Of a DNA stretch of 54,885 nucleotides, positions 1 to 54,885 are shown in pieces; the stretch's first letter is position 1, and every line of letters begins with the position of its first letter. The notes beneath the pieces were generated by a model. The model was not told the DNA's origin. It searched no databases and saw only the letters and a list, made by a program, of their open reading frames with translations. The translations under genes were made by a program, and so were the position numbers. This DNA comes from an uncultured Lachnospiraceae bacterium (GTDB taxonomy: Bacteria > Bacillota > Clostridia > Lachnospirales > Lachnospiraceae): the NCBI GenBank assembly GCA_947169235.1, contig CAMVOY010000008.1, forward strand, positions 1 to 54,885, in the 5' to 3' direction.

Positions 1-2
1 AC

Positions 3-3000
3 AGTATGATTACCTATGACAAGATCAAGATCATGCTTGCATCTCCGGAGAAGATCCGTGAGTGGTCACGCGGTGAGGTTACAAAACCGGAGACCATCAA
101 TTACCGTACTTTAAAGCCGGAGACCGAAGGTCTGTTTTGTGAGCGTATCTTTGGACCCAGTAAGGACTGGGAGTGCCACTGCGGAAAATATAAAAAGATC
201 CGCTACAAGGGCAAGATCTGTGATAAGTGTGGTGTAGAGGTAACCAAGTCCAGCGTTCGTCGTGAGCGCATGGGCCATATTGAGCTCGCCGCACCTGTTT
301 CACACATCTGGTATTTCAAAGGCATTCCTTCCCGTATGGGACTGATGCTTGACCTCTCACCAAAAGTACTTGAGAGAGTCCTTTATTTCGCATCATATAT
401 CGTACTTGAGTCTGATATCCAGGATCTGCCGGTAAAGACTGTTCTTTCCGAGCAGGAGTATCAGGATGCCAGAGAAAAATACGGCGACAGCTTCCGTGTA
501 GGCATGGGAGCTCAGGCTGTACAGGAGCTTCTTGAGAGGATCGATCTCGATAAGGAAGCAAAGGAACTTAAGGATGAGCTTGAGACTCTCACAGGTCAGA
601 AGCGTGCCCGTGTCATCAAAAGACTCGAGGCAGTGGAAGCGTTTTTGGAGTCAGGCAACCGTCCTGAGTGGATGATCCTTACCGTGATCCCGGTTATCCC
701 GCCGGATCTCCGCCCGATGGTACAGCTTGATGGTGGACGTTTTGCAACATCCGATATGAACGATCTTTATCGTCGTATCATAAACAGAAATAACCGTTTG
801 AAGAGAATGCTCGAGCTCGGTGCGCCGGACATCATCGTGCGCAACGAGAAGCGTATGCTCCAGGAGGCAGTAGATGCCCTGATCGACAACGGCCGTCGTG
901 GTCGTCCGGTCACAGGCCCGGGTAACCGTCCTCTTAAATCTCTTTCAGAGATGCTCAAAGGTAAGCAGGGACGATTCCGTCAGAACCTCCTCGGAAAGCG
1001 TGTTGACTATTCGGGACGTTCGGTTATCGTCGTAGGTCCTGAGCTGAAGATCTATCAGTGCGGACTTCCGAAGGAGATGGCTATCGAGCTTTTCAAGCCA
1101 TTCGTTATGAAGGAGCTTGTAGAGAACGGTTCTGCTCAGAATATTAAAAATGCCAAGAAAAAGGTTGAGAAGCTTGAGGATGATGTATGGGATGTACTTG
1201 AGAAGGTTATCCGCGAGCATCCGGTAATGCTTAACCGTGCGCCGACTCTTCACCGTCTGGGTATCCAGGCGTTCGAGCCGACACTGCTTGAGAGTAAGGC
1301 TATCAAGCTGCATCCGCTCGCTTGTACGGCGTTCAATGCCGACTTCGACGGAGACCAGATGGCTGTGCATCTTCCTCTTTCAGTAGAGGCACAGTCAGAG
1401 TGCAGATTCCTTCTGCTCTCTCCTAACAACCTTTTGAAGCCTTCAGACGGTGGTGCCGTAGCAGTACCGTCTCAGGATATGGTCCTCGGTATCTACTACC
1501 TGACACAGGAGCGTGGAACGGCAGTAGGTGATAAAGAGCCTGAGCTCGGTGAGGGCAAATTTTTCAAGGATATGAATGAGGCGATCATCGCCTATGAGAA
1601 TCATGAGATAACTCTTCATGCGCGTATCAAGATCCGTCGTACCGGTGAGAATAAAAACGGTGAGATGGAGTCACGCGTGATCGAGTCTACTCTCGGACGT
1701 TTCATTTTTAACGAGGTGCTTTCACAGAATCTCGGTTTCGTTGATCGTGATGATCCGGACAACTTCCTTAAGCTTGAGGTGGATTTCCATGTCGGCCGTA
1801 AACAGCTCAAGGAGATCCTGGAGAAATGCATCAACAACGAGGGCGCTACAAAGACCGCTGAGACACTCGATGCGATCAAGTCCCTCGGTTACAGCTATTC
1901 GACAAAGGCAGCCATGACGGTTTCGATTTCCGACATGGTAGTTCCTGCAGAGAAAAAGCAGATCATCGAGGATGCTGAGAAGACTGTCGATGAGATCGCT
2001 TTCCAGTACTCACGTGGTATGATGACTGAGGAGGAGCGTTACAAGACAGTTATCAAGATGTGGGAGAATGCTGATAAAAAGGTTACCAAGCGACTGATGG
2101 AAGGTCTGGATCGTTATAACAACATCCATATGATGGCTGATTCAGGAGCCCGTGGTTCCGACAAGCAGATCAAGCAGCTCGCAGGTATGCGTGGACTTAT
2201 GGCTGATACGACCGGTAGGACCATCGAACTTCCTATCAAGAGTAACTTCCGTGAGGGTCTTGATATCCTCGAGTATTTCATCTCGGCGCACGGTGCTCGT
2301 AAGGGACTTTCCGATACGGCGCTTCGTACTGCCGATTCAGGTTACCTTACACGTCGTCTTGTCGACGTATCACAGGAGCTTATCATCCGTGAGACTGATT
2401 GTCATGATTCACGTCCGGATGAGGAGATTCCGGGTATGGAGGTTGCTACCTTCATGAGCGGCAAGGAGGAGGTTGAGAGCCTCCAGCAGCGTATCACCGG
2501 TAGGTATTCCTGTGAGACTATCCTTGATGATAACGGAGAGGTTATCGTTAAGGCTAACCATATGATCACTCCGAAACGTGCGGAGAAGATCATTGCCAAA
2601 GAAGGTTATCATGTTCCCAAGGAGCTTCTCGATGAGGAGAAGAGACTCTCCAAAGAACTTGATGAGCTGAAAAAAGAAGAAGAAGCGAAGAGAGACAACT
2701 CTGAATCATCTGAAGAAGCAGATGAGAAGGCATTACAGAAGAGCCCTGAGATCATCGCTTTAGAGGATGCGCTTACGGAGATCAAAGCAAAGATAGCTCC
2801 TATCAGTGCAGAGGTTCGCAAAAAGACCATCAAGATCCGTACCGCGCTTACATGTAAGTCAAAGGTTGGTATCTGTGCTAAGTGTTACGGTGCTAACATG
2901 GCTACCAAGGAGCCTGTACAGGTCGGTGAGGCAGTCGGTATCATAGCCGCTCAGTCCATCGGTGAGCCGGGTACACAGCTTACGATGCGTACCTTCCATA

Positions 3001-3962
3001 CAGGTGGTGTGGCCGGAGACTCTATCACACAGGGTCTTCCGCGTGTCGAGGAGCTTTTCGAGGCACGTAAGCCGAAGGGTCTTGCTATCATCGCTGAGTT
3101 TGGCGGAACCGTTACTATCCGCGAAAAGAAAAAGGATGTTAAAGAAGTCGTTGTTACCAACGATGAGGGCAAATCAAAGGCATATCTGATCCCTTACGGT
3201 TCACGTATCAAGGTTGAGGAAGGCCAGGAGATCGACTCCGGTGCAGAGCTTACAGAGGGTAGTGTAAATCCGCATGACCTTTTGAAGATCAAGGGTGTAC
3301 GTGCTGTTCAGGATTATATCCTCAGAGAGGTACAGCGTGTATATCGTCTTCAGGGTGTTGAGATCAATGATAAGCACCTTGAGGTTATCGTTCGTCAGAT
3401 GTTGAAGAAGATCCATATCGATGACAACGGTGATTCGAACTTCCTGCCGGGTGACAGGGTAGATGCACTTGAATTTGAGGACGAGGTAAAGCGTCTTGAG
3501 AAGGAAGGTCTCACACCTCCTACGGGAACACAGATCATCCTTGGTATCACAAAGGCATCGCTTGCCACGAACTCATTCCTTTCAGCCGCATCCTTCCAGG
3601 AGACCACAAAGGTTCTTACTGAGGCTGCTATCAAGGGTAAGGTTGATCCGCTTGTTGGTCTGAAGGAGAATGTAATCATCGGTAAGCTGATCCCTGCCGG
3701 TACAGGTATGAAGCGTTATCGCAATATCGAGATTTACTCTGATCTCAGAGAAAATCTTGAGCCTGAGGAGCAGCAGGAGGAGGAACTCGATCTGTCTGCA
3801 CTTAAATCAAAGAGCAGTGGCTCAGGGAGAAACTCGATAAATACCGAAGACGAAGATTTCGATGAAGACTTCGGGGATGATTTTGATGAAGAATTCGATG
3901 AGGATTTCGATGAGGAGCTCGACGCAGAGCTTTCGGCAGAGGATGATATCATCGACGATTGA
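3..3962 (+). CDS. rpoC: RNA polymerase subunit beta' (5' end probably outside window)
   Basis: Largest catalytic subunit of bacterial RNA polymerase. Counting from the ATG at position 6, the N-terminal zinc ribbon is visible ([16 protein letters not shown], about residues 57-77), then the [21 protein letters not shown] region, the active-site loop NADFDGDQ (residues 444-451, three Mg-binding Asp), the second Cys cluster ([13 protein letters not shown]) and the bridge/trigger region with [16 protein letters not shown]. The C-terminus is a run of Asp/Glu/Phe (last 40 residues), unusual in length but seen in this bacterial group. The frame is open to the window edge and homologues usually have about ten more residues before ITYD, so the ATG at 6 is probably internal and the gene starts upstream. 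A strong hairpin follows the stop. Confidence 0.97.
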
Positions 3963-3979
3963 TCAGGGTTTTGAATTTG

Positions 3980-4010
3980 GGGAACATTGGCAGTTGCCAA
4001 TGTTCCCTTT
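3980..4010 (+). terminator. rho-independent terminator after rpoC
   Basis: Perfect 13-bp stem GGGAACATTGGCA / TGCCAATGTTCCC with a 2-nt loop, followed by a short T run, 18 nt after the rpoC stop. It separates the rpo operon from ddh. Confidence 0.8.
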
Positions 4011-4045
4011 ATGAAATTATATGGTAAAAAGAAAGGGGTCTTATC

Positions 4046-5017
4046 ATGAAAGTAGGAATACTTGGTTACGGAAATCTGGGACGCGGCGTGGAGTATGCCG
4101 TAGAAAAAAATGATGATATGGAGCTCGTCGGAGTATTTACAAGACGTGATCCGGGGAGTGTCAGTGTTCGCTCCGGAGCAAAGACCTATCACGTTGATGA
4201 TCTTCCGAACATGAAAGATGACATCGATGTTCTGATTATCTGCGGAGGATCTGCTACAGACCTTCCTGAGATGACTCCCAAATACGCCGGGATGTTTAAC
4301 GTGATCGACAGTTTTGACACACATGCAAGGATTCCGGAGCATTTTTCAAATGTTGATGAAGCTGCAAAAAAAGCCGGCAAGATCGGGATCATTTCCTGCG
4401 GCTGGGATCCGGGAATGTTTTCTCTGAATCGTCTTTATTCCATGAGTGTTCTTCCGGGTGGAAAGGATTATACATTCTGGGGTAAGGGAGTGAGCCAGGG
4501 ACACTCCGATGCGATCCGTCGTATCGAGGGAGTGAAGGATGCACGTCAGTATACGGTTCCGGTACCTGCTGCTCTTGACGCGGTACGCAGTGGACAAAAT
4601 CCCGAGCTTACCACAAGACAGAAGCACACCAGAGAGTGCTTTGTCGTAGCTGAGGATGGCGCAGATCAGGAAGCGATCAGACAGGCTATCGTCACGATGC
4701 CGAATTATTTTGCAGATTATGATACTACGGTTACATTTATCTCCGAGGAGGAGATGAAGCGTGATCATTCGGGGCTCCCGCATGGCGGTTCCGTGATCTA
4801 TACAGGTGAGACCGGAGAAGGAAATAAGCATGTGATCGAGTACAAGCTTAACCTTGATTCAAATCCGGAGTTCACGGGCTCTGTTCTCGCGGCTTATGCC
4901 CGTGCGGCATATCGCATGAATAAGAACGGAGAGAGCGGAGCGCGCACCGTGTTTGACATAGCACCGGTGATGATATCACCGCTTTCGGGTGATGAGATAA
5001 GGGCTCATTATCTCTGA
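4046..5017 (+). CDS. ddh: meso-diaminopimelate D-dehydrogenase
   Basis: NADPH-dependent enzyme that makes meso-diaminopimelate directly from tetrahydrodipicolinate and ammonia, the one-step branch of lysine/peptidoglycan synthesis, in the cytosol. The 323-residue product has the family's usual length (about 320-330). It opens with a Rossmann nucleotide-binding motif (VGILGYGNLGRG, residues 3-14) and carries family segments FNVIDSFDTH, ISCGWDPGMFSLNR and FWGKGVSQGHSDA, which line the substrate pocket. Start chosen at the ATG after AAAGAAAGGGG. It stands between the rpoC terminator and the HD-domain gene 19 nt downstream, with which it probably forms a transcript. Confidence 0.93.
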   Translation: MKVGILGYGNLGRGVEYAVEKNDDMELVGVFTRRDPGSVSVRSGAKTYHVDDLPNMKDDIDVLIICGGSATDLPEMTPKYAGMFNVIDSFDTHARIPEHFSNVDEAAKKAGKIGIISCGWDPGMFSLNRLYSMSVLPGGKDYTFWGKGVSQGHSDAIRRIEGVKDARQYTVPVPAALDAVRSGQNPELTTRQKHTRECFVVAEDGADQEAIRQAIVTMPNYFADYDTTVTFISEEEMKRDHSGLPHGGSVIYTGETGEGNKHVIEYKLNLDSNPEFTGSVLAAYARAAYRMNKNGESGARTVFDIAPVMISPLSGDEIRAHYL

Positions 5018-5036
5018 TGATTATCGGGAGAAAAAA

Positions 5037-5579
5037 ATGAAAAAAACTGACAGGGACGAAATAATATCAGTTATCGGAAAGTATCTTTGGAGTGATGAGA
5101 TACGTGAGATGAAGGAGTATATCCAGCACGGAGAGATAACTACCTACAGGCATGTTATAAACGTTGTGAAACTGTGTTATCTGCTGGACAAAAGATTCAA
5201 TCTGAAGGCGGATAAGGAAGTATTGTTAACCTCGGCACTGTTACATGATTTTTACGGATATGACTGGCATAACTGTCGATTGAGTGAGCTGCACGGATTC
5301 AAGCATCCGTTGATAGCGGCGGACAGAGCCGGGGAGATCTTTGGCGTAGACGACAGGGTCATGGATGCCATCAGAACACACATGTGGCCGTTCACTCTTC
5401 TTCACGTGCCCAAAAGCAAAGAGGCTTGGATCCTGACCGTCGCAGATAAGCTCGCTTCGATGTCGGAAACGCTGTGGATGAGAGGTGGGAAAAAGTCCTG
5501 CAAATGCGCTTGTGGGTGCAAATGCTCCTGCAAAAAGACGGATGATGTGGACGAACAGAGAGAGTATCACAAGATGTAG
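5037..5579 (+). CDS. HD-domain phosphohydrolase-like protein with Cys-rich tail
   Basis: A 180-residue cytosolic protein with an HD fold: His in TTYRHVINVV (about residue 39), HD pair in SALLHDFYGYDWHN (about residues 70-71), a later His in RTHMWPF and Asp in TVADKLAS, the order expected of metal-dependent HD phosphohydrolases. The substrate cannot be told from sequence. The tail after the HD domain (about residues 150-168) is odd: SCKCACGCKCSCKK puts six Cys in a dozen residues, like a small metallothionein or metal-cluster patch. It follows ddh by 19 nt with RBS GGGAG. HD domain is secure; function unknown. Confidence 0.85.
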   Translation: MKKTDRDEIISVIGKYLWSDEIREMKEYIQHGEITTYRHVINVVKLCYLLDKRFNLKADKEVLLTSALLHDFYGYDWHNCRLSELHGFKHPLIAADRAGEIFGVDDRVMDAIRTHMWPFTLLHVPKSKEAWILTVADKLASMSETLWMRGGKKSCKCACGCKCSCKKTDDVDEQREYHKM

Positions 5580-5582
5580 CCC

Positions 5583-5611
5583 TTGAAAAAATCCGCAGAA
5601 TCGTATATAAT
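5583..5611 (+). promoter_or_regulatory. sigma-A-type promoter of cheX
   Basis: TTGAAA (5583-5588), 17-nt spacer, TATAAT (5606-5611). The TTG that could open a longer cheX frame is therefore the -35 box, which supports the downstream ATG as start. Confidence 0.7.
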
Positions 5612-5657
5612 ATACTATAACTGTGGAATACAGAAAACAAGCGAAAAGGAGAGGGAT

Positions 5658-6125
5658 ATGGCGACACTCAGTGTAGAACTGATCAATCCCTTCCTGGCTA
5701 CTGCGAAAAAGATTCTTTCTGAGGTGTGTTTCGTGGATGTCGGGATTCAGAAACCAACTCTCAGAGAGATAGTTTTTGATAGCAATCATTGGGTAATAAT
5801 AGTCGGAGTTACCGGTCAGCTTCATGGACATGTTCTGCTTGCCATGACCGAGAAACAGGCATGCGGGATCGCATCAAAGATGGCGATGATGGATATCAGT
5901 CAGATGGATGATTTCGCGAGCAGTGCTATCAGCGAATTGGGTAATATGATCATGGGAAATGCCGCTACGGTATTCTCAAGCTCGGGGATAGGGATAGATA
6001 TCACTCCCCCGACTCTTTCACATGGAAATGTAAGCTTTGCATCGAAGGGTGGGAAATCACTCTGTGTTCCGATGCAGTTTGAAGGTGGAGGCGTGGACCT
6101 TTACCTTGCTTTGCAGCAAGCGTAA
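5658..6125 (+). CDS. cheX: CheX-like chemotaxis phosphatase
   Basis: A 155-residue protein of the CheC/CheX/FliY phosphatase superfamily, which removes the phosphate from CheY-P or related receiver domains. The signature helix is present: SAISELGNMIMGNAAT carries the catalytic Glu and Asn in the E-x2-N arrangement, and the C-terminal segment ends with VPMQFEGGGVDLYLAL typical of CheX. Start chosen at 5658 because AAAAGGAGAGG lies 5 nt upstream and a promoter occupies the longer frame's start. No other chemotaxis genes lie nearby, so the partner receiver is encoded elsewhere. Monocistronic: own promoter and terminator. Confidence 0.82.
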   Translation: MATLSVELINPFLATAKKILSEVCFVDVGIQKPTLREIVFDSNHWVIIVGVTGQLHGHVLLAMTEKQACGIASKMAMMDISQMDDFASSAISELGNMIMGNAATVFSSSGIGIDITPPTLSHGNVSFASKGGKSLCVPMQFEGGGVDLYLALQQA

Positions 6126-6153
6126 AGCTCGCAGTATTACTGCGGGCTTTTTT
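6124..6153 (+). terminator. terminator after cheX
   Basis: Stem AAAGCTCGCAG / CTGCGGGCTTT with a 5-nt loop followed by TTTT, overlapping the last bases of the cheX stop codon. Confidence 0.85.
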
Positions 6154-6185
6154 CGTACATTTATAGGGAAACAAGGGGACAGGAC

Positions 6186-7226
6186 ATGGATTACAGGCGC
6201 GAGATAGATCGTCTAAGAATAAAAAAAGAGATCACTTGTGATGAGCTAGAATGGCTGCTTGATCTTTCTGATGAGCATGCGGAGTATCTCTTTCAGACGG
6301 CAAGGCAGGTGTGTGAGGAGAACTACGGAAAAAAGATCTTTATCCGTGCGCTGATCGAGTTTACGAATTATTGTAAAAATAACTGTTATTATTGTGGAAT
6401 AAGAGGCGGCCATACCGCGCTTTCCAGATATCGCATGACTGATGAAAAGATACTCAATTGTGTGAAGACTGCTTATGAGCATGGAGCGCGGACCGTAGTC
6501 CTTCAGGGCGGGGAAAACCCGATGGATAAAGACAAGCTGATAGTGGAGCTGGTGTCAAAGATCAGAGAGGCTTATCCTGACTGCGCCATCACACTTTCGA
6601 TCGGAGAAAAAAGCAAAGAATCGTATCAGGCATTTTTTGATGCGGGAGCAGACAGATATCTGCTTCGTCACGAGACCGCAAATCGTGACCATTACGGACG
6701 TCTGCATCCTCCCTCAATGATATACGAGCACAGAATAAAATGCCTTTTTGATCTTCTTGAGATAGGTTATCAGGTCGGATGCGGAATGATGATTGGATCT
6801 CCCGGTCAGACCGTGGAGTGTCTGTTTGAGGATATAATGTTTATAAAAGAGTTGTGTCCGCATATGATCGGTATCGGACCTTTTATCCCGCATGTTGAGA
6901 CTCCGTTTGCACTTGAGGAGAGCGGAAGTGCAGAGACTACGTTAAGGATGCTCGCCATATTAAGGATCATGAATCCGAAGGTGCTCCTGCCTGCAACTAC
7001 GGCGCTTGCATCAATAGGTGACAATGGATATGAAAAAGGTATCATGGCCGGAGCCAATGTCATCATGCCTAATTTTACTCCGAAAGAGATCAAAAAAAGA
7101 TACTTGTTATATGACAACAAATACGGAGTGGACGATGACGGTGTGGATTCGATCGAGAATATAAAAAAGAGGGTTGCCGCTATCGGATATGAAGTGGTAG
7201 TTGACAGAGGAGACTCTCTGGTGTGA
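6186..7226 (+). CDS. hydE: [FeFe] hydrogenase H-cluster radical SAM maturase HydE
   Basis: Radical S-adenosylmethionine enzyme acting with HydF and HydG to build the 2Fe subcluster of the hydrogenase H-cluster. 346 residues, normal for HydE. The [4Fe-4S]-binding CX3CX2C is at C63, C67 and C70 (CKNNCYYC). Other family segments: FTNYCKNNCYYCGIR, VLQGGENP (SAM-binding GGE), LRHETANRDHYGRLHPP and GIGPFIPHVETP. It resembles biotin synthase in fold but the HETAN..LHP and PFIPH segments mark HydE. RBS AAGGGGACAGG precedes the ATG. It sits next to the hydrogenase gene, separated by a convergent DUF2752 gene, so it is not in one operon with it. Confidence 0.93.
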   Translation: MDYRREIDRLRIKKEITCDELEWLLDLSDEHAEYLFQTARQVCEENYGKKIFIRALIEFTNYCKNNCYYCGIRGGHTALSRYRMTDEKILNCVKTAYEHGARTVVLQGGENPMDKDKLIVELVSKIREAYPDCAITLSIGEKSKESYQAFFDAGADRYLLRHETANRDHYGRLHPPSMIYEHRIKCLFDLLEIGYQVGCGMMIGSPGQTVECLFEDIMFIKELCPHMIGIGPFIPHVETPFALEESGSAETTLRMLAILRIMNPKVLLPATTALASIGDNGYEKGIMAGANVIMPNFTPKEIKKRYLLYDNKYGVDDDGVDSIENIKKRVAAIGYEVVVDRGDSLV

Positions 7227-7229
7227 TCA

Positions 7230-7649
7230 TCAGCTGTATGTAATGCCTACTAACATGAGAATATTTTTGATGATCCACTGACCCAAAAGGATTCCTAAAC
7301 CTATGAATACATAAAGCATTCTGAAGTGTAAATAATTCTTCTTTCGGATGAGTGCGATCGTGTTTGTTACGACAAATAATAATACGCATAAAAGTACATA
7401 CGGAACAAAAGGATTGTAAAGAAAACTGTCGATCATATGCAGATCGATAAGTGAAGTAAGGCTGTGAGAAGCGCCGCAGCCCGGACAATAAAAACCGGTT
7501 ACCAGGCGAAAGCCGCACGGGTATTCAACATTATATGTAAGTTTAAAAACATCGGTGTGCTGAAGTATGGCCATAACAAAAAAAGCCCCGAGTATACAGA
7601 GAGAAAGTATATAAAAAAAACGATCATTATTATCAAATCTTTCTTCCAT
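7230..7649 (-). CDS. DUF2752-type small membrane protein
   Basis: 139-residue predicted inner-membrane protein with about three hydrophobic helices (approx. residues 10-30, 80-105 and 115-135). The motif FYCPGCGASHSL (CPGCG followed by a small residue) is the hallmark of DUF2752, a family of unknown function. Start taken at 7649 because AAGGAG precedes that ATG; the frame extends 16 codons further without a better ribosome site. It is convergent with hydE (3 nt gap) and divergent from the hydrogenase gene. Confidence 0.75.
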   Translation of the reverse strand: MEERFDNNDRFFYILSLCILGAFFVMAILQHTDVFKLTYNVEYPCGFRLVTGFYCPGCGASHSLTSLIDLHMIDSFLYNPFVPYVLLCVLLFVVTNTIALIRKKNYLHFRMLYVFIGLGILLGQWIIKNILMLVGITYS

Positions 7650-7690
7650 GGCGAGCTCCTTTTGTATTAGTATACGCAAGTATAAAGGTC

Positions 7691-7719
7691 TTGTCAACCG
7701 GAATGAAATGTGTTACTAT
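7691..7719 (+). promoter_or_regulatory. promoter of the hydrogenase gene
   Basis: TTGTCA (7691-7696), 17-nt spacer, TACTAT (7714-7719), about 45 nt before the start codon. Confidence 0.55.
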
Positions 7720-7764
7720 ATATGCATCTTTCTAAAAGCTAAGTCATAAAAGGAGTATATGATA

Positions 7765-9321
7765 ATGGCAGCACAGTCTATGAGAGGTATCATGACACCG
7801 GTCAATGATATCCGAAAAAAAGTCTACGCCGAGGTGGCGAAGCTCTCCTACAACTATGAGGAGGGTTCTTTATCCGAGATGGAGCAGATTCCGTACAGGA
7901 TCATACCGGGTGAGGTTTCCAAGTACCGTGATTCGGTCTTTCTGGAAAGGGCTATAGTCAAGGAGCGTATGCGTCTGGCTATGGGTCTGCCCCTGCGTGA
8001 CACGTCGGAACATGCGCCGGTATCAACAGGTGCCGACGAGTGCGTAAAACCGGAGAAGTATTATCAGCCACCCCTTATCAACATAATCAAGTTTGCATGT
8101 AACGCCTGCCCGGACAATGAGGTTCAGATCACGGAGGGATGTCAGGGATGTCTGGCTCATCCGTGTCAGGAGGTTTGTCCTCGTAAAGCGATCAGTTTTA
8201 AGCACGGACGTTCAAAGATCGATCAGAGCCGTTGTATCAAATGCGGCAAGTGTATAAATGTATGTCCGTATGAGGCCATCATCCGTCTGAAGAGACCATG
8301 CGCTGAGGCGTGCGGTATGAAGGCGATATCATCAGATGAGCTCGGACGTGCCGAGATCAATCAGGATAACTGTGTATCATGCGGTCAGTGTATGGCGAAC
8401 TGTCCTTTCGGAGCGATATCCGACAAGGCTCAGATATTCCAGACCATCCAGGCCATCCGTTCGGATGTGCCCGTGTATGCAGCAGTGGCTCCGGCCGTGG
8501 CAGGCCAGTTCGGTGATAAGCTGACACCGGAGAAGATCCGCGTCGCATTCAAGGAACTCGGCTTCGAAGATGCCATAGAGGTTGCCATCGGAGCTGATCT
8601 GTGTACCATAGAGGAAGGAGAGATGTTCCTCAAGGAGGTGCCGTCTGAGCTTCCGTTCATGGCTACATCATGCTGCCCGGCTTGGTCGGCTATGGCAAAG
8701 AGAGTATTCCCCGATGAGGCGAAGTGCATATCGATGGCACTCACACCGATGGTGCTCACGGGACGACTTATAAAGAAAAGACATCCGGGATGCAAGGTTG
8801 CATTTATCGGACCGTGCTCCGCAAAAAAACTTGAGGCATCCAGAAGGTCGATACGAAGCGACATCGACTTCGTTTTGACGTACGAAGAGGTCATGGGTAT
8901 GTTCGAAGCGAAAAACGTAGAATTCGAAAAACTCGAGGAGTTCGATGCGATGCATGGTGCTTCGGCAGACGGACGAGGCTTCGCCGTCAGCGGAGGTGTG
9001 GCTCAGGCCGTTGCCAATTATATCAAGGAGAATCATCCTGAGGTAGGCGAGATACCGATGCACGTCGCTGAGAATCTCGAAGAGTGCCGCAAGATGATGA
9101 TGCTCGCAAAACGCGGACAGTATGATGGATACCTTCTCGAGGGCATGGCGTGTCCGGGCGGATGTATCGCGGGAGTCGGTACCGTACAGCCTCTGGCAAA
9201 GAGTGTGGCAGCGGTCAATCTCCACAAAAAAGTATCGACGAACCAGCACTCTCATCAGAGTGATTATCAGGACGAGCTGAAGGAACTTGAGGAGGATCTT
9301 TTCGACTCTCATAAAAACTGA
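7765..9321 (+). CDS. monomeric [FeFe] hydrogenase, group-B-like
   Basis: Iron-only hydrogenase that combines protons and electrons to H2 (or the reverse), the electron sink of fermentation. 518 residues. Three ferredoxin-type clusters lead in: CQGCLAHPCQEVCP, CIKCGKCINVCP and CVSCGQCMANCP. The H-cluster motifs are L1 TSCCPAW (C303, C304), L2 GPCSAKKLE (C351) and L3 GMACPGGCIAG (C463, C467). L2 has Gly where classical group A enzymes have Met and L3 lacks the GGG run, matching group B enzymes of Clostridia. Start at 7765 is preferred (AGGAG 9 nt upstream); an in-frame ATG at 7759 lies too close to it. Own promoter; electron donor probably ferredoxin (inference). Confidence 0.92.
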   Translation: MAAQSMRGIMTPVNDIRKKVYAEVAKLSYNYEEGSLSEMEQIPYRIIPGEVSKYRDSVFLERAIVKERMRLAMGLPLRDTSEHAPVSTGADECVKPEKYYQPPLINIIKFACNACPDNEVQITEGCQGCLAHPCQEVCPRKAISFKHGRSKIDQSRCIKCGKCINVCPYEAIIRLKRPCAEACGMKAISSDELGRAEINQDNCVSCGQCMANCPFGAISDKAQIFQTIQAIRSDVPVYAAVAPAVAGQFGDKLTPEKIRVAFKELGFEDAIEVAIGADLCTIEEGEMFLKEVPSELPFMATSCCPAWSAMAKRVFPDEAKCISMALTPMVLTGRLIKKRHPGCKVAFIGPCSAKKLEASRRSIRSDIDFVLTYEEVMGMFEAKNVEFEKLEEFDAMHGASADGRGFAVSGGVAQAVANYIKENHPEVGEIPMHVAENLEECRKMMMLAKRGQYDGYLLEGMACPGGCIAGVGTVQPLAKSVAAVNLHKKVSTNQHSHQSDYQDELKELEEDLFDSHKN

Positions 9322-9356
9322 AAAAGAAATCTTAACGGATTTTGTAAAAAAACATC

Positions 9357-9386
9357 TTGTGCAAAGTGGGTGTTTTGTGTTATATT
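9357..9386 (+). promoter_or_regulatory. likely promoter of the isomerase gene
   Basis: TTGTGC (9357-9362), 18-nt spacer, TATATT (9381-9386), 35 nt before the start codon. Confidence 0.45.
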
Positions 9387-9421
9387 CACATTATCATTTT
9401 TTAGAAACGGAGGGTTAAACT

Positions 9422-10918
9422 ATGGACTTAACAAACATGCCAAAGACAAAGATCGGAATCGTGGCTGTCAGCCGTGACTGCTTCCCGCCGCAGTTATCAG
9501 TAGACAGACACAAAAAGGTTTGCGAGGCATACCGGAAAAAATACTCAGATGCTGACATCTATGAGTGTCCGGTACTGATCTTTGAGAGTGAGATCGACAT
9601 GGTAAAAGCACTTGAGGACGTGAAGAAAAATGAGTGCGACGCCCTGGTTGTTTATCTCGGAAACTTTGGACCGGAGATCTCGGAGACCCTGCTTGCAAAG
9701 CACTTTGAGGGACCGAAGATGTTCGTTGCTGCAGCAGAGGAAAGTGCGGCAAACGGCGGACTTATCCAGGGACGTGGCGATGCATACTGTGGTATGCTGA
9801 ATGCCAGCTACAATCTGAAACTTCGTAACATCGGTGCGTACATTCCTGAGTATCCAGTAGGAACTCCGGATGAGGTTGCGGATATGATCCATGACTTCTT
9901 GCCGGTAGCACGTACTGTTTCAGCTCTTAACAATTTGAAGATCATAAGCTTTGGTCCGCGCCCGCAGAACTTCCTTGCGTGCAACGCACCTATCAAGCAG
10001 CTTTACAATTTGAATGTCGAGATCGAGGAGAACTCGGAGCTTGACCTCTTCGAGTCATTTAACAACCATGAAGGTGACTCACGTATCGCGGACGTTGTTA
10101 AGGATATGGAGGCAGAGCTTGGCGAAGGTAACAAAAAACCTGAGATCCTTACCAAGCTTGCTCAGTATGAGATTACTCTTCTTGACTGGATCGAGGAGCA
10201 TAAAGGATATCGCAAGTATGTATGTATCGCCGGCAAGTGTTGGCCTGCATTCCAGACTCAGTTCGGTTTCGTACCGTGCTATGTAAACTCACGTCTTACC
10301 GGCCGCGGAATCCCGGTATCATGCGAGGTTGATATCTACGGAGCTCTTTCAGAGTTCATCGGAACAGTTGTATCACAGGATATCGTAACCCTTCTCGATA
10401 TCAACAACTCAGTACCTTACGACATCTACGATGCAGATATCAAGGGCAAGTTCGACTATACAAAGACAGATGTATTCATGGGCTTCCATTGTGGAAACAC
10501 ATGCTCACAGAAACTCGGCAAGTGCGAGATGAAAAACCAGCTGATCATGGCTCGTTCTCTTCCTGAAGAGGTTACAAACGGAACACTTGAGGGAGACATC
10601 GCTCCGGGAGATATCACATTCTATCGTTTGCAGTCAACAGCAGACGGAATCCTTCGTGCATATGTTGCAGAGGGTGAGGTTCTCGATGTGCCGACACAGT
10701 CCTTCGGTGGTATCGGAATATTTGCCATCAAGGAGATGGGACGTTTCTATCGTCACTGGCTGATCGAGAAGAACTTCCCGCATCATGGTGCCGTTGCGTT
10801 CGGCCACTATGGAAAGCTTCTTTACGAAGTATTTAAGTACATCGGTGTTGATGTTGCCGAGATCGGTTACAATCAGCCGGCAGGCGTTCGTTACGCTACC
10901 GAGAATCCGTTCGCGTAA
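9422..10918 (+). CDS. L-fucose/L-arabinose isomerase-family sugar isomerase
   Basis: 498-residue ketol isomerase of the FucI/AraA fold; such enzymes convert an aldose to a ketose with a metal ion. Recognisable are the N-terminal sugar-binding domain (KIGIVAVSRDCFPPQLS, DALVVYLGNFGPE), the central AGKCWPAFQTQFGFVPC segment with CEVDIYGALSEF, and a C-terminal TADGILRAYVAEG..HGAVAFGHYGKLL part with candidate metal/base residues (Glu, Asp, His). The exact substrate is not readable. It lies one gene before xylulokinase and no XylA-type xylose isomerase is in the window, so it may supply D-xylulose from xylose (inference) or handle fucose/arabinose. RBS CGGAGGG. Confidence 0.8.
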   Translation: MDLTNMPKTKIGIVAVSRDCFPPQLSVDRHKKVCEAYRKKYSDADIYECPVLIFESEIDMVKALEDVKKNECDALVVYLGNFGPEISETLLAKHFEGPKMFVAAAEESAANGGLIQGRGDAYCGMLNASYNLKLRNIGAYIPEYPVGTPDEVADMIHDFLPVARTVSALNNLKIISFGPRPQNFLACNAPIKQLYNLNVEIEENSELDLFESFNNHEGDSRIADVVKDMEAELGEGNKKPEILTKLAQYEITLLDWIEEHKGYRKYVCIAGKCWPAFQTQFGFVPCYVNSRLTGRGIPVSCEVDIYGALSEFIGTVVSQDIVTLLDINNSVPYDIYDADIKGKFDYTKTDVFMGFHCGNTCSQKLGKCEMKNQLIMARSLPEEVTNGTLEGDIAPGDITFYRLQSTADGILRAYVAEGEVLDVPTQSFGGIGIFAIKEMGRFYRHWLIEKNFPHHGAVAFGHYGKLLYEVFKYIGVDVAEIGYNQPAGVRYATENPFA

Positions 10919-10947
10919 GACGGGATCATTCAATCGTAAAATAATAC

Positions 10948-11101
10948 GGAATGTGTCAACAATCCCTGCGAGGGCACGCTTTCGCTTTTTCATCATACGT
11001 CACGTTGTGCGCGTGTAGAAAACTCTTCGAGTTTTCAATACACACGCTGCGCAACGACGTATGATGGACATCCCTCGCAGCGCGATTTGTTGACACATTC
11101 C
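10948..11101. repeat. large imperfect palindrome, copy 1
   Basis: A 154-nt inverted structure. Outer arms GGAATGTGTCAACAA and TTGTTGACACATTCC are perfect; inner paired blocks are CTGCGAGGG/CCCTCGCAG and CATCATACGTC/GACGTATGATG. The apex is the perfect hairpin GAAAACTC-TTC-GAGTTTTC. The left arm contains GCACGCTTTCGCTTTTT, which recurs in the neighbouring palindrome. No coding potential. It may be a non-autonomous palindromic repeat element or fold in RNA between the isomerase and xylB. Confidence 0.8.
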
Positions 11102-11130
11102 TTTTATAGTTTACTGCTAGAGAACAGTAT

Positions 11131-11276
11131 GCCCGTCGGACAATTTGAATTTGTCCAAGTGGGGGATGTGTCGAGTACGTCGGTGCGTAGGCAGCGTATT
11201 TTGCTGCCATGCACCGTTACGTACTCGAAAAAAGCGAAAGCGTGCCCCCACGGACATTCAAATTAGTCCGATGGGC
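11131..11276. repeat. large imperfect palindrome, copy 2
   Basis: A 146-nt inverted structure 30 nt after the first. Arms GCCCGTCGGACAATTTGAAT and its near complement ending GTCCGATGGGC, then GTGGGGG/CCCCCAC and TCGAGTACGT/ACGTACTCGA, with an inner hairpin GGCAGC..GCTGCC. On its minus strand it carries GCACGCTTTCGCTTTTTT, the same 17-nt block as copy 1, so both belong to one family. It ends 30 nt before the xylB start. Confidence 0.8.
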
Positions 11277-11306
11277 TGTAGCTACAACAACAACAGGAGG
11301 TGAAAG

Positions 11307-12770
11307 ATGTATTATATTGGAGTAGATCTCGGAACATCCGCCGTGAAATTGTTACTGATGACAGGCGACGGCAAGATCGTAAACATCGAGTCCCGCGAAT
11401 ACCCGTTGACATTCCCTCAGCCGGGATGGAGCGAGCAGAAGCCCGAGGACTGGTGGGATGCCGTGACAGATGGTATTCCGGCACTCATAAAGGATGTTGA
11501 TCCTGCCGAGGTAGCGGGCATAAGCTTCGGTGGACAGATGCACGGACTGGTTGTACTCGATGAAAATGACAACGTGATCCGTCCGGCGATCCTGTGGAAT
11601 GACGGACGTACGGGAAAGGAAACCGATTATCTTAACAATGAGATCGGTATGGATAAGCTCTCACAGTATACGGCTAACATTGCCTTTGCAGGCTTCACGG
11701 CACCGAAGCTTCTGTGGATGAAGGCAAACGAGCCGGAGCTTTTTGCAAAGATCAAAAAGATCATGCTCCCGAAGGATTATATTGCTTACAAGATGACGGG
11801 AGTCCACTCATGTGATTATTCCGATGCATCGGGAATGCTTCTTCTCGATGTAGAGCATAAGTGCTGGTCAAAGGAGATGCTTGATATCTGCGATATCAAA
11901 GAAGAGCAGATGCCGAAGCTTTTTGAGAGTTATGAAGTGACAGGCACACTTACCGAGGATGTGGCAAAGACTCTCGGACTCACTACCGCATGTAAGGTTG
12001 CAGCGGGTGCCGGTGACAACGCTGCCGGAGCTGTTGGAACAGCGACGGTCGGAGAAGGTGGCTGTACGGTTTCTCTCGGTACATCCGGAACACTTTTCAT
12101 CTCAGGAAAAGAGTTTAAAAAGGATCCTTACAACGCCCTTCACTCATTCGATCATGCCGATGGCGGATATCATCTGATGGGATGTATCCTGTCTGCTGCG
12201 TCATGTAATAAATGGTGGATGGACGATATCGTGGGTACGAAGGATTATGGTGCCGAGCAGAAGGATATATCAAAAGACAAGCTCGGAAATAATAACGTTT
12301 ATTATCTTCCGTACCTGATGGGAGAGAGATCTCCGCACAACAACCCCGATGCCAGAGCGATGTTCTTTGGAATGTCAATGGATACCACACGTGCTGATAT
12401 GACTCAGGCCGTTTTAGAGGGCGTGGCATTCGCCATGAGAGACTGCCTTACCATCGCCAGAAAAACAGGTATCGTTGTGAAGGAAGCTAAGCTCACCGGA
12501 GGTGGCGCGAAGTCTCCGTTGTGGCGTCAGATCTGTGCGAATGTTCTTGATGTGGATATCCAGATCATCGAGAGCGAGGAAGGTCCGGGATACGGTGGAG
12601 CTATCCTTGCTGCAGTAGCATGCGGCGAGTATGCATCCGTAGAGGAAGCTGCCGGGAAGCTTGTAAAGGTTGTCGACGTGATCCATCCGGATCCTGAGAT
12701 CGTAAAGAGATATGACAAAGCTTATGAGAAGTTCACAAAGCTTTATCCTGCAGTAAAAGATTTATACTAA
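11307..12770 (+). CDS. xylB: xylulokinase
   Basis: FGGY-family sugar kinase that phosphorylates D-xylulose to xylulose 5-phosphate with ATP, feeding the pentose phosphate pathway. 487 residues, normal size. The N-terminal ATPase signature YIGVDLGTSAVKLLLM, the substrate region GGQMHGLVVLD with LWNDGR, the CTVSLGTSGTLF phosphate loop and the C-terminal adenosine segment LTGGGAKSPLWRQICANVL are all present and xylulokinase-like. RBS CAGGAGGTG 5 nt before ATG. The next gene, hydG, starts 25 nt after its stop with no terminator between, so the two are probably co-transcribed. Confidence 0.93.
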   Translation: MYYIGVDLGTSAVKLLLMTGDGKIVNIESREYPLTFPQPGWSEQKPEDWWDAVTDGIPALIKDVDPAEVAGISFGGQMHGLVVLDENDNVIRPAILWNDGRTGKETDYLNNEIGMDKLSQYTANIAFAGFTAPKLLWMKANEPELFAKIKKIMLPKDYIAYKMTGVHSCDYSDASGMLLLDVEHKCWSKEMLDICDIKEEQMPKLFESYEVTGTLTEDVAKTLGLTTACKVAAGAGDNAAGAVGTATVGEGGCTVSLGTSGTLFISGKEFKKDPYNALHSFDHADGGYHLMGCILSAASCNKWWMDDIVGTKDYGAEQKDISKDKLGNNNVYYLPYLMGERSPHNNPDARAMFFGMSMDTTRADMTQAVLEGVAFAMRDCLTIARKTGIVVKEAKLTGGGAKSPLWRQICANVLDVDIQIIESEEGPGYGGAILAAVACGEYASVEEAAGKLVKVVDVIHPDPEIVKRYDKAYEKFTKLYPAVKDLY

Positions 12771-12795
12771 ACCCTGATAAGTGAGGCACAAGAAA

Positions 12796-14244
12796 ATGTC
12801 AACATATGATCCGAAGTCTCTTCATGCAGATGATTTTATCAACCATGAAGAAATAATGGAGACTCTTGAGTACGCCGAGAAGAATAAAAATAACACGGCA
12901 CTCATAGACGAGATTTTAGAAAAGGCAAAGCCGGTTCGCTCCGGTGGTATCCTGTCCTGCAGGGGACTCAATCACAGAGAGGCGTCAGTCCTTTTGGCCT
13001 GTGATGACCCGGAAAAGGTAAAGCAGATGGTAGAGCTCGCCGAGGAGATCAAGCAGGAGTTCTACGGCAACCGCATCGTTCTTTTTGCGCCGCTGTATCT
13101 GTCAAACTACTGTGTGAACGGTTGTCTCTACTGCCCATATCACCTGAAGAATAAAACCATCCCGAGAAAGAAACTTACTCAGGAGGAGATACGTAACGAG
13201 GTCATCGCGTTGCAGGACATGGGACACAAACGACTCGCCATAGAGGCCGGCGAGGATCCTGTAAACAATCCCATCGATTACATCTTGGAGAGTATCGATA
13301 CCATCTACGGCATCAAGCACAAAAATGGCGCGATACGTCGAGTAAATGTAAACATCGCAGCAACTACCGTCGAGGAGTATAAAATGCTCCATGATGCGGG
13401 AATCGGGACTTATATCCTTTTCCAGGAGACTTATGACAAAAAAGGTTATGAGGAGCTCCATCCTACAGGACCGAAGCATGATTATGACTATCATACTGAG
13501 GCGATGGATCGCGCTATGCAGGGCGGCATCGACGATGTGGGTCTGGGCGTTTTGTTCGGACTGGAAAAGTACAGATATGAGTTCGCGGGACTGCTCATGC
13601 ATGCCGAGCACCTCGAGGCAGTACACGGTGTAGGACCGCATACTATCAGTGTGCCACGTGTGAAGAAGGCCGATGACATCGATCCGTCAATGTTTGATAA
13701 CGGGATCGATGATGAGACTTTTGTAAAGATCATTGCGTGCATCCGTATAGCTGTGCCTTACACGGGAATGATAATCTCTACCAGAGAGAGCGAGGAGGTT
13801 CGCAAAAAAGCTCTGGCCATGGGTATCTCTCAGATCAGCGGTGGTTCACGCACGAGCGTCGGCGGATACACCGAAGAGGAAAGACCTCACGATACGGAGC
13901 AGTTCGATGTATCCGATGAGAGAACATTGGACGAGGTTATAGGATGGCTTATTTCACTCGGATATATTCCGTCATTCTGCACGGCCTGCTACAGAGAAGG
14001 GCGTACAGGTGACAGATTTATGAGCCTGTGTAAGAGTGGACAGATCGCAAACTGCTGTCATCCGAACGCACTCATGACTCTGACCGAGTACATGATGGAC
14101 TATGCCTCACCCGCAGTAAAGGAAGCAGGACTTAAGCTCATCAGGGATGAGCTTGAAAACATCCCGCATGTCCAGGTGCGCGGTGTGGCAAAGATGCATA
14201 TCGAAGAGATAATGCATGACGGCAAGCGTGATTTCCGTTTCTGA
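12796..14244 (+). CDS. hydG: [FeFe] hydrogenase H-cluster maturase HydG
   Basis: Radical SAM tyrosine lyase that supplies CO and cyanide ligands for the H-cluster. 482 residues from the ATG at 12796. The N-terminal SAM cluster motif CX3CX2C is at C106, C110 and C113 (CVNGCLYC). The C-terminal domain carries CTACYREGRTGDRFMSLC, the auxiliary-cluster CX2C motif that separates HydG from thiamine-pathway ThiH. Start chosen at 12796: GTGAGG at 12781 acts as the ribosome site, 9 nt upstream, although that GTG is itself in frame. Immediately after xylB, so a hydrogenase maturase shares a transcript with a sugar kinase. Confidence 0.94.
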   Translation: MSTYDPKSLHADDFINHEEIMETLEYAEKNKNNTALIDEILEKAKPVRSGGILSCRGLNHREASVLLACDDPEKVKQMVELAEEIKQEFYGNRIVLFAPLYLSNYCVNGCLYCPYHLKNKTIPRKKLTQEEIRNEVIALQDMGHKRLAIEAGEDPVNNPIDYILESIDTIYGIKHKNGAIRRVNVNIAATTVEEYKMLHDAGIGTYILFQETYDKKGYEELHPTGPKHDYDYHTEAMDRAMQGGIDDVGLGVLFGLEKYRYEFAGLLMHAEHLEAVHGVGPHTISVPRVKKADDIDPSMFDNGIDDETFVKIIACIRIAVPYTGMIISTRESEEVRKKALAMGISQISGGSRTSVGGYTEEERPHDTEQFDVSDERTLDEVIGWLISLGYIPSFCTACYREGRTGDRFMSLCKSGQIANCCHPNALMTLTEYMMDYASPAVKEAGLKLIRDELENIPHVQVRGVAKMHIEEIMHDGKRDFRF

Positions 14245-14287
14245 GTGAAAGGTATGTTAACTCACGCCAGATAATTCTAAAATAAAC

Positions 14288-14347
14288 AAGTTTTTTTATA
14301 AAAGCAAAAGATTTTTGATATCTAATTGAAACTGATTGGCATATACT
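14288..14347 (+). promoter_or_regulatory. probable AraC-type operator and promoter of yesL-GH120
   Basis: AAGTTTTTTTATA (14288-14300), 8-nt spacer, AGATTTTTGATAT (14309-14321). The half-sites are direct repeats of AG-(T/A)TTTTT-(T/G)-ATA with AG-to-AG spacing of 20 nt, about two helical turns as in AraC-family sites. A -10 box TATACT follows at 14342-14347 with no good -35, consistent with activator dependence. The same bipartite site with the same 8-nt spacer occurs at 18346-18379. Confidence 0.6.
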
Positions 14348-14375
14348 ATCCTTATCAAACATGGAGGGGATGTAT

Positions 14376-14999
14376 ATGCCAATTTCGCGTCTACAGGGAG
14401 AAAACAATGTGATCATACGCGTATCGTCCATGATCGCTCAGTTGGTTCTTATCAATCTTCTTACTTTGTTATGCTGTCTTCCTGTCATCACGATCGGAGC
14501 GGCTCTTACTTCCATGCATGATGTACTGCAGATGATCGTCCGTAAAGAAGACGGATATATCACGCGCAGGTTTTTTTCTGCATTTCGTAAAAACATGAAA
14601 CAGGCGACTCTGTTATGGGTGCCGTTTCTGTTTATATTTTCAGGGTGTATTGCAGATGTGATCATAATTCTGTCTGCACCCGGATTGATCCCCAATTATA
14701 TTATGATCCCCGCTGGTGTGGCGGGACTGTTCGCACTGTTTGTATTTCAGTGGGTGTTCCCTTTGCAGGCCAGGTTTAAAGGGAACTTCGGTGTGGTGAT
14801 GAAGATGTCATTTTTGTTGGCGGTAGCGAGATTTCCGCGAACGATAGCGATGGCAGCGGTCATGCTTCTCCCAGTCATAGCAGTCCGTTCCATACTGACA
14901 CTTCCGCTTGTGGTGCTTTTCGGGATATCGGTCCCGGGCATTATCGGTGTGAAGCTCTATCACCCCGTATTTACGGTACTCGAGCAGACAGAGGAGTAA
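14376..14999 (+). CDS. YesL/DUF624-family membrane protein
   Basis: 207-residue integral membrane protein with about five hydrophobic segments. The first, VLINLLTLLCCLPVITIGAA, has the NL..LPVITIGA signature of DUF624/YesL proteins, which habitually sit beside carbohydrate ABC transporters and glycosidases in Firmicutes; molecular role unknown. Start set at 14376 because GGAGGGG lies 6 nt upstream; two earlier in-frame ATGs flank or overlap that site. It precedes the GH120 gene by 38 nt and probably shares its promoter and AraC-type operator. Confidence 0.8.
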   Translation: MPISRLQGENNVIIRVSSMIAQLVLINLLTLLCCLPVITIGAALTSMHDVLQMIVRKEDGYITRRFFSAFRKNMKQATLLWVPFLFIFSGCIADVIIILSAPGLIPNYIMIPAGVAGLFALFVFQWVFPLQARFKGNFGVVMKMSFLLAVARFPRTIAMAAVMLLPVIAVRSILTLPLVVLFGISVPGIIGVKLYHPVFTVLEQTEE

Positions 15000-15037
15000 T
15001 CAAGTGCACATGTCAATTCCATAGGAGGAAATGCTAC

Positions 15038-17053
15038 ATGAGATATTATGTTTCCGCTTCTGTTTATCGCAGTGGAGACGGATCTGAAAAGTACCCATTC
15101 AAGACCATCCGCGAGGCGGCAAAGCTTGCAAAGCCGGGTGATGAGGTTATCGTAGGAGCGGGTACTTACCACGAGTATGTGGATCCTGAGAACGCGGGCA
15201 CACCTGATGCCAGGATCATCTATAGATCAGAGAAGCCTTTGGAAGCGGTGATTACGGGAGCCGAGAGAGCTACCGGATGGGAGCCGTATGAAGGAGATAC
15301 CTGGATGATCCGCATCGGTAACGGTGTTTTCGGTGATTACAATCCGTATACTGTCCCTGTGGCAGGAGACTGGTATTTTGCAACTGATCCGGTACATACC
15401 GGAGAGGTTTATCTGAATGATGTGGCGATGTATGAGGTAATGAGCCTTGAGGAAGTGCTCGACCCGAAGCCGTTTGCCATGTCATGGGAACCCGATGAGA
15501 TCACCATCAAAAAATGGTATACCAAGCAGGATGGTGATTCGACTCTGATCTATGCTAACTTTGGTGGGGCAGATCCGAACAAAGAATGCGTAGAGATCAA
15601 TGTAAGAAGAAACTGTTTTTATCCTTCAAAAGAAGGTGTGGGTTATATCACCTTCTCAGGATTTAAAGTTACAAAAGCAGCGACACAGTGGGCGCCGCCT
15701 ACGGCATACCAGGACGGTATGGTAGGTCCGCACTGGTCGAAGGGCTGGATAATAGAGGATTGTGAGATATCACATTCCCGTTGCTCGGGCATCACGCTTG
15801 GCAAATATCTCCAGCCGAACAACGATAATAAATGGACAACAATGTATACCAAAGACGGCACACAGACGGAGCGTGACAATATCATGCAGGCGCAGGCAGA
15901 GGGCTGGTCGAAGGAGACTATCGGCTCTCACATCATACGTCGTTGTCACATTCATCACTGTGGCCAGACAGGTATAGTAGGGCACCTCGGCGGAGTGTTC
16001 TCGCTTATTGAGGACAATCATATCCACCATATAAATAACAAGCAGGATCTGGCAGGAGCTGAGATCGGTGGAATAAAAATGCACGCGGCGATCGATGTCG
16101 TATATCGCAGAAACCATATCCACCATTGTACCAGAGGTTTGTGGTTAGACTGGCAGGCGCAGGGAACGAGAGTTACCCAGAACCTGTTCCATGACAATAC
16201 ACCGCCGAAGGGCATAGATATCACGGAACTTTTGGGACTGGGGGAAGATATCTTTATCGAGGTATCTCACGGACCCACACTTGTTGATAACAACTTCCTG
16301 CTGTCACCGTGTGCGTGTCGTATATCGACGCAGGGTGTGGCACTCGTTCACAACCTGATCGCGGGATCCTTTACATGGGTAGGCTACGGTGTCATGAATG
16401 GAGGGGTCGAGCTTCCGACACCGCGTTACACCCCGTATCACATGCCGCACCGGACAGAGGTTGCAGGATTTATGACAATACTGCACGGTGATATGCGTGT
16501 GTATAATAACATATTTGTTCAGCCTGAGAAACGCGATGATTACATCGCTTATGCTGAAAAATATGATATGGTAAACGAGTATAATTTTGAAGCCGGAACC
16601 GGCATATACGAAGGCTATCCTACATCTGAAGAATACTTTTCTAACTTTGGACCGTGGGATCCGGAGGTTGAGAAAAACAGAGACAAGTTCTATGATGTTC
16701 TCCCCGTGGATGGGGCCGGAAACCTGTACTACAACGGGGCGAAGGCAAACTCTACGGAGACTGATGCCTATGTGGATACAGAGAACAAAATTACAATAGA
16801 ACTTACGGATGCTGAGGACAAACCGAAGCTCAAGACAAATCTGTTTGATGTGCTTCCTGATACAAAGGTAAAGGTGATCTCATCTGCCATACTCGGAACT
16901 GCATTCGAGTCCGAGCAGCGTTTTGAGAACGCAGACGGAAGCGAGATAGTATTTGATGAGGATTACTTCGGAGAGCACAGAGGTATCGCTCCGATTCCGG
17001 GGCCATTTGCTGACGTAAAGGAAGCAGGCAAAGAACTGTTTATTCCTCGTTAG
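15038..17053 (+). CDS. GH120-family beta-xylosidase
   Basis: 671-residue glycoside hydrolase with a right-handed parallel beta-helix, splitting xylose from xylo-oligosaccharides with retention. No signal peptide, so cytosolic. Sequence hallmarks of GH120 are plain: EINVRRNCFYP, WAPPTAYQDGMVGPHWSKGW, IVGHLGGVFS, GIKMHAAIDV, RGLWLDWQAQGTRV and FIEVSHGP. By analogy with the characterised family enzyme, D371 (LWLDWQ) is the nucleophile and E408 (FIEVSHG) the acid/base. RBS AGGAGGAAA. Its last 14 bp overlap the convergent AraC regulator gene. The locus (isomerase, xylulokinase, ABC importer) fits uptake and intracellular cleavage of short xylosides. Confidence 0.9.
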   Translation: MRYYVSASVYRSGDGSEKYPFKTIREAAKLAKPGDEVIVGAGTYHEYVDPENAGTPDARIIYRSEKPLEAVITGAERATGWEPYEGDTWMIRIGNGVFGDYNPYTVPVAGDWYFATDPVHTGEVYLNDVAMYEVMSLEEVLDPKPFAMSWEPDEITIKKWYTKQDGDSTLIYANFGGADPNKECVEINVRRNCFYPSKEGVGYITFSGFKVTKAATQWAPPTAYQDGMVGPHWSKGWIIEDCEISHSRCSGITLGKYLQPNNDNKWTTMYTKDGTQTERDNIMQAQAEGWSKETIGSHIIRRCHIHHCGQTGIVGHLGGVFSLIEDNHIHHINNKQDLAGAEIGGIKMHAAIDVVYRRNHIHHCTRGLWLDWQAQGTRVTQNLFHDNTPPKGIDITELLGLGEDIFIEVSHGPTLVDNNFLLSPCACRISTQGVALVHNLIAGSFTWVGYGVMNGGVELPTPRYTPYHMPHRTEVAGFMTILHGDMRVYNNIFVQPEKRDDYIAYAEKYDMVNEYNFEAGTGIYEGYPTSEEYFSNFGPWDPEVEKNRDKFYDVLPVDGAGNLYYNGAKANSTETDAYVDTENKITIELTDAEDKPKLKTNLFDVLPDTKVKVISSAILGTAFESEQRFENADGSEIVFDEDYFGEHRGIAPIPGPFADVKEAGKELFIPR

Positions 17054-18305
17054 CATACATCGAATCATTCATGAAATCTTCACGAATGAACTTAGCGCGG
17101 TACTCACCGGGCGTCATCCCGGTGACCCGCTTGAATTCCATCCCCATATGACTCTGCGATGAGAAACCGAGATAGGTCGCGATCTCAATGTAAGAGTAAG
17201 AAGAATAGGTCAGCAGATTTTTGATCAGCTTGACCTTTTCTTCTGTTATATACTGTTTCAGTGTCTTTTTCTCACAGCGTTTAAACAGCGCGGAGAGATA
17301 GTTGGTCTCAAGTCCCACGGCGCTCGCCAGTTCTTTCACGGTAATCTTTCCATGCATATGAGCAAAAATATAATCCTTGCATCTCGATATATGAGGGTTT
17401 TCCTCGGGGAGTTCGTCATCCGAGGCATTTTTTATTTCACGTACCATCGACGCGCACTGAAGCTCTGTTTCAACCGTCAGTCTTATTATCTCGTTCGCAT
17501 CGCGGCACTTTCCTATCTTATGTATGGATACGTCACTGAGATAGAAGGCGGTTTCCGGATGAAGACCGCCGTCGATGGCTGCCCTGACTGCAAGTGTCAC
17601 GGCAACTATAGCCAGATAGATCTCCTGTTTTATCGGGTCGTCGGAGAGTTTGCCGTAACGACCGGGGAATCGTTCCTGAAGCAGTCTTCGTAAGGATTCC
17701 ACGTCACCGTTCTTTATATAAGAGACCTCGAGCTTTTCGTGGTTATACGGATTGTGCGCAAAGCTGTTCTCTACCTGATCAAACATTGTCTGATAGAGTG
17801 TTTCCATGGTGTCTTCGATCTCATCGGGAGGTAAACACATTGCCTTTATCAGTGCCTGTGAATCCAAAAAATCGTGTTTGTTTTTTCTTTCCAGATTATA
17901 CAATATGATAGCGTCCTGTGACAGGATCTGAAGAGTGCATTCCGGGATGAGCTTAGGTAGTTCCCCGGTATCGATCTCAGGTAGGGAAAGGTTATGTTTA
18001 AGCAGTATGGGGGCGATGCCGGAGTTCGGGGAATGCGAAACAAACCTCGTGGGTCCGAGAAGAAAATAGTGTTCGCCGGAGTAGATCCATGCATAAACCA
18101 GATGCTCGTTTACGGAAAAAATGAGTGGCATCATCCCGTCATCTGTTTGAATAAAATCATTTTCGATAAGCGTGGAGGCAACTATATTGTCATCTATGTC
18201 ATCATCTCTTCTGCACATGTCAAGAAGAGTATAATCAGTGTCATACATCCTTGCTGAGGTGAAAAGATGTGTTGCAGCCTGGTATAAGATAAAGGAATAA
18301 TTCAT
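17040..18305 (-). CDS. AraC-family transcriptional regulator
   Basis: 421-residue DNA-binding regulator. The C-terminal about 100 residues form the double helix-turn-helix of AraC/XylS proteins: ITVKELASAVGLETNYLSALFKRC, then SYIEIATYLGFSSQSHMGMEFKRVTGMTPGEYR. The N-terminal 300 residues are a ligand-sensing region without recognisable fold, as in other Clostridial sugar AraC proteins. It is divergent from the sugar-binding protein gene and convergent with GH120, so it very likely controls both, binding the repeated sites at 14288 and 18346. RBS GGAGG 8 nt before ATG. Confidence 0.9.
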   Translation of the reverse strand: MNYSFILYQAATHLFTSARMYDTDYTLLDMCRRDDDIDDNIVASTLIENDFIQTDDGMMPLIFSVNEHLVYAWIYSGEHYFLLGPTRFVSHSPNSGIAPILLKHNLSLPEIDTGELPKLIPECTLQILSQDAIILYNLERKNKHDFLDSQALIKAMCLPPDEIEDTMETLYQTMFDQVENSFAHNPYNHEKLEVSYIKNGDVESLRRLLQERFPGRYGKLSDDPIKQEIYLAIVAVTLAVRAAIDGGLHPETAFYLSDVSIHKIGKCRDANEIIRLTVETELQCASMVREIKNASDDELPEENPHISRCKDYIFAHMHGKITVKELASAVGLETNYLSALFKRCEKKTLKQYITEEKVKLIKNLLTYSSYSYIEIATYLGFSSQSHMGMEFKRVTGMTPGEYRAKFIREDFMNDSMYANEE

Positions 18306-18345
18306 TATTTTTGCCTCCCATGCGGCTCGTTTTTTGAAATGTTCA

Positions 18346-18379
18346 AAGTTTTTTTATAATTCTAACAGATTTTTGATAT
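18346..18379 (+). promoter_or_regulatory. second copy of the probable AraC-type operator
   Basis: AAGTTTTTTTATA (18346-18358), 8-nt spacer, AGATTTTTGATAT (18367-18379): both half-sites and the spacer length match the site before yesL. It lies between the regulator gene and the transporter operon; a candidate -10 TACTAT sits at 18398-18403. Confidence 0.6.
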
Positions 18380-18498
18380 AAGTCAAGGCGTTTTTTTACT
18401 ATCATAGGCTCATACGATGGTAGTTGTGTACAGACTGCCGTCAAAAGACTGGGGATCTTTATTAAAAAACAACATTTTTTTGTAAGGAGGAATCTACC

Positions 18499-19869
18499 AT
18501 GAAAAAGAAGTTTGTTGGAAAGCTGATAGCGCTTACTTTGGTAGCGACCATGGCATTTACCGGATGCGGCAAACAGCCTGAGGCAGCACCGAAAGATGCG
18601 GATCAGCCGGCACCGGCAGCTGATGATACTAAAGAGGAGCCGGCTGCGGATGACAGCGCTGCAGGAGGCAAGATCACATTCTGGAACATCGCTACAGATG
18701 AGCCGGATAAGACACTTTACACATGGGCTGTTGACAAGTACAACAAAGAAGAGAGCGGTAACTCAGGATATACTATCGAGCAGGTTCCGACCGTGAACGA
18801 TCAGTATAAAGAGAAGCTCGCAGTAGCAATGGGTGCAGGAGAGTGCCCGGATATGTACACAAACTGGACCGGTGGTGGTCTCGTTGAGTATGTAAAGAGT
18901 GGATACGCTAAGGATCTTACAGCACTTGTTGACAAGTATGGTCTTCGTGACAAGTACATGGAGGCATCACTTGCACAGGCAACGATCGATGGAAAGATCT
19001 ATGCTATCCCGGTTAAGTCAAACTCTATCGCATGCTTCTTCTATGACAAGAAGATGTGGAAAGAGAAGGGATATGAAGTACCGAAGACCATCGCTGAGCT
19101 TGAGGCACTTTGCGAGAAGATGAAGAAAGACGGTATCACACCGTTCGCTCTTGCAAACCAGGCACAGTGGACAGGTTCTATGTACTATATGTATCTTGTA
19201 GCTCGTCATGGCGGTCCGGAGATCGTTACAAAGGCATATGACGGAACAGGATCTCTTGTAAATGATTCAACTAAGTTCGCAGGTGACAAGATCAACGAGT
19301 GGGCTGAGAAGGGATACTTCCCTGATGGTGTTAACTCACTTTCACCGGATAACGGAGATGACCGTGCGCTTCTTTATCAGGGAGCAGGTATGATGCTTCA
19401 CGGAGCATGGCAGGTATCTTCGATCAAGTCAGAGAATGAGGAGTTCTACAAGAACCTTGGTGCATTCCCGTTCCCGGCACTTGATGGATCCAGCGCTGAC
19501 CAGACCGCAGTCGTTGGTACTCTTGGTGATACATTCATCTCATTCAACTGCGAGGGCGAGAAGCTCGAGGAAGCATTCAAGATGGCAGTTATGTACTCAT
19601 CAGATGAGTGGATGAAGATGGATATCGACAGTGGTAACCTTCCGCCGCTCAAGGCTGCAACAAGCGAGGAGCCTGCATGGCAGGATATCCTTTCCTTCCT
19701 GAACACAGCTTCAAGCGTACAGCTGTGGTGGGATCAGTATTTGCCACCGGCAGTTGCAGATGTTCACAAGTCAGAGACTCAGAAACTCTTTGACAATTCT
19801 GAGAAGGCAGAGCCTGTTGCAAAAGCTCAGCAGGATGCTATGGATAAGTGGCTCAGTGAGCAGAAATAA
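18499..19869 (+). CDS. sugar ABC transporter substrate-binding lipoprotein
   Basis: 456-residue extracellular solute-binding protein of family 1 (maltose/oligosaccharide type). Signal peptide with lipobox TGCG places the lipid-anchored Cys at about residue 23, followed by an Asp/Glu/Ala/Pro-rich linker. Mature domain features: ITFWNIATDEPDK, GAGECPDMYTNWTGG, YAIPVKSNSIACFFYDKKMWKEKG and AGMMLHGAWQV. Context (GH120, xylulokinase) points to xylo-oligosaccharides as ligand, by inference. RBS AAGGAGG. First gene of the transporter operon; a hairpin downstream separates it from the permeases. Confidence 0.9.
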   Translation: MKKKFVGKLIALTLVATMAFTGCGKQPEAAPKDADQPAPAADDTKEEPAADDSAAGGKITFWNIATDEPDKTLYTWAVDKYNKEESGNSGYTIEQVPTVNDQYKEKLAVAMGAGECPDMYTNWTGGGLVEYVKSGYAKDLTALVDKYGLRDKYMEASLAQATIDGKIYAIPVKSNSIACFFYDKKMWKEKGYEVPKTIAELEALCEKMKKDGITPFALANQAQWTGSMYYMYLVARHGGPEIVTKAYDGTGSLVNDSTKFAGDKINEWAEKGYFPDGVNSLSPDNGDDRALLYQGAGMMLHGAWQVSSIKSENEEFYKNLGAFPFPALDGSSADQTAVVGTLGDTFISFNCEGEKLEEAFKMAVMYSSDEWMKMDIDSGNLPPLKAATSEEPAWQDILSFLNTASSVQLWWDQYLPPAVADVHKSETQKLFDNSEKAEPVAKAQQDAMDKWLSEQK

Positions 19870-19890
19870 TAAAGCATTTTAGAAATGAAG

Positions 19891-19938
19891 GGCGCGTGTC
19901 CCGGAGTATATTATACATCCCGGGTGCGCGCCGTTTTT
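19891..19938 (+). terminator. intercistronic hairpin between binding protein and permeases
   Basis: Stem GGCGCG..CCCGG / CCGGG..CGCGCC with a T6 tail, 22 nt after the binding-protein stop. Such partial terminators let binding-protein mRNA exceed permease mRNA. Confidence 0.75.
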
Positions 19939-19972
19939 TACAGATTGTTATGAAAAAAAGGAGTGACCACTT

Positions 19973-20878
19973 ATGGGAATATCAAATGTCTTGAAAAAAA
20001 GACGCCGTTCTCTCATAATATGTGAGACCGTATTCCTTTTGCCGGCTCTCATTTTTCTGGCAGCATATCTGTTATATCCGATTATCGCAACCTTTATAAA
20101 CAGCCTTTTTCAGTGGAACGGTATCTCGGCAGAAAAAAGTTTTATCGGCTTTGACAACTGGATCGCACTGATAGGTGATTCCAAGTTTTGGGGAGCGTTC
20201 AAGAACAACCTGATCATCATGGTTCTTTCCCTGGTGATCCAGATGCCTATCGGTATCCTTCTTGCTACATTCCTCGATGCGGGTGGAAAGAAGTTCAATT
20301 TCTTTAAGGCAGTTTGGTTCTTGCCGATGCTTATGAGCTCGGTTGCAGTCGGTTATCTTTTCCGATATGCTTTAGCCACAAACGGAGGTCTGGTCTCATC
20401 GATCGCTGAGCTTTTCGGTGGCGGAAAGATTGACCTTCTGGGTAATCAGAGCACGGCGCTTTTTGCCGTAATCGCGGTTATCTGCTGGCAGTTTATCCCG
20501 TTTTATATGGTCTACTATATGGCGGGGTACTCCAGTATCTCAACAGACGTTTACGAGGCGGCTGTCGTGGATGGTGCGACCCATGCGCAGTATATCCGCC
20601 GTATAGCATTGCCGCTTTTGGTTCCTACGATAAAGAGTGCAATCATTCTTTCTTTGATCGGTTCTCTGAAGTATTTCGATCTCATCTACGTTATGACGGG
20701 AGGAGGACCCGGAACATCTACGGAACTTATGGCGACATATATGTATAAAAATTCGTTCATCACCTTCAACATGGGTTACGGTTCAGCAATCGCGGGTGGT
20801 ATGTTCATTCTCATCACCGTATTTGCTGCCATAGTCATGAAGCTTCTGAACAGAAAGGGAGGTGATAGTATCATATGA
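19973..20878 (+). CDS. sugar ABC transporter permease (MalF/UgpA type)
   Basis: 301-residue inner-membrane permease with six predicted helices. The cytoplasmic EAA loop that docks the ATPase is visible as VYEAAVVDGATHAQYIRRIALPLLVP. N-terminal positive patch LKKRRR before helix 1 (ICETVFLLPALIFLAAYLLYP) is typical. RBS AAAGGAG. It overlaps the next permease gene by 4 nt (ATGA), so the two are translationally coupled. No ATP-binding protein is in the locus; as in many Firmicutes, a shared MsmX/UgpC-type ATPase elsewhere probably energises it. Confidence 0.92.
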   Translation: MGISNVLKKRRRSLIICETVFLLPALIFLAAYLLYPIIATFINSLFQWNGISAEKSFIGFDNWIALIGDSKFWGAFKNNLIIMVLSLVIQMPIGILLATFLDAGGKKFNFFKAVWFLPMLMSSVAVGYLFRYALATNGGLVSSIAELFGGGKIDLLGNQSTALFAVIAVICWQFIPFYMVYYMAGYSSISTDVYEAAVVDGATHAQYIRRIALPLLVPTIKSAIILSLIGSLKYFDLIYVMTGGGPGTSTELMATYMYKNSFITFNMGYGSAIAGGMFILITVFAAIVMKLLNRKGGDSII

Positions 20879-21822
20879 CAGAAGATAAGAATACCAGATC
20901 CGAAGCAACATCTGAGGCTGACGAGCATATGGTATATAACAGATCAGATGATTATCAGAAGCAGGATTTGAGTAAGGTCTATGCTGCGGCAAAGAGGAAA
21001 AAAGTCACTTCATGGATCTTTGTCATGATACTTGCTATCATATGGTTGTTCGTCGCGCTCGTGCCATTTTTATTCATGGTACTTACGGGCTTCAAACAGA
21101 AGCTTGAGACGATCATGTATGGCGCGTTTCACCTGCCCGAAAAGCTGTTTACACAGAACTATGTCGATGTCATAACCGATCCGAACTTTTGGATTTATTT
21201 CAGGAACTCGGTGATCGTACTTGGTTTATCGCTGATCATTCTTTTGTTTATATCTGCGTGCGCGGCATATCCGCTCTCCAGATTCAGATTCAAGATGAGA
21301 AAGCCTATTTACATGCTGATCGTGGCACTTATGAGCGTGCCGATCCATGTGACGATGATCCCGATATTCCAGTTGACTATAGGTATGGGACTCTATGATA
21401 CTATCTGGGCGCTGATCCCGGTAAATGTAGCTTTTGCACTTCCGATATCAGTGTTCATATTGGTCGGTTTCATGGAGGGTATACCGAGAGACCTTGAGGA
21501 GGCGGCTGATATAGACGGCTGCAGTAAATACAAGAGGTTCTTTAAGGTTATAATGCCTTTGTCAGTTCCGGGTCTTTCGACACTGGCGATATACAACGGT
21601 GTAAACATCTGGAATGAATTTATCTTTGCATTTACACTCACGCAGTCAAATGAGAATCGTACATTGCCTCTGGCTCTATGGAATTATCAGGGACAGTACG
21701 CATCGAATACTGCGATGATCATGGCTTGTCTGACTTTGTCAGTGCTGCCGATGATCATACTGTTTATCATCATGCAGGACAAGCTTGTCAAGGGTATGAT
21801 GGCAGGTGCAGTGAAGGGTTAA
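20875..21822 (+). CDS. sugar ABC transporter permease (MalG/UgpE type)
   Basis: 315-residue partner permease with six predicted helices after a charged 40-residue N-terminal tail. EAA loop: DLEEAADIDGCSKYKRFFKVIMPLS. Hydrophobic start LAIIWLFVALVPFLFMVLTGFK and C-terminal ..VKGMMAGAVKG are typical of the MalG type. RBS GGGAGGTG inside the end of the upstream permease gene. Last gene of the operon; a palindrome and a terminator follow. Confidence 0.92.
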   Translation: MTEDKNTRSEATSEADEHMVYNRSDDYQKQDLSKVYAAAKRKKVTSWIFVMILAIIWLFVALVPFLFMVLTGFKQKLETIMYGAFHLPEKLFTQNYVDVITDPNFWIYFRNSVIVLGLSLIILLFISACAAYPLSRFRFKMRKPIYMLIVALMSVPIHVTMIPIFQLTIGMGLYDTIWALIPVNVAFALPISVFILVGFMEGIPRDLEEAADIDGCSKYKRFFKVIMPLSVPGLSTLAIYNGVNIWNEFIFAFTLTQSNENRTLPLALWNYQGQYASNTAMIMACLTLSVLPMIILFIIMQDKLVKGMMAGAVKG

Positions 21823-21832
21823 GGAAACTCAC

Positions 21833-21881
21833 TTCGCAGCCGCGCGTCCGTGCGCGGCAGAGCGTGCTCGTTGGAGTTTCC
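21833..21881. repeat. palindromic intergenic element, third type
   Basis: Outer arms GGAAACTC / GAGTTTCC enclose the GC-rich hairpin GCCGCGC-GTCCGT-GCGCGGC. It lies 11 nt after the permease stop and is followed by another hairpin (GGGGAGAAA..TTTCTTCCCC). Confidence 0.6.
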
Positions 21882-21940
21882 ATAAAGACATCCTGTCTTT
21901 TATCGGGGAGAAATCACCTAGCTTGTTTCTTCCCCAGTCT

Positions 21941-21983
21941 GGGGCTTTTTGCGTTATCCGAACGCGGAAGCCCCATTTTTTTC
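21941..21983 (+). terminator. terminator of the ABC operon
   Basis: GGGGCTT..GCGTT-ATCC-GAACGC..AAGCCCC stem followed by a run of seven T, directly before the infC promoter. Confidence 0.85.
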
Positions 21984-21992
21984 GAAAAATAC

Positions 21993-22021
21993 TTGACAGA
22001 CACACATATATATGCTATTAT
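21993..22021 (+). promoter_or_regulatory. infC operon promoter
   Basis: Perfect -35 TTGACA (21993-21998), 17-nt spacer, TATTAT (22016-22021). Confidence 0.85.
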
Positions 22022-22027
22022 ACGCAT

Positions 22028-22188
22028 TGTTAAGCAGAGTTATCCGCTCTCACCCGGTCGTATAGGGTATCCTATCACACGACTGAGGTTCACATAGTTT
22101 ATCGGATCGGTATATTTTTATGCCGGTTTTATGTGATGGATAGCTCTTGTTTGTAGCTATCCATTTTGATTTTAAGGAGGGTAAGACC
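22028..22188 (+). promoter_or_regulatory. infC leader, probably L20-type autoregulatory RNA
   Basis: A 160-nt untranslated leader before infC-rpmI-rplT. It contains a perfect stem ATGGATAGCT / AGCTATCCAT (about 22136-22164) followed by TTTTGATTTT, an attenuator-like arrangement just upstream of the AAGGAGG ribosome site (22174-22180). In Firmicutes this position is occupied by an L20-binding leader; the match here is by position and structure, not by alignment. Confidence 0.5.
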
Positions 22189-22698
22189 ATCAGCGATTTA
22201 ATGATCAATGAACAGATCCGCGACAAAGAAGTCCGCGTTATCGGACCGGACGGTGAGCAGTTGGGGATCATGTCAGCGAAGGAAGCGTATTTTAAGGCCA
22301 AGGACTCGGGACTCGATCTGGTAAAGATCGCACCGACTGCAACGCCGCCGGTGTGCAAGATCATCGATTACGGCAAGTATCGTTATGAGCAGTCGAGAAA
22401 GGCAAAGGAAGCCAAGAAAAAGCAGCGCACGGTCGAGACTAAAGAGATCAGACTCTCACCGAATATCGATGTAAACGATCTGAATACCAAAGCAAACCAG
22501 GCCAGAAAATTTTTGACCAAGGGAGACAAGATCAAGGTATCACTTCGGTTCAGAGGTCGTGAGATGGCGCACAAGGATGTCGGCAGACAGATGATGGACC
22601 AGTTCGTTGAGAAACTTGAGGACGTCTGTGTCGTAGACAAGCCTCCGAAGATGGAAGGCAGAAGCATGGTTATGTTTATCTCGCCGAGTGGCAAGTGA
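22189..22698 (+). CDS. infC: translation initiation factor IF-3
   Basis: Ribosome-binding factor that checks the start codon and initiator tRNA. The product begins ISDLMINEQIRDKEVRVIGPDGEQLGIMS and contains the linker and C-domain signature KIIDYGKYRYEQSRKAKEAKKKQ and KVSLRFRGREMAH. Start taken at the ATC codon 22189, which has AAGGAGG 8 nt upstream; infC genes characteristically use rare AUU/AUC-type starts so that IF-3 represses its own synthesis. The next in-frame ATG (22201) has no ribosome site, and an upstream ATG (22147) lies inside the leader hairpin. First gene of infC-rpmI-rplT-hydF. Confidence 0.93.
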   Translation: MSDLMINEQIRDKEVRVIGPDGEQLGIMSAKEAYFKAKDSGLDLVKIAPTATPPVCKIIDYGKYRYEQSRKAKEAKKKQRTVETKEIRLSPNIDVNDLNTKANQARKFLTKGDKIKVSLRFRGREMAHKDVGRQMMDQFVEKLEDVCVVDKPPKMEGRSMVMFISPSGK

Positions 22699-22731
22699 TA
22701 ACCATAGATAAAAAGCAAAGGAGATAGTATC

Positions 22732-22935
22732 ATGGCAAATCAGAAGATGAAAACAAAAAGAGCAGCTGCAAAGCGTTTCAAGACTACAGGCAGCGGCAAG
22801 CTTAAGAGAAACAAGGCAAACCACAGCCATATTCTCACAAAGAAATCTACGAAGCGTAAAAGAGGTCTTCGTCAGTCTACTATGATGGACGCGACCAACG
22901 AGAAGGTAATGAAGAAGATCTTACCGTATCGCTGA
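22732..22935 (+). CDS. rpmI: 50S ribosomal protein L35
   Basis: 67-residue basic protein, [20 protein letters not shown].. through ..KKILPYR, the standard L35 sequence and length. RBS AAAGGAG. Between infC and rplT as in nearly all bacteria. Confidence 0.97.
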
Positions 22936-22985
22936 GACTAATTGCAGGATTTAACGAAAGAAGATAGAATTGGAGGATTATTACA

Positions 22986-23345
22986 ATGGCTAGAATTAAG
23001 GGTGGCATGAATGCCAAGAAAAAGCATAAGAGAGTTTTGAAGCTCGCAAAAGGTTACTATGGCGCGAGAAGTAAGCAGTACCGTGTTGCAAAGCAGTCAG
23101 TTATGCGTGCGCTCGAGGAGAGCTACACAGGACGTAAGCAGAGAAAAAGACAGTTCCGTCAGCTCTGGATCGCTCGTATCAACGCAGCAGCTCGTATCAA
23201 CGGTCTTTCATACTCAAAGTTCATGTATGGACTTAAGCTTGCAAATATCAATGTAAACCGCAAGATGCTCGCTGAGATGGCAGTATCTGATCCGGACGGA
23301 TTCGCTCAGCTCGTAGAGGCTGCAAAGGGAAAGCTTAGTGCGTAA
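22986..23345 (+). CDS. rplT: 50S ribosomal protein L20
   Basis: 119-residue rRNA-binding protein needed for large-subunit assembly and, in Firmicutes, repressor of its own operon through the leader. Typical segments [28 protein letters not shown] and [23 protein letters not shown]. Its stop lies 2 nt before hydF. Confidence 0.97.
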
Positions 23346-23347
23346 TC

Positions 23348-24472
23348 ATGCGTAATCCCGGAATTGGTGAGACGCCGTCGGGGATGCGTGTTCATATCGG
23401 TTTTTTCGGAAAGACTAATTCCGGAAAGTCAACTCTTGTGAACGCACTCGCATCTCAGGATGTGTCTATAGTATCGCCGGAGCCCGGGACCACTACGGAT
23501 CCGGTTCACAAGGCGATAGAGATATTACCGATAGGCCCGTGTATCCTCATAGATACACCGGGACTCGAGGATGAGACATCTCTTGGCTCAGCCCGTATGG
23601 AGCGCACTATGCGCGAGGCGGCAGTATGTGATATCGCTGTTGTCGTAAGGGCAGGATCATCCGATGAACTGTCGAATACTGAGAGTGAACTGATAGAGTT
23701 TTTTAGAATTAAAAATATTCCGGTGGTTAATGTCACCGGTGACGATCGTAATGATATAGAGGCTGTAAAGGCCTCCATCATTGCGGCAGCAAGATCCGTG
23801 CCTGAAAGGACGATCCTTGATGGTGCAGTGGCTGAGGGTGATCTCGTGATGCTCGTGATGCCACAGGATAAGCAGGCGCCGAAGGGGAGGCTGATCCTCC
23901 CGCAGGTTGCCACATTACGTGAACTTCTGGATGTGCATGCACGTACCATGTGTGTGGCGCCGGAGGAGATGGAATCGGCGTTATCAGTGCTTACTGAGCC
24001 GCCGAAACTCATCATAACGGATTCTCAGGTTTTTGATCTCGTATATGAGAAGAAGCCTAAGGAGAGTGCGCTCACATCGTTCTCCGTTCTGTATGCGGCG
24101 TTAAAGGGCGATATGGAGGCTTACGTGGCCGGAGCTAAGGCAATAGATGACCTCAAGCCCGGAGCGCGAATACTCATCGCTGAGAGCTGTTCTCATGCGC
24201 CTTTAGATGAGGATATAGGCAGGGTAAAGATACCTGGCCTTATTAAAAAGCGCATTGGCGGGGAGATTACGGTCGATGTCGCAGCGGGGAAGGATTTCCC
24301 TGAGGATCTGAGCGGATACGACCTGATTCTCCAGTGCGGAGGATGTATGGTGAACCGCCGTCAGATACTCGAAAGGATCGAGAAAGCAAGGAAACAGGGC
24401 GTTCCGATCACCAATTATGGGATCGCGATAGCATATATCAAGGGAATTCTTGAAAAAGTGCTTGACAACTAA
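23348..24472 (+). CDS. hydF: [FeFe] hydrogenase maturation GTPase HydF
   Basis: Scaffold GTPase on which the 2Fe subcluster is built before delivery to the hydrogenase. 374 residues, slightly short for HydF. The Ras-like N-domain has the P-loop GKTNSGKS (residues 21-28), a TTTDP switch and G3 DTPG. The C-terminal cluster ligands are ESCSH (C281, H283) and QCGGC (C330, C333). Two deviations: the G4 base-recognition motif NKxD is replaced by NVTGDD (from residue 128), and the His that often precedes CGGC is Gln (Q329). It starts 2 nt after rplT without its own good RBS, so it is translationally coupled to the ribosomal operon. Confidence 0.9.
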   Translation: MRNPGIGETPSGMRVHIGFFGKTNSGKSTLVNALASQDVSIVSPEPGTTTDPVHKAIEILPIGPCILIDTPGLEDETSLGSARMERTMREAAVCDIAVVVRAGSSDELSNTESELIEFFRIKNIPVVNVTGDDRNDIEAVKASIIAAARSVPERTILDGAVAEGDLVMLVMPQDKQAPKGRLILPQVATLRELLDVHARTMCVAPEEMESALSVLTEPPKLIITDSQVFDLVYEKKPKESALTSFSVLYAALKGDMEAYVAGAKAIDDLKPGARILIAESCSHAPLDEDIGRVKIPGLIKKRIGGEITVDVAAGKDFPEDLSGYDLILQCGGCMVNRRQILERIEKARKQGVPITNYGIAIAYIKGILEKVLDN

Positions 24473-24490
24473 TCTGTTTTCTGCTAATAT
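24462..24490 (+). promoter_or_regulatory. tRNA-Leu promoter inside hydF 3' end
   Basis: TTGACA (24462-24467), 17-nt spacer, TAATAT (24485-24490), 10 nt before the tRNA. The -35 box overlaps the last hydF codons. Confidence 0.85.
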
Positions 24491-24500
24491 ATCGTTGTTT

Positions 24501-24584
24501 GCGGAAGTGTCGGAATTGGCAGACGAGCTAGACTAAGGATCTAGTGGTGGCAACACCGTGTGGGTTCAAGTCCCATCTTCCGCA
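24501..24584 (+). tRNA. tRNA-Leu, anticodon AAG
   Basis: 84-nt class II tRNA. Acceptor GCGGAAG pairs with CTTCCGC, discriminator A; anticodon stem CTAGA/TCTAG encloses loop CTAAGGA, giving anticodon AAG; variable arm GGTG-GCAA-CACC; T arm GTGGG-TTCAAGT-CCCAT. CCA is not encoded. Its 3' 52 nt are the left attachment core of the inserted element and remain functional. Confidence 0.93.
24533..24584 (+). repeat. attL core of the element (52-bp direct repeat)
   Basis: From CTAAGGATC in the anticodon loop to the discriminator A, identical over 52 nt to 43881-43932. Flanking bases differ on both sides. Confidence 0.93.
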
Positions 24585-24592
24585 GGTATAAT

Positions 24593-24626
24593 AAAACGGT
24601 AGGTTCTGAGCAACCTACCGTTTTTT
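24593..24626 (+). terminator. terminator after tRNA-Leu, element-borne
   Basis: AAAACGGTAGGTT-CTGAGC-AACCTACCGTTTT stem with T6. Because it lies inside the element, the inserted DNA supplies the tRNA with a terminator. Confidence 0.88.
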
Positions 24627-24648
24627 AGTGTTCTATTGTTTTCAGAAA

Positions 24649-24678
24649 TTCTATGTAAAATCTGATCATTTTTCTATG
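24649..24678. repeat. candidate integrase arm sites, left end
   Basis: TTCTATG occurs at 24649-24655 and 24672-24678; the right end of the element carries three copies (43720-43744). The matching AATTCTATG context at both ends suggests integrase arm-type binding sites. Confidence 0.4.
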
Positions 24679-24735
24679 CTTTTTCCCAAAACCGTTCTTG
24701 TTGTGGAAATCAATAAGAAAGGACAGGTGAATACC

Positions 24736-25647
24736 ATGGAGAATGAAAAAATCCAAATTATAGGAGTCGATCACGGCTTCGCAATGATGAAACACACTCA
24801 TGGAGTGTTCCCGAACGGTTTGAATCGTCTTTCGGGAGAGGCAACGTTAACAAATAATACGCTGATAATTGATGGGCAATCCTTCAAGATAGGAGAGGGG
24901 CGTATGCCGATGAAGGATGACAAGACATCTGATGAAGACTACTTTATCCTTACGGTTGCAGCAGTTTGCAAGGAATTGAAAGCCAGAGGGCTTGATAACG
25001 CAGAAGTGATACTTGCTGTGGGATTGCCTTTCAGTCGCTTTGGGATTGAGAGACAGAAGTTTCACGATTACCTGATGCGCGATGGTGTGATCCGAGCAAA
25101 CTTAGATAGCGAGGATTATGAGTTCACTATTAAAGAGGTATGTGTCTATCCACAGTGCTATGCAGCGGTTGCAAGCAGATTAACTGATATGGGACCGGAA
25201 GCATTGTGCGTAGATATTGGAAGTAAAACGGTGGATATCATCCATATAATAAACCATGTACCGGTAGAGAGCGAATCTACTTCCTGGCCGGAAGCGTTGA
25301 TTGAGTGTATAGAGAGAATAAAAAATGAAGTGTATAGACAGACCAATCGACGCGTGACGGAAACTCAGATCCAGATGGTGATTGAAAAGGGGGATTGCCC
25401 CATACCTGATGAGTGCGTCGATGTGATACGTAATGAACTTCATCGGTTTGTTGAGGGTATTGAAGCAAAACTTAAGGAAAACGGGTTTGAATCGGATATC
25501 ATCCCCATTTTTTACGTTGGCGGTGGTGCCGGTGTTATGCGGCGATTTCGAAGTGGAAACAGAAAAAACGTCACTTACATCGAGGATATCAGGGCAAACG
25601 CCATCGGTTATGAATATCTTTGCCGCTGTATGAGAAAACGGGGGTGA
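24736..25647 (+). CDS. ParM/StbA-like actin-family segregation protein
   Basis: 303-residue actin-like ATPase that would polymerise to push replicated DNA copies apart. N-terminal phosphate-1 region IIGVDHGFAMMK, phosphate-2 region ALCVDIGSKTVDIIHI (DIGSKTVD) and adenosine region FYVGGGAGVMRRF are the expected ParM motifs. Start taken at the ATG after GGACAGGTGAATACC; the frame is open 36 codons further upstream without a ribosome site. Its stop overlaps the next start (TGATG), giving a coupled type II partition operon. Such genes mark plasmids but also occur on mobile elements. Confidence 0.85.
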   Translation: MENEKIQIIGVDHGFAMMKHTHGVFPNGLNRLSGEATLTNNTLIIDGQSFKIGEGRMPMKDDKTSDEDYFILTVAAVCKELKARGLDNAEVILAVGLPFSRFGIERQKFHDYLMRDGVIRANLDSEDYEFTIKEVCVYPQCYAAVASRLTDMGPEALCVDIGSKTVDIIHIINHVPVESESTSWPEALIECIERIKNEVYRQTNRRVTETQIQMVIEKGDCPIPDECVDVIRNELHRFVEGIEAKLKENGFESDIIPIFYVGGGAGVMRRFRSGNRKNVTYIEDIRANAIGYEYLCRCMRKRG

Positions 25648-26036
25648 TGACGATGGTCGGTCGAGGAAAACACCTATCCAAGAGTGTTCGCTTCAATCTA
25701 TCAAAGGAAGATGAGAGAAGCATGTATGAAGAATTGCAACGCCATGACAGAAAGGTGCCGGATGATCCTTATGGGAGCTCCGGCGCCTATATCAAGGCGG
25801 CTATATGGTTTTATATGATGCATCAGGAGGAACATGAGAATAATCAGTTGTTATTGGATTCAATAGGAAGTATCGTACGTGAGACAATAATTGACACGAT
25901 GGATGGATTCAGAGTCGAATCACCTGAGACGGTTGTCAAAAGGGAAACACAACAGGTAATAAGTGAACTTGATGAATCACCGGACGCTGATATTCCTTCC
26001 GAGGTGAGTGAGTATTTGAAAGGATTTGGTCTATGA
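25647..26036 (+). CDS. small DNA-binding protein, ParR-like
   Basis: 129 residues, one base overlapping the ParM stop. N-terminal RGKHLSKSVRFNLSKEDERSM resembles a ribbon-helix-helix arm (SVRFNLS) and the rest is acidic and helical. Position directly after ParM is that of ParR, the centromere-binding adaptor; sequence alone is too diverged to be certain. The intergenic repeats downstream (TGTCATACA / TGTATGACA) could be its centromere. Confidence 0.65.
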   Translation: MTMVGRGKHLSKSVRFNLSKEDERSMYEELQRHDRKVPDDPYGSSGAYIKAAIWFYMMHQEEHENNQLLLDSIGSIVRETIIDTMDGFRVESPETVVKRETQQVISELDESPDADIPSEVSEYLKGFGL

Positions 26037-26060
26037 TACATCAAAAAAAGTCACACATAC

Positions 26061-26289
26061 TGTCATACAGGCTTTCAGCTTGTATGACAAGTTTACGAGC
26101 TACAAGGTATCATATCGGGGGTCTCAGGGGGTGTCCCCCTGCTCGGCCGGGATTTCGTAATACGAAATCCGTATCTGGCAAAAAGAGAATGCACATTGAG
26201 GGCTTATGGCCGGTGCGGCCGGGGGAGATTATGGGTGAGATTTTCCCTTGTAAGACAAGGCAATAATCCTCTGGGATACGTGTATGACA
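26061..26289. promoter_or_regulatory. repeat-rich intergenic region: candidate centromere and oriT
   Basis: The 343-nt gap between parR and mobC has no gene. It starts with an inverted pair TGTCATACA (26061-26069) / TGTATGACA (26081-26089), and TGTATGACA recurs at 26281-26289. Between lie two perfect inverted repeats, CAGGGGG-TGT-CCCCCTG (26125-26141) and GGATTTCGT-AAT-ACGAAATCC (26150-26170), then GTATCTGGCA, and a GGCCGG..CGGCCGG block. Hairpins followed by a short unique stretch just upstream of mobC-relaxase is the layout of an oriT; the nic site is not determined. Confidence 0.5.
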
Positions 26290-26379
26290 GTCTGTATGCA
26301 GTGGGTAATAGTAGTTAGACAAATAGTAAGCATCAGGGATTTTCTCCAAAAAAGAGTGATCCCGGAAAGTGAGGTTATC

Positions 26380-26715
26380 ATGAGTAGAAAAAAAACAAAG
26401 GCTGAGCCGCGAGAGATCTACTCGTTCCGGATCAGCAGGGATGAAAAAGAAAAGCTTTATGCGAATGCGAAAACCTATGGAGTCAGTCCCTCGGAGTATT
26501 TGCGGGCGGTTGCAGTAAGCGGAAATGCCTATGATCCGAAACTTAGCGAGGACAGACAAAAACTGTTGGAAGGGATATCACGAATCGGCAACAACATCAA
26601 TCAGATAGCCAGGTGGGCAAACACGAATCAGACAGTTTCTCAAGATACCGTCGAGAACGTGTGGGGAGAGCTGATCTCCATACATAAGCTGATATCAATA
26701 ATAACAGGCAGGTGA
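26380..26715 (+). CDS. mobC: MobC-like mobilization accessory protein
   Basis: 111-residue protein that helps the relaxase at oriT. The N-terminus has a ribbon-helix-helix-like strand (IYSFRISRDEKEKLYANAKT) and the C-terminus the diagnostic MobC signature RIGNNINQIARWANT. Start at 26380 after GTGAGG; the longer open frame upstream runs through the oriT candidate. Its stop overlaps the relaxase start region, so the two are translated together. Confidence 0.85.
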   Translation: MSRKKTKAEPREIYSFRISRDEKEKLYANAKTYGVSPSEYLRAVAVSGNAYDPKLSEDRQKLLEGISRIGNNINQIARWANTNQTVSQDTVENVWGELISIHKLISIITGR

Positions 26716-26720
26716 TAGCG

Positions 26721-28601
26721 ATGGCCATAACGAAAATACTGAGCCTCAATATGTCAAAGACCGGCGATTCGGCATCCCACCTGCTCAACTCCCTTCATTA
26801 CATCGTAGATGTCGAGAAGACCGAAGAACATGCGCTGGTCGGGAGCGTCAACTGTCTTCCGATTGCAGACGAAGCCTATAAGCAGATGGTTGAGACGAAG
26901 AAGTTTTTCGGAAAGCAGACCGGTAGACAGGGCTATCAGATTATCATTTCTTTCGAGAAGGGAGAAACAACGCCGGATGTCGCGTTTCAGATCGCAGGGG
27001 AGTTTACTGAGCAATACCTGAAAAATCAGTATGAATGTCTCTATGCTGTTCATGATGACAAGGAGCATTGTCATATCCATATTGTGTTCAATAGCGTGAA
27101 TCTGGAGACAGGGCGGAAGTTCTCCTATAAAAAGGGAGACTGGAAACATGTGATGCAGCCGATCACCAACCGGCTTTGTGAAAAATACGATTTGAACATC
27201 ATGCCGGCGGAGTACAGCACCGAGAAGACCAATCTGCCACGAGATATCTACAATCAGCAGCAAGAGTATCGGGAGCTGATCAAAGAGGATTGCGAATATG
27301 TCCTTAGTATCGCGGAGGATGTGAATCATTTCATATGGCTCCTCCGCGAGATGGGATATTCGGTTAAAGAGGGAAAACACATCGCGGTTACGATCCCCGG
27401 TATGAAACGATATGCCAGGATTGATTCCATAGATAAGCGGTTTTCAAGAGAAGGAATCGAGTCAGGAGTGAATCGTGGGTTCCGGATACTGAAGTTCGGA
27501 TACCTGACTGAGCCGGTCGTGTACAAAAAGACTACCGGACCGTTTACACTTATCATCTGTTACCGGAAGCAGTTAAGAGGCAGGCGGGCAGCCGATGTTC
27601 ATCGTTTTAAGTACCATTCGGCATATCTGTACAAGCAGATCAAGATTTTTTACAGGCTGCAGGAGGAATACCTCTTTATGGTGGATCACAAACTTGAGAC
27701 AGCTGAAGATGTCCTGAAATGCGGCAGAGCATTCCTTGATGAAATCAAACACATTGAAGAATGTCAAAAGAAGATCTACCGCGAAAACGCCGCATTAAAG
27801 AGAAAATGTAAATCCATCGAGGATGTCCCTTCGTATCAAAGGAAGCATTATGATAACGAGAAACAGCTTAAGGAGCTGTCGGCGAGAAAGAAGGATTTGA
27901 AACATCAGTATGACCTTCTTGTGAGAATATATTGCCGGAGTGATGAAAACGATTTTGAGCCGGAGTTTAATCGGATTGCTGATGAGTGGGACGGAAAAGA
28001 GATCGAGGCATCGCAGGAGGAACTGCTTGCCGAAGTTCCGGAGTACCCACCACATAAAGAGCGCAGAGAAGCAGCTGAAAAGGCAGCTAAAGAAGCACAG
28101 GAAAAAGTAGCCAGGGAAGCGGCAGAAAAGGCAGCAAAGGAAGCGGCCAAAAAAGCAGCAAAAAAGGAAGCTAAAGATATGGCTGAAAGAGCTGCCAGAG
28201 AAAAAGCGGCTCGGGAAACGGCAGAAAAGGCGGCCCGAGAGAAAGCTGAGAAAGAAGCAAAGGAGAAAGCAAAACAAATAGCACAAGACCTGATAGAGTC
28301 CTATCAGGCAGATGAGGAGGTATATTATGACAGAAGAACAAAAGAAGGCTCTTTGGAATCTGGAGCAGGAGGATTTGATCAATCTTATTCTGTCTCAGGA
28401 TGGGAAAGTCAGCAAACTGAAAAAAGCGAATTCCAATCTTTCCTCGCAGAACAACGAGCTAATCGAGCAAGTGAAGGAAGACGGGGACGAGATAAAGAGG
28501 CTGAACGACAGAATCGGGAGCTTGAGCGACAGCGACAAGGAATTGAAGGAAGCGAACCGGTTAAAGAAAGAAGTCGAGAAAGATCGGGAAGAGCTCGATG
28601 A
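26721..28601 (+). CDS. MobA/VirD2-type relaxase
   Basis: 626-residue conjugative DNA-nicking enzyme. Candidate nucleophile Y27 in NSLHYIVDVEKT, and the metal-binding histidines in EHCHIHIVFNSVN (H116, H118, H120) identify a relaxase of the MOBP type. After the nuclease domain comes a long coiled coil, including about 90 residues of EKAAKEA-type Ala/Lys/Glu repeats (roughly 450-540), then an Arg/Gln/Glu-rich tail. Start at 26721 (AGGTGA 6 nt upstream); an in-frame GTG at 26712 is possible. The last 275 nt overlap the next gene in another frame, so the tail is either genuinely dual-coded or dispensable. Confidence 0.88.
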   Translation: MAITKILSLNMSKTGDSASHLLNSLHYIVDVEKTEEHALVGSVNCLPIADEAYKQMVETKKFFGKQTGRQGYQIIISFEKGETTPDVAFQIAGEFTEQYLKNQYECLYAVHDDKEHCHIHIVFNSVNLETGRKFSYKKGDWKHVMQPITNRLCEKYDLNIMPAEYSTEKTNLPRDIYNQQQEYRELIKEDCEYVLSIAEDVNHFIWLLREMGYSVKEGKHIAVTIPGMKRYARIDSIDKRFSREGIESGVNRGFRILKFGYLTEPVVYKKTTGPFTLIICYRKQLRGRRAADVHRFKYHSAYLYKQIKIFYRLQEEYLFMVDHKLETAEDVLKCGRAFLDEIKHIEECQKKIYRENAALKRKCKSIEDVPSYQRKHYDNEKQLKELSARKKDLKHQYDLLVRIYCRSDENDFEPEFNRIADEWDGKEIEASQEELLAEVPEYPPHKERREAAEKAAKEAQEKVAREAAEKAAKEAAKKAAKKEAKDMAERAAREKAARETAEKAAREKAEKEAKEKAKQIAQDLIESYQADEEVYYDRRTKEGSLESGAGGFDQSYSVSGWESQQTEKSEFQSFLAEQRANRASEGRRGRDKEAERQNRELERQRQGIEGSEPVKERSRERSGRAR

Positions 28602-29529
28602 GCGCAGCAGGGGACTTGATGACCGAGAAAAGTCCATGTATTTGGAAATGCTCGAATATAAGGAAAAGTGCGACGAGAATGTCAGAGCCGTGAAGAATCA
28701 ATGCATGAAGGACAATGATGCTGCAGCTGAAAGTCGTGACAGAGCTGAGAAATACGAGGAGGAGACAAGAGAGTTACTTCAGAACGAGAAACAGCATATC
28801 CATACGGAAGCTGAGATCCTTGTGGCTGACCATATCCGAAAGCTCGACGAAAAAGAAGATCGATATTTGGAAAAACGATTAAGCGAGCTCAATAAGAAAT
28901 ACATAATCGACAGGGACAAAGCGAAGATAGTCTTCACTCTGATGTTGGTACATATCGTATGTTTCGGGGTGTTCTCAGAGCGTCTCGGACAGGATATGAT
29001 AGGAATCGGAAAGGCGGTAGGAAAAGAGTTTGATTGGGGACTGCAGGTCGTTCAGGGTTGGATGAAGGGTGCCGGTCGTGCGTTAAAGGATGTGTCCGTG
29101 ATTGGAGACATCACTCCATACCTGATTCTCGTTCTGGCGGTCCTCGCCGTGACGGGCGTTTTCATCACGCTGATTTACGTGGCTTTCAAATATCTGACCA
29201 ATAAGAGACGGTTTGACGAGGCCCCCCGTTGGATCATGGCATCAACCGGCGTGCTCGCTGTGTCGGTATCGCGAGCGGATCTTCCTTTTGTGGAAAACTG
29301 GAACCTGATCCTGATCTGGCTTGCCATACAGGTAGCGTTCCCCCTTATCCGCGCCGGATACCGATTTGTACGGGATTTGGAGAAGTCAAAGCGAAACTCG
29401 CGACAAACAAAGTTTGACTCAGAGGATGTAAAAAAGAGACTGATTGGTATCGGAAGCGCTGTGCTGGCTGGAGGAATACTGATTGGAGGGCTTTATGCGA
29501 TCGGTAGGCTGATTCTGTTCAGAAAATAG
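28327..29529 (+). CDS. coiled-coil membrane protein of the mobilization module
   Basis: 400 residues. The first 200 are charged heptad-rich coiled coil (KVSKLKKANSNLSSQNNELIEQV.., ELDERSRGLDDREKS). Four hydrophobic segments follow at about 203-220, 265-290, 310-345 and 375-395, with a cytosolic basic loop RDLEKSKRNSRQTKF. Start at 28327 behind GAGGAGG, inside the relaxase gene. Function unknown; position after the relaxase suggests a membrane tether for the relaxosome or contact with the helper's transfer machinery (inference). Confidence 0.75.
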   Translation: MTEEQKKALWNLEQEDLINLILSQDGKVSKLKKANSNLSSQNNELIEQVKEDGDEIKRLNDRIGSLSDSDKELKEANRLKKEVEKDREELDERSRGLDDREKSMYLEMLEYKEKCDENVRAVKNQCMKDNDAAAESRDRAEKYEEETRELLQNEKQHIHTEAEILVADHIRKLDEKEDRYLEKRLSELNKKYIIDRDKAKIVFTLMLVHIVCFGVFSERLGQDMIGIGKAVGKEFDWGLQVVQGWMKGAGRALKDVSVIGDITPYLILVLAVLAVTGVFITLIYVAFKYLTNKRRFDEAPRWIMASTGVLAVSVSRADLPFVENWNLILIWLAIQVAFPLIRAGYRFVRDLEKSKRNSRQTKFDSEDVKKRLIGIGSAVLAGGILIGGLYAIGRLILFRK

Positions 29530-29561
29530 TAGAATTCGGCGTGGCTTTTTGCAAAAAAAAC

Positions 29562-29590
29562 TTGCTACTTTGTTTCGATATGTGTATAAT
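29562..29590 (+). promoter_or_regulatory. promoter of the JAMM gene pair
   Basis: TTGCTA (29562-29567), 17-nt spacer, TATAAT (29585-29590). Confidence 0.7.
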
Positions 29591-29619
29591 GAAGGTGAAA
29601 TAGGAGGAAATCAGCAAAA

Positions 29620-30195
29620 ATGATCAAAGAAGACCAGCGATATGGACGGGATAAAGGCACAATAGTGAATAAATCATATATTGAAAGTGGCGCTTTTCGA
29701 AGGAAATTTGATTCTTTAACAGATAATCTAAGATTAGCAAGACTTCTTTATGAAATATCCAAAGAAATGTTGTTCCATAGGAGTGGGACACGAATTGAAG
29801 ACATGTATTGGATAGACAGAGATACAGGTGAAGTAGTTGCAAAGATTATAGACCAAACAGATGATGTCAAACAGAAAGTCGTCTATACAGATGCTGTAAA
29901 AAGAGCAATTGAAAACCATCAAAACCTGATAACGCTTCATACGCATCCGGCAAGTATGCCGCCAAGTCCAGATGACTTTAATGCCTACATGCAAAATGGA
30001 TATGTAATGAGTTTGGTAATCTGTCATGATGGAACGATTTACCAATATGAATCCAAACAGTTGATCAACGAGAGACTGTTTGCTATGTATGTTCAGAGAT
30101 ATATACTTGAGGGATACGAAGAAAAAGATGCCCAACTAAAGGCTTTAACGGTTATTCGCCACAATCATAATATTGATTTTTGGGAGGTGATCTGA
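29620..30195 (+). CDS. JAMM/JAB-motif putative metalloprotease
   Basis: 191-residue cytosolic protein. LHTHPASMPPSPDDFNAY contains H107, H109, S116 and D119, the zinc-binding H-x-H-P..S-x2-D signature of JAMM/JAB isopeptidases (one residue shorter than the classical spacing), preceded by a strand with conserved-looking Glu and followed by VMSLVICHDGTIYQY, the usual next strands. Bacterial members cut ubiquitin-like or C-terminal peptides, or occur in phage and toxin proteins. It has its own promoter and RBS TAGGAGG, and its stop overlaps the start of a tiny acidic gene. Base composition is AT-richer than the mobilization genes. Confidence 0.65.
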   Translation: MIKEDQRYGRDKGTIVNKSYIESGAFRRKFDSLTDNLRLARLLYEISKEMLFHRSGTRIEDMYWIDRDTGEVVAKIIDQTDDVKQKVVYTDAVKRAIENHQNLITLHTHPASMPPSPDDFNAYMQNGYVMSLVICHDGTIYQYESKQLINERLFAMYVQRYILEGYEEKDAQLKALTVIRHNHNIDFWEVI

Positions 30196-30365
30196 TGAAA
30201 AAACACATTGAATGGGAATGGTTCGAGGATGATACACCGGTGGATCTGAGCGAGTTTGAGAATATGTCAAGAGAAGAACTGGAAGCCGAGATATCTGAAT
30301 TGGAAGCAGAAGCAATAAAGGAAAGAGACCGTATTCGCCGTGAAGAGGCGCTTGCATCTGTCTGA
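30195..30365 (+). CDS. small acidic protein coupled to the JAMM gene
   Basis: 56 residues: KKHIEWEWFEDDTPVDLSEF then a helical Glu-rich stretch EELEAEISELEAEAIK ending RREEALASV. Start overlaps the upstream stop (TGATG) with GGGAGGTGA as ribosome site, so it is translated in fixed ratio to the JAMM protein. No homology recognised. It could be the substrate, inhibitor or antitoxin partner of that protease (inference). Confidence 0.6.
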   Translation: MKKHIEWEWFEDDTPVDLSEFENMSREELEAEISELEAEAIKERDRIRREEALASV

Positions 30366-30371
30366 ATTAGG

Positions 30372-30401
30372 AGAGGTAGCCAAATGGTTACCTCTTTTTT
30401 T
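30372..30401 (+). terminator. terminator of the JAMM operon
   Basis: AGAGGTAGCC-AAAT-GGTTACCTCT stem with T7, 7 nt after the small acidic gene's stop. Confidence 0.8.
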
Positions 30402-30500
30402 AGAAAACCTCAGTATCCTGCGGGGATCGTTCCGGATGTCTTTGAGATTGAGTCTGTAAATGAAGAAACCATCTACGATAGGATTTTGTGGGGATTGTGA
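30384..30500 (+). CDS. possible 38-residue ORF over the terminator
   Basis: ATG at 30384 with AGGAG 9 nt upstream opens a 38-codon frame (MVTSFFRKPQYPAGIVPD.. to ..YDRILWGL). It reads through the terminator hairpin, so it is either a short peptide or chance. Confidence 0.25.
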   Translation: MVTSFFRKPQYPAGIVPDVFEIESVNEETIYDRILWGL

Positions 30501-30539
30501 TTTCAAATAGTATACGTATGTTTTTTGCGAGGTAAAAAA

Positions 30540-31085
30540 ATGTTTTGTATGGTTATGGCTATGGTGGATTCACCTGATGACAAGGACAAGGTGAAGAAGC
30601 TATATAACAAGTATAATAAGCTAATGCTGTACGTATCAAACGGAATCCTGCATAATCCGGCAGATGTTGAGGATGCAGTGATGACCGCTTGGGAGCGTAT
30701 TCTTAAAAACCTTAACAAAATCTCTGAAATTTCTTGTCCGGAAACGAAGAGTTTCATCGTTACAGTAATTGAGAGGATATCCATAGATCTCTACCGTAAG
30801 AATACCAGAATACGAGATAAAGAGGCGCCGATAGATGCGTTTGAGGATTCGCCATTCTTTGCAACCGCAGATAAGGAGATGGAGGGCGTGGAAATCAGAG
30901 ATGCGATAAACCGTATTCCAAAAGTTTATGCAGAGGCACTCTTGCTGTACTATCTGAATGACATGACTATGAAGGAGATGTCTGAAATGCTTGAAATATC
31001 CGAAGATGCAGTAAGTAAAAGAGTTCAAAGAGGAAGAGCACTAATTAAGCAGAGCTTGGAAGGAGGGGTTGACCATGACAGATGA
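30540..31085 (+). CDS. ECF-type RNA polymerase sigma factor
   Basis: 181-residue sigma-70-family factor with only regions 2 and 4. Region 2: LYNKYNKLMLYVSNGILHNPADVEDAVMTAWERILKN, with RISIDLYRKN. Region 4: INRIPKVYAEALLLYYLNDMTMKEMSEMLEISEDAVSKRVQRGRALIKQ, the -35-binding helix-turn-helix. Start at 30540 (GCGAGG upstream) rather than the earlier TTG. It overlaps the next gene, a membrane-anchored anti-sigma candidate, by 11 nt. Likely directs RNA polymerase to promoters of the lipoprotein cargo downstream (inference). Confidence 0.9.
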   Translation: MFCMVMAMVDSPDDKDKVKKLYNKYNKLMLYVSNGILHNPADVEDAVMTAWERILKNLNKISEISCPETKSFIVTVIERISIDLYRKNTRIRDKEAPIDAFEDSPFFATADKEMEGVEIRDAINRIPKVYAEALLLYYLNDMTMKEMSEMLEISEDAVSKRVQRGRALIKQSLEGGVDHDR

Positions 31086-31782
31086 CGAGATCAGAGAAGT
31101 GCTGAGGGGTTATGTGGCGGTAGAGATGGCTCTTTTGCCGGAGGATGATGAGATACCTGGTTTTCCTCCCTTTTCCCGCAGGTATAAGAGGAGAATGAGA
31201 GAGCTGTTAGGAGCCCACAGATACTTTGGTGGCAGGGTTAACGTATATCGTATCGTCAGAAAAGCTGCCATTTTCGTTATAGTATTACTGAGTTTAATCT
31301 CGGCAAACACTATAAGTGCGCATGTTTTAGGTATCGATCCGTGGAATTATATCACATCTTTTGTGTCGGATGTTATCATGGAGAAAAAGACTTATGTGAA
31401 GAATGAGTCGGTTGATATGTCACAGGTTCCAAAACCTGTTTCAGACAGACCGTTATATGTGCCGGAGGGGTATAAACAGACCGGACAGCTTATTGATGAA
31501 ACATACGTTGTTGATATCTCTTGGGAGAATAATGGTAAGTATATCGGTTATAATCGGGTTGAAATGCTTGGAGGAGCGTTTACTAAAACAACGGATGCAG
31601 AATACGAATCAGTTAAGAATGTGTCCATTGCCGGCATTCTGGGAAAGCTGTATAAAAAAGGAGATGAGTATTGGCTTGATTGGAGTGATGAGAACTATTC
31701 ATATGATATCGATTCGGAAGGAGTTGACAACCCTGAAATAACGTTAAAACGTATGGCTGAAAGTATTTATCAAAAAAAATGA
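31075..31782 (+). CDS. putative anti-sigma factor, single-pass membrane protein
   Basis: 235 residues: cytosolic N-terminal domain of about 60 residues (DDEIREVLRGYVAVEMALLP..), one membrane helix KAAIFVIVLLSLISANTISA, and an extracellular domain ending DIDSEGVDNPEITLKRMAESIYQ. Overlap with the sigma gene and this topology are those of an anti-sigma factor; the outer part resembles DUF4367-like sensing domains. RBS AGGAGGGG 6 nt before ATG. The 3' end, about 35 codons, is present in whole or part two more times downstream as gene fragments. Confidence 0.75.
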   Translation: MTDDEIREVLRGYVAVEMALLPEDDEIPGFPPFSRRYKRRMRELLGAHRYFGGRVNVYRIVRKAAIFVIVLLSLISANTISAHVLGIDPWNYITSFVSDVIMEKKTYVKNESVDMSQVPKPVSDRPLYVPEGYKQTGQLIDETYVVDISWENNGKYIGYNRVEMLGGAFTKTTDAEYESVKNVSIAGILGKLYKKGDEYWLDWSDENYSYDIDSEGVDNPEITLKRMAESIYQKK

Positions 31783-31874
31783 GAAACCCTTGTCCGATTT
31801 CGTCTTCCGCCGTCGTTATAGTGTATAGAGGGATGAAAAGAATCCTCTAAAATACTTAAGGAAAGGAGAAAGAT
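31679..31874 (+). repeat. dispersed repeat copy A: anti-sigma 3' end plus leader
   Basis: Last part of the anti-sigma gene, then a conserved stretch beginning GAGAAACCCTTGTCCGATTT, with CGTCGTTATAG and the hairpin AGAGGGAT..AATCCTCT, and ending in AGGAAAGGAG before the next start. This copy has eight A before TGAG, which creates the anti-sigma stop; copies B and C have seven A and read on. Confidence 0.8.
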
Positions 31875-32342
31875 ATGCTCGGATTCGAAGGTGACAAGCT
31901 TTCGACAAGAAAGGTAAGAATACTATCACTAGTTTCTCGAATAGTAACAATGGCAATACTTATAGTAGTGATTATAATAAAAATCAATTTGCCATTTTTT
32001 TGTGATGGGGTTCGGATTGCCTATGGACTGGGGTTTTCAGAAATGTCAGGGGTTCTTCTGATAAACGTTGTATTTAGTGTAACGCTTATAATTATAACCT
32101 GTACATGTTTGATAGTGTTACGAACGGAAGTATGCGTATTTTGTAGGATACTATGCTTGATAATTATGGTCGTTCTTGAATTGTTGTATATGCGAGATCC
32201 TGCAGAGTTTCACATCGGCGAAACTACAAAGTGGTTTTGGTTAAGTATAATGCTGTATTTGGTTGGAATAATAATAAATTCGGCATACATTGTGTTTGGA
32301 TTCAGGAAGAAAAGTATACACAACATTTTTGGAAAGAGCTAG
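31875..32342 (+). CDS. small membrane protein, four helices
   Basis: 155 residues with hydrophobic segments at about 20-38, 57-78, 84-104 and 118-140; short basic ends (KLSTRKVR, FRKKSIHN). No known family. Its start sequence, RKVRILSLVSRIV, resembles the truncated peptide encoded in repeat copies B and C (RMPVRLVILVCRV), so those contain broken relatives. RBS AAGGAGA. Confidence 0.6.
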   Translation: MLGFEGDKLSTRKVRILSLVSRIVTMAILIVVIIIKINLPFFCDGVRIAYGLGFSEMSGVLLINVVFSVTLIIITCTCLIVLRTEVCVFCRILCLIIMVVLELLYMRDPAEFHIGETTKWFWLSIMLYLVGIIINSAYIVFGFRKKSIHNIFGKS

Positions 32343-32372
32343 TGAGATTCGATATTGTGTTGGAAGCATAAT

Positions 32373-32639
32373 TGAAGGAGTTGACAACCCTGAAATAACG
32401 TTAAAACGTATGGCTGAAAGTATTTATCAAAAAAATGAGAAACCCTTGTCCGATTTCGTCTTCTACCGTCGTTATAGTGTATAGAGGGATGAAAAGAATC
32501 CTCTATAACACTTAAGGAAAGGAGGAAAGTGTTTATGATCTGGAACAAAAGAATGCCGGTACGATTGGTGATACTAGTCTGTAGAGTCTGCTATTGAATA
32601 TGAATATATCAAATGCGGATAGTTGATTAGATGATTCTA
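32373..32639 (+). repeat. dispersed repeat copy B
   Basis: Contains the last about 21 codons of an anti-sigma-like gene (EGVDNPEITLKRMAESIYQK) without the body, the conserved leader, RBS AAAGGAGGAAAG and a 20-codon remnant (MIWNKRMPV..) that stops in a TAG/TGA-rich stretch. From 32515 to 32638 it is identical or nearly so to copy C. Confidence 0.85.
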
Positions 32640-32740
32640 GTAGATAATGGAGCTATGTGGCATTCTTATTAATATGCAGGGAAAGTTGCTCGACCAAAAT
32701 ATGGGCGAGTAACTTTCCTGTTTCGTTAGGGAGGATAGAG

Positions 32741-33862
32741 ATGAAAAGACCTTTTATGATTGCTATAATTCTAGGTGGAATATCATTATTAGCATGTGTT
32801 ATGGTTATAATGTCAAATAGTTATGACGATTCATCAAGTTGTTTGAAAGCTGAAAGGGCTAATAAGCAAACAGATTACAAACAAGATAGTTACTTGTCGA
32901 TTACATATACTCTACCTGATCCAAAGGCAGAAAGTGGCAGGAAAATGGTCTTTTATACATATGATCTCAACAATTCAGCATTGAAAGAACAAGCAGAAAT
33001 ACCTTTTGAATCGCAATATGCACTTGGATGTGTAGATATTAAAAGAGGCAAAGTATACTATTCTGCTGAAGATAAAGAGCATGGCAAGTTTGGTTCTGAT
33101 GTAAACGGAGTAGATCACTTGTTTGAATATGATATAAAAGCAAAATCAGCAGTTGTAATAGAAAAAGAAAACAGGGCGTATAACGATATTGTTTTAATTG
33201 ATGATAAATTACTGGTTACCACGATACCGTTGCATGCAATTACTACGGGTATGTTTGACTTGAATTCGCGTAAGTTTATTTTTAAATCGCCTAAGTGTAG
33301 GAATGAAGATGGGTATATTGATTACAAATATGACACGAGACCTGTAAAGCTTAATTACAATCCGAAGTATAAAGCATTTTTGAATGTGTGTGCAGTTGAG
33401 GATGACTTGTATGATATAGGCTTTAGAACCGGGGAAAAGGGAATAATATATACAATCAATTATATAAATAAGGATCTGGATATCATTACAAGTATTCCCT
33501 TTAAAATTAAGGATTTTAACTATGAGATCTCGGCCATATGTCAAACTTCAAAGAATCATGCACTTATGTTGGAAAGGGTATTTAGCGATGATGGAAGCAG
33601 TACGCAATTAAAGTACTATGATGTCGACTTGTCTACAAAAGAATGTAAAGAGACAGAGTCTCCATTTCCGGATCTGGTGAATGTAAAGAATTATTTTACT
33701 GTTGATGGTGGGAAAACCTTTTTTATCATAGGTGGGAAAAGTGGTGGAGAACAGGGACTACTGAAATATGACAGTCAAAGCAAAAAGTATGAAACAATTC
33801 TTAAAGACACAGATACTTCACATGTAGTAAACTGTTGTTGCGTGTCATCAGCGGGAGTATGA
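32741..33862 (+). CDS. membrane-anchored beta-propeller-like protein
   Basis: 373 residues: N-terminal membrane anchor/signal MKRPFMIAIILGGISLLACVMV (an LLAC lipobox is possible, Cys about 18), then a region of short beta-strand repeats (..GKVYYSAED.., ..HLFEYDIKAKS.., ..LKYYDVDLSTKE.., ..GLLKYDSQSKKYE..) like propeller blades. Start at 32741 after GGGAGG. Its 3' end (..NCCCVSSAGV) stops just before repeat copy C and may have been trimmed by recombination. Distantly like the lipoprotein at 38483. Function unknown. Confidence 0.6.
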   Translation: MKRPFMIAIILGGISLLACVMVIMSNSYDDSSSCLKAERANKQTDYKQDSYLSITYTLPDPKAESGRKMVFYTYDLNNSALKEQAEIPFESQYALGCVDIKRGKVYYSAEDKEHGKFGSDVNGVDHLFEYDIKAKSAVVIEKENRAYNDIVLIDDKLLVTTIPLHAITTGMFDLNSRKFIFKSPKCRNEDGYIDYKYDTRPVKLNYNPKYKAFLNVCAVEDDLYDIGFRTGEKGIIYTINYINKDLDIITSIPFKIKDFNYEISAICQTSKNHALMLERVFSDDGSSTQLKYYDVDLSTKECKETESPFPDLVNVKNYFTVDGGKTFFIIGGKSGGEQGLLKYDSQSKKYETILKDTDTSHVVNCCCVSSAGV

Positions 33863-33896
33863 TACTAATCTATCAGACTACGCCAAGTATGATGAC

Positions 33897-34202
33897 ATTG
33901 GAGAGATGAAAACTATTCGTATGATATCGATTCGGAAGGAGTTGACAACCCTGAAGTTGAGCTAAAACATATGGCTGAAAGTATTTATCAAAAAAATGAG
34001 AAACCCTTGTCCGATTTTGTCTTCCTCCGTCGTTATAGTATATAGAGGGATGAAAAGAATCCTCTATAACACTTAAGGAAAGGAGGAAAGTGTTTATGAT
34101 CTGGAACAAAAGAATGCCGGTACGATTGGTGATACTAGTCTGTAGAGTCTGCTATTGAATATGAATATATCAAATGCGGATAGTTGATTAGATGATTCTA
34201 AT
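33897..34202 (+). repeat. dispersed repeat copy C
   Basis: Longest copy. Begins with about 35 codons of an anti-sigma-like C-terminus (RDENYSYDIDSEGVDNPEVELKHMAESIYQ; differs from copy A at PEVELKH versus PEITLKR), then the same leader, RBS and 20-codon membrane-protein remnant as copy B. Coding differences show it came from a different paralogue than copy A. Confidence 0.85.
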
Positions 34203-34234
34203 GGGATGATCCCTGCTGCAGGAGGTGCTTACTC

Positions 34235-34645
34235 ATGGACTTCAACCATATCAAACTGGTTTTTATCTTGATAGCTATCGTTGCTCTTCCAATCGGCACA
34301 TTGACTGCTTGTACAAATGAAGTTGCTGTTGTAAAAGATGATAAGACTACTAGTTCTGAAGATGAAAATGAGATTATATATGACTATGCTCCGGTAATAA
34401 TGTATGATAGACATATGTATCGAGCAAATAGAGAATATGTAGAATCATTAGGCGAAACAGTAGATTTATCAAATATGAAGATGGTTGGCAAAGTAAAAAA
34501 ATACATTAAAAACCGACCGTTAAACAATTCGGACGAGGACTTTTCATGTACAGCGCCATGTGTGGGGAAAGATGTCTATTTAAGTAAATCAGGAAGCCTT
34601 TTTATAGAGGAAGACTTTGGCTATTCAGAATGGATTACTAATTAA
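34235..34645 (+). CDS. small lipoprotein, paralogue of next gene's N-half
   Basis: 136 residues with signal peptide and lipobox LTAC (Cys about 26). The mature part, APVIMYDRHMYRANREYVESLGETVDLSNMKMVGKVKKYI.., aligns with residues about 60-150 of the following gene (PPAIKFRGKIYISRRDYQ..DVGKVERSI). RBS GGAGGTG. Either a single-domain version or a truncated one. Function unknown. Confidence 0.6.
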   Translation: MDFNHIKLVFILIAIVALPIGTLTACTNEVAVVKDDKTTSSEDENEIIYDYAPVIMYDRHMYRANREYVESLGETVDLSNMKMVGKVKKYIKNRPLNNSDEDFSCTAPCVGKDVYLSKSGSLFIEEDFGYSEWITN

Positions 34646-34802
34646 GGTCATTGCAATTTTGAATGGTTATGGAAAAACTAAAAAGGGACTTGCTCATGCG
34701 GTTACTGTATGGCATGGATAGTTAAGTCATGCGAGTTGAAGTAGAATACAGAAGATACGTCAAGCGCGGCGCAGATTATCAGTTAAAGGGAGGAATTCAA
34801 AG

Positions 34803-36218
34803 ATGAGTGTGTATGAAAGGAAAGTATCTGTAGGACTCGGGATATTTTTCCTGGCGATGGTGCTCTGCGCTGTTGTGATGATGGTGACAGGGTGCGGGGA
34901 TGACGGTGGCGGTGAAAAGGAGTCGGAAGCGAAGACCTATGAAGAGGCTATAGCAGAGACGCTTGCTATAACGGATGACACCCCGGGCTGTCTTCCACCT
35001 GCTATAAAATTCAGGGGGAAGATTTACATATCTCGTAGAGACTATCAAAAAGAATTTGGTGAAGATGTAGACTGTTCTGAGTTGAGGGATGTGGGTAAAG
35101 TGGAGCGTTCTATCGTGAATGGAACGGCACTTTCCGGAAAGGATGAGGATTATACTGCTAATTATGCTGACATGGTCGGAGAGACTATCTATCGCCGCGA
35201 AAACGGAAATCTCGTGATCAAAAACGATATAGGAGCGAGCGAATACTATATTGAAGGTCAGGATGAGACTTATCATGATTTATACCTGTCGGAGCAGTCG
35301 GATAAAAGCTGTCTTGTTAAAACAAAAACTATAAAAAGGAAAGACGATCATTTTGATTATGATATAGAATATCCATATATAACACCTGCTCAGGGTGAAA
35401 AAAACTATGATAGTGTTAATAAACTGATCGAGGATACTGTTTTAGAGAAAACCGGGTATGCTGAAGTTGAGAGAGAAAGCGACGAAGAAAAGCAGGAGAG
35501 AAAGCTTTACATCAAGCTTGATTACAAGATAAGAAAGCTGTCACATAGGATACTCTCGGTAAGCTTTGAAGGATTTTATTCGGAGAAGAATGCCATCCAT
35601 CCGATCAATCTCGATTTCTGCTTCAACTATAACCTCGAGAGTGATAGTGAGATTTGTCTTTCAAATGTTGTTCCGGATATGGTAAAGATGTACAAAGAGA
35701 TGCCGGACGCGATCAATCACCAGATATGGCTGGACAGCAAGGATAAAAAGCAGGTGATCGATTTGCAAGATGCGTGGAAAGAGCATGGAAAAGAGCAGAT
35801 GGAAGCGCTTGATCATTTCTATATCGAGGGAGATCATGTATACTTCCGCGTGACAGTTACCGCGGGAGCCGGGTTTCATTACTATGTAAAGGTCAACAGG
35901 CACGATACATCTTCAGATAAGTATAGTCAAAAGGAAATCATCGATGGGATGAATGTCGTTGAAAAGGCGGTTAAGAGCTGGGGAGGATGTACCCTGAACG
36001 AGCTCTACTATGCCGGTGACGATTACTCCGCCAACTATCAGGATTGGGCATACAGAAATAAAGCAGATGATGTGATCGTGTTCCTGTCCTCGTTTTATGT
36101 AGATATAGATGGTGACAAATCGGGGGCACTGAATCCCGATAGTGAGTATCCGGGCTACTGCTTCATTCTCGTAAGGAAAAACGGCGGGAAGTGGAAGTAT
36201 GTGGATGGCGGATACTGA
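34803..36218 (+). CDS. lipoprotein with DUF4163/DUF3298-like sensor domain
   Basis: 471 residues. Signal peptide with lipobox VTGC (Cys about 31). An N-terminal domain is shared with the gene before it; then a region of about 250 residues (YPYITPAQGEKNYDSVNKLIEDTVLEK.., LDYKIRKLSHRILSVSFEGFY.., SEICLSNVV) resembles the DUF4163-DUF3298 pair found in RsiV-type anti-sigma and PdaC proteins, which bind lysozyme or peptidoglycan. The leader DNA (34816-34896) is almost identical to that of the lipoprotein at 37697. RBS AGGGAGGA. Suggests an envelope-stress role (inference). Confidence 0.65.
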   Translation: MSVYERKVSVGLGIFFLAMVLCAVVMMVTGCGDDGGGEKESEAKTYEEAIAETLAITDDTPGCLPPAIKFRGKIYISRRDYQKEFGEDVDCSELRDVGKVERSIVNGTALSGKDEDYTANYADMVGETIYRRENGNLVIKNDIGASEYYIEGQDETYHDLYLSEQSDKSCLVKTKTIKRKDDHFDYDIEYPYITPAQGEKNYDSVNKLIEDTVLEKTGYAEVERESDEEKQERKLYIKLDYKIRKLSHRILSVSFEGFYSEKNAIHPINLDFCFNYNLESDSEICLSNVVPDMVKMYKEMPDAINHQIWLDSKDKKQVIDLQDAWKEHGKEQMEALDHFYIEGDHVYFRVTVTAGAGFHYYVKVNRHDTSSDKYSQKEIIDGMNVVEKAVKSWGGCTLNELYYAGDDYSANYQDWAYRNKADDVIVFLSSFYVDIDGDKSGALNPDSEYPGYCFILVRKNGGKWKYVDGGY

Positions 36219-36287
36219 ACCGGCTGGAGCAGATAGGTCGCTTAGGTCTTACAAGTTATTAAAAAGGGGATCGAGGAGGGACGAGCC

Positions 36288-37073
36288 ATGAAGATGAACC
36301 TCAAGATAGCTGTCATATGCGTTGTGATCGCAATTCCTGTTGTGTGGCTTGTTATTGTTACGCATACTCCGCTACATCTGTCGGAGCTCATGGATACAGA
36401 GGATGTGAGCCGGATCGAGATTCAGCTGTATGGAAATCCTGAAGAGGCGGTGGAAATCACAGATGATACAGTCATAGTCAATACAATAAAACGACTTGAT
36501 GATATAACGCTCGCCAGATACTTTTTTAATTGGGACAGGGGTGACGGTTGTAGCGCGTATGTATTGTGTTTCTACCATGAGAGTGCTAAAGAAGATGATC
36601 CGAAATCGTGTAGCAGGTTCGATCTATATTATTCGTTTGACTATGACGGATCTCGGGTTGATTATGACGGAGCCCGGTATGCGGATGCCGGACAGTATCA
36701 GGCATTGGTACGAGAGCTCTTTGATCGATATGATAAAAAGCCACGCCTGGAAACAAACTATGACAGGATCGACCTGACGGTGGGAGATAAAACGGTATCT
36801 GTCGGGTATGACGATTCAGATGGGAGTTATGATCAGGAGCGGATACTGGGCGCGCTTGAGAGACAGGAGCTGCGCTTGACAGATGGAAAGGAAAAGCCGG
36901 AGAAAGCGGAAATACGGTTGTCTTTGTATGGCGCAGATGAAAATGGTAATGATAAGCAAATTGAGATACTGATAGATAAGTATGTTTGGATCGATGATAA
37001 GGCGTATTCGGCGAAAAGCATATCCGAACTGGAGACTATGCTTAAGAATATACTGAAGACTGTCAGTTTATGA
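36288..37073 (+). CDS. membrane-anchored protein of unknown family
   Basis: 261 residues: N-terminal membrane helix IAVICVVIAIPVVWLVIV and an extracytoplasmic domain with VSRIEIQLYGNPEEAVEITDD. This block matches IEKIEIQLIVVPEKHIVITD of the gene at 41010, and a second similar unit (KAEIRLSLYGADENGND..IEILID) sits near the C-terminus. RBS GAGGAGG. No known family; a paralogous pair within the element. Confidence 0.55.
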   Translation: MKMNLKIAVICVVIAIPVVWLVIVTHTPLHLSELMDTEDVSRIEIQLYGNPEEAVEITDDTVIVNTIKRLDDITLARYFFNWDRGDGCSAYVLCFYHESAKEDDPKSCSRFDLYYSFDYDGSRVDYDGARYADAGQYQALVRELFDRYDKKPRLETNYDRIDLTVGDKTVSVGYDDSDGSYDQERILGALERQELRLTDGKEKPEKAEIRLSLYGADENGNDKQIEILIDKYVWIDDKAYSAKSISELETMLKNILKTVSL

Positions 37074-37131
37074 AAAATACGCTGATCCGTTTTTTTTGAT
37101 ACTATTAACAACAGTTTTAAGGAGAAGAACT

Positions 37132-37596
37132 ATGACTAACGAAAAAGCAATTACCACAACTCAAAAAGTAATAAGGATTATAAAGCCGTTGAGCTTGATA
37201 GTTTATTTGATCATTTGGGCGTTGTGCCTTGGAGCGTTCTATGTTATCAAGGACGACTCAGGAGGTTTTGGGTATACAATACTTGTTATTTATATTGTTA
37301 TTCCGGTGTCTACATTTGTTGCTTCCGTCCTGTTTGGAGCGTTTGACTTTGGAGGGAAGCTCAAGTGGATATGGCCGGTATTCTTTGGGTTCATGTATAT
37401 GCTTTTAGAATATGTCACGTATAGATTGGGTAACACTATTGCTTTTGGAAATATCAATCCTCTTGACAAGGATGATTTAATGATGTTTGTTAATGGCTTA
37501 ATAGTATCTGCATTCGCGATCATTGTCGGGCACATCGTGTATTTGACGGTGGTACGAAGATATGATTTGTTGAAAACCAAGAAAACGATGAGTTAA
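37132..37596 (+). CDS. four-helix membrane protein
   Basis: 154 residues with hydrophobic segments about 20-40, 47-70, 78-98 and 122-142. RBS AAGGAGA. No family recognised. Followed by a 100-nt gap with the direct pair GCAAACCTTGACA / GCAAATCTTGATA. Confidence 0.55.
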   Translation: MTNEKAITTTQKVIRIIKPLSLIVYLIIWALCLGAFYVIKDDSGGFGYTILVIYIVIPVSTFVASVLFGAFDFGGKLKWIWPVFFGFMYMLLEYVTYRLGNTIAFGNINPLDKDDLMMFVNGLIVSAFAIIVGHIVYLTVVRRYDLLKTKKTMS

Positions 37597-37696
37597 AAAA
37601 GTTTACTGCACAAATGAACATATGCGCGAAAATCGGGCAAACCTTGACAAAAACGACGAAAAATAGGCAAATCTTGATACCTAGGGAGAAAGAACC

Positions 37697-38236
37697 ATGA
37701 GAATACATAAAAGGAAAGTATCTGTAGGACTCGGGACATTTTTCCTGGCGATGGTGCTCTGCGCTGTTGTGTTGATGGTGACTGGGTGCGAGGATAAAGT
37801 TGGAGTAGCCGGTGATTACAAGGTGGCCGCAGTAAACCTGATGGGGAGAAATGTAGAACCAACTGTGGCTGATGAAGATCTGGAAGGGAAGTATTCAGTT
37901 ACACTAACGCTTAAGGAAGATGGAACAGGCCGGTTCACCATGGACGGTAAAGGAGTGGATGTAGTTTGGCAGTTGAACGAGGGCGAGCTTTCTGTCAAGG
38001 ACGGTGACGGAAAGAGGATCGAGTATTATGTCGGTGGAGCAGGCGGAAGCATTTTGTACAAGGACGGAAGGATATGGTGCAACATAGGCAAGGACGGATA
38101 CAATATAGAATCCCTGGTGCTTGCTAAGGATGGTGATGATCTGTTTGATTTGGGTGTTTTGTCGTATGACGATGCGATGAAGGAGTTTTTCGGCAGTTAT
38201 CCGTCGGAGATCGCGAGTCAAGAACCGGCACAGTAG
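37697..38236 (+). CDS. lipoprotein with duplicated leader, probably truncated by an amber codon
   Basis: 179 residues. Signal peptide VSVGLGTFFLAMVLCAVVLM with lipobox VTGC; the leader DNA differs from that of the gene at 34803 at only 3 of 81 positions, while the mature part (DYKVAAVNLMGRNVEP.., GTGRFTMDGKGVDVVWQLNEGELSV) is unrelated and resembles small lipocalin-like beta domains. The frame stays open past the TAG at 38234 into a tail that matches the end of the 38483 protein (DSIEYDPAMSS), so the stop looks like a nonsense mutation. Confidence 0.6.
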   Translation: MRIHKRKVSVGLGTFFLAMVLCAVVLMVTGCEDKVGVAGDYKVAAVNLMGRNVEPTVADEDLEGKYSVTLTLKEDGTGRFTMDGKGVDVVWQLNEGELSVKDGDGKRIEYYVGGAGGSILYKDGRIWCNIGKDGYNIESLVLAKDGDDLFDLGVLSYDDAMKEFFGSYPSEIASQEPAQ

Positions 38237-38480
38237 GACGAAGAGGATCCTGAGAATACAGAGGAATCAAAGAGTGATATAGAAGAAGGAGATATTGATT
38301 CTATCGAATACGATCCTGCGATGAGTTCTAAACCGGGTTTCCCGATGGTTGTTTTTTGGGATGAGGATAAACAGCGATATAGAAGGGAATCCAGTTCACC
38401 CTGTTGAATCGGTAACAGATGAATCATCTGTTGCTGATTCATTGGGGAAAACAGGATTGGAAGAACAACTGGGGGATTAA
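38237..38480 (+). pseudogene. decayed 3' part of a lipoprotein gene
   Basis: In frame with the gene before it, this reads DEEDPENTEESKSDIEEGD.. DSIEYDPAMSSKPGFPMVVFWDED, matching residues about 375-415 of the 38483 product (EESKSDTEE.. DSIEYDPAMSSIPGYPIIAFWDEE). A further frameshift near 38368 leads into an open stretch (NSDIEGNPVHPVESVTDE..) that stops 2 nt before the next start. One nonsense and one frameshift mutation would explain it. Confidence 0.65.
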
Positions 38481-38482
38481 TA

Positions 38483-39913
38483 ATGAAAAGGATCAGTGTA
38501 ATTTGTCTGATAGCAATTATGATAACGTCTTCAATAGGTTTGAGTGCATGTGGTGAGGCCATAAAGGAACGAAATAAACCAGTAGGAAACTTAGTAGGTG
38601 TTATTTATACTGAATCTGAGTCAAAAGATACAAGAATACTTGTATATGATGATCAGGGAAATGAAATTGATACTACAAAGTATAAAATGGCATCAGTGGG
38701 AAGATTTGGTTTTGGAAGTGTTCAGTGTAGAAAGGGCGTTATGTATGAAATCGCAAATGGATATGCATCTGCTAAGAACGCTGGAATTGTTATGTGCTAT
38801 GACCTTAGTACCGGCAGGATTGATGAAATAAAGTTTGGCCGAAGTGGAATGACCGATTTAAAAGTCACGGATAAGTATCTATATGTTCTTAGTAACATTA
38901 ATAACAATACATTTATTGATCGGTATTGTTTCGATACAAAAGAAATCAAAACATTTACTCTTGAAGGCGGTGTATCTACTGAGTTTACAGTATCGGAGAA
39001 TGATAAGGTTTATTATATCGACCTCGACTATTCGTTGTTCTCGGTGGATATAGACCAAAAAGTGAATAAAGAAATATGCAAGTTGGAATCTCCCAGTGAT
39101 TATATGTTTGCAAATGACGATAATGTTTATCTTTCAATGTCATATGGAACGAGTGAAATGCTTGTAGTGAATGGAGTGAATGGAAAAACCCGATCTATCG
39201 ATTTGAATATTTCTGAGTCGGGGATGCCATACTATCAGGATGGATATCTGTACGTATCATCAGCTGATCCTACGCAGTTCAGCGATTCCCAGGAAATAGT
39301 CAAGTTGGACTTAAAAGATGAAAAGGTTGTAGACAAATGGGATTTTAATCATGGGATAATGAAATATGCATTGATCAAAGACATGTTATATACTGTTGAT
39401 TGGGATAATAATATGCTTAGAATCTATGATGTCAGTAAAAAAACCGCATCCAAGCCTTTCCTAAAATGTGAAGTTGATATGACAGACAAAAAAGGAGATT
39501 GTTTCCTATCTGGAATGGGAATTGCAAAATGTGGATCTGATGAAATGGACAAAAGGATAGTCCCTATTGAAGAACCGTCAAAGCCGGATAATGAGGTTTC
39601 TGATACAATAGAGGAATCAAAAAGTGATACAGAAGAGATTGATTCTATTGAATACGATCCTGCGATGAGTTCTATACCGGGGTATCCGATTATCGCTTTT
39701 TGGGATGAGGAAACGAACCGTGATAATAAAGTCAAGCTTAAGTGTTCGCAAGGTGAGTTTATAAAATGGGATCGGAAAACAGGAAAAACACATGGTTTAG
39801 GAAAAACTCATACGTATAGACCCGATGAGGATATTTATTGGTCGCCACTGGTAGATCAATCATTCAAAGACAGTACCACTATTATCGCGACGAGCATTAA
39901 GGGGGGGCGTTAA
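38483..39913 (+). CDS. beta-propeller-like lipoprotein with frameshift at a G7 tract
   Basis: 476 residues as read. Signal peptide with lipobox LSAC (Cys about 23), then propeller-type repeats (TKYKMASVGRFGFGSVQCRKGVMYEI.., LKVTDKYLYVLSNINNN.., NDKVYYIDLDYSLFSVDI..) and an acidic linker before a C-terminal part. The frame ends 4 nt after seven G (39901-39907). With six G it would continue KGGVKEKCGEIEISTSENGT.. and stop at 39989, 3 nt before the next start, the spacing expected in this operon. Function unknown. Confidence 0.6.
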   Translation: MKRISVICLIAIMITSSIGLSACGEAIKERNKPVGNLVGVIYTESESKDTRILVYDDQGNEIDTTKYKMASVGRFGFGSVQCRKGVMYEIANGYASAKNAGIVMCYDLSTGRIDEIKFGRSGMTDLKVTDKYLYVLSNINNNTFIDRYCFDTKEIKTFTLEGGVSTEFTVSENDKVYYIDLDYSLFSVDIDQKVNKEICKLESPSDYMFANDDNVYLSMSYGTSEMLVVNGVNGKTRSIDLNISESGMPYYQDGYLYVSSADPTQFSDSQEIVKLDLKDEKVVDKWDFNHGIMKYALIKDMLYTVDWDNNMLRIYDVSKKTASKPFLKCEVDMTDKKGDCFLSGMGIAKCGSDEMDKRIVPIEEPSKPDNEVSDTIEESKSDTEEIDSIEYDPAMSSIPGYPIIAFWDEETNRDNKVKLKCSQGEFIKWDRKTGKTHGLGKTHTYRPDEDIYWSPLVDQSFKDSTTIIATSIKGGR

Positions 39914-39992
39914 GGAGAAATGTGGGGAAATTGAAATATCTACAAGTGAAAATGGAACATATAAAGCAAGAAGGATAAAGAGGGGCTGATGG

Positions 39993-40916
39993 ATGATAAA
40001 AAGAGGAAAGGCTATATTATTGGTATTAGTATTACCATTTATTGCTTATTCGTCGATTTCAAGAGCATATTGTAAAGTAGAAACACTTAACCAGAATTCA
40101 GACGATTTTGAAGCAATAAAAAAGCTGGAGGACCAGGCAAAATCTATGCTGAAAGAATTATATGTGCATGATACAAATAATGAGTTTCCGGAAAATGTGA
40201 GTATTGATTTTGGAAGTGCAGAGAAGGTCTATGTAGATACCCCAATATTCAATCTTGATGACGAAAGTACCGAGGAGATGGAAAGCCAATTAAAGCAATC
40301 CGATTATATATGGTTACTAAATGTTGATGTTTATGGTGAAACATATGGAATCACATTTTCAAAAGGCATGCCTTTGCGTGAGGAGGTAAAGGATATCTTG
40401 ACTGAAGATGAAATAAATGCCATTAAAAGAGATGAAGGAAAGTGGCATGTTTCCTGTGTGGATCATGCGGAAGCCCATATAGATGATTATGCTGAAATAG
40501 TCGATGCAGCGTTGAAAGATATGAATTATAACGTATCTGACTCGAAAGTCGTCATATGTGGAGGACTTCAGCATATCCATAACCCAGTTGCAATAGTGAT
40601 GGATGACGATGAGGCTCAACTCCTTATTCCGATGGAAGAAATGGAGGTTGAGGGAACGCCGAAGCAAATCGATGATGCAAAACCGAATGGGGCAGATGAA
40701 AGTGATGAGGTATACTTGTATAGCGCAATAAAGGATGCTGTAAATGATATGGATCTTGGAAATATTGAAGTTGCTGGATCAGGGGCTGCGATAGTGCTAT
40801 CATCAAAAAGAAGAATTGATTCTTCTCACATAGTTGTTCTTTCAATTGTAGGTGTGTTTGCTGTTTTACTGGCGGTGTATTCGGTAGTTCGGAACAAGAA
40901 GAGAAGTAGCCGTTGA
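39993..40916 (+). CDS. secreted protein with C-terminal membrane anchor
   Basis: 307 residues: signal peptide (KAILLVLVLPFIAYSSISRA), an acidic extracellular domain, and a C-terminal membrane helix IVVLSIVGVFAVLLAVYSVV with basic stop-transfer KKRSSR, so type I topology. No known family. RBS AGAGGGG 8 nt before ATG. Confidence 0.55.
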   Translation: MIKRGKAILLVLVLPFIAYSSISRAYCKVETLNQNSDDFEAIKKLEDQAKSMLKELYVHDTNNEFPENVSIDFGSAEKVYVDTPIFNLDDESTEEMESQLKQSDYIWLLNVDVYGETYGITFSKGMPLREEVKDILTEDEINAIKRDEGKWHVSCVDHAEAHIDDYAEIVDAALKDMNYNVSDSKVVICGGLQHIHNPVAIVMDDDEAQLLIPMEEMEVEGTPKQIDDAKPNGADESDEVYLYSAIKDAVNDMDLGNIEVAGSGAAIVLSSKRRIDSSHIVVLSIVGVFAVLLAVYSVVRNKKRSSR

Positions 40917-41009
40917 CTGTGGTTTAGGAGAAAAAGTCTCTTTAATGCTTATATATGGTCTAGCTCGCTTTCGGAATAAGGTCCTATGACATGACAAAGG
41001 GAGATGTTT

Positions 41010-41411
41010 ATGAAATCAAGTATACCCAAGTATATACCGCGAGTCTTAATTGTTGTTTCAATCCTTCTTATTGTAGTTTGGTGGTTTTGGCCTCGCAAGA
41101 TAGAGGGTTTTGTCAACAAGGAGAGTATTGAGAAAATAGAGATACAATTAATCGTTGTACCCGAGAAACATATAGTTATTACTGATAGTAAGGAAGTTAG
41201 TGAGTTTTATGACAAAATGAACTCATACTCGTTCCATAGGGGGTTGCTAACGGGTGGAGATGGGATGTCTTGTAATGTAATGATTCATTTAAAGGATGAA
41301 CGAACTTGCAAAATCTCATTTAACTCGATGTTGTGTATTGACGGTTGGAATTATTCTTTAAATACTGGTATGCTTGATGCAGTAAGAAAAGAATTAAAAA
41401 AGCGAGAGTGA
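41010..41411 (+). CDS. small membrane-anchored protein
   Basis: 133 residues with one N-terminal helix (VLIVVSILLIVVWWFW) and an outer domain beginning IEKIEIQLIVVPEKHIVITD, related to the gene at 36288. RBS AAAGGGAG 6 nt before the second ATG, which is preferred over 41004. Confidence 0.55.
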   Translation: MKSSIPKYIPRVLIVVSILLIVVWWFWPRKIEGFVNKESIEKIEIQLIVVPEKHIVITDSKEVSEFYDKMNSYSFHRGLLTGGDGMSCNVMIHLKDERTCKISFNSMLCIDGWNYSLNTGMLDAVRKELKKRE

Positions 41412-41420
41412 CTGTTGTTT

Positions 41421-41464
41421 AAAAAGCCTTTTTGTAAAGCTTTTTTACAGAAAGGCTTTTTTTT
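41421..41464. terminator. bidirectional terminator
   Basis: Stem AAAAGCCTTT..TGTAAA / TTTACAGAAAGGCTTTT with A-rich and T-rich flanks, between the end of the cargo and the convergent repressor gene. Confidence 0.8.
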
Positions 41465-41479
41465 ATTTATAGAAGATAT

Positions 41480-41956
41480 TTACACCTTTCCGATTCTCTT
41501 CATTTCAGCGGCGCGATCCGCGTCTTTATGAGTGGTTGAAAGAAAGTCTAAGTAATCAAAAAGCTGCTTTCGGCCTTCATCTGTGATCGAGCAATATGTA
41601 ACGAGGAGTCGGTCGATGTTAGGCATTTCCTGATATCCAGCAGCGAGCAGGATAGGGAGAGTCCTGTTCTTCAAATAGGATTTGATGTTGGTTTTTGTCG
41701 TTAAGCCATTTAATTCGGATAGAAGACCCGGAAGAATCTCTTCATCAGCTCCTTCATATGGGTTTTCCTTGCAGATCGAGTTGATCGGGATTTCAAGGAT
41801 GTTTGCGATGCGCAGAGCCCAGTCAAAGCGTACAGCTGTATCTCTATCGATGATAGAGTAGAGTGTAGTGGCACTCACATTGCTTCGTCTGGACAGCTCC
41901 CGAACAGTCATTTTCTTTTCATTCAGTGCTTCTTTTAGGTTTTTTCCATATCCCAT
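41480..41956 (-). CDS. XRE-family repressor
   Basis: 158 residues. N-terminal helix-turn-helix NLKEALNEKKMTVRELSRRSNVSATTLYSIIDRDTAVRFDWALRIANILEIP, the Cro/CI type; C-terminal half helical and unassigned. Start at 41956 with CGGAGG 9 nt upstream; the GTG at 41965 abuts the ribosome site. Divergent from excisionase-integrase, so it probably silences excision through operators in the 285-nt gap. Confidence 0.85.
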   Translation of the reverse strand: MGYGKNLKEALNEKKMTVRELSRRSNVSATTLYSIIDRDTAVRFDWALRIANILEIPINSICKENPYEGADEEILPGLLSELNGLTTKTNIKSYLKNRTLPILLAAGYQEMPNIDRLLVTYCSITDEGRKQLFDYLDFLSTTHKDADRAAEMKRIGKV

Positions 41957-42086
41957 GACGGACACCTCCGATTTTGTTCTTTCTATAGTATATCACACAC
42001 ATATCAAATATGCAAGTCGTAATTTGATCTAATCTCAGTAACGAAAACTGTATCACGGCAAAGGGTAAATAGAACGTTCTTGAAAG

Positions 42087-42199
42087 TACGATTTATCGCG
42101 CTTCTTCCTGACTTTTGGAAAAAATATACGAAAATCGTAATTTTGCTATTGACAAATATCGAACAACGTACTATAATGACCTTAAGATGGTTACGATTT
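42087..42199 (+). promoter_or_regulatory. consensus promoter of xis-int with repeated operators
   Basis: Perfect TTGACA (42149-42154), 17-nt spacer, TATAAT (42172-42177). TACGATTT-type boxes surround it: TACGATTT at 42087-42094, the palindrome TACGA-AAA-TCGTA at 42127-42139 just before the -35, and TTACGATTT at 42191-42199 over the transcription start. A related TCGTAATTT lies at 42017. Such a strong promoter with flanking repeats fits tight repression by the XRE protein. Confidence 0.7.
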
Positions 42200-42241
42200 G
42201 CATAATCAAACCAAATATATCTTACGAAAGGAGGTGCGCGT

Positions 42242-42427
42242 ATGGATAAGTACTTGGAAGGCTATCCACCAGTACTGAGCGTGGCCCAGGTTGCGGAAAT
42301 ACTCGGGGTGAACAAGCAGACAGTACGAAAACTCATTGATGGACGTCTGCTTATAGCTATACGGGTTGGCCGTGTGATCCGGATTCCGAAAGACCGTTTG
42401 ATGGACTATCTCAGTAAACCTGCATGA
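42242..42427 (+). CDS. xis: excisionase-type MerR-like DNA-binding protein
   Basis: 61 residues: PVLSVAQVAEILGVNKQTVRKLIDGRLLIAIRVGRVIRIPKDRLMDYLS, a complete winged helix-turn-helix of the excisionase family (HTH_17). RBS AAAGGAGGTG. Directly before the integrase gene (16 nt), the usual partner that directs recombination toward excision. Confidence 0.88.
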   Translation: MDKYLEGYPPVLSVAQVAEILGVNKQTVRKLIDGRLLIAIRVGRVIRIPKDRLMDYLSKPA

Positions 42428-42443
42428 AAGGAGTAAACGAGTT

Positions 42444-43715
42444 ATGATGGTAAGAGAGAAGGATGGAGCCAAAAATTACTATTTCACATTTGGCTACGTG
42501 GATCCTTACACAAAAAAGAGTAAGACCAAATGGGTGAACACGAAAATCCCGGTAACAAGAAAAACACAAAGAGCAAAAGATGAAGCATTTGCTGTAGGGC
42601 TGGAACTTAGAAAGCAGTTTCTTGATGATCTCAAGAGAGGTGTAGAGGGAAAGACCGTTCAGCATAGGAATCGAAAGTCTCATGCCGGAGATACGGTGGC
42701 TGAGTATGCGGAATACTGGATTTCGGAGATTCGAGGATCTGTTCAGGACAATACTCTGGATTCGTATGAGATCCCGCTGAGAAAGCACATTATCCCCAGA
42801 ATAGGGGATATCATCCTTGGTGAGTTGGATCAGTATGATCTGAAAGAGTTTATCAATCTCGAGTTGGCTGATTGTGAAGAACGCAAGAAACGTATCGAAA
42901 AGATGATTGAGGATGCTGACGGGAAGGAAGTGAAGATTAGCAGCAACATTAAACCGTACTATGCTTCAATCCGAAAGCATCTAAAGATCATCCACATGAT
43001 GCTGAATTATGCGGTCAGCGAGGGAGACATCGAAGTAAATGTAGCTGAACATATCAATCCGCAGGTTCTGAAGAAGATTCCTCAAAGCGATTTCGAGTCA
43101 CATCCTTATTCAAAGGAAGAACTTGCCGTATTGCGAAATGCAGTCAGAGGAGATCACCTGGAGTCGGCGATAATGATTGCTTCGTACATTGGTGTCAGAC
43201 GTGAGGAAGTGCTTGGGTTGCGTTGGCGGGATATCGATTTTGACAACCGTTGTATCCGTATATGCCATGTCTGTCGATTGGTAAAGTCTAAAGTTGAATA
43301 CTCGGAAAGGATGAAATCGAAGTCTTCCAAGAGGGTTGCCGTGATGATTGATCCGCTCCGAGATTATCTGCTGGAGCTGAAAAAACAGCAGGAAGAGGAC
43401 AAGAAGCTGTTCGGTTCTGGTTATTATGACACCGATTTGGTCTGTCGATGGAATGATGGGAGACCAATCAATCCAAACAATCTCACCGTGGGGTTTTCGC
43501 GCCTTATCAAAAAGGCGGGGCTGAGACATACAAGGTTTCATGATCTCAGACACAGTGTAGCTACCATCATTATCGAAGAAACCGGTGACTTGACACTTGC
43601 ATCGGCGGCATTGGGACACTCTGATACCAAAATCACAGCCGATGTGTACATCAATCATGATGAAAAGGCAATTGCAAAGGGATTTGAAGCATTGGATACA
43701 AGTGATATGGAATAG
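42444..43715 (+). CDS. int: tyrosine site-specific integrase
   Basis: 423-residue tyrosine recombinase that inserts and removes the element at tRNA-Leu. N-terminal arm-binding domain (FTFGYVDPYTKKSKTKWV), SAM-like core-binding domain (VAEYAEYWISEI..), catalytic domain with R252 (GVRREEVLGLRW), H366-x2-R369 (HDLRHS), H392 (LGHSD) and nucleophile Y402 (VYINH). Length and layout match Tn916-type integrases. RBS AAAGGAG. It ends 165 nt before attR. Confidence 0.95.
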   Translation: MMVREKDGAKNYYFTFGYVDPYTKKSKTKWVNTKIPVTRKTQRAKDEAFAVGLELRKQFLDDLKRGVEGKTVQHRNRKSHAGDTVAEYAEYWISEIRGSVQDNTLDSYEIPLRKHIIPRIGDIILGELDQYDLKEFINLELADCEERKKRIEKMIEDADGKEVKISSNIKPYYASIRKHLKIIHMMLNYAVSEGDIEVNVAEHINPQVLKKIPQSDFESHPYSKEELAVLRNAVRGDHLESAIMIASYIGVRREEVLGLRWRDIDFDNRCIRICHVCRLVKSKVEYSERMKSKSSKRVAVMIDPLRDYLLELKKQQEEDKKLFGSGYYDTDLVCRWNDGRPINPNNLTVGFSRLIKKAGLRHTRFHDLRHSVATIIIEETGDLTLASAALGHSDTKITADVYINHDEKAIAKGFEALDTSDME

Positions 43716-43719
43716 GTAA

Positions 43720-43744
43720 TTCTATGTTTTTCTATGCTTCTATG
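43720..43744. repeat. candidate integrase arm sites, right end
   Basis: Three TTCTATG copies at 43720, 43730 and 43738, spaced 8-10 nt; two more at the left end (24649, 24672). Confidence 0.4.
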
Positions 43745-43880
43745 AAAAAACAACACAGAACGTGAATGGGAGAAAGAGAAGAAAAAAACAGATAGAAACA
43801 CCCAAAAACGACGAAAAATAGCATATTTCAAATAGTTCAGGACAAACTGTATATATCATGGTGGAACATGGCGAGGACTT

Positions 43881-43932
43881 CTAAGGATCTAGTGGTGGCA
43901 ACACCGTGTGGGTTCAAGTCCCATCTTCCGCA
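43881..43932 (+). repeat. attR core (52-bp direct repeat)
   Basis: Perfect copy of the tRNA-Leu 3' end at 24533-24584. The element's right end is the preceding base pairs. Confidence 0.93.
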
Positions 43933-43981
43933 TACGGAAAGAGAGAGCGAATGCTCTCTCTTTTTCGTATGCGGAAGATGG
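43921..43981. repeat. 61-bp palindrome containing the att core end
   Basis: Arms CCATCTTCCGCATACG..GAGAGAGC and GCTCTCTC..CGTATGCGGAAGATGG, 28-29 nt each with one mismatch/bulge around a GAAT loop. It includes the last 12 nt of attR and an inverted copy of it, and would also terminate transcription (CTCTCTTTTT). Confidence 0.8.
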
Positions 43982-44000
43982 ATAACTTGACCTGCGCCGT

Positions 44001-44065
44001 GGTCGCTTTCGCACGAAGTGCGAAAGTGATAGGAACTGAGCGGAGCGAAGTTCCTTGTTCAACGT
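44001..44065. repeat. paired hairpins downstream of attR
   Basis: CGCTTTCGCAC-GAA-GTGCGAAAGTG followed by AGGAACT-GAGCGGAGCG-AAGTTCCT. The CGCTTTCGC block also appears in the large palindromes near 11 kb. Confidence 0.55.
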
Positions 44066-44085
44066 CCCATCGATGGCCGCCTTAC

Positions 44086-44100
44086 CCCATCTTCCGCAGG
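44086..44100 (+). repeat. second partial att core
   Basis: CCCATCTTCCGCAGG repeats the last 13 nt of the tRNA core plus the two bases that follow it at the left end. It may mark the border of an older insertion. Confidence 0.4.
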
Positions 44101-44130
44101 TGAACAGCCTTGAAAGAGACATAAACGCAA

Positions 44131-44170
44131 AAAAATGACCGCCAAGCCCTAGGAAGCTGCGGTCATTTTT
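44131..44170. terminator. bidirectional terminator
   Basis: AAAAATGACCGC (44131-44142) pairs with GCGGTCATTTTT (44159-44170). Confidence 0.75.
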
Positions 44171-44207
44171 GATCAACTACCAGGCTAACCGTCACTGGGT
44201 AGCACCT

Positions 44208-44381
44208 TTATTTGTCATAATCATAACTCACGTATCGAAAAAAGTCAAGTCGATTTTTCTGAAATTTCTGATCCATTTTGGGTTTCCCGATCATTTTATC
44301 CATCTTTTGCTTTGCGATATTCTTTCCGATGTTGACATCATCAATCTGGATAATTCGATCAACGCTATTTGAATTCTTCAT
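44208..44381 (-). CDS. small hypothetical ORF
   Basis: 57 residues (MKNSNSVDRIIQIDDVNIGK.. to ..FFRYVSYDYDK), Lys-rich. A GGAGGGAG ribosome site precedes this ATG by about 10 nt, and the terminator at 44131-44170 follows. No family recognised. The region between its stop and the terminator folds as GGTAGTTGATC..-type pairs (CTACC / GGGTAG) reminiscent of antisense RNA of small toxin loci, but this is only an impression. Confidence 0.4.
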   Translation of the reverse strand: MKNSNSVDRIIQIDDVNIGKNIAKQKMDKMIGKPKMDQKFQKNRLDFFRYVSYDYDK

Positions 44382-44433
44382 GGCTGTTTTATCTCCCTCC
44401 AGAATTGATGATACTCGATTCTCTGAAAAATTG

Positions 44434-44462
44434 TTGTACGAGAGCGCAATAAGTGGTATAAT
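44434..44462 (+). promoter_or_regulatory. promoter reading into a gene remnant
   Basis: TTGTAC (44434-44439), 17-nt spacer, TATAAT (44457-44462). Confidence 0.55.
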
Positions 44463-44517
44463 GAGATTTGGTTCATTTACCAACAAACACTACCAAATCG
44501 AACGGGAGATAACAACA

Positions 44518-44732
44518 ATGAGTAAATCAAAAAAGCATCGGTAACAATAAAGAGCAAGAAAAAAAAACTCAAACAGGGATTATTCACTATACTTAAATCC
44601 ATCACAACTGTTGCTGACACCGGCAAAATCAAAATTTCTCTTTCAAGAAAGCTGAAAAAAGGCGATAAGATTACGATAATATCGAAAAAAATAGGCTATG
44701 AAACCAAAAAGGTAACAAAACAAATAATCTAA
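44518..44732 (+). pseudogene. remnant of a surface-protein gene
   Basis: A start with RBS CGGGAG gives only eight codons, but another frame (44541-44732) is open and reads KSKKKKLKQGLFTILKSITT.. KISLSRKLKKGDKITIISKK.. to ..VTKQII. That looks like the end of a Lys-rich Ig-like repeat protein of Clostridial surfaces. Probably the collapsed ends of a larger gene. Confidence 0.45.
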
Positions 44733-44759
44733 TATCATTTTCGATCGGAGGTATAAAAC

Positions 44760-46193
44760 ATGTATATTTCATCCAAACAAAAAAGATTATGTACAATGAT
44801 TCTCGTTCTTTCGTTGCTTGTCGGAGTATTTACTCCTACTGTTGTCATTCAGAAAGAGTCAAAAGCGGCCGGAGTATATGGTGACAGTTTGAAGAAACTG
44901 AAAAAAAACCAAATGGAACTCGGAAAGAAAAAAACGTTCACGGCAACGTTGAAAGAATCTACCAAGATTTTTAACAAAAAAGCTAAGCAGGTAAAGGGTG
45001 GGCTATATAAAAAGGCTGAAAAAGTAAAAATAAAGCATACAATAGAAGTTGGAAAAAGAGTTTCTTCTGGCAGTAATTATAAAGTGACATTTAAATGTAA
45101 GGCAGAGTATAAGAACAATCCAAAAATTCAAATAAAAAAAATATCAGCATATTCAGGGACTCTCGGGAGTTGGTTTTCGCCATGTACCTTTCATACATTA
45201 TTTGATTATTCAAATGGAGCCGCTTTAGATGAGGAAAGCGCTGCAAGCAAAGTAGGCGTAAAAGTAAAAGTAAATACGTCAAAAACAAAAAGATATCCAA
45301 AGCAAAAATATAAAGTTCGTTGGATGAAACAAGACCCGTCCAAATACTATAATTATTGGATTCAAAACGTTAAGTCTTCAACGGTATCCTTTACAGTAAC
45401 ATATCCTAAGACTTACAAAGATCTTTGTGTTGGAATTGGTTCTGCAGCAGCATGCCTTGATGACTGGATGTGGGGTTATGACGCCGATAATTGGTCTGAT
45501 TACGACAGATGGGGAGAATCTCTTTGGTACAAAAAGGGCAGTATAACCTATATTCGCCTCCCAGGAGATGACGATGACTCTCCTTCGCCAAGCATTACTC
45601 CTACAGAAGATCCCTCTTCATCACCTGAACCAACGGTATCACCTGTCGAAACAGAGAGTTCCTCACCAACACCGACATCTGCTCCTGAACAGGATGACAA
45701 GCTTGAAAAGATAAATAAAGAAATAGATGATGCAAACAAGGCATATAGTGAAAAATGGACAACTGCCACCAGATGGAAAAAATACGAGGAAACCGCAAAT
45801 GCGGTATTGGTTGATCTTTCAGAGTATTCCAAGACATACGAAGTTAACTTTCATAATCTGCCATACACGAACAGCGAAGGGAATGCAATTTTTGGAGATC
45901 GTTATGAAACATTTGCGACGAATCTGAATAAAGCCATAGCGTGTATAACGAGTGATATGATGAATATAAGCGACACTTCCAAAACAAAAACCTTCAGCAA
46001 CCTATCACAACTAAGGTTATTTTTGAAAACAAATGTTAAAAATAAATCAATAAAATCTGCGGTGACAAAAGGGAATGCTTCCGGAGATATTGTTAATGTT
46101 CATATATCTCAGTTTTTGTACCATGAAGCTGAATACGAGTTTAAGGTAAAAGATATAAGTGGATTGGAAAATGATGGAACAGTAATAGTTTAG
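44760..46193 (+). CDS. secreted Lys-rich surface protein with Pro/Ser/Thr linker
   Basis: 477 residues. Signal peptide (LCTMILVLSLLVGVFTPTVV, cleavage near SKAA), a basic N-terminal domain (KKLKKNQMELGKKKTFTATLKES..) with beta-rich Tyr/Trp segment, a linker of Ser/Pro/Thr/Glu (about residues 270-320) and a helical C-terminal domain. No anchor motif. Function unknown; the linker suggests two independently folded extracellular modules. RBS CGGAGGT. Confidence 0.7.
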   Translation: MYISSKQKRLCTMILVLSLLVGVFTPTVVIQKESKAAGVYGDSLKKLKKNQMELGKKKTFTATLKESTKIFNKKAKQVKGGLYKKAEKVKIKHTIEVGKRVSSGSNYKVTFKCKAEYKNNPKIQIKKISAYSGTLGSWFSPCTFHTLFDYSNGAALDEESAASKVGVKVKVNTSKTKRYPKQKYKVRWMKQDPSKYYNYWIQNVKSSTVSFTVTYPKTYKDLCVGIGSAAACLDDWMWGYDADNWSDYDRWGESLWYKKGSITYIRLPGDDDDSPSPSITPTEDPSSSPEPTVSPVETESSSPTPTSAPEQDDKLEKINKEIDDANKAYSEKWTTATRWKKYEETANAVLVDLSEYSKTYEVNFHNLPYTNSEGNAIFGDRYETFATNLNKAIACITSDMMNISDTSKTKTFSNLSQLRLFLKTNVKNKSIKSAVTKGNASGDIVNVHISQFLYHEAEYEFKVKDISGLENDGTVIV

Positions 46194-46200
46194 CTGAAAG

Positions 46201-46236
46201 AAACAGTCCTATCTTGACGATGGATAGGGCTGTTTT
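46201..46236 (+). terminator. terminator of the surface protein gene
   Basis: AAACAGTCCTATC / GATAGGGCTGTTTT stem, 8 nt after the stop. From here to 46600 no gene is seen; the only distinct item is the motif at 46483. Confidence 0.75.
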
Positions 46237-46482
46237 GCGCTTATCACAAAAGAGAAAGATGATGGGGAAATATGGTCTACATCATTAATTGGCGGACCGA
46301 AACACCGCGAGGATGGAGTTGAGGTGCCCGAGTGTACATCATATTGGAAAAGAATGCTTTATTAGTCTCATATCTATTGATATACTGGCAGCACCCGGAG
46401 AGTTCCGGGCGTTGTCGTTTTTTGCGTGTTTAGTGCTTGACATTGCTCGGCGATTGGGACTGTTATTGTATTGTAGTTTCAT

Positions 46483-46522
46483 AATTTCATACATATTATT
46501 CATAACTAAGTATATACACTCG
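46483..46522 (+). promoter_or_regulatory. conserved 40-bp upstream motif, copy 1
   Basis: Begins AATTTCATACATAT and continues ATTC-N-TAAC..ATATAC-N-CTCG. It matches 33 of 40 positions, without gaps, the sequence at 52996-53035. On the minus strand it contains TATGAA repeated with 12-nt spacing. A -10-like TATACA lies within. Confidence 0.6.
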
Positions 46523-46600
46523 ACTTTCTATCTGTGTTAACATGGTATACGTAGCACCTTCTATATGTAATATGTATACTGAAAGCGAGGTTATGCGGAT

Positions 46601-48028
46601 ATGCAAAGAGCAAAATGCATCATCAAGGGACTGATCATCATGCTTGTTTTTATGGCGGCAGCTCTTATCAGTTCGAGGACAGAGGTTAGGGCGGCGTCAG
46701 GAGTGAAGCTGTCAAAGACTTCTCTTACCTTTGCGTCAGACAAGGCGAAGGCTCAGACAGTAACCATCAAAAACATAAAAAAATCGAATATCAAATCTGT
46801 AAAAATATCATACTATTCCAAAACATGGATAAAGATCAAGAAAAAGAATAAAAATCAGCTTGTCATCACGCCGAAGCTTTCAACAGGCAACAATTACGGG
46901 ATCGTGGATATCATAGTTGAGTTCAAAAAACCAATAAAAAAAGAATACAGGGCATATCTTTCGATAAAAAGCATAAAGATCAAAGGCAAATCGCAGATAC
47001 CTGTAAAAACAGCCGATGATTTTCTGAAGATGAATGGCAATTGTGATAGCAACAAATGGACTTATTATCTGGCAAATGATATAGATCTGACGGGAAAGGG
47101 ATATTGGCACGGCAATTCTTCGGATAACTATATAGTTTTTGACGGCAAAGACCACAAGATTATATCAGACGGTCCGGCATTCGAATCTTTTTCAGGAAAA
47201 ATGAAAAGTGTTATCTTCGAATGCAATTACGATATGAAAACATCAAAAAATGATGTTGCTTCATCTCTGCTTAAAGAATCGAATGATATCGCACCTGTTA
47301 TGGAGATGAATACCCTGGCAACCATGACACACTGTAAGTCCACCGGAAGCATCAATATAAACTTTGACACAAAGACAGCGGATGCGCAGAATTTTTATAT
47401 TGCAGGTCTTGTAAGTAATAACTATTATTCGACGAAGGTATCGCAGTGCAAGAGCGATGTTGATATCAGGATCACGGTAGCGGATACGGATTATATCCAT
47501 GGGTTATATGTGGGTGGACTGGTGGATACGAATAATAATAATGCGCAGATATCCGAGTGTGAATTTTCGGGCAGTATATATACAGACTATCGGTGGCCTT
47601 TCCTTGCCGGGATATGTGTACATAACGACCATACAGGCAGGATCTCAGACTGCTTAAACTCAGGTTCTGTAAGCTCTGCTGTTCCCTATGACTATACAGC
47701 AGGCATATGCACATCAGCTTCAGAGTCAACCGGTGACGGCGGCATATACAGAGTTTTAAATACCGGTAGTGTTAGAGCGGCTTTATATGGCGGGTTGACA
47801 GACCAGGACGATCTTGATTATAATCAGCTTCCCAAATTCGAATACGCTTATTATCTTAAATCAAAGTCAACCGCCGTACTCTACCGCACAGACCCGATAG
47901 CTATACCGGGCGCGATAGGTATCGCCGATGATGAGCTTATAGACCAGTCGGTATTTGCAGTCTTTGACTTTGACAAGGTATGGACTATGACAGCAGAGGG
48001 ACCAAGGCTTAAAAATGTATATGAATAA
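46601..48028 (+). CDS. secreted GLUG-repeat surface protein
   Basis: 475 residues. Signal peptide (CIIKGLIIMLVFMAAALISS, cleavage after VRAA), an N-terminal beta-sandwich-like part (SGVKLSKTSLTFASDKAKAQTVTIKNI..), then a right-handed beta-helix-like region with DFLKMNG..YYLANDIDLTGKGYW and GLUG-type turns (IAGLVSNNYYS, VGGLVDTNNNN, LAGICVHNDH), ending VWTMTAEGPRLKN. Related in architecture to the gene at 53634. Likely cell-surface adhesion or carbohydrate contact (inference). Confidence 0.75.
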   Translation: MQRAKCIIKGLIIMLVFMAAALISSRTEVRAASGVKLSKTSLTFASDKAKAQTVTIKNIKKSNIKSVKISYYSKTWIKIKKKNKNQLVITPKLSTGNNYGIVDIIVEFKKPIKKEYRAYLSIKSIKIKGKSQIPVKTADDFLKMNGNCDSNKWTYYLANDIDLTGKGYWHGNSSDNYIVFDGKDHKIISDGPAFESFSGKMKSVIFECNYDMKTSKNDVASSLLKESNDIAPVMEMNTLATMTHCKSTGSININFDTKTADAQNFYIAGLVSNNYYSTKVSQCKSDVDIRITVADTDYIHGLYVGGLVDTNNNNAQISECEFSGSIYTDYRWPFLAGICVHNDHTGRISDCLNSGSVSSAVPYDYTAGICTSASESTGDGGIYRVLNTGSVRAALYGGLTDQDDLDYNQLPKFEYAYYLKSKSTAVLYRTDPIAIPGAIGIADDELIDQSVFAVFDFDKVWTMTAEGPRLKNVYE

Positions 48029-48103
48029 CGAAATACCTATTTACCTGATTCAAGATATGTGATATGATAACTGAAGTGTTTGGAGGATTTCGGGAGGAAG
48101 CAT

Positions 48104-48844
48104 ATGCATACTGTATTTCTCGTGGACGATGATGCTCTGATACTCGAGGAGCTTATCGAGCAGGTGCTCTGGATGGAGAACGGCTTCGAGGTGATCGGAA
48201 GCGGAACTGATCCGGCAGAGGCTATACTGCGCATATGTGAACTTGATCCCGATGTGGTATTCTGCGATCTGAAGATGCCGGGGATGGATGGCAACGAGCT
48301 TATCAGAATCCTTCGTGAGCGTGGGCTTAAGTCAGAGTATGTGATGATATCCGCCTATGACAGCTTTGAAAATGTAAGGGAGTTTTTTCACCAGACGGGA
48401 TATGACTATATCCTAAAGCCTGTCCGGCAGGATGATATACAGATGGTGTTAGAGGGGCTGTCTGCCAGACTCTCAACCGGGAAAAGCCAGACCACGGATG
48501 AGATCGCTGACGAGACGGATAACCCTGCCTTCAACCAGCTCATGGGCTATGTCAGAGAGCACTATACCGAGCGTATAACCTTGAGTCAGTTGTCAGAGAA
48601 TTATGGTTTCAGCAGGAATTATATATGCGGTCTTTTTCAAAAATACCACGGCAAATCCCTGAACCGGTATCTGACTGAGCTCCGCATGAAAAAAGCCAAA
48701 GAGCTCTTGTCAGACAAGACGATGCTTGTCAAGGAGGTTGCATACAGATCGGGATATCCTGACTATTATCATTTTTTCAAAGTTTTCAAAAATTATTATG
48801 GTGTGTCACCGAAGGAGATGCGGGGATATATCGACTGTAAATAG
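48104..48844 (+). CDS. response regulator, receiver plus AraC domain
   Basis: 246 residues. Receiver domain: acidic pocket DDD at residues 8-10 (FLVDDDAL), phosphoacceptor D55 (FCDLKMPGMDG), Lys in YILKPV. C-terminal AraC double helix-turn-helix: ITLSQLSENYGFSRNYICGLFQKYHG and LVKEVAYRSGYPDYYHFFKVFKNYYGVSPKEMR. This is the YesN type, paired with the YesM-type kinase at the end of the operon. RBS GGGAGGAAG; start at 48104. Confidence 0.9.
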   Translation: MHTVFLVDDDALILEELIEQVLWMENGFEVIGSGTDPAEAILRICELDPDVVFCDLKMPGMDGNELIRILRERGLKSEYVMISAYDSFENVREFFHQTGYDYILKPVRQDDIQMVLEGLSARLSTGKSQTTDEIADETDNPAFNQLMGYVREHYTERITLSQLSENYGFSRNYICGLFQKYHGKSLNRYLTELRMKKAKELLSDKTMLVKEVAYRSGYPDYYHFFKVFKNYYGVSPKEMRGYIDCK

Positions 48845-48885
48845 TAACGATTTATCACATCGCAGAAAAGGAATAATTATTTGTT

Positions 48886-50076
48886 TTGAGAAAAATACTT
48901 GCGTTATGTACTGTTTTTATTATGTGTCTGATTGTCGGAGGTTGCGGTAAAAAGCCGCAATCTCCTGTTTTGCGTGTGGCGATGCCATACTCGGACAAGG
49001 TGCAGGATCCCGACACAAACTACTACATAAACTGGCTTGAAGATAAAACCGGTTTAGATATCGAGATCTCGCTTATCAAACAAAAAGGTGTAACCGGGTA
49101 TCTGGATACTCTCTTCTCATCGGACTTAGATGTTGATGTGGTGTTCTTCGGTGAGGACTTCACGATCGACGAAGAAACACTTAAAAGTTATACAGACAGA
49201 GAGGATAGTCCCATATATACGGAAAAAGATATGGATTATCTAAACTACGGAAGCGAAGCAGGAGGGGTGGCGCAGGTACTGTGGATCAACTACAGATGGC
49301 TTGAAAACCTCGGACTTTCGATGCCGGAGACTGTGAAAGATCTTCAAAAAGTCTTGGAAGAATTTGAAACAAGAGATCCCAACAGCAACGGTATAAAAGA
49401 TGAGATACCACTTGCCGGAACTAAAGATATACCAACATGTGATCCGACAGGATACCTGATGGATCTGTATACAAGTGATGAAAAAGAAAAACTAAAACAC
49501 GAAAAGAGCATGTATGACGATGAACTCAAGGGCGATCCAAACTTCGATATGACGATCCACGAGCTTTCAGAGCTTGTCAACTCTCAGGCGGATATGGTCG
49601 GGGGATTTATGGCAACATCTATAGCTGATGTGATATACAAGGAGAATCCCGAGGTTATGGCGAGATATGTACACGTACCTCCGATAGCTGATAAAGATGG
49701 CAATAAATATGCGGTTTTCACCGAATCAGAGCCGAAGACGGGAGCCATCATATTGAGCAGAAGTGATCACAAGAAAGAGGCTAAGCTTCTGCTTGATACG
49801 ATGATGACGGAAGAAGCTTCACTTATCGCAAGATACGGTGAACAGGGAGTCGATTGGGACTTCTCGGACGGATCGGATGTGAGCATCTACGGAAGTGTCG
49901 CAACTATAGTTACCAAAAACTATATCCGTGATGTATCGCAGAACAAGCACCTAAACGGCATTGGACCTATGAAGGTTCCTGAACAATATCTGCGGGGCGT
50001 GACCTGGACCGGTATAAACTCCGACACGGAGTATATAGATGCCAGAGCGCAGATGACCTACAGAGACGCTAAATAA
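48886..50076 (+). CDS. solute-binding lipoprotein, sensory-operon member 1
   Basis: 396 residues, TTG start behind AAAAGGAAT. Lipobox VGGC (Cys about 20). Mature protein resembles family 1 extracellular binding proteins (LRVAMPYSDKVQ.., INWLEDKTGLDIEIS, TRDPNSNGIKDEIPL with an EF-like Ca loop DPNSNGIKDE common in LplA-type proteins). No permease is nearby, so it probably presents ligand to the sensor kinase. Confidence 0.75.
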   Translation: MRKILALCTVFIMCLIVGGCGKKPQSPVLRVAMPYSDKVQDPDTNYYINWLEDKTGLDIEISLIKQKGVTGYLDTLFSSDLDVDVVFFGEDFTIDEETLKSYTDREDSPIYTEKDMDYLNYGSEAGGVAQVLWINYRWLENLGLSMPETVKDLQKVLEEFETRDPNSNGIKDEIPLAGTKDIPTCDPTGYLMDLYTSDEKEKLKHEKSMYDDELKGDPNFDMTIHELSELVNSQADMVGGFMATSIADVIYKENPEVMARYVHVPPIADKDGNKYAVFTESEPKTGAIILSRSDHKKEAKLLLDTMMTEEASLIARYGEQGVDWDFSDGSDVSIYGSVATIVTKNYIRDVSQNKHLNGIGPMKVPEQYLRGVTWTGINSDTEYIDARAQMTYRDAK

Positions 50077-50174
50077 CCGGACAAAATCCTTGCCTGCTTA
50101 TCCCGATAGCACGCATCTGAAAGCCTCAGCGTAGCCATGCAGACGCCTGTAAATGATATAGAAAGTGAGTAAAC

Positions 50175-51353
50175 ATGGATAGAGTATATGGAAAAACACG
50201 ACCACTAAAAATAGTCACGGCGATGGCTCTGACACTTTCTCTCGTCCTGTCAGGCTGCACCGCAAGTGGGGGTTCTGCTGACCACATCGGTGAAACTCGA
50301 GGGCAGACGTTGTCCGTACCGACAGACATCTCCGCTAAAGAGCTGTATGACAAAGCGCTGGCAGAGGACACCATCATAGTCTATACAGTATCCACGCGAA
50401 CCGTCGATGTCAAGGAAAGCTTTGAGAAAGAGTATCCGGGACTTACGGTAGAGGTGAGGGATCTGCGAAGCCCGAACCTCGTAGATGAGGTGGAGGCTGA
50501 TGCGAAGGCACACACTCACGGCTGCGATGTTGTGATGTGCAACGATAACTCGGGAGAATTTAAGTCAAGGCTTGTAGATACCGGTATAGTTGTTCCATAT
50601 ATACCTGATGATATCAAAGGAAAAATGAAACAGGGCATGGTGGGAGATGTCGTGTCATTTTTAAATGAAGCAGAGATACTTTTTTACAATACGGATAAGT
50701 TCACATCGGTTCCGATAAAAAACATCTGGGAGCTGACAGATGATAAATACAAAGGCAGGATATATATGCCGAACCCTCTTCAGTCATTTTCTACTTATGC
50801 CTTTGCAGGTGCAACATTTGATCACGATGAAAAGCTTCTAAATGCCTATAAATCATGCATGGGGACTGAGCCTGATATACCTGACGGTAGCAGTGTTGCC
50901 GAAGAGTTCTGGACTAAAGTATCAGCAAATGCAGTATTTACCAACAGTTCTGATGAGGTGCTCGAAGCACTGAATAATTCTGAAGCGGATATGGGTTTTC
51001 TGGTCTCAAGCAAGCTAAGATATAAGGAAGTCGGATACGGTATAGAGCCGGTATATAATCTCACTCCTTTCTCCGGGTGCAGGACTTCCTTTGCAGTGAT
51101 GATGGCATCTGAGTCAGAGCATCAGTACGGCGCAGCTCTTTTTATCAGATATTTACTTGGTGAAGCTGACGGACAGGGAGAAGGATACAAGCCCTTCTCG
51201 ACAAAGGGCACATGGTCTGCGAGGACAGATGTCGCAGACGGAACAGATGTAAATGTAGAAGATATAGATCTGATAATACCTGACCAGGATCAACTTATAG
51301 CTCGCAAAGAAAAAATGACTAAGTTATGGACTAAATTGCTAAAAGAAAAATGA
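50175..51353 (+). CDS. solute-binding lipoprotein, sensory-operon member 2
   Basis: 392 residues with lipobox LSGC (Cys about 27). The mature part (EDTIIVYTVSTRTVDVKESFEKEYPGLTVEVRDL.., AEILFYNTDKF.., YKGRIYMPNPLQS) matches the iron/spermidine-type binding proteins (AfuA-like), a different family from its neighbour. Its stop overlaps the kinase start by 4 nt (ATGA), tying it to the sensor. No transport genes adjacent. Confidence 0.75.
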   Translation: MDRVYGKTRPLKIVTAMALTLSLVLSGCTASGGSADHIGETRGQTLSVPTDISAKELYDKALAEDTIIVYTVSTRTVDVKESFEKEYPGLTVEVRDLRSPNLVDEVEADAKAHTHGCDVVMCNDNSGEFKSRLVDTGIVVPYIPDDIKGKMKQGMVGDVVSFLNEAEILFYNTDKFTSVPIKNIWELTDDKYKGRIYMPNPLQSFSTYAFAGATFDHDEKLLNAYKSCMGTEPDIPDGSSVAEEFWTKVSANAVFTNSSDEVLEALNNSEADMGFLVSSKLRYKEVGYGIEPVYNLTPFSGCRTSFAVMMASESEHQYGAALFIRYLLGEADGQGEGYKPFSTKGTWSARTDVADGTDVNVEDIDLIIPDQDQLIARKEKMTKLWTKLLKEK

Positions 51354-52948
51354 AAAAAATCGGTATCAAACGCAGCTTCATATTTACCCTTATAGCACTC
51401 GGACTGAGCCTGGTGCTTGTTTGGGCTGTCTATTACTTCGTGACCATAGAGCGCATACAGAGTACACAGACAGTACAGACAGAGACAAGTCTCGATGAGA
51501 TACAATCCCGTGTAGAAGAAGAGCTTCTGTATCTTGAAGATACAGCGTATGAGTTTAGCAAGTTCAATACTGTCAGTAAAGCAGTCAGATCAGATGATCT
51601 GAGGTCTTTTTATGATGTGTGTGAGTCGGTCAGATCAAACATCTATCTTTTCTCCGGCAAGATCAGACAACCTTCTAATATCATCATATATGGAACAGAC
51701 GGAATGTTCTCACGACTTACCGGTACCATATCCAACACAGCACTTAAAAGAGCCTACTATATGATGCGCGAAGGGCAGGAAAAAACCATATCACTTTCGT
51801 ACAATAACAACACATATATAGGTGTCAGCGAGCCTGTATATTTGCAAAACCAAGTCTCAGGTTATGTACTGTGTATGATAGAACAGAGCAGGATGCTGCA
51901 GCTTATCGGACCTTATAGGGAACTTGATTATATGGGAGTTTTGTTGCTCTCGGGAGAAGAGCTTTTATGTGCGAGTCCTGAGCTTGGCATCGAGGATATG
52001 CAAAGCATCAGATCGTCTGCAGAGATAATAAAAGAAAAACAGATAGGACTGTCTGGCTTCAATCTGGTTGTCTATAGCAAGAGAAGAATATCAGAAGATC
52101 TGTCAGGGTATTTTCGTATAGCGATGCCTGTTACCATAGCGATACTTCTTGTGATCGTGGTTATATTTTTCACGTATATGAGAAGGCGGACTATAGCGGA
52201 GATGGCGCAGAGGGCAGCACTTGACCGTGAGACTACAAGGGGAATTCTTTTACAAAAGCAGATCAACGCGCATTTTACCGTGAACACCTTAAATTCCCTT
52301 CGTGCTCTGATAAATAAAGGAGATATAGAGGCGGCGACGAGGATGTGCAGCGAGCTCTCGACACTCCTTCGCTATGCCAACGAATGGGATGAGTATATCT
52401 CACTTATGGATGAATTCTATATGCTTGAGCAGTATATAGAAATAATGCAGATGCGGTATCCTGAACATATAGATGCGCTTGTGGAGTTTGATGATATATA
52501 TGAAGAGCTTATGATACCGAGGATGCTGCTGCAGCCGATAGTAGAGAATGCGATAGTGCATGGCTTGCAAAAAAAAGACGGGACACTTCGCATCAGCGCT
52601 TCACTTGTCAGACAGTCAGAAAACATTGACACAGATACAGAGGATCCTTATCCGACCGATGGAGATAATAGTATTCATCAGAAAAACCTTGAAATAATAA
52701 TATCCGACAACGGTGTCGGAATAGACGAAAAGACATTGAAAGAAGTGACAAGCAGACTGAAAAATGATGATAACGATACAAAAGAAAATGGGTTGGAAGG
52801 GGTAGCACTTAAAAACATAGCAAGAAGAATACATATGATGTGTGGTCCTCAGTACGGGCTTATCATAGAGTCGGAACCGGGCGAGGGAACGACCGTCAGG
52901 ATCATTCTCCCGGCTATATTATTGGATAAAAACGTATGGAGTAAATAA
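51350..52948 (+). CDS. YesM/LytS-type sensor histidine kinase
   Basis: 532 residues. Membrane helix 1 at about 10-30, an extracellular sensor domain of about 220 residues, helix 2 at about 253-275, then the kinase core: phospho-His H308 in LQKQINAHFTVNTLN (His_kinase family), N box with N400 (QPIVENAIVHGL), G boxes IIISDNGVGI and ESEPGEGTTVRIILP. Usually the His is preceded by Pro (NPHF); here it is Ala. Last gene of the response regulator - two binding proteins - kinase operon. Confidence 0.9.
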   Translation: MKKIGIKRSFIFTLIALGLSLVLVWAVYYFVTIERIQSTQTVQTETSLDEIQSRVEEELLYLEDTAYEFSKFNTVSKAVRSDDLRSFYDVCESVRSNIYLFSGKIRQPSNIIIYGTDGMFSRLTGTISNTALKRAYYMMREGQEKTISLSYNNNTYIGVSEPVYLQNQVSGYVLCMIEQSRMLQLIGPYRELDYMGVLLLSGEELLCASPELGIEDMQSIRSSAEIIKEKQIGLSGFNLVVYSKRRISEDLSGYFRIAMPVTIAILLVIVVIFFTYMRRRTIAEMAQRAALDRETTRGILLQKQINAHFTVNTLNSLRALINKGDIEAATRMCSELSTLLRYANEWDEYISLMDEFYMLEQYIEIMQMRYPEHIDALVEFDDIYEELMIPRMLLQPIVENAIVHGLQKKDGTLRISASLVRQSENIDTDTEDPYPTDGDNSIHQKNLEIIISDNGVGIDEKTLKEVTSRLKNDDNDTKENGLEGVALKNIARRIHMMCGPQYGLIIESEPGEGTTVRIILPAILLDKNVWSK

Positions 52949-52995
52949 ATATCATAATCAAATCAGGACAAATGTCACTTCATAACAGTAACCTT

Positions 52996-53035
52996 AATTT
53001 CATACATATAATTCGTAACCGGGCATATACTCTCG
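52996..53035 (+). promoter_or_regulatory. conserved 40-bp upstream motif, copy 2
   Basis: Ungapped match (33/40) to 46483-46522, including AATTTCATACATAT, ATTC, TAAC, ATATAC and CTCG. Contains TATACT as a possible -10. Lies 108 nt before the next gene, whose leader has the hairpin AAGTCTCGC-AA-GCGAGACTT (53099-53118). Confidence 0.6.
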
Positions 53036-53143
53036 CTCGAAAATCCGTATTACAATAGCTTTATATTCAAACACTAAAGCGACCGCAAATCTGGCGCAAA
53101 GTCTCGCAAGCGAGACTTGAAACAAGCGAAAGGATGTGAATGA

Positions 53144-53605
53144 ATGGATAGAGGAAAAACAAACAGAATCAGAAGGATCTCTTGCGTAGCCTTGTGTCTT
53201 GTTCTTTTTATCGGATGTCTGACAGGATCAGGCACAGTTGATACAGCCAAGGCCAAGAAATCAACCTACTGGATCCACGCATACTGTGAGGGTTCGGGAG
53301 TGGCAAACTCAAAAAAGCTTATAGTAAAAGCGGATGTAAAAAAGAAAAAAATATATCTGAAAGGCATAGGCTACAAGACGAAGTCGTCGAAGTTTACGAC
53401 GGCAAAGAAATACAAAAAAAAGTACTCCAATAAAGCGATAAAGGTCGCTTCGGGACTTAAGTACACAGATGAGGATGTATATGCCATGGGGTATGATTAT
53501 TTCACCTTTGAGCAGGCGTTCGGATTGTCGAATACGGTCTATGGTCCGCTGGTAAGTATCAAGGTTGTCGGAGGAAAGGTGAAACTCATACGCTGCAGCA
53601 GCTGA
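53144..53605 (+). CDS. small secreted Lys-rich protein
   Basis: 153 residues: signal peptide (ISCVALCLVLFIGCLTGSGT; an IGC near residue 25 could be a lipobox but is poorly placed), then a compact basic beta-rich domain (KKLIVKADVKKKKIYLKGIGYK.., VYAMGYDYFTFEQAFG). RBS AAGGATGTG. No family recognised. 28 nt before the next secreted protein gene, so probably one transcript. Confidence 0.65.
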   Translation: MDRGKTNRIRRISCVALCLVLFIGCLTGSGTVDTAKAKKSTYWIHAYCEGSGVANSKKLIVKADVKKKKIYLKGIGYKTKSSKFTTAKKYKKKYSNKAIKVASGLKYTDEDVYAMGYDYFTFEQAFGLSNTVYGPLVSIKVVGGKVKLIRCSS

Positions 53606-53633
53606 GTCACTTTTAGGACAGAAAGGAATAATC

Positions 53634-54885
53634 ATGAATAATAAAACTATGAAAAAAGCAATCACGATAGCACTCTCAGCAGCCCTGGCAGTATCAGGCC
53701 TGGTAAGCTCACCTGAGTCAGAGGCAGCGGCCAAACTGTCTATAATAGGGAAAGCTACAGTGACGGTTGGCAAAGCGAAGAAGCTGTCAATCACAGCCAA
53801 GGGATACACCGTGAAGAAGGTTACCTGCATAAGCGAAGCAAAAAATGTATCTATCAAAACATCGAAAAAGGCAGTCACCATCACAGCGAAAAAAGGGACT
53901 GCCGGTCAGGGTGACTATCTGGTCACTACGATAAAGGCAAAGAAAGGCAAGAAAACAAAGAACTACAAGTTCTATACTTCGGTGACCATACAGGGAGCAT
54001 CAACCACTGAGGACATATCAACTGTTGACCAGTTGAAAAAGATCGATACCAAAAATTCCAAAGCAAAGTACATCCTTAAAAATGATATCGATATGTCGGG
54101 ATGGACTAAGCCGTTTGAAAGCATGTACTGCTCGATAGATGGCGCAGGATATACTCTGAAAAATCTATCAGTCCCTCTTGTCGGAAAGCTGTATGGAGGA
54201 ACCATAGAAAACCTCACCTTTGATCTGGCGATGGGATCTGTTTACGAGCAGTGGGGAGATAAATACGTTGCTCCAATATGCTTTATTGGTCCGGGGAATA
54301 ATCTTGAGACGGCAACTATTAGAAAATGCAGATCGACCGGAGAGATCAATCTTACAAATACATCCGGGTATGATCAAAGCAGCGATATGAACCCCATATA
54401 TGTTGCAGGTTTAGTCGGGACAAATCCGAATAATTACGGGCAGATTGAGAATTGCTATAATCTGGCTTATATCAAAACAGCAGGTTATCCCAAGGTTGCT
54501 GTAGGCGGAATAATTGGAAACATCGCCGGGAAAACAGGCGTGGCTGTGATCAGGGAGTGCAAAAACAGCGGTGGGATAAGCGTTGATAATTCCGGAGATA
54601 CCGGGATGGGATGTGGTGTAGGTGGTATCGCAGGTTATGCCACGAGTGACAAAGGACTGTCTCAATACGAATAACGTGAACGCAACCAATAAAGACAGAT
54701 CAGGTGGTGGTCTCACAGGATTTGGTGATCAGAGACTTGAAAATTGTATAAACCTCGCAGCGGCGGATTATGGCGTCGTAGGCGGGAAGGTAGATGAGGA
54801 CATCATAAAAAGCTGGAATTACTCCGCGCAGATGTTTAAAAATGTTTACTTTAGCAGTTTAAATGAATATGGCTTTAACTGGGAA
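53634..54885 (+). pseudogene. GLUG-repeat surface protein, frameshifted and cut by the window end
   Basis: Signal peptide (MKKAITIALSAALAVSGLVS), a Lys-rich Ig-like domain (KLSIIGKATVTVGKAKKLSI..), then DQLKKIDTKNSKAKYILKNDIDMSGW and GLUG-type repeats (VAGLVGTNPNN, VGGIIGN, VGGIAGY). The first frame stops at 54674 (..ATSDKGLSQYE). From about 54655 the next frame is open to the window end and continues the repeat pattern (DCLNTNNVNATNKD.., GGGLTGFGDQRLENCINL), so a one-base indel near 54650 has broken the gene, or the base is a sequencing error. Architecture matches the protein at 46601. Confidence 0.7.

What the first reader, a model, noticed from the sequence alone, without database searches (positions are those of the whole stretch)
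30540..41411. ECF sigma-controlled, recombining lipoprotein array on a mobilizable element
A sigma/anti-sigma pair is followed by about nine membrane-anchored or lipoprotein genes that include several paralogous pairs (34235/34803, 36288/41010, 32741/38483). They are interspersed with fragments of the anti-sigma gene and its leader. No enzyme or toxin family is recognisable. Seen: the gene order, repeats and lipoboxes. Inferred: the sigma factor drives these envelope proteins and the array diversifies by recombination. I know of no described system with this layout.
Basis: partly seen in the sequence, partly recalled or inferred. Interest (0 to 1): 0.75.

Follow-up and report, generated by a model that had tools for sequence, protein, structure and literature searches.

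The report
Sigma-controlled cassette array on mobilizable element
A bacterium carries a small mobile DNA element whose stress-sensing gene switch probably turns on a patchwork of surface-protein genes assembled by swapping with similar gene clusters elsewhere in the chromosome and in related species.

Summary
Mostly real. The array is cargo of a 19.35-kb mobilizable element in tRNA-Leu (52-bp repeats at 24533 and 43881; actin-like protein, MobC, relaxase, integrase). An ECF sigma gene and a DUF4367 anti-sigma gene precede ten membrane/exported genes ending at one strong terminator. The "anti-sigma fragments plus leader" are three copies of a promoter unit, each holding TTGTC-N19-CGTTATAG. In the own 2.37-Mb genome the exact motif occurs four times: these three, and before a related lipoprotein behind another ECF sigma gene. 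It follows anti-sigma in 10 of 21 related loci and precedes sigma in none of 21. A near copy lies inside the sigma ORF, where synonymous codons are unusually conserved in 22 homologues (0 of 300 permutations). Unit copy 2 is a recombinant of copies 1 and 3. Two cargo units match other arrays at 92% and 98% DNA identity, with edges at ribosome-binding sites. The pair 32741/38483 is not paralogous. Inferred: sigma drives the cargo and its own anti-sigma; cargo is exchanged among envelope-stress loci by recombination. What the cargo protects against is unknown; one lipoprotein has a marginal PdaC/DUF4163 match. New variant of a known kind.

The parts
24533..24584 (+). attL: 3' end of tRNA-Leu (24500-24585), 52-bp direct repeat
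   Evidence: same 52 bp at tRNA-Leu in Lachnospiraceae bacterium P6B14 (G001), where none of the element follows in the 18 kb read
43881..43932 (+). attR: 52-bp direct repeat, 100% identical to attL
24676..25647 (+). actin-like (ALP) protein
   Evidence: ALP_N 9.4e-10
26284..26715 (+). MobC/NikA-like relaxosome protein
   Evidence: NikA-like 6.9e-14, MobC 8.4e-10
26721..28601 (+). MobA/VirD2-type relaxase
   Evidence: Relaxase 5.1e-33
42444..43715 (+). tyrosine integrase
   Evidence: Phage_integrase 3.6e-24
30540..31085 (+). ECF sigma factor
   Evidence: Sigma70_r2/r4_2; start set by homologues
30734..30765 (+). promoter-like element inside the sigma ORF: TTGTC-N19-CGTTACAG
   Evidence: 7 of 13 sigma genes carry the loose motif at this place, codon-random mean 0.4; peak of synonymous conservation, 0 of 300 permutations
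31075..31782 (+). anti-sigma factor, one TM, DUF4367 ectodomain
31679..31871 (+). promoter unit copy 1 (anti-sigma 3' end, promoter 31790-31821, hairpin leader)
31875..32342 (+). c1: small multi-TM membrane protein
   Evidence: hydrophobic by inspection of the translation; truncated relative behind c6 in own C4
32374..32639 (+). promoter unit copy 2 (promoter 32446-32477), recombinant of copies 1 and 3, ends in a 20-codon ORF stub
32741..33862 (+). c2: protein with N-terminal signal/anchor (by inspection), no family
33897..34200 (+). promoter unit copy 3 (promoter 34007-34038), same 20-codon stub
34235..34645 (+). c3: small lipoprotein, paralogue of the N-terminal part of c4
34803..36218 (+). 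c4: lipoprotein; middle PdaC/DUF4163-like (177-256, just under cut-off); last ~105 residues like the C-terminus of BlaR1-type receptors
36270..37135 (+). c5 unit (ORF 36288-37073, anchored protein), 92% identical DNA in two other species' arrays
37119..37599 (+). c6 unit (ORF 37132-37596, multi-TM protein), 98% identical DNA in own contig C4 and P6B14
37697..38236 (+). c7: lipoprotein, signal-peptide stretch shared with c4; a c8-type linker remnant follows its stop
38483..39913 (+). c8: lipoprotein (lipobox by inspection); C-terminal domain (348-473) 56% identical to lipoproteins in own C79 and P6B14
39993..40916 (+). c9: exported protein with C-terminal TM
41004..41411 (+). c10: protein with N-terminal anchor (by inspection), weak paralogue of c5
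41421..41461 (+). strong intrinsic-terminator-like hairpin closing the array
   Evidence: 19 pairs; the only other + strand site in 30100-42300 is a 5-pair one at 30421

Best explanation
A chromosomal ECF sigma/anti-sigma module of this Lachnospiraceae-type genus was captured by a tRNA-Leu mobilizable element and works as an expression platform for exchangeable envelope-protein genes. The anti-sigma ectodomain (DUF4367) senses an envelope disturbance; freed sigma then transcribes from TTGTC-N19-CGTTATAG promoters. One lies inside its own gene and would raise the anti-sigma level (negative feedback); others lie after the anti-sigma gene and drive the cargo. The anti-sigma-end/promoter unit has been copied twice, so two further cargo groups start behind their own sigma promoter, and all run to one terminator. 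The cargo was assembled by homologous recombination with related arrays, with edges at promoter units, ribosome-binding sites and signal-peptide stretches. SHOWN: anatomy, motif position, synonymous conservation, recombinant copy 2, shared units at 92-98% identity. INFERRED: that this sigma reads the motif, the sensing step, the feedback, transfer by the element, and that the cargo protects the envelope.
For: Motif: 10 of 21 loci after anti-sigma, 0 of 21 before sigma; 4 of 4 exact own-genome sites at cargo, reversed-pattern control 0. Intragenic element: 7 of 13 genes vs codon-random mean 0.4, 0 of 300 permutations. No strong terminator before 41421, sigma-70-type sites at chance. Recombination: 8 sites joining unit copy 2 to copy 1 all precede 6 sites joining it to copy 3 (p about 7e-4), then 160 of 160 columns identical to copy 3. 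c5 and c6 units match other arrays and meet in a 16-nt ribosome-binding/start box. Own C79 and C19 arrays share blocks of about 1.6-3.4 kb at 94.5-98% with P6B14 and G019 arrays in which blastn finds no match to their sigma pairs. First gene after anti-sigma is membrane/exported in 11 of 16 loci vs 94 of 320 genes. Both other c6 copies lie behind this kind of sigma gene.
Against: No transcript data. The motif was read off the same loci in which it was counted, and 11 of 21 loci (8 of them of the more distant group) lack it. Genus-wide the loose pattern is not above its reversed control (22 vs 28); only spacing 19 at these places stands out. In a weight-matrix scan trained on nine other loci the intragenic site (19.7) and copy 3 (15.8) exceed, but copies 1 and 2 (12.8) do not exceed, the maxima of six simulated sequences (12.5-14.2). 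The codon test ignores shared ancestry, two of its seven motif carriers (L018, L055) are near-identical orthologues, and an anti-sigma run gave a weaker peak (2 of 200). Several segments are truncated remnants, so part of the array may be decaying. Flanking core genes between own C4 and P6B14 are also up to 99% identical, so high identity there is not by itself proof of cargo exchange. The two close c5 relatives sit in arrays without this sigma pair. No second copy of the element with other cargo was found.
Confidence: 0.58

Rival explanations
1. The array is a graveyard: an ordinary chromosomal sigma/anti-sigma locus landed in a mobilizable element, and cargo pieces from other loci piled up by chance recombination without selection for exchange. 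Only c1 or a few genes are truly sigma-driven.
For: Stubs and remnants: 20-codon ORF stubs in unit copies 2 and 3, linker remnant after c7, truncated c1 relatives in own C4 and P6B14, anti-sigma gene missing from own C4. Array families are rare: c8 in 3, c4 in 4, c6 in 2 of 39 genomes, the own one included.
Against: All ten cargo frames are open over 135-476 codons; the three promoter copies keep both motif boxes; c6 protein is 100% identical to its chromosomal copy; arrays with exchanged blocks recur at several loci and in three species.
Confidence: 0.25
2. Orphan-immunity island: the cargo are membrane and lipoprotein immunity proteins against toxins of neighbouring bacteria, gathered on a mobile element as in acquired interbacterial defence (AID) clusters, with ECF control added.
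For: Mobile element, tandem diverse small surface proteins, a shared head with unrelated bodies, exchange between species.
Against: No immunity family found (Pfam for all ten cargo; NCBIfam for c2-c9 only; PADLOC for all ten, an anti-phage library); several cargo are large multi-domain lipoproteins; related loci carry a subtilase, LRR proteins and a C70-like protease rather than immunity genes.
Confidence: 0.12
3. Lysozyme or cell-wall-attack response like sigmaV-RsiV-LbpA: c4 is a surface decoy that binds a wall-lytic enzyme, and the other cargo act alongside.
For: c4 has a PdaC/DUF4163 stretch (2.4e-6, 29.0 of 29.1 bits) that weakly aligns to RsiV (NF052658 E 0.05). LbpA is an RsiV-like, lysozyme-binding protein in the C. 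difficile csfV operon (PMC9044953, passages).
Against: The anti-sigma ectodomain is DUF4367, not RsiV-like; no DUF3298 or solved-structure hit for c4; the AlphaFold model is unusable (pLDDT 36).
Confidence: 0.15
4. The conserved motif is not a sigma promoter but another DNA or RNA element (operator, attenuator or recombination site).
For: A leader hairpin follows it (z about -2.5 to -2.75), and the one mapped breakpoint lies just after it.
Against: Two separated boxes with nearly fixed spacing and a free spacer are typical of promoters (general knowledge); no Rfam family matches the region except the tRNA.
Confidence: 0.15

Closest known systems
Corynebacterium glutamicum SigH-RshA operon (PMC3489674; abstract and passages read)
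   Same: ECF sigma then anti-sigma gene; a sigma-dependent promoter inside the sigma coding region drives the anti-sigma gene, proposed to shut the response down
   Different: Chromosomal and no cargo array (redox type of anti-sigma recalled); here the intragenic promoter is inferred from codon conservation only
Clostridioides difficile sigmaV-RsiV with LbpA (PMC9044953; passages read)
   Same: Membrane anti-sigma; an operon partner that shares a domain with the anti-sigma factor
   Different: Other anti-sigma ectodomain (DUF4367), ten mosaic cargo genes, mobile element
Group 5 clostridial sigma factors such as UviA, BotR, TcdR (features recalled; search listing only)
   Same: Alternative sigma factor next to the cargo it transcribes, often on mobile DNA
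   Different: Positive regulators of toxin or bacteriocin genes without a membrane anti-sigma; no toxin family was recognised here
Acquired interbacterial defence (AID) clusters of Bacteroidales (search listing only; layout recalled)
   Same: Mobile arrays of diverse protective genes
   Different: T6SS immunity genes; no immunity family recognised here; no ECF control known to me
Integrative and mobilizable elements with actin-like protein, MobC and relaxase
   Same: Backbone genes in the same order in seven of ten fetched stretches; tRNA-linked integration here
   Different: None of the ten stretches fetched carries the sigma/anti-sigma pair

Membership tests
ECF sigma/anti-sigma pair | Sigma with regions 2 and 4 only, followed by an overlapping membrane anti-sigma gene | tested here: met
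ECF sigma/anti-sigma pair | Autoregulatory promoter upstream of sigma | tested here: not met
   Motif absent from the 160 nt upstream in 21 of 21 loci (some sigma starts approximate); a copy lies inside the gene instead
ECF sigma/anti-sigma pair | Anti-sigma binds and inhibits the sigma | not testable with these tools
   Needs biochemistry
Integrative mobilizable element | Integrase, relaxase, flanking att repeats at a tRNA gene | tested here: met
Integrative mobilizable element | No own mating-pair apparatus | tested here: inconclusive
   No such family among the 20 proteins scanned; small ORFs (26033, 30195, 42242) were not scanned
Integrative mobilizable element | Excision or transfer | not testable with these tools
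   P6B14 shows the tRNA site without this element, but the right flank is not syntenic there
sigmaV-RsiV-LbpA system | Anti-sigma with RsiV ectodomain | tested here: not met
   DUF4367 only; no NCBIfam hit
sigmaV-RsiV-LbpA system | Lysozyme-binding partner protein | tested here: inconclusive
   c4 PdaC match just under cut-off
AID orphan-immunity cluster | Genes of known immunity families | tested here: not met
   None in Pfam, NCBIfam (c2-c9) or PADLOC
Integron cassette array | IntI-type integrase and attC sites | not tested
   attC not searched; the integrase is a phage type next to attR; the unit edges seen are at ribosome-binding sites

The most novel reading that the evidence does not exclude
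A promoter-tagged cassette platform: an ECF module whose anti-sigma 3' end, promoter, ribosome-binding and signal-peptide stretches act as homology anchors, so that exported-protein genes are swapped between ECF, BlaR1 and mobile-element arrays of different species and fall at once under envelope-stress control. The sigma gene itself carries a conserved intragenic promoter for its anti-sigma.
Probability: 0.35. Interest if true: 0.75.

Novelty: new variant of a known kind. Interest (0 to 1): 0.58.

Why it matters
It would show how Lachnospiraceae-type Clostridia build stress-regulated surface repertoires by shuffling genes behind a portable sigma-factor promoter, and how a mobile element can carry such a repertoire. 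It gives a testable promoter for an ECF group with DUF4367 anti-sigmas, for which one full-text search found no paper, and a codon-conservation signature for a sigma-dependent promoter inside the sigma gene.

Tried and rejected
Paralogy of 32741 and 38483: rejected. A promoter upstream of sigma: looked for and not found. A first guess of AACC...CGTT as the cargo promoter (tried) was dropped when one search showed the TTGTC box. The 33-bp repeat near 37624 as a dispersed recombination site: rejected; of 10 hits in 39 genomes, 9 lie in this array, own C19, P6B14 C6 and G019 C135, and 1 in G017, whose stretch was fetched but not read. Element backbone with other ECF cargo: stretches from 10 of the 32 other genomes with relaxase hits (33 of 299 with the own one) were fetched, none has the pair. 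Sigma pair on plasmids or viral contigs: none (the viral scan finds close relatives only). L138 has two integrase genes upstream, but unrelated genes lie between them and sigma, so it was not counted as mobile. Higher identity of cargo than flanks at own C4/P6B14 was considered as proof of transfer and dropped: some flanking genes are equally close. Structure of c4: pLDDT 36, not used. c5 was searched in a family sample of 299, not through the whole genus; its two relatives came from loci fetched for c4 and c8. c1, c2, c3, c7, c9 and c10 were compared only with fetched loci, not with whole genomes.
Full report
WHAT IS THERE. The window is contig C8 of a 2.37-Mb genome in 106 contigs. Its close relative G001 is Lachnospiraceae bacterium P6B14, since a contig of the same length (125,407) at the same place carries that name. 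A tRNA-Leu gene (24500-24585) and a 52-bp identical repeat (24533-24584 and 43881-43932) bound 19.35 kb with an actin-like protein, MobC, a MobA/VirD2 relaxase and, next to the right end, an integrase. P6B14 has the same tRNA end (left flank 95.5% identical) and none of the element in the 18 kb that follow; its right side is not syntenic, so this is not a clean empty site.

THE SIGMA MODULE. Sigma (30540-31085) and anti-sigma (to 31782) overlap. A relative of the anti-sigma is found in 18 of 39 genomes of the genus, the own one included. Of 20 loci fetched from relatives, sigma lies beside it in 19; in L063 no sigma hit was scored, but an unlabelled gene of 159 codons stands in its place. The modules stand in different chromosomal contexts. 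What follows differs: a subtilase, an LRR protein, a C70-like protease, a SurA-like protein, small exported proteins. The first gene called within 1 kb downstream is exported or membrane in 11 of 16 loci against 94 of 320 genes overall (binomial p 0.0013). The gene caller was my own simple one; the window itself and L052 fell outside the 1-kb rule and are not in the 16.

THE PROMOTER. Aligning the stretches after the anti-sigma stop showed two boxes, TTGTC(C/A) and C(G)GTTATAG, 18-19 nt apart. By a fixed pattern this is present within 160 nt in 10 of 21 loci, in 0 of 21 upstream of sigma, and in 53 of 10,500 random windows of the same loci, real sites included. The pattern was derived from these loci, so the count is descriptive; 11 loci lack it, 8 of them of a more distant group. 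A genome-wide test is less circular: the exact pattern with spacers 17-20 has four sites in the own genome, all at cargo, and its reversed control none. Three are the array copies; the fourth is in contig C34, before a lipoprotein related to c3/c4, behind a different ECF sigma gene and its apparent anti-sigma. Over all 39 genomes the pattern is not enriched (22 against 28 for the control). But 12 of the 22 have spacing 19, and 9 of those 12 lie in a sigma locus or cargo array (one of the 9 inside a sigma gene); the other three (G013, G024:C56, G038:C6) were not looked at. One of the nine precedes the c5 relative in G019. A weight-matrix scan of the window trained on nine other loci is a weaker result: best is the intragenic site (19.7), next copy 3 (15.8), but copies 1 and 2 (12.8) are within the maxima of six simulated sequences (12.5-14.2).

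A PROMOTER INSIDE SIGMA. The same boxes at the same spacing lie in the sigma ORF at 30734-30765. 7 of 13 sigma genes carry the loose motif, at this same place, against a mean of 0.4 when codons are drawn at random for the same proteins (0 of 500 draws reach 7); two of the seven (L018, L055) are near-identical orthologues. Over 22 homologues, in pairs under 65% protein identity, agreement of codons for identical residues peaks at codons 66-77 with an excess of 0.195, against at most 0.105 in 300 permutations. The highest single value (0.214) is at the 3' end of sigma, but rests on 185 comparisons against about 1,500; one search asked for at least 1,000 and so left it out. The same test on the anti-sigma gene gives a weaker peak (0.135, 2 of 200). 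Permutations ignore shared ancestry. Such a promoter would make mRNA for anti-sigma but not for whole sigma. This is known for SigH/RshA of C. glutamicum (PMC3489674, abstract and passages).

THE ARRAY. Ten genes follow to a 19-pair terminator at 41421-41461, the only strong one on the + strand from 30100 to 42300; sigma-70-type matches are at the shuffle level. The 'fragments' are two more copies of the unit anti-sigma end/promoter/hairpin leader/ribosome-binding site. Copies 2 and 3 go on into the same 20-codon stub. Copy 2 is a recombinant: eight informative sites tie it to copy 1 and then six tie it to copy 3, in that order without exception, with the breakpoint between 32479 and 32506; after it, 160 of 160 columns equal copy 3. 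One site groups copies 1 and 3, and one differs in all three.

EXCHANGE WITH OTHER ARRAYS. The c5 unit (36270-37135) is 92% identical to parts of arrays in P6B14 and G019. The c6 unit (37119-37599) is 98% identical to own contig C4 and to P6B14. The two meet in a box AGGAGAAGNACTATGA that in the relatives stands before different genes. c4 and c7 share 97-107 nt of signal-peptide coding sequence and nothing after. Remnants of the c4 leader (93%) and the c6 tail (96%) lie in own contig C19. Own C79 and C19 arrays share blocks of about 1.6-3.4 kb at 94.5-98% with arrays in P6B14 and G019 in which blastn finds no match to their sigma pairs; the G019 array is headed by a BlaR1 M56 receptor (its BlaI-like neighbour is named by inspection only). 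In own contig C4 the sigma gene remains and the anti-sigma gene is missing. Against reading too much into identity: some core genes around own C4 and its P6B14 counterpart are as close (80-99%).

FUNCTION. No family places the cargo firmly. c4 holds a PdaC/DUF4163 match just below the curated cut-off and a C-terminal part like that of BlaR1-type receptors. An RsiV-like lysozyme-binding partner, LbpA, is known in the C. difficile csfV operon (PMC9044953, passages); this is a lead, not a match. PADLOC gave nothing for the ten cargo proteins.

PRINT. Searches for ECF with DUF4367 and anti-sigma (0 papers), extracytoplasmic function with Lachnospiraceae and mobile element (0 papers), ECF with lipoprotein and mobilizable (7 papers), and extracytoplasmic function, integrative and conjugative element, lipoprotein, gene shuffling (10 of 12 papers listed) showed no paper whose title or abstract start describes this layout; only listings were seen, and the library holds open-licence PMC papers only.

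VERDICT. The parts are known kinds. The combination, the duplicated promoter units and the intragenic promoter make it a new variant.

Noticed in passing
30734-30765: Promoter-like element inside the sigma ORF with strong synonymous-codon conservation in 22 homologues.
   Followed up: yes
L018 7889-9170 (own contig C4): Sigma gene whose anti-sigma gene is missing, followed directly by a copy of c6 and a truncated c1 relative.
   Followed up: partly
29620-30195: Protein with a weak JAB-domain match (Prok-JAB E 0.028) and an HTHP...SPDD stretch, between relaxase region and sigma.
   Followed up: no
43919-44105: Further partial copies and an inverted copy of the tRNA-Leu end beyond attR, perhaps scars of earlier insertions.
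   Followed up: no
L082 8758-10698 and L084 8251-10437: BlaR1-type receptors (M56 domain tested for L084 only) whose C-terminal ~105 residues are 43-45% identical to the end of lipoprotein c4.
   Followed up: partly
37616-37662; L083 4560-4728; L084 2174-2334; L092 14448-14531: 33-bp repeat unit, tandem in three related arrays and single here, plus one near match in G017.
   Followed up: partly
L092 12996-14339: A gene (MLARKHEGELKEY...) 99% identical in arrays of three species, so probably exchanged recently.
   Followed up: no
L016 13821-15280 (own contig C4): Second sigma/anti-sigma module of this family in the genome, followed by a Peptidase_C70-like exported protein and a lipoprotein.
   Followed up: no
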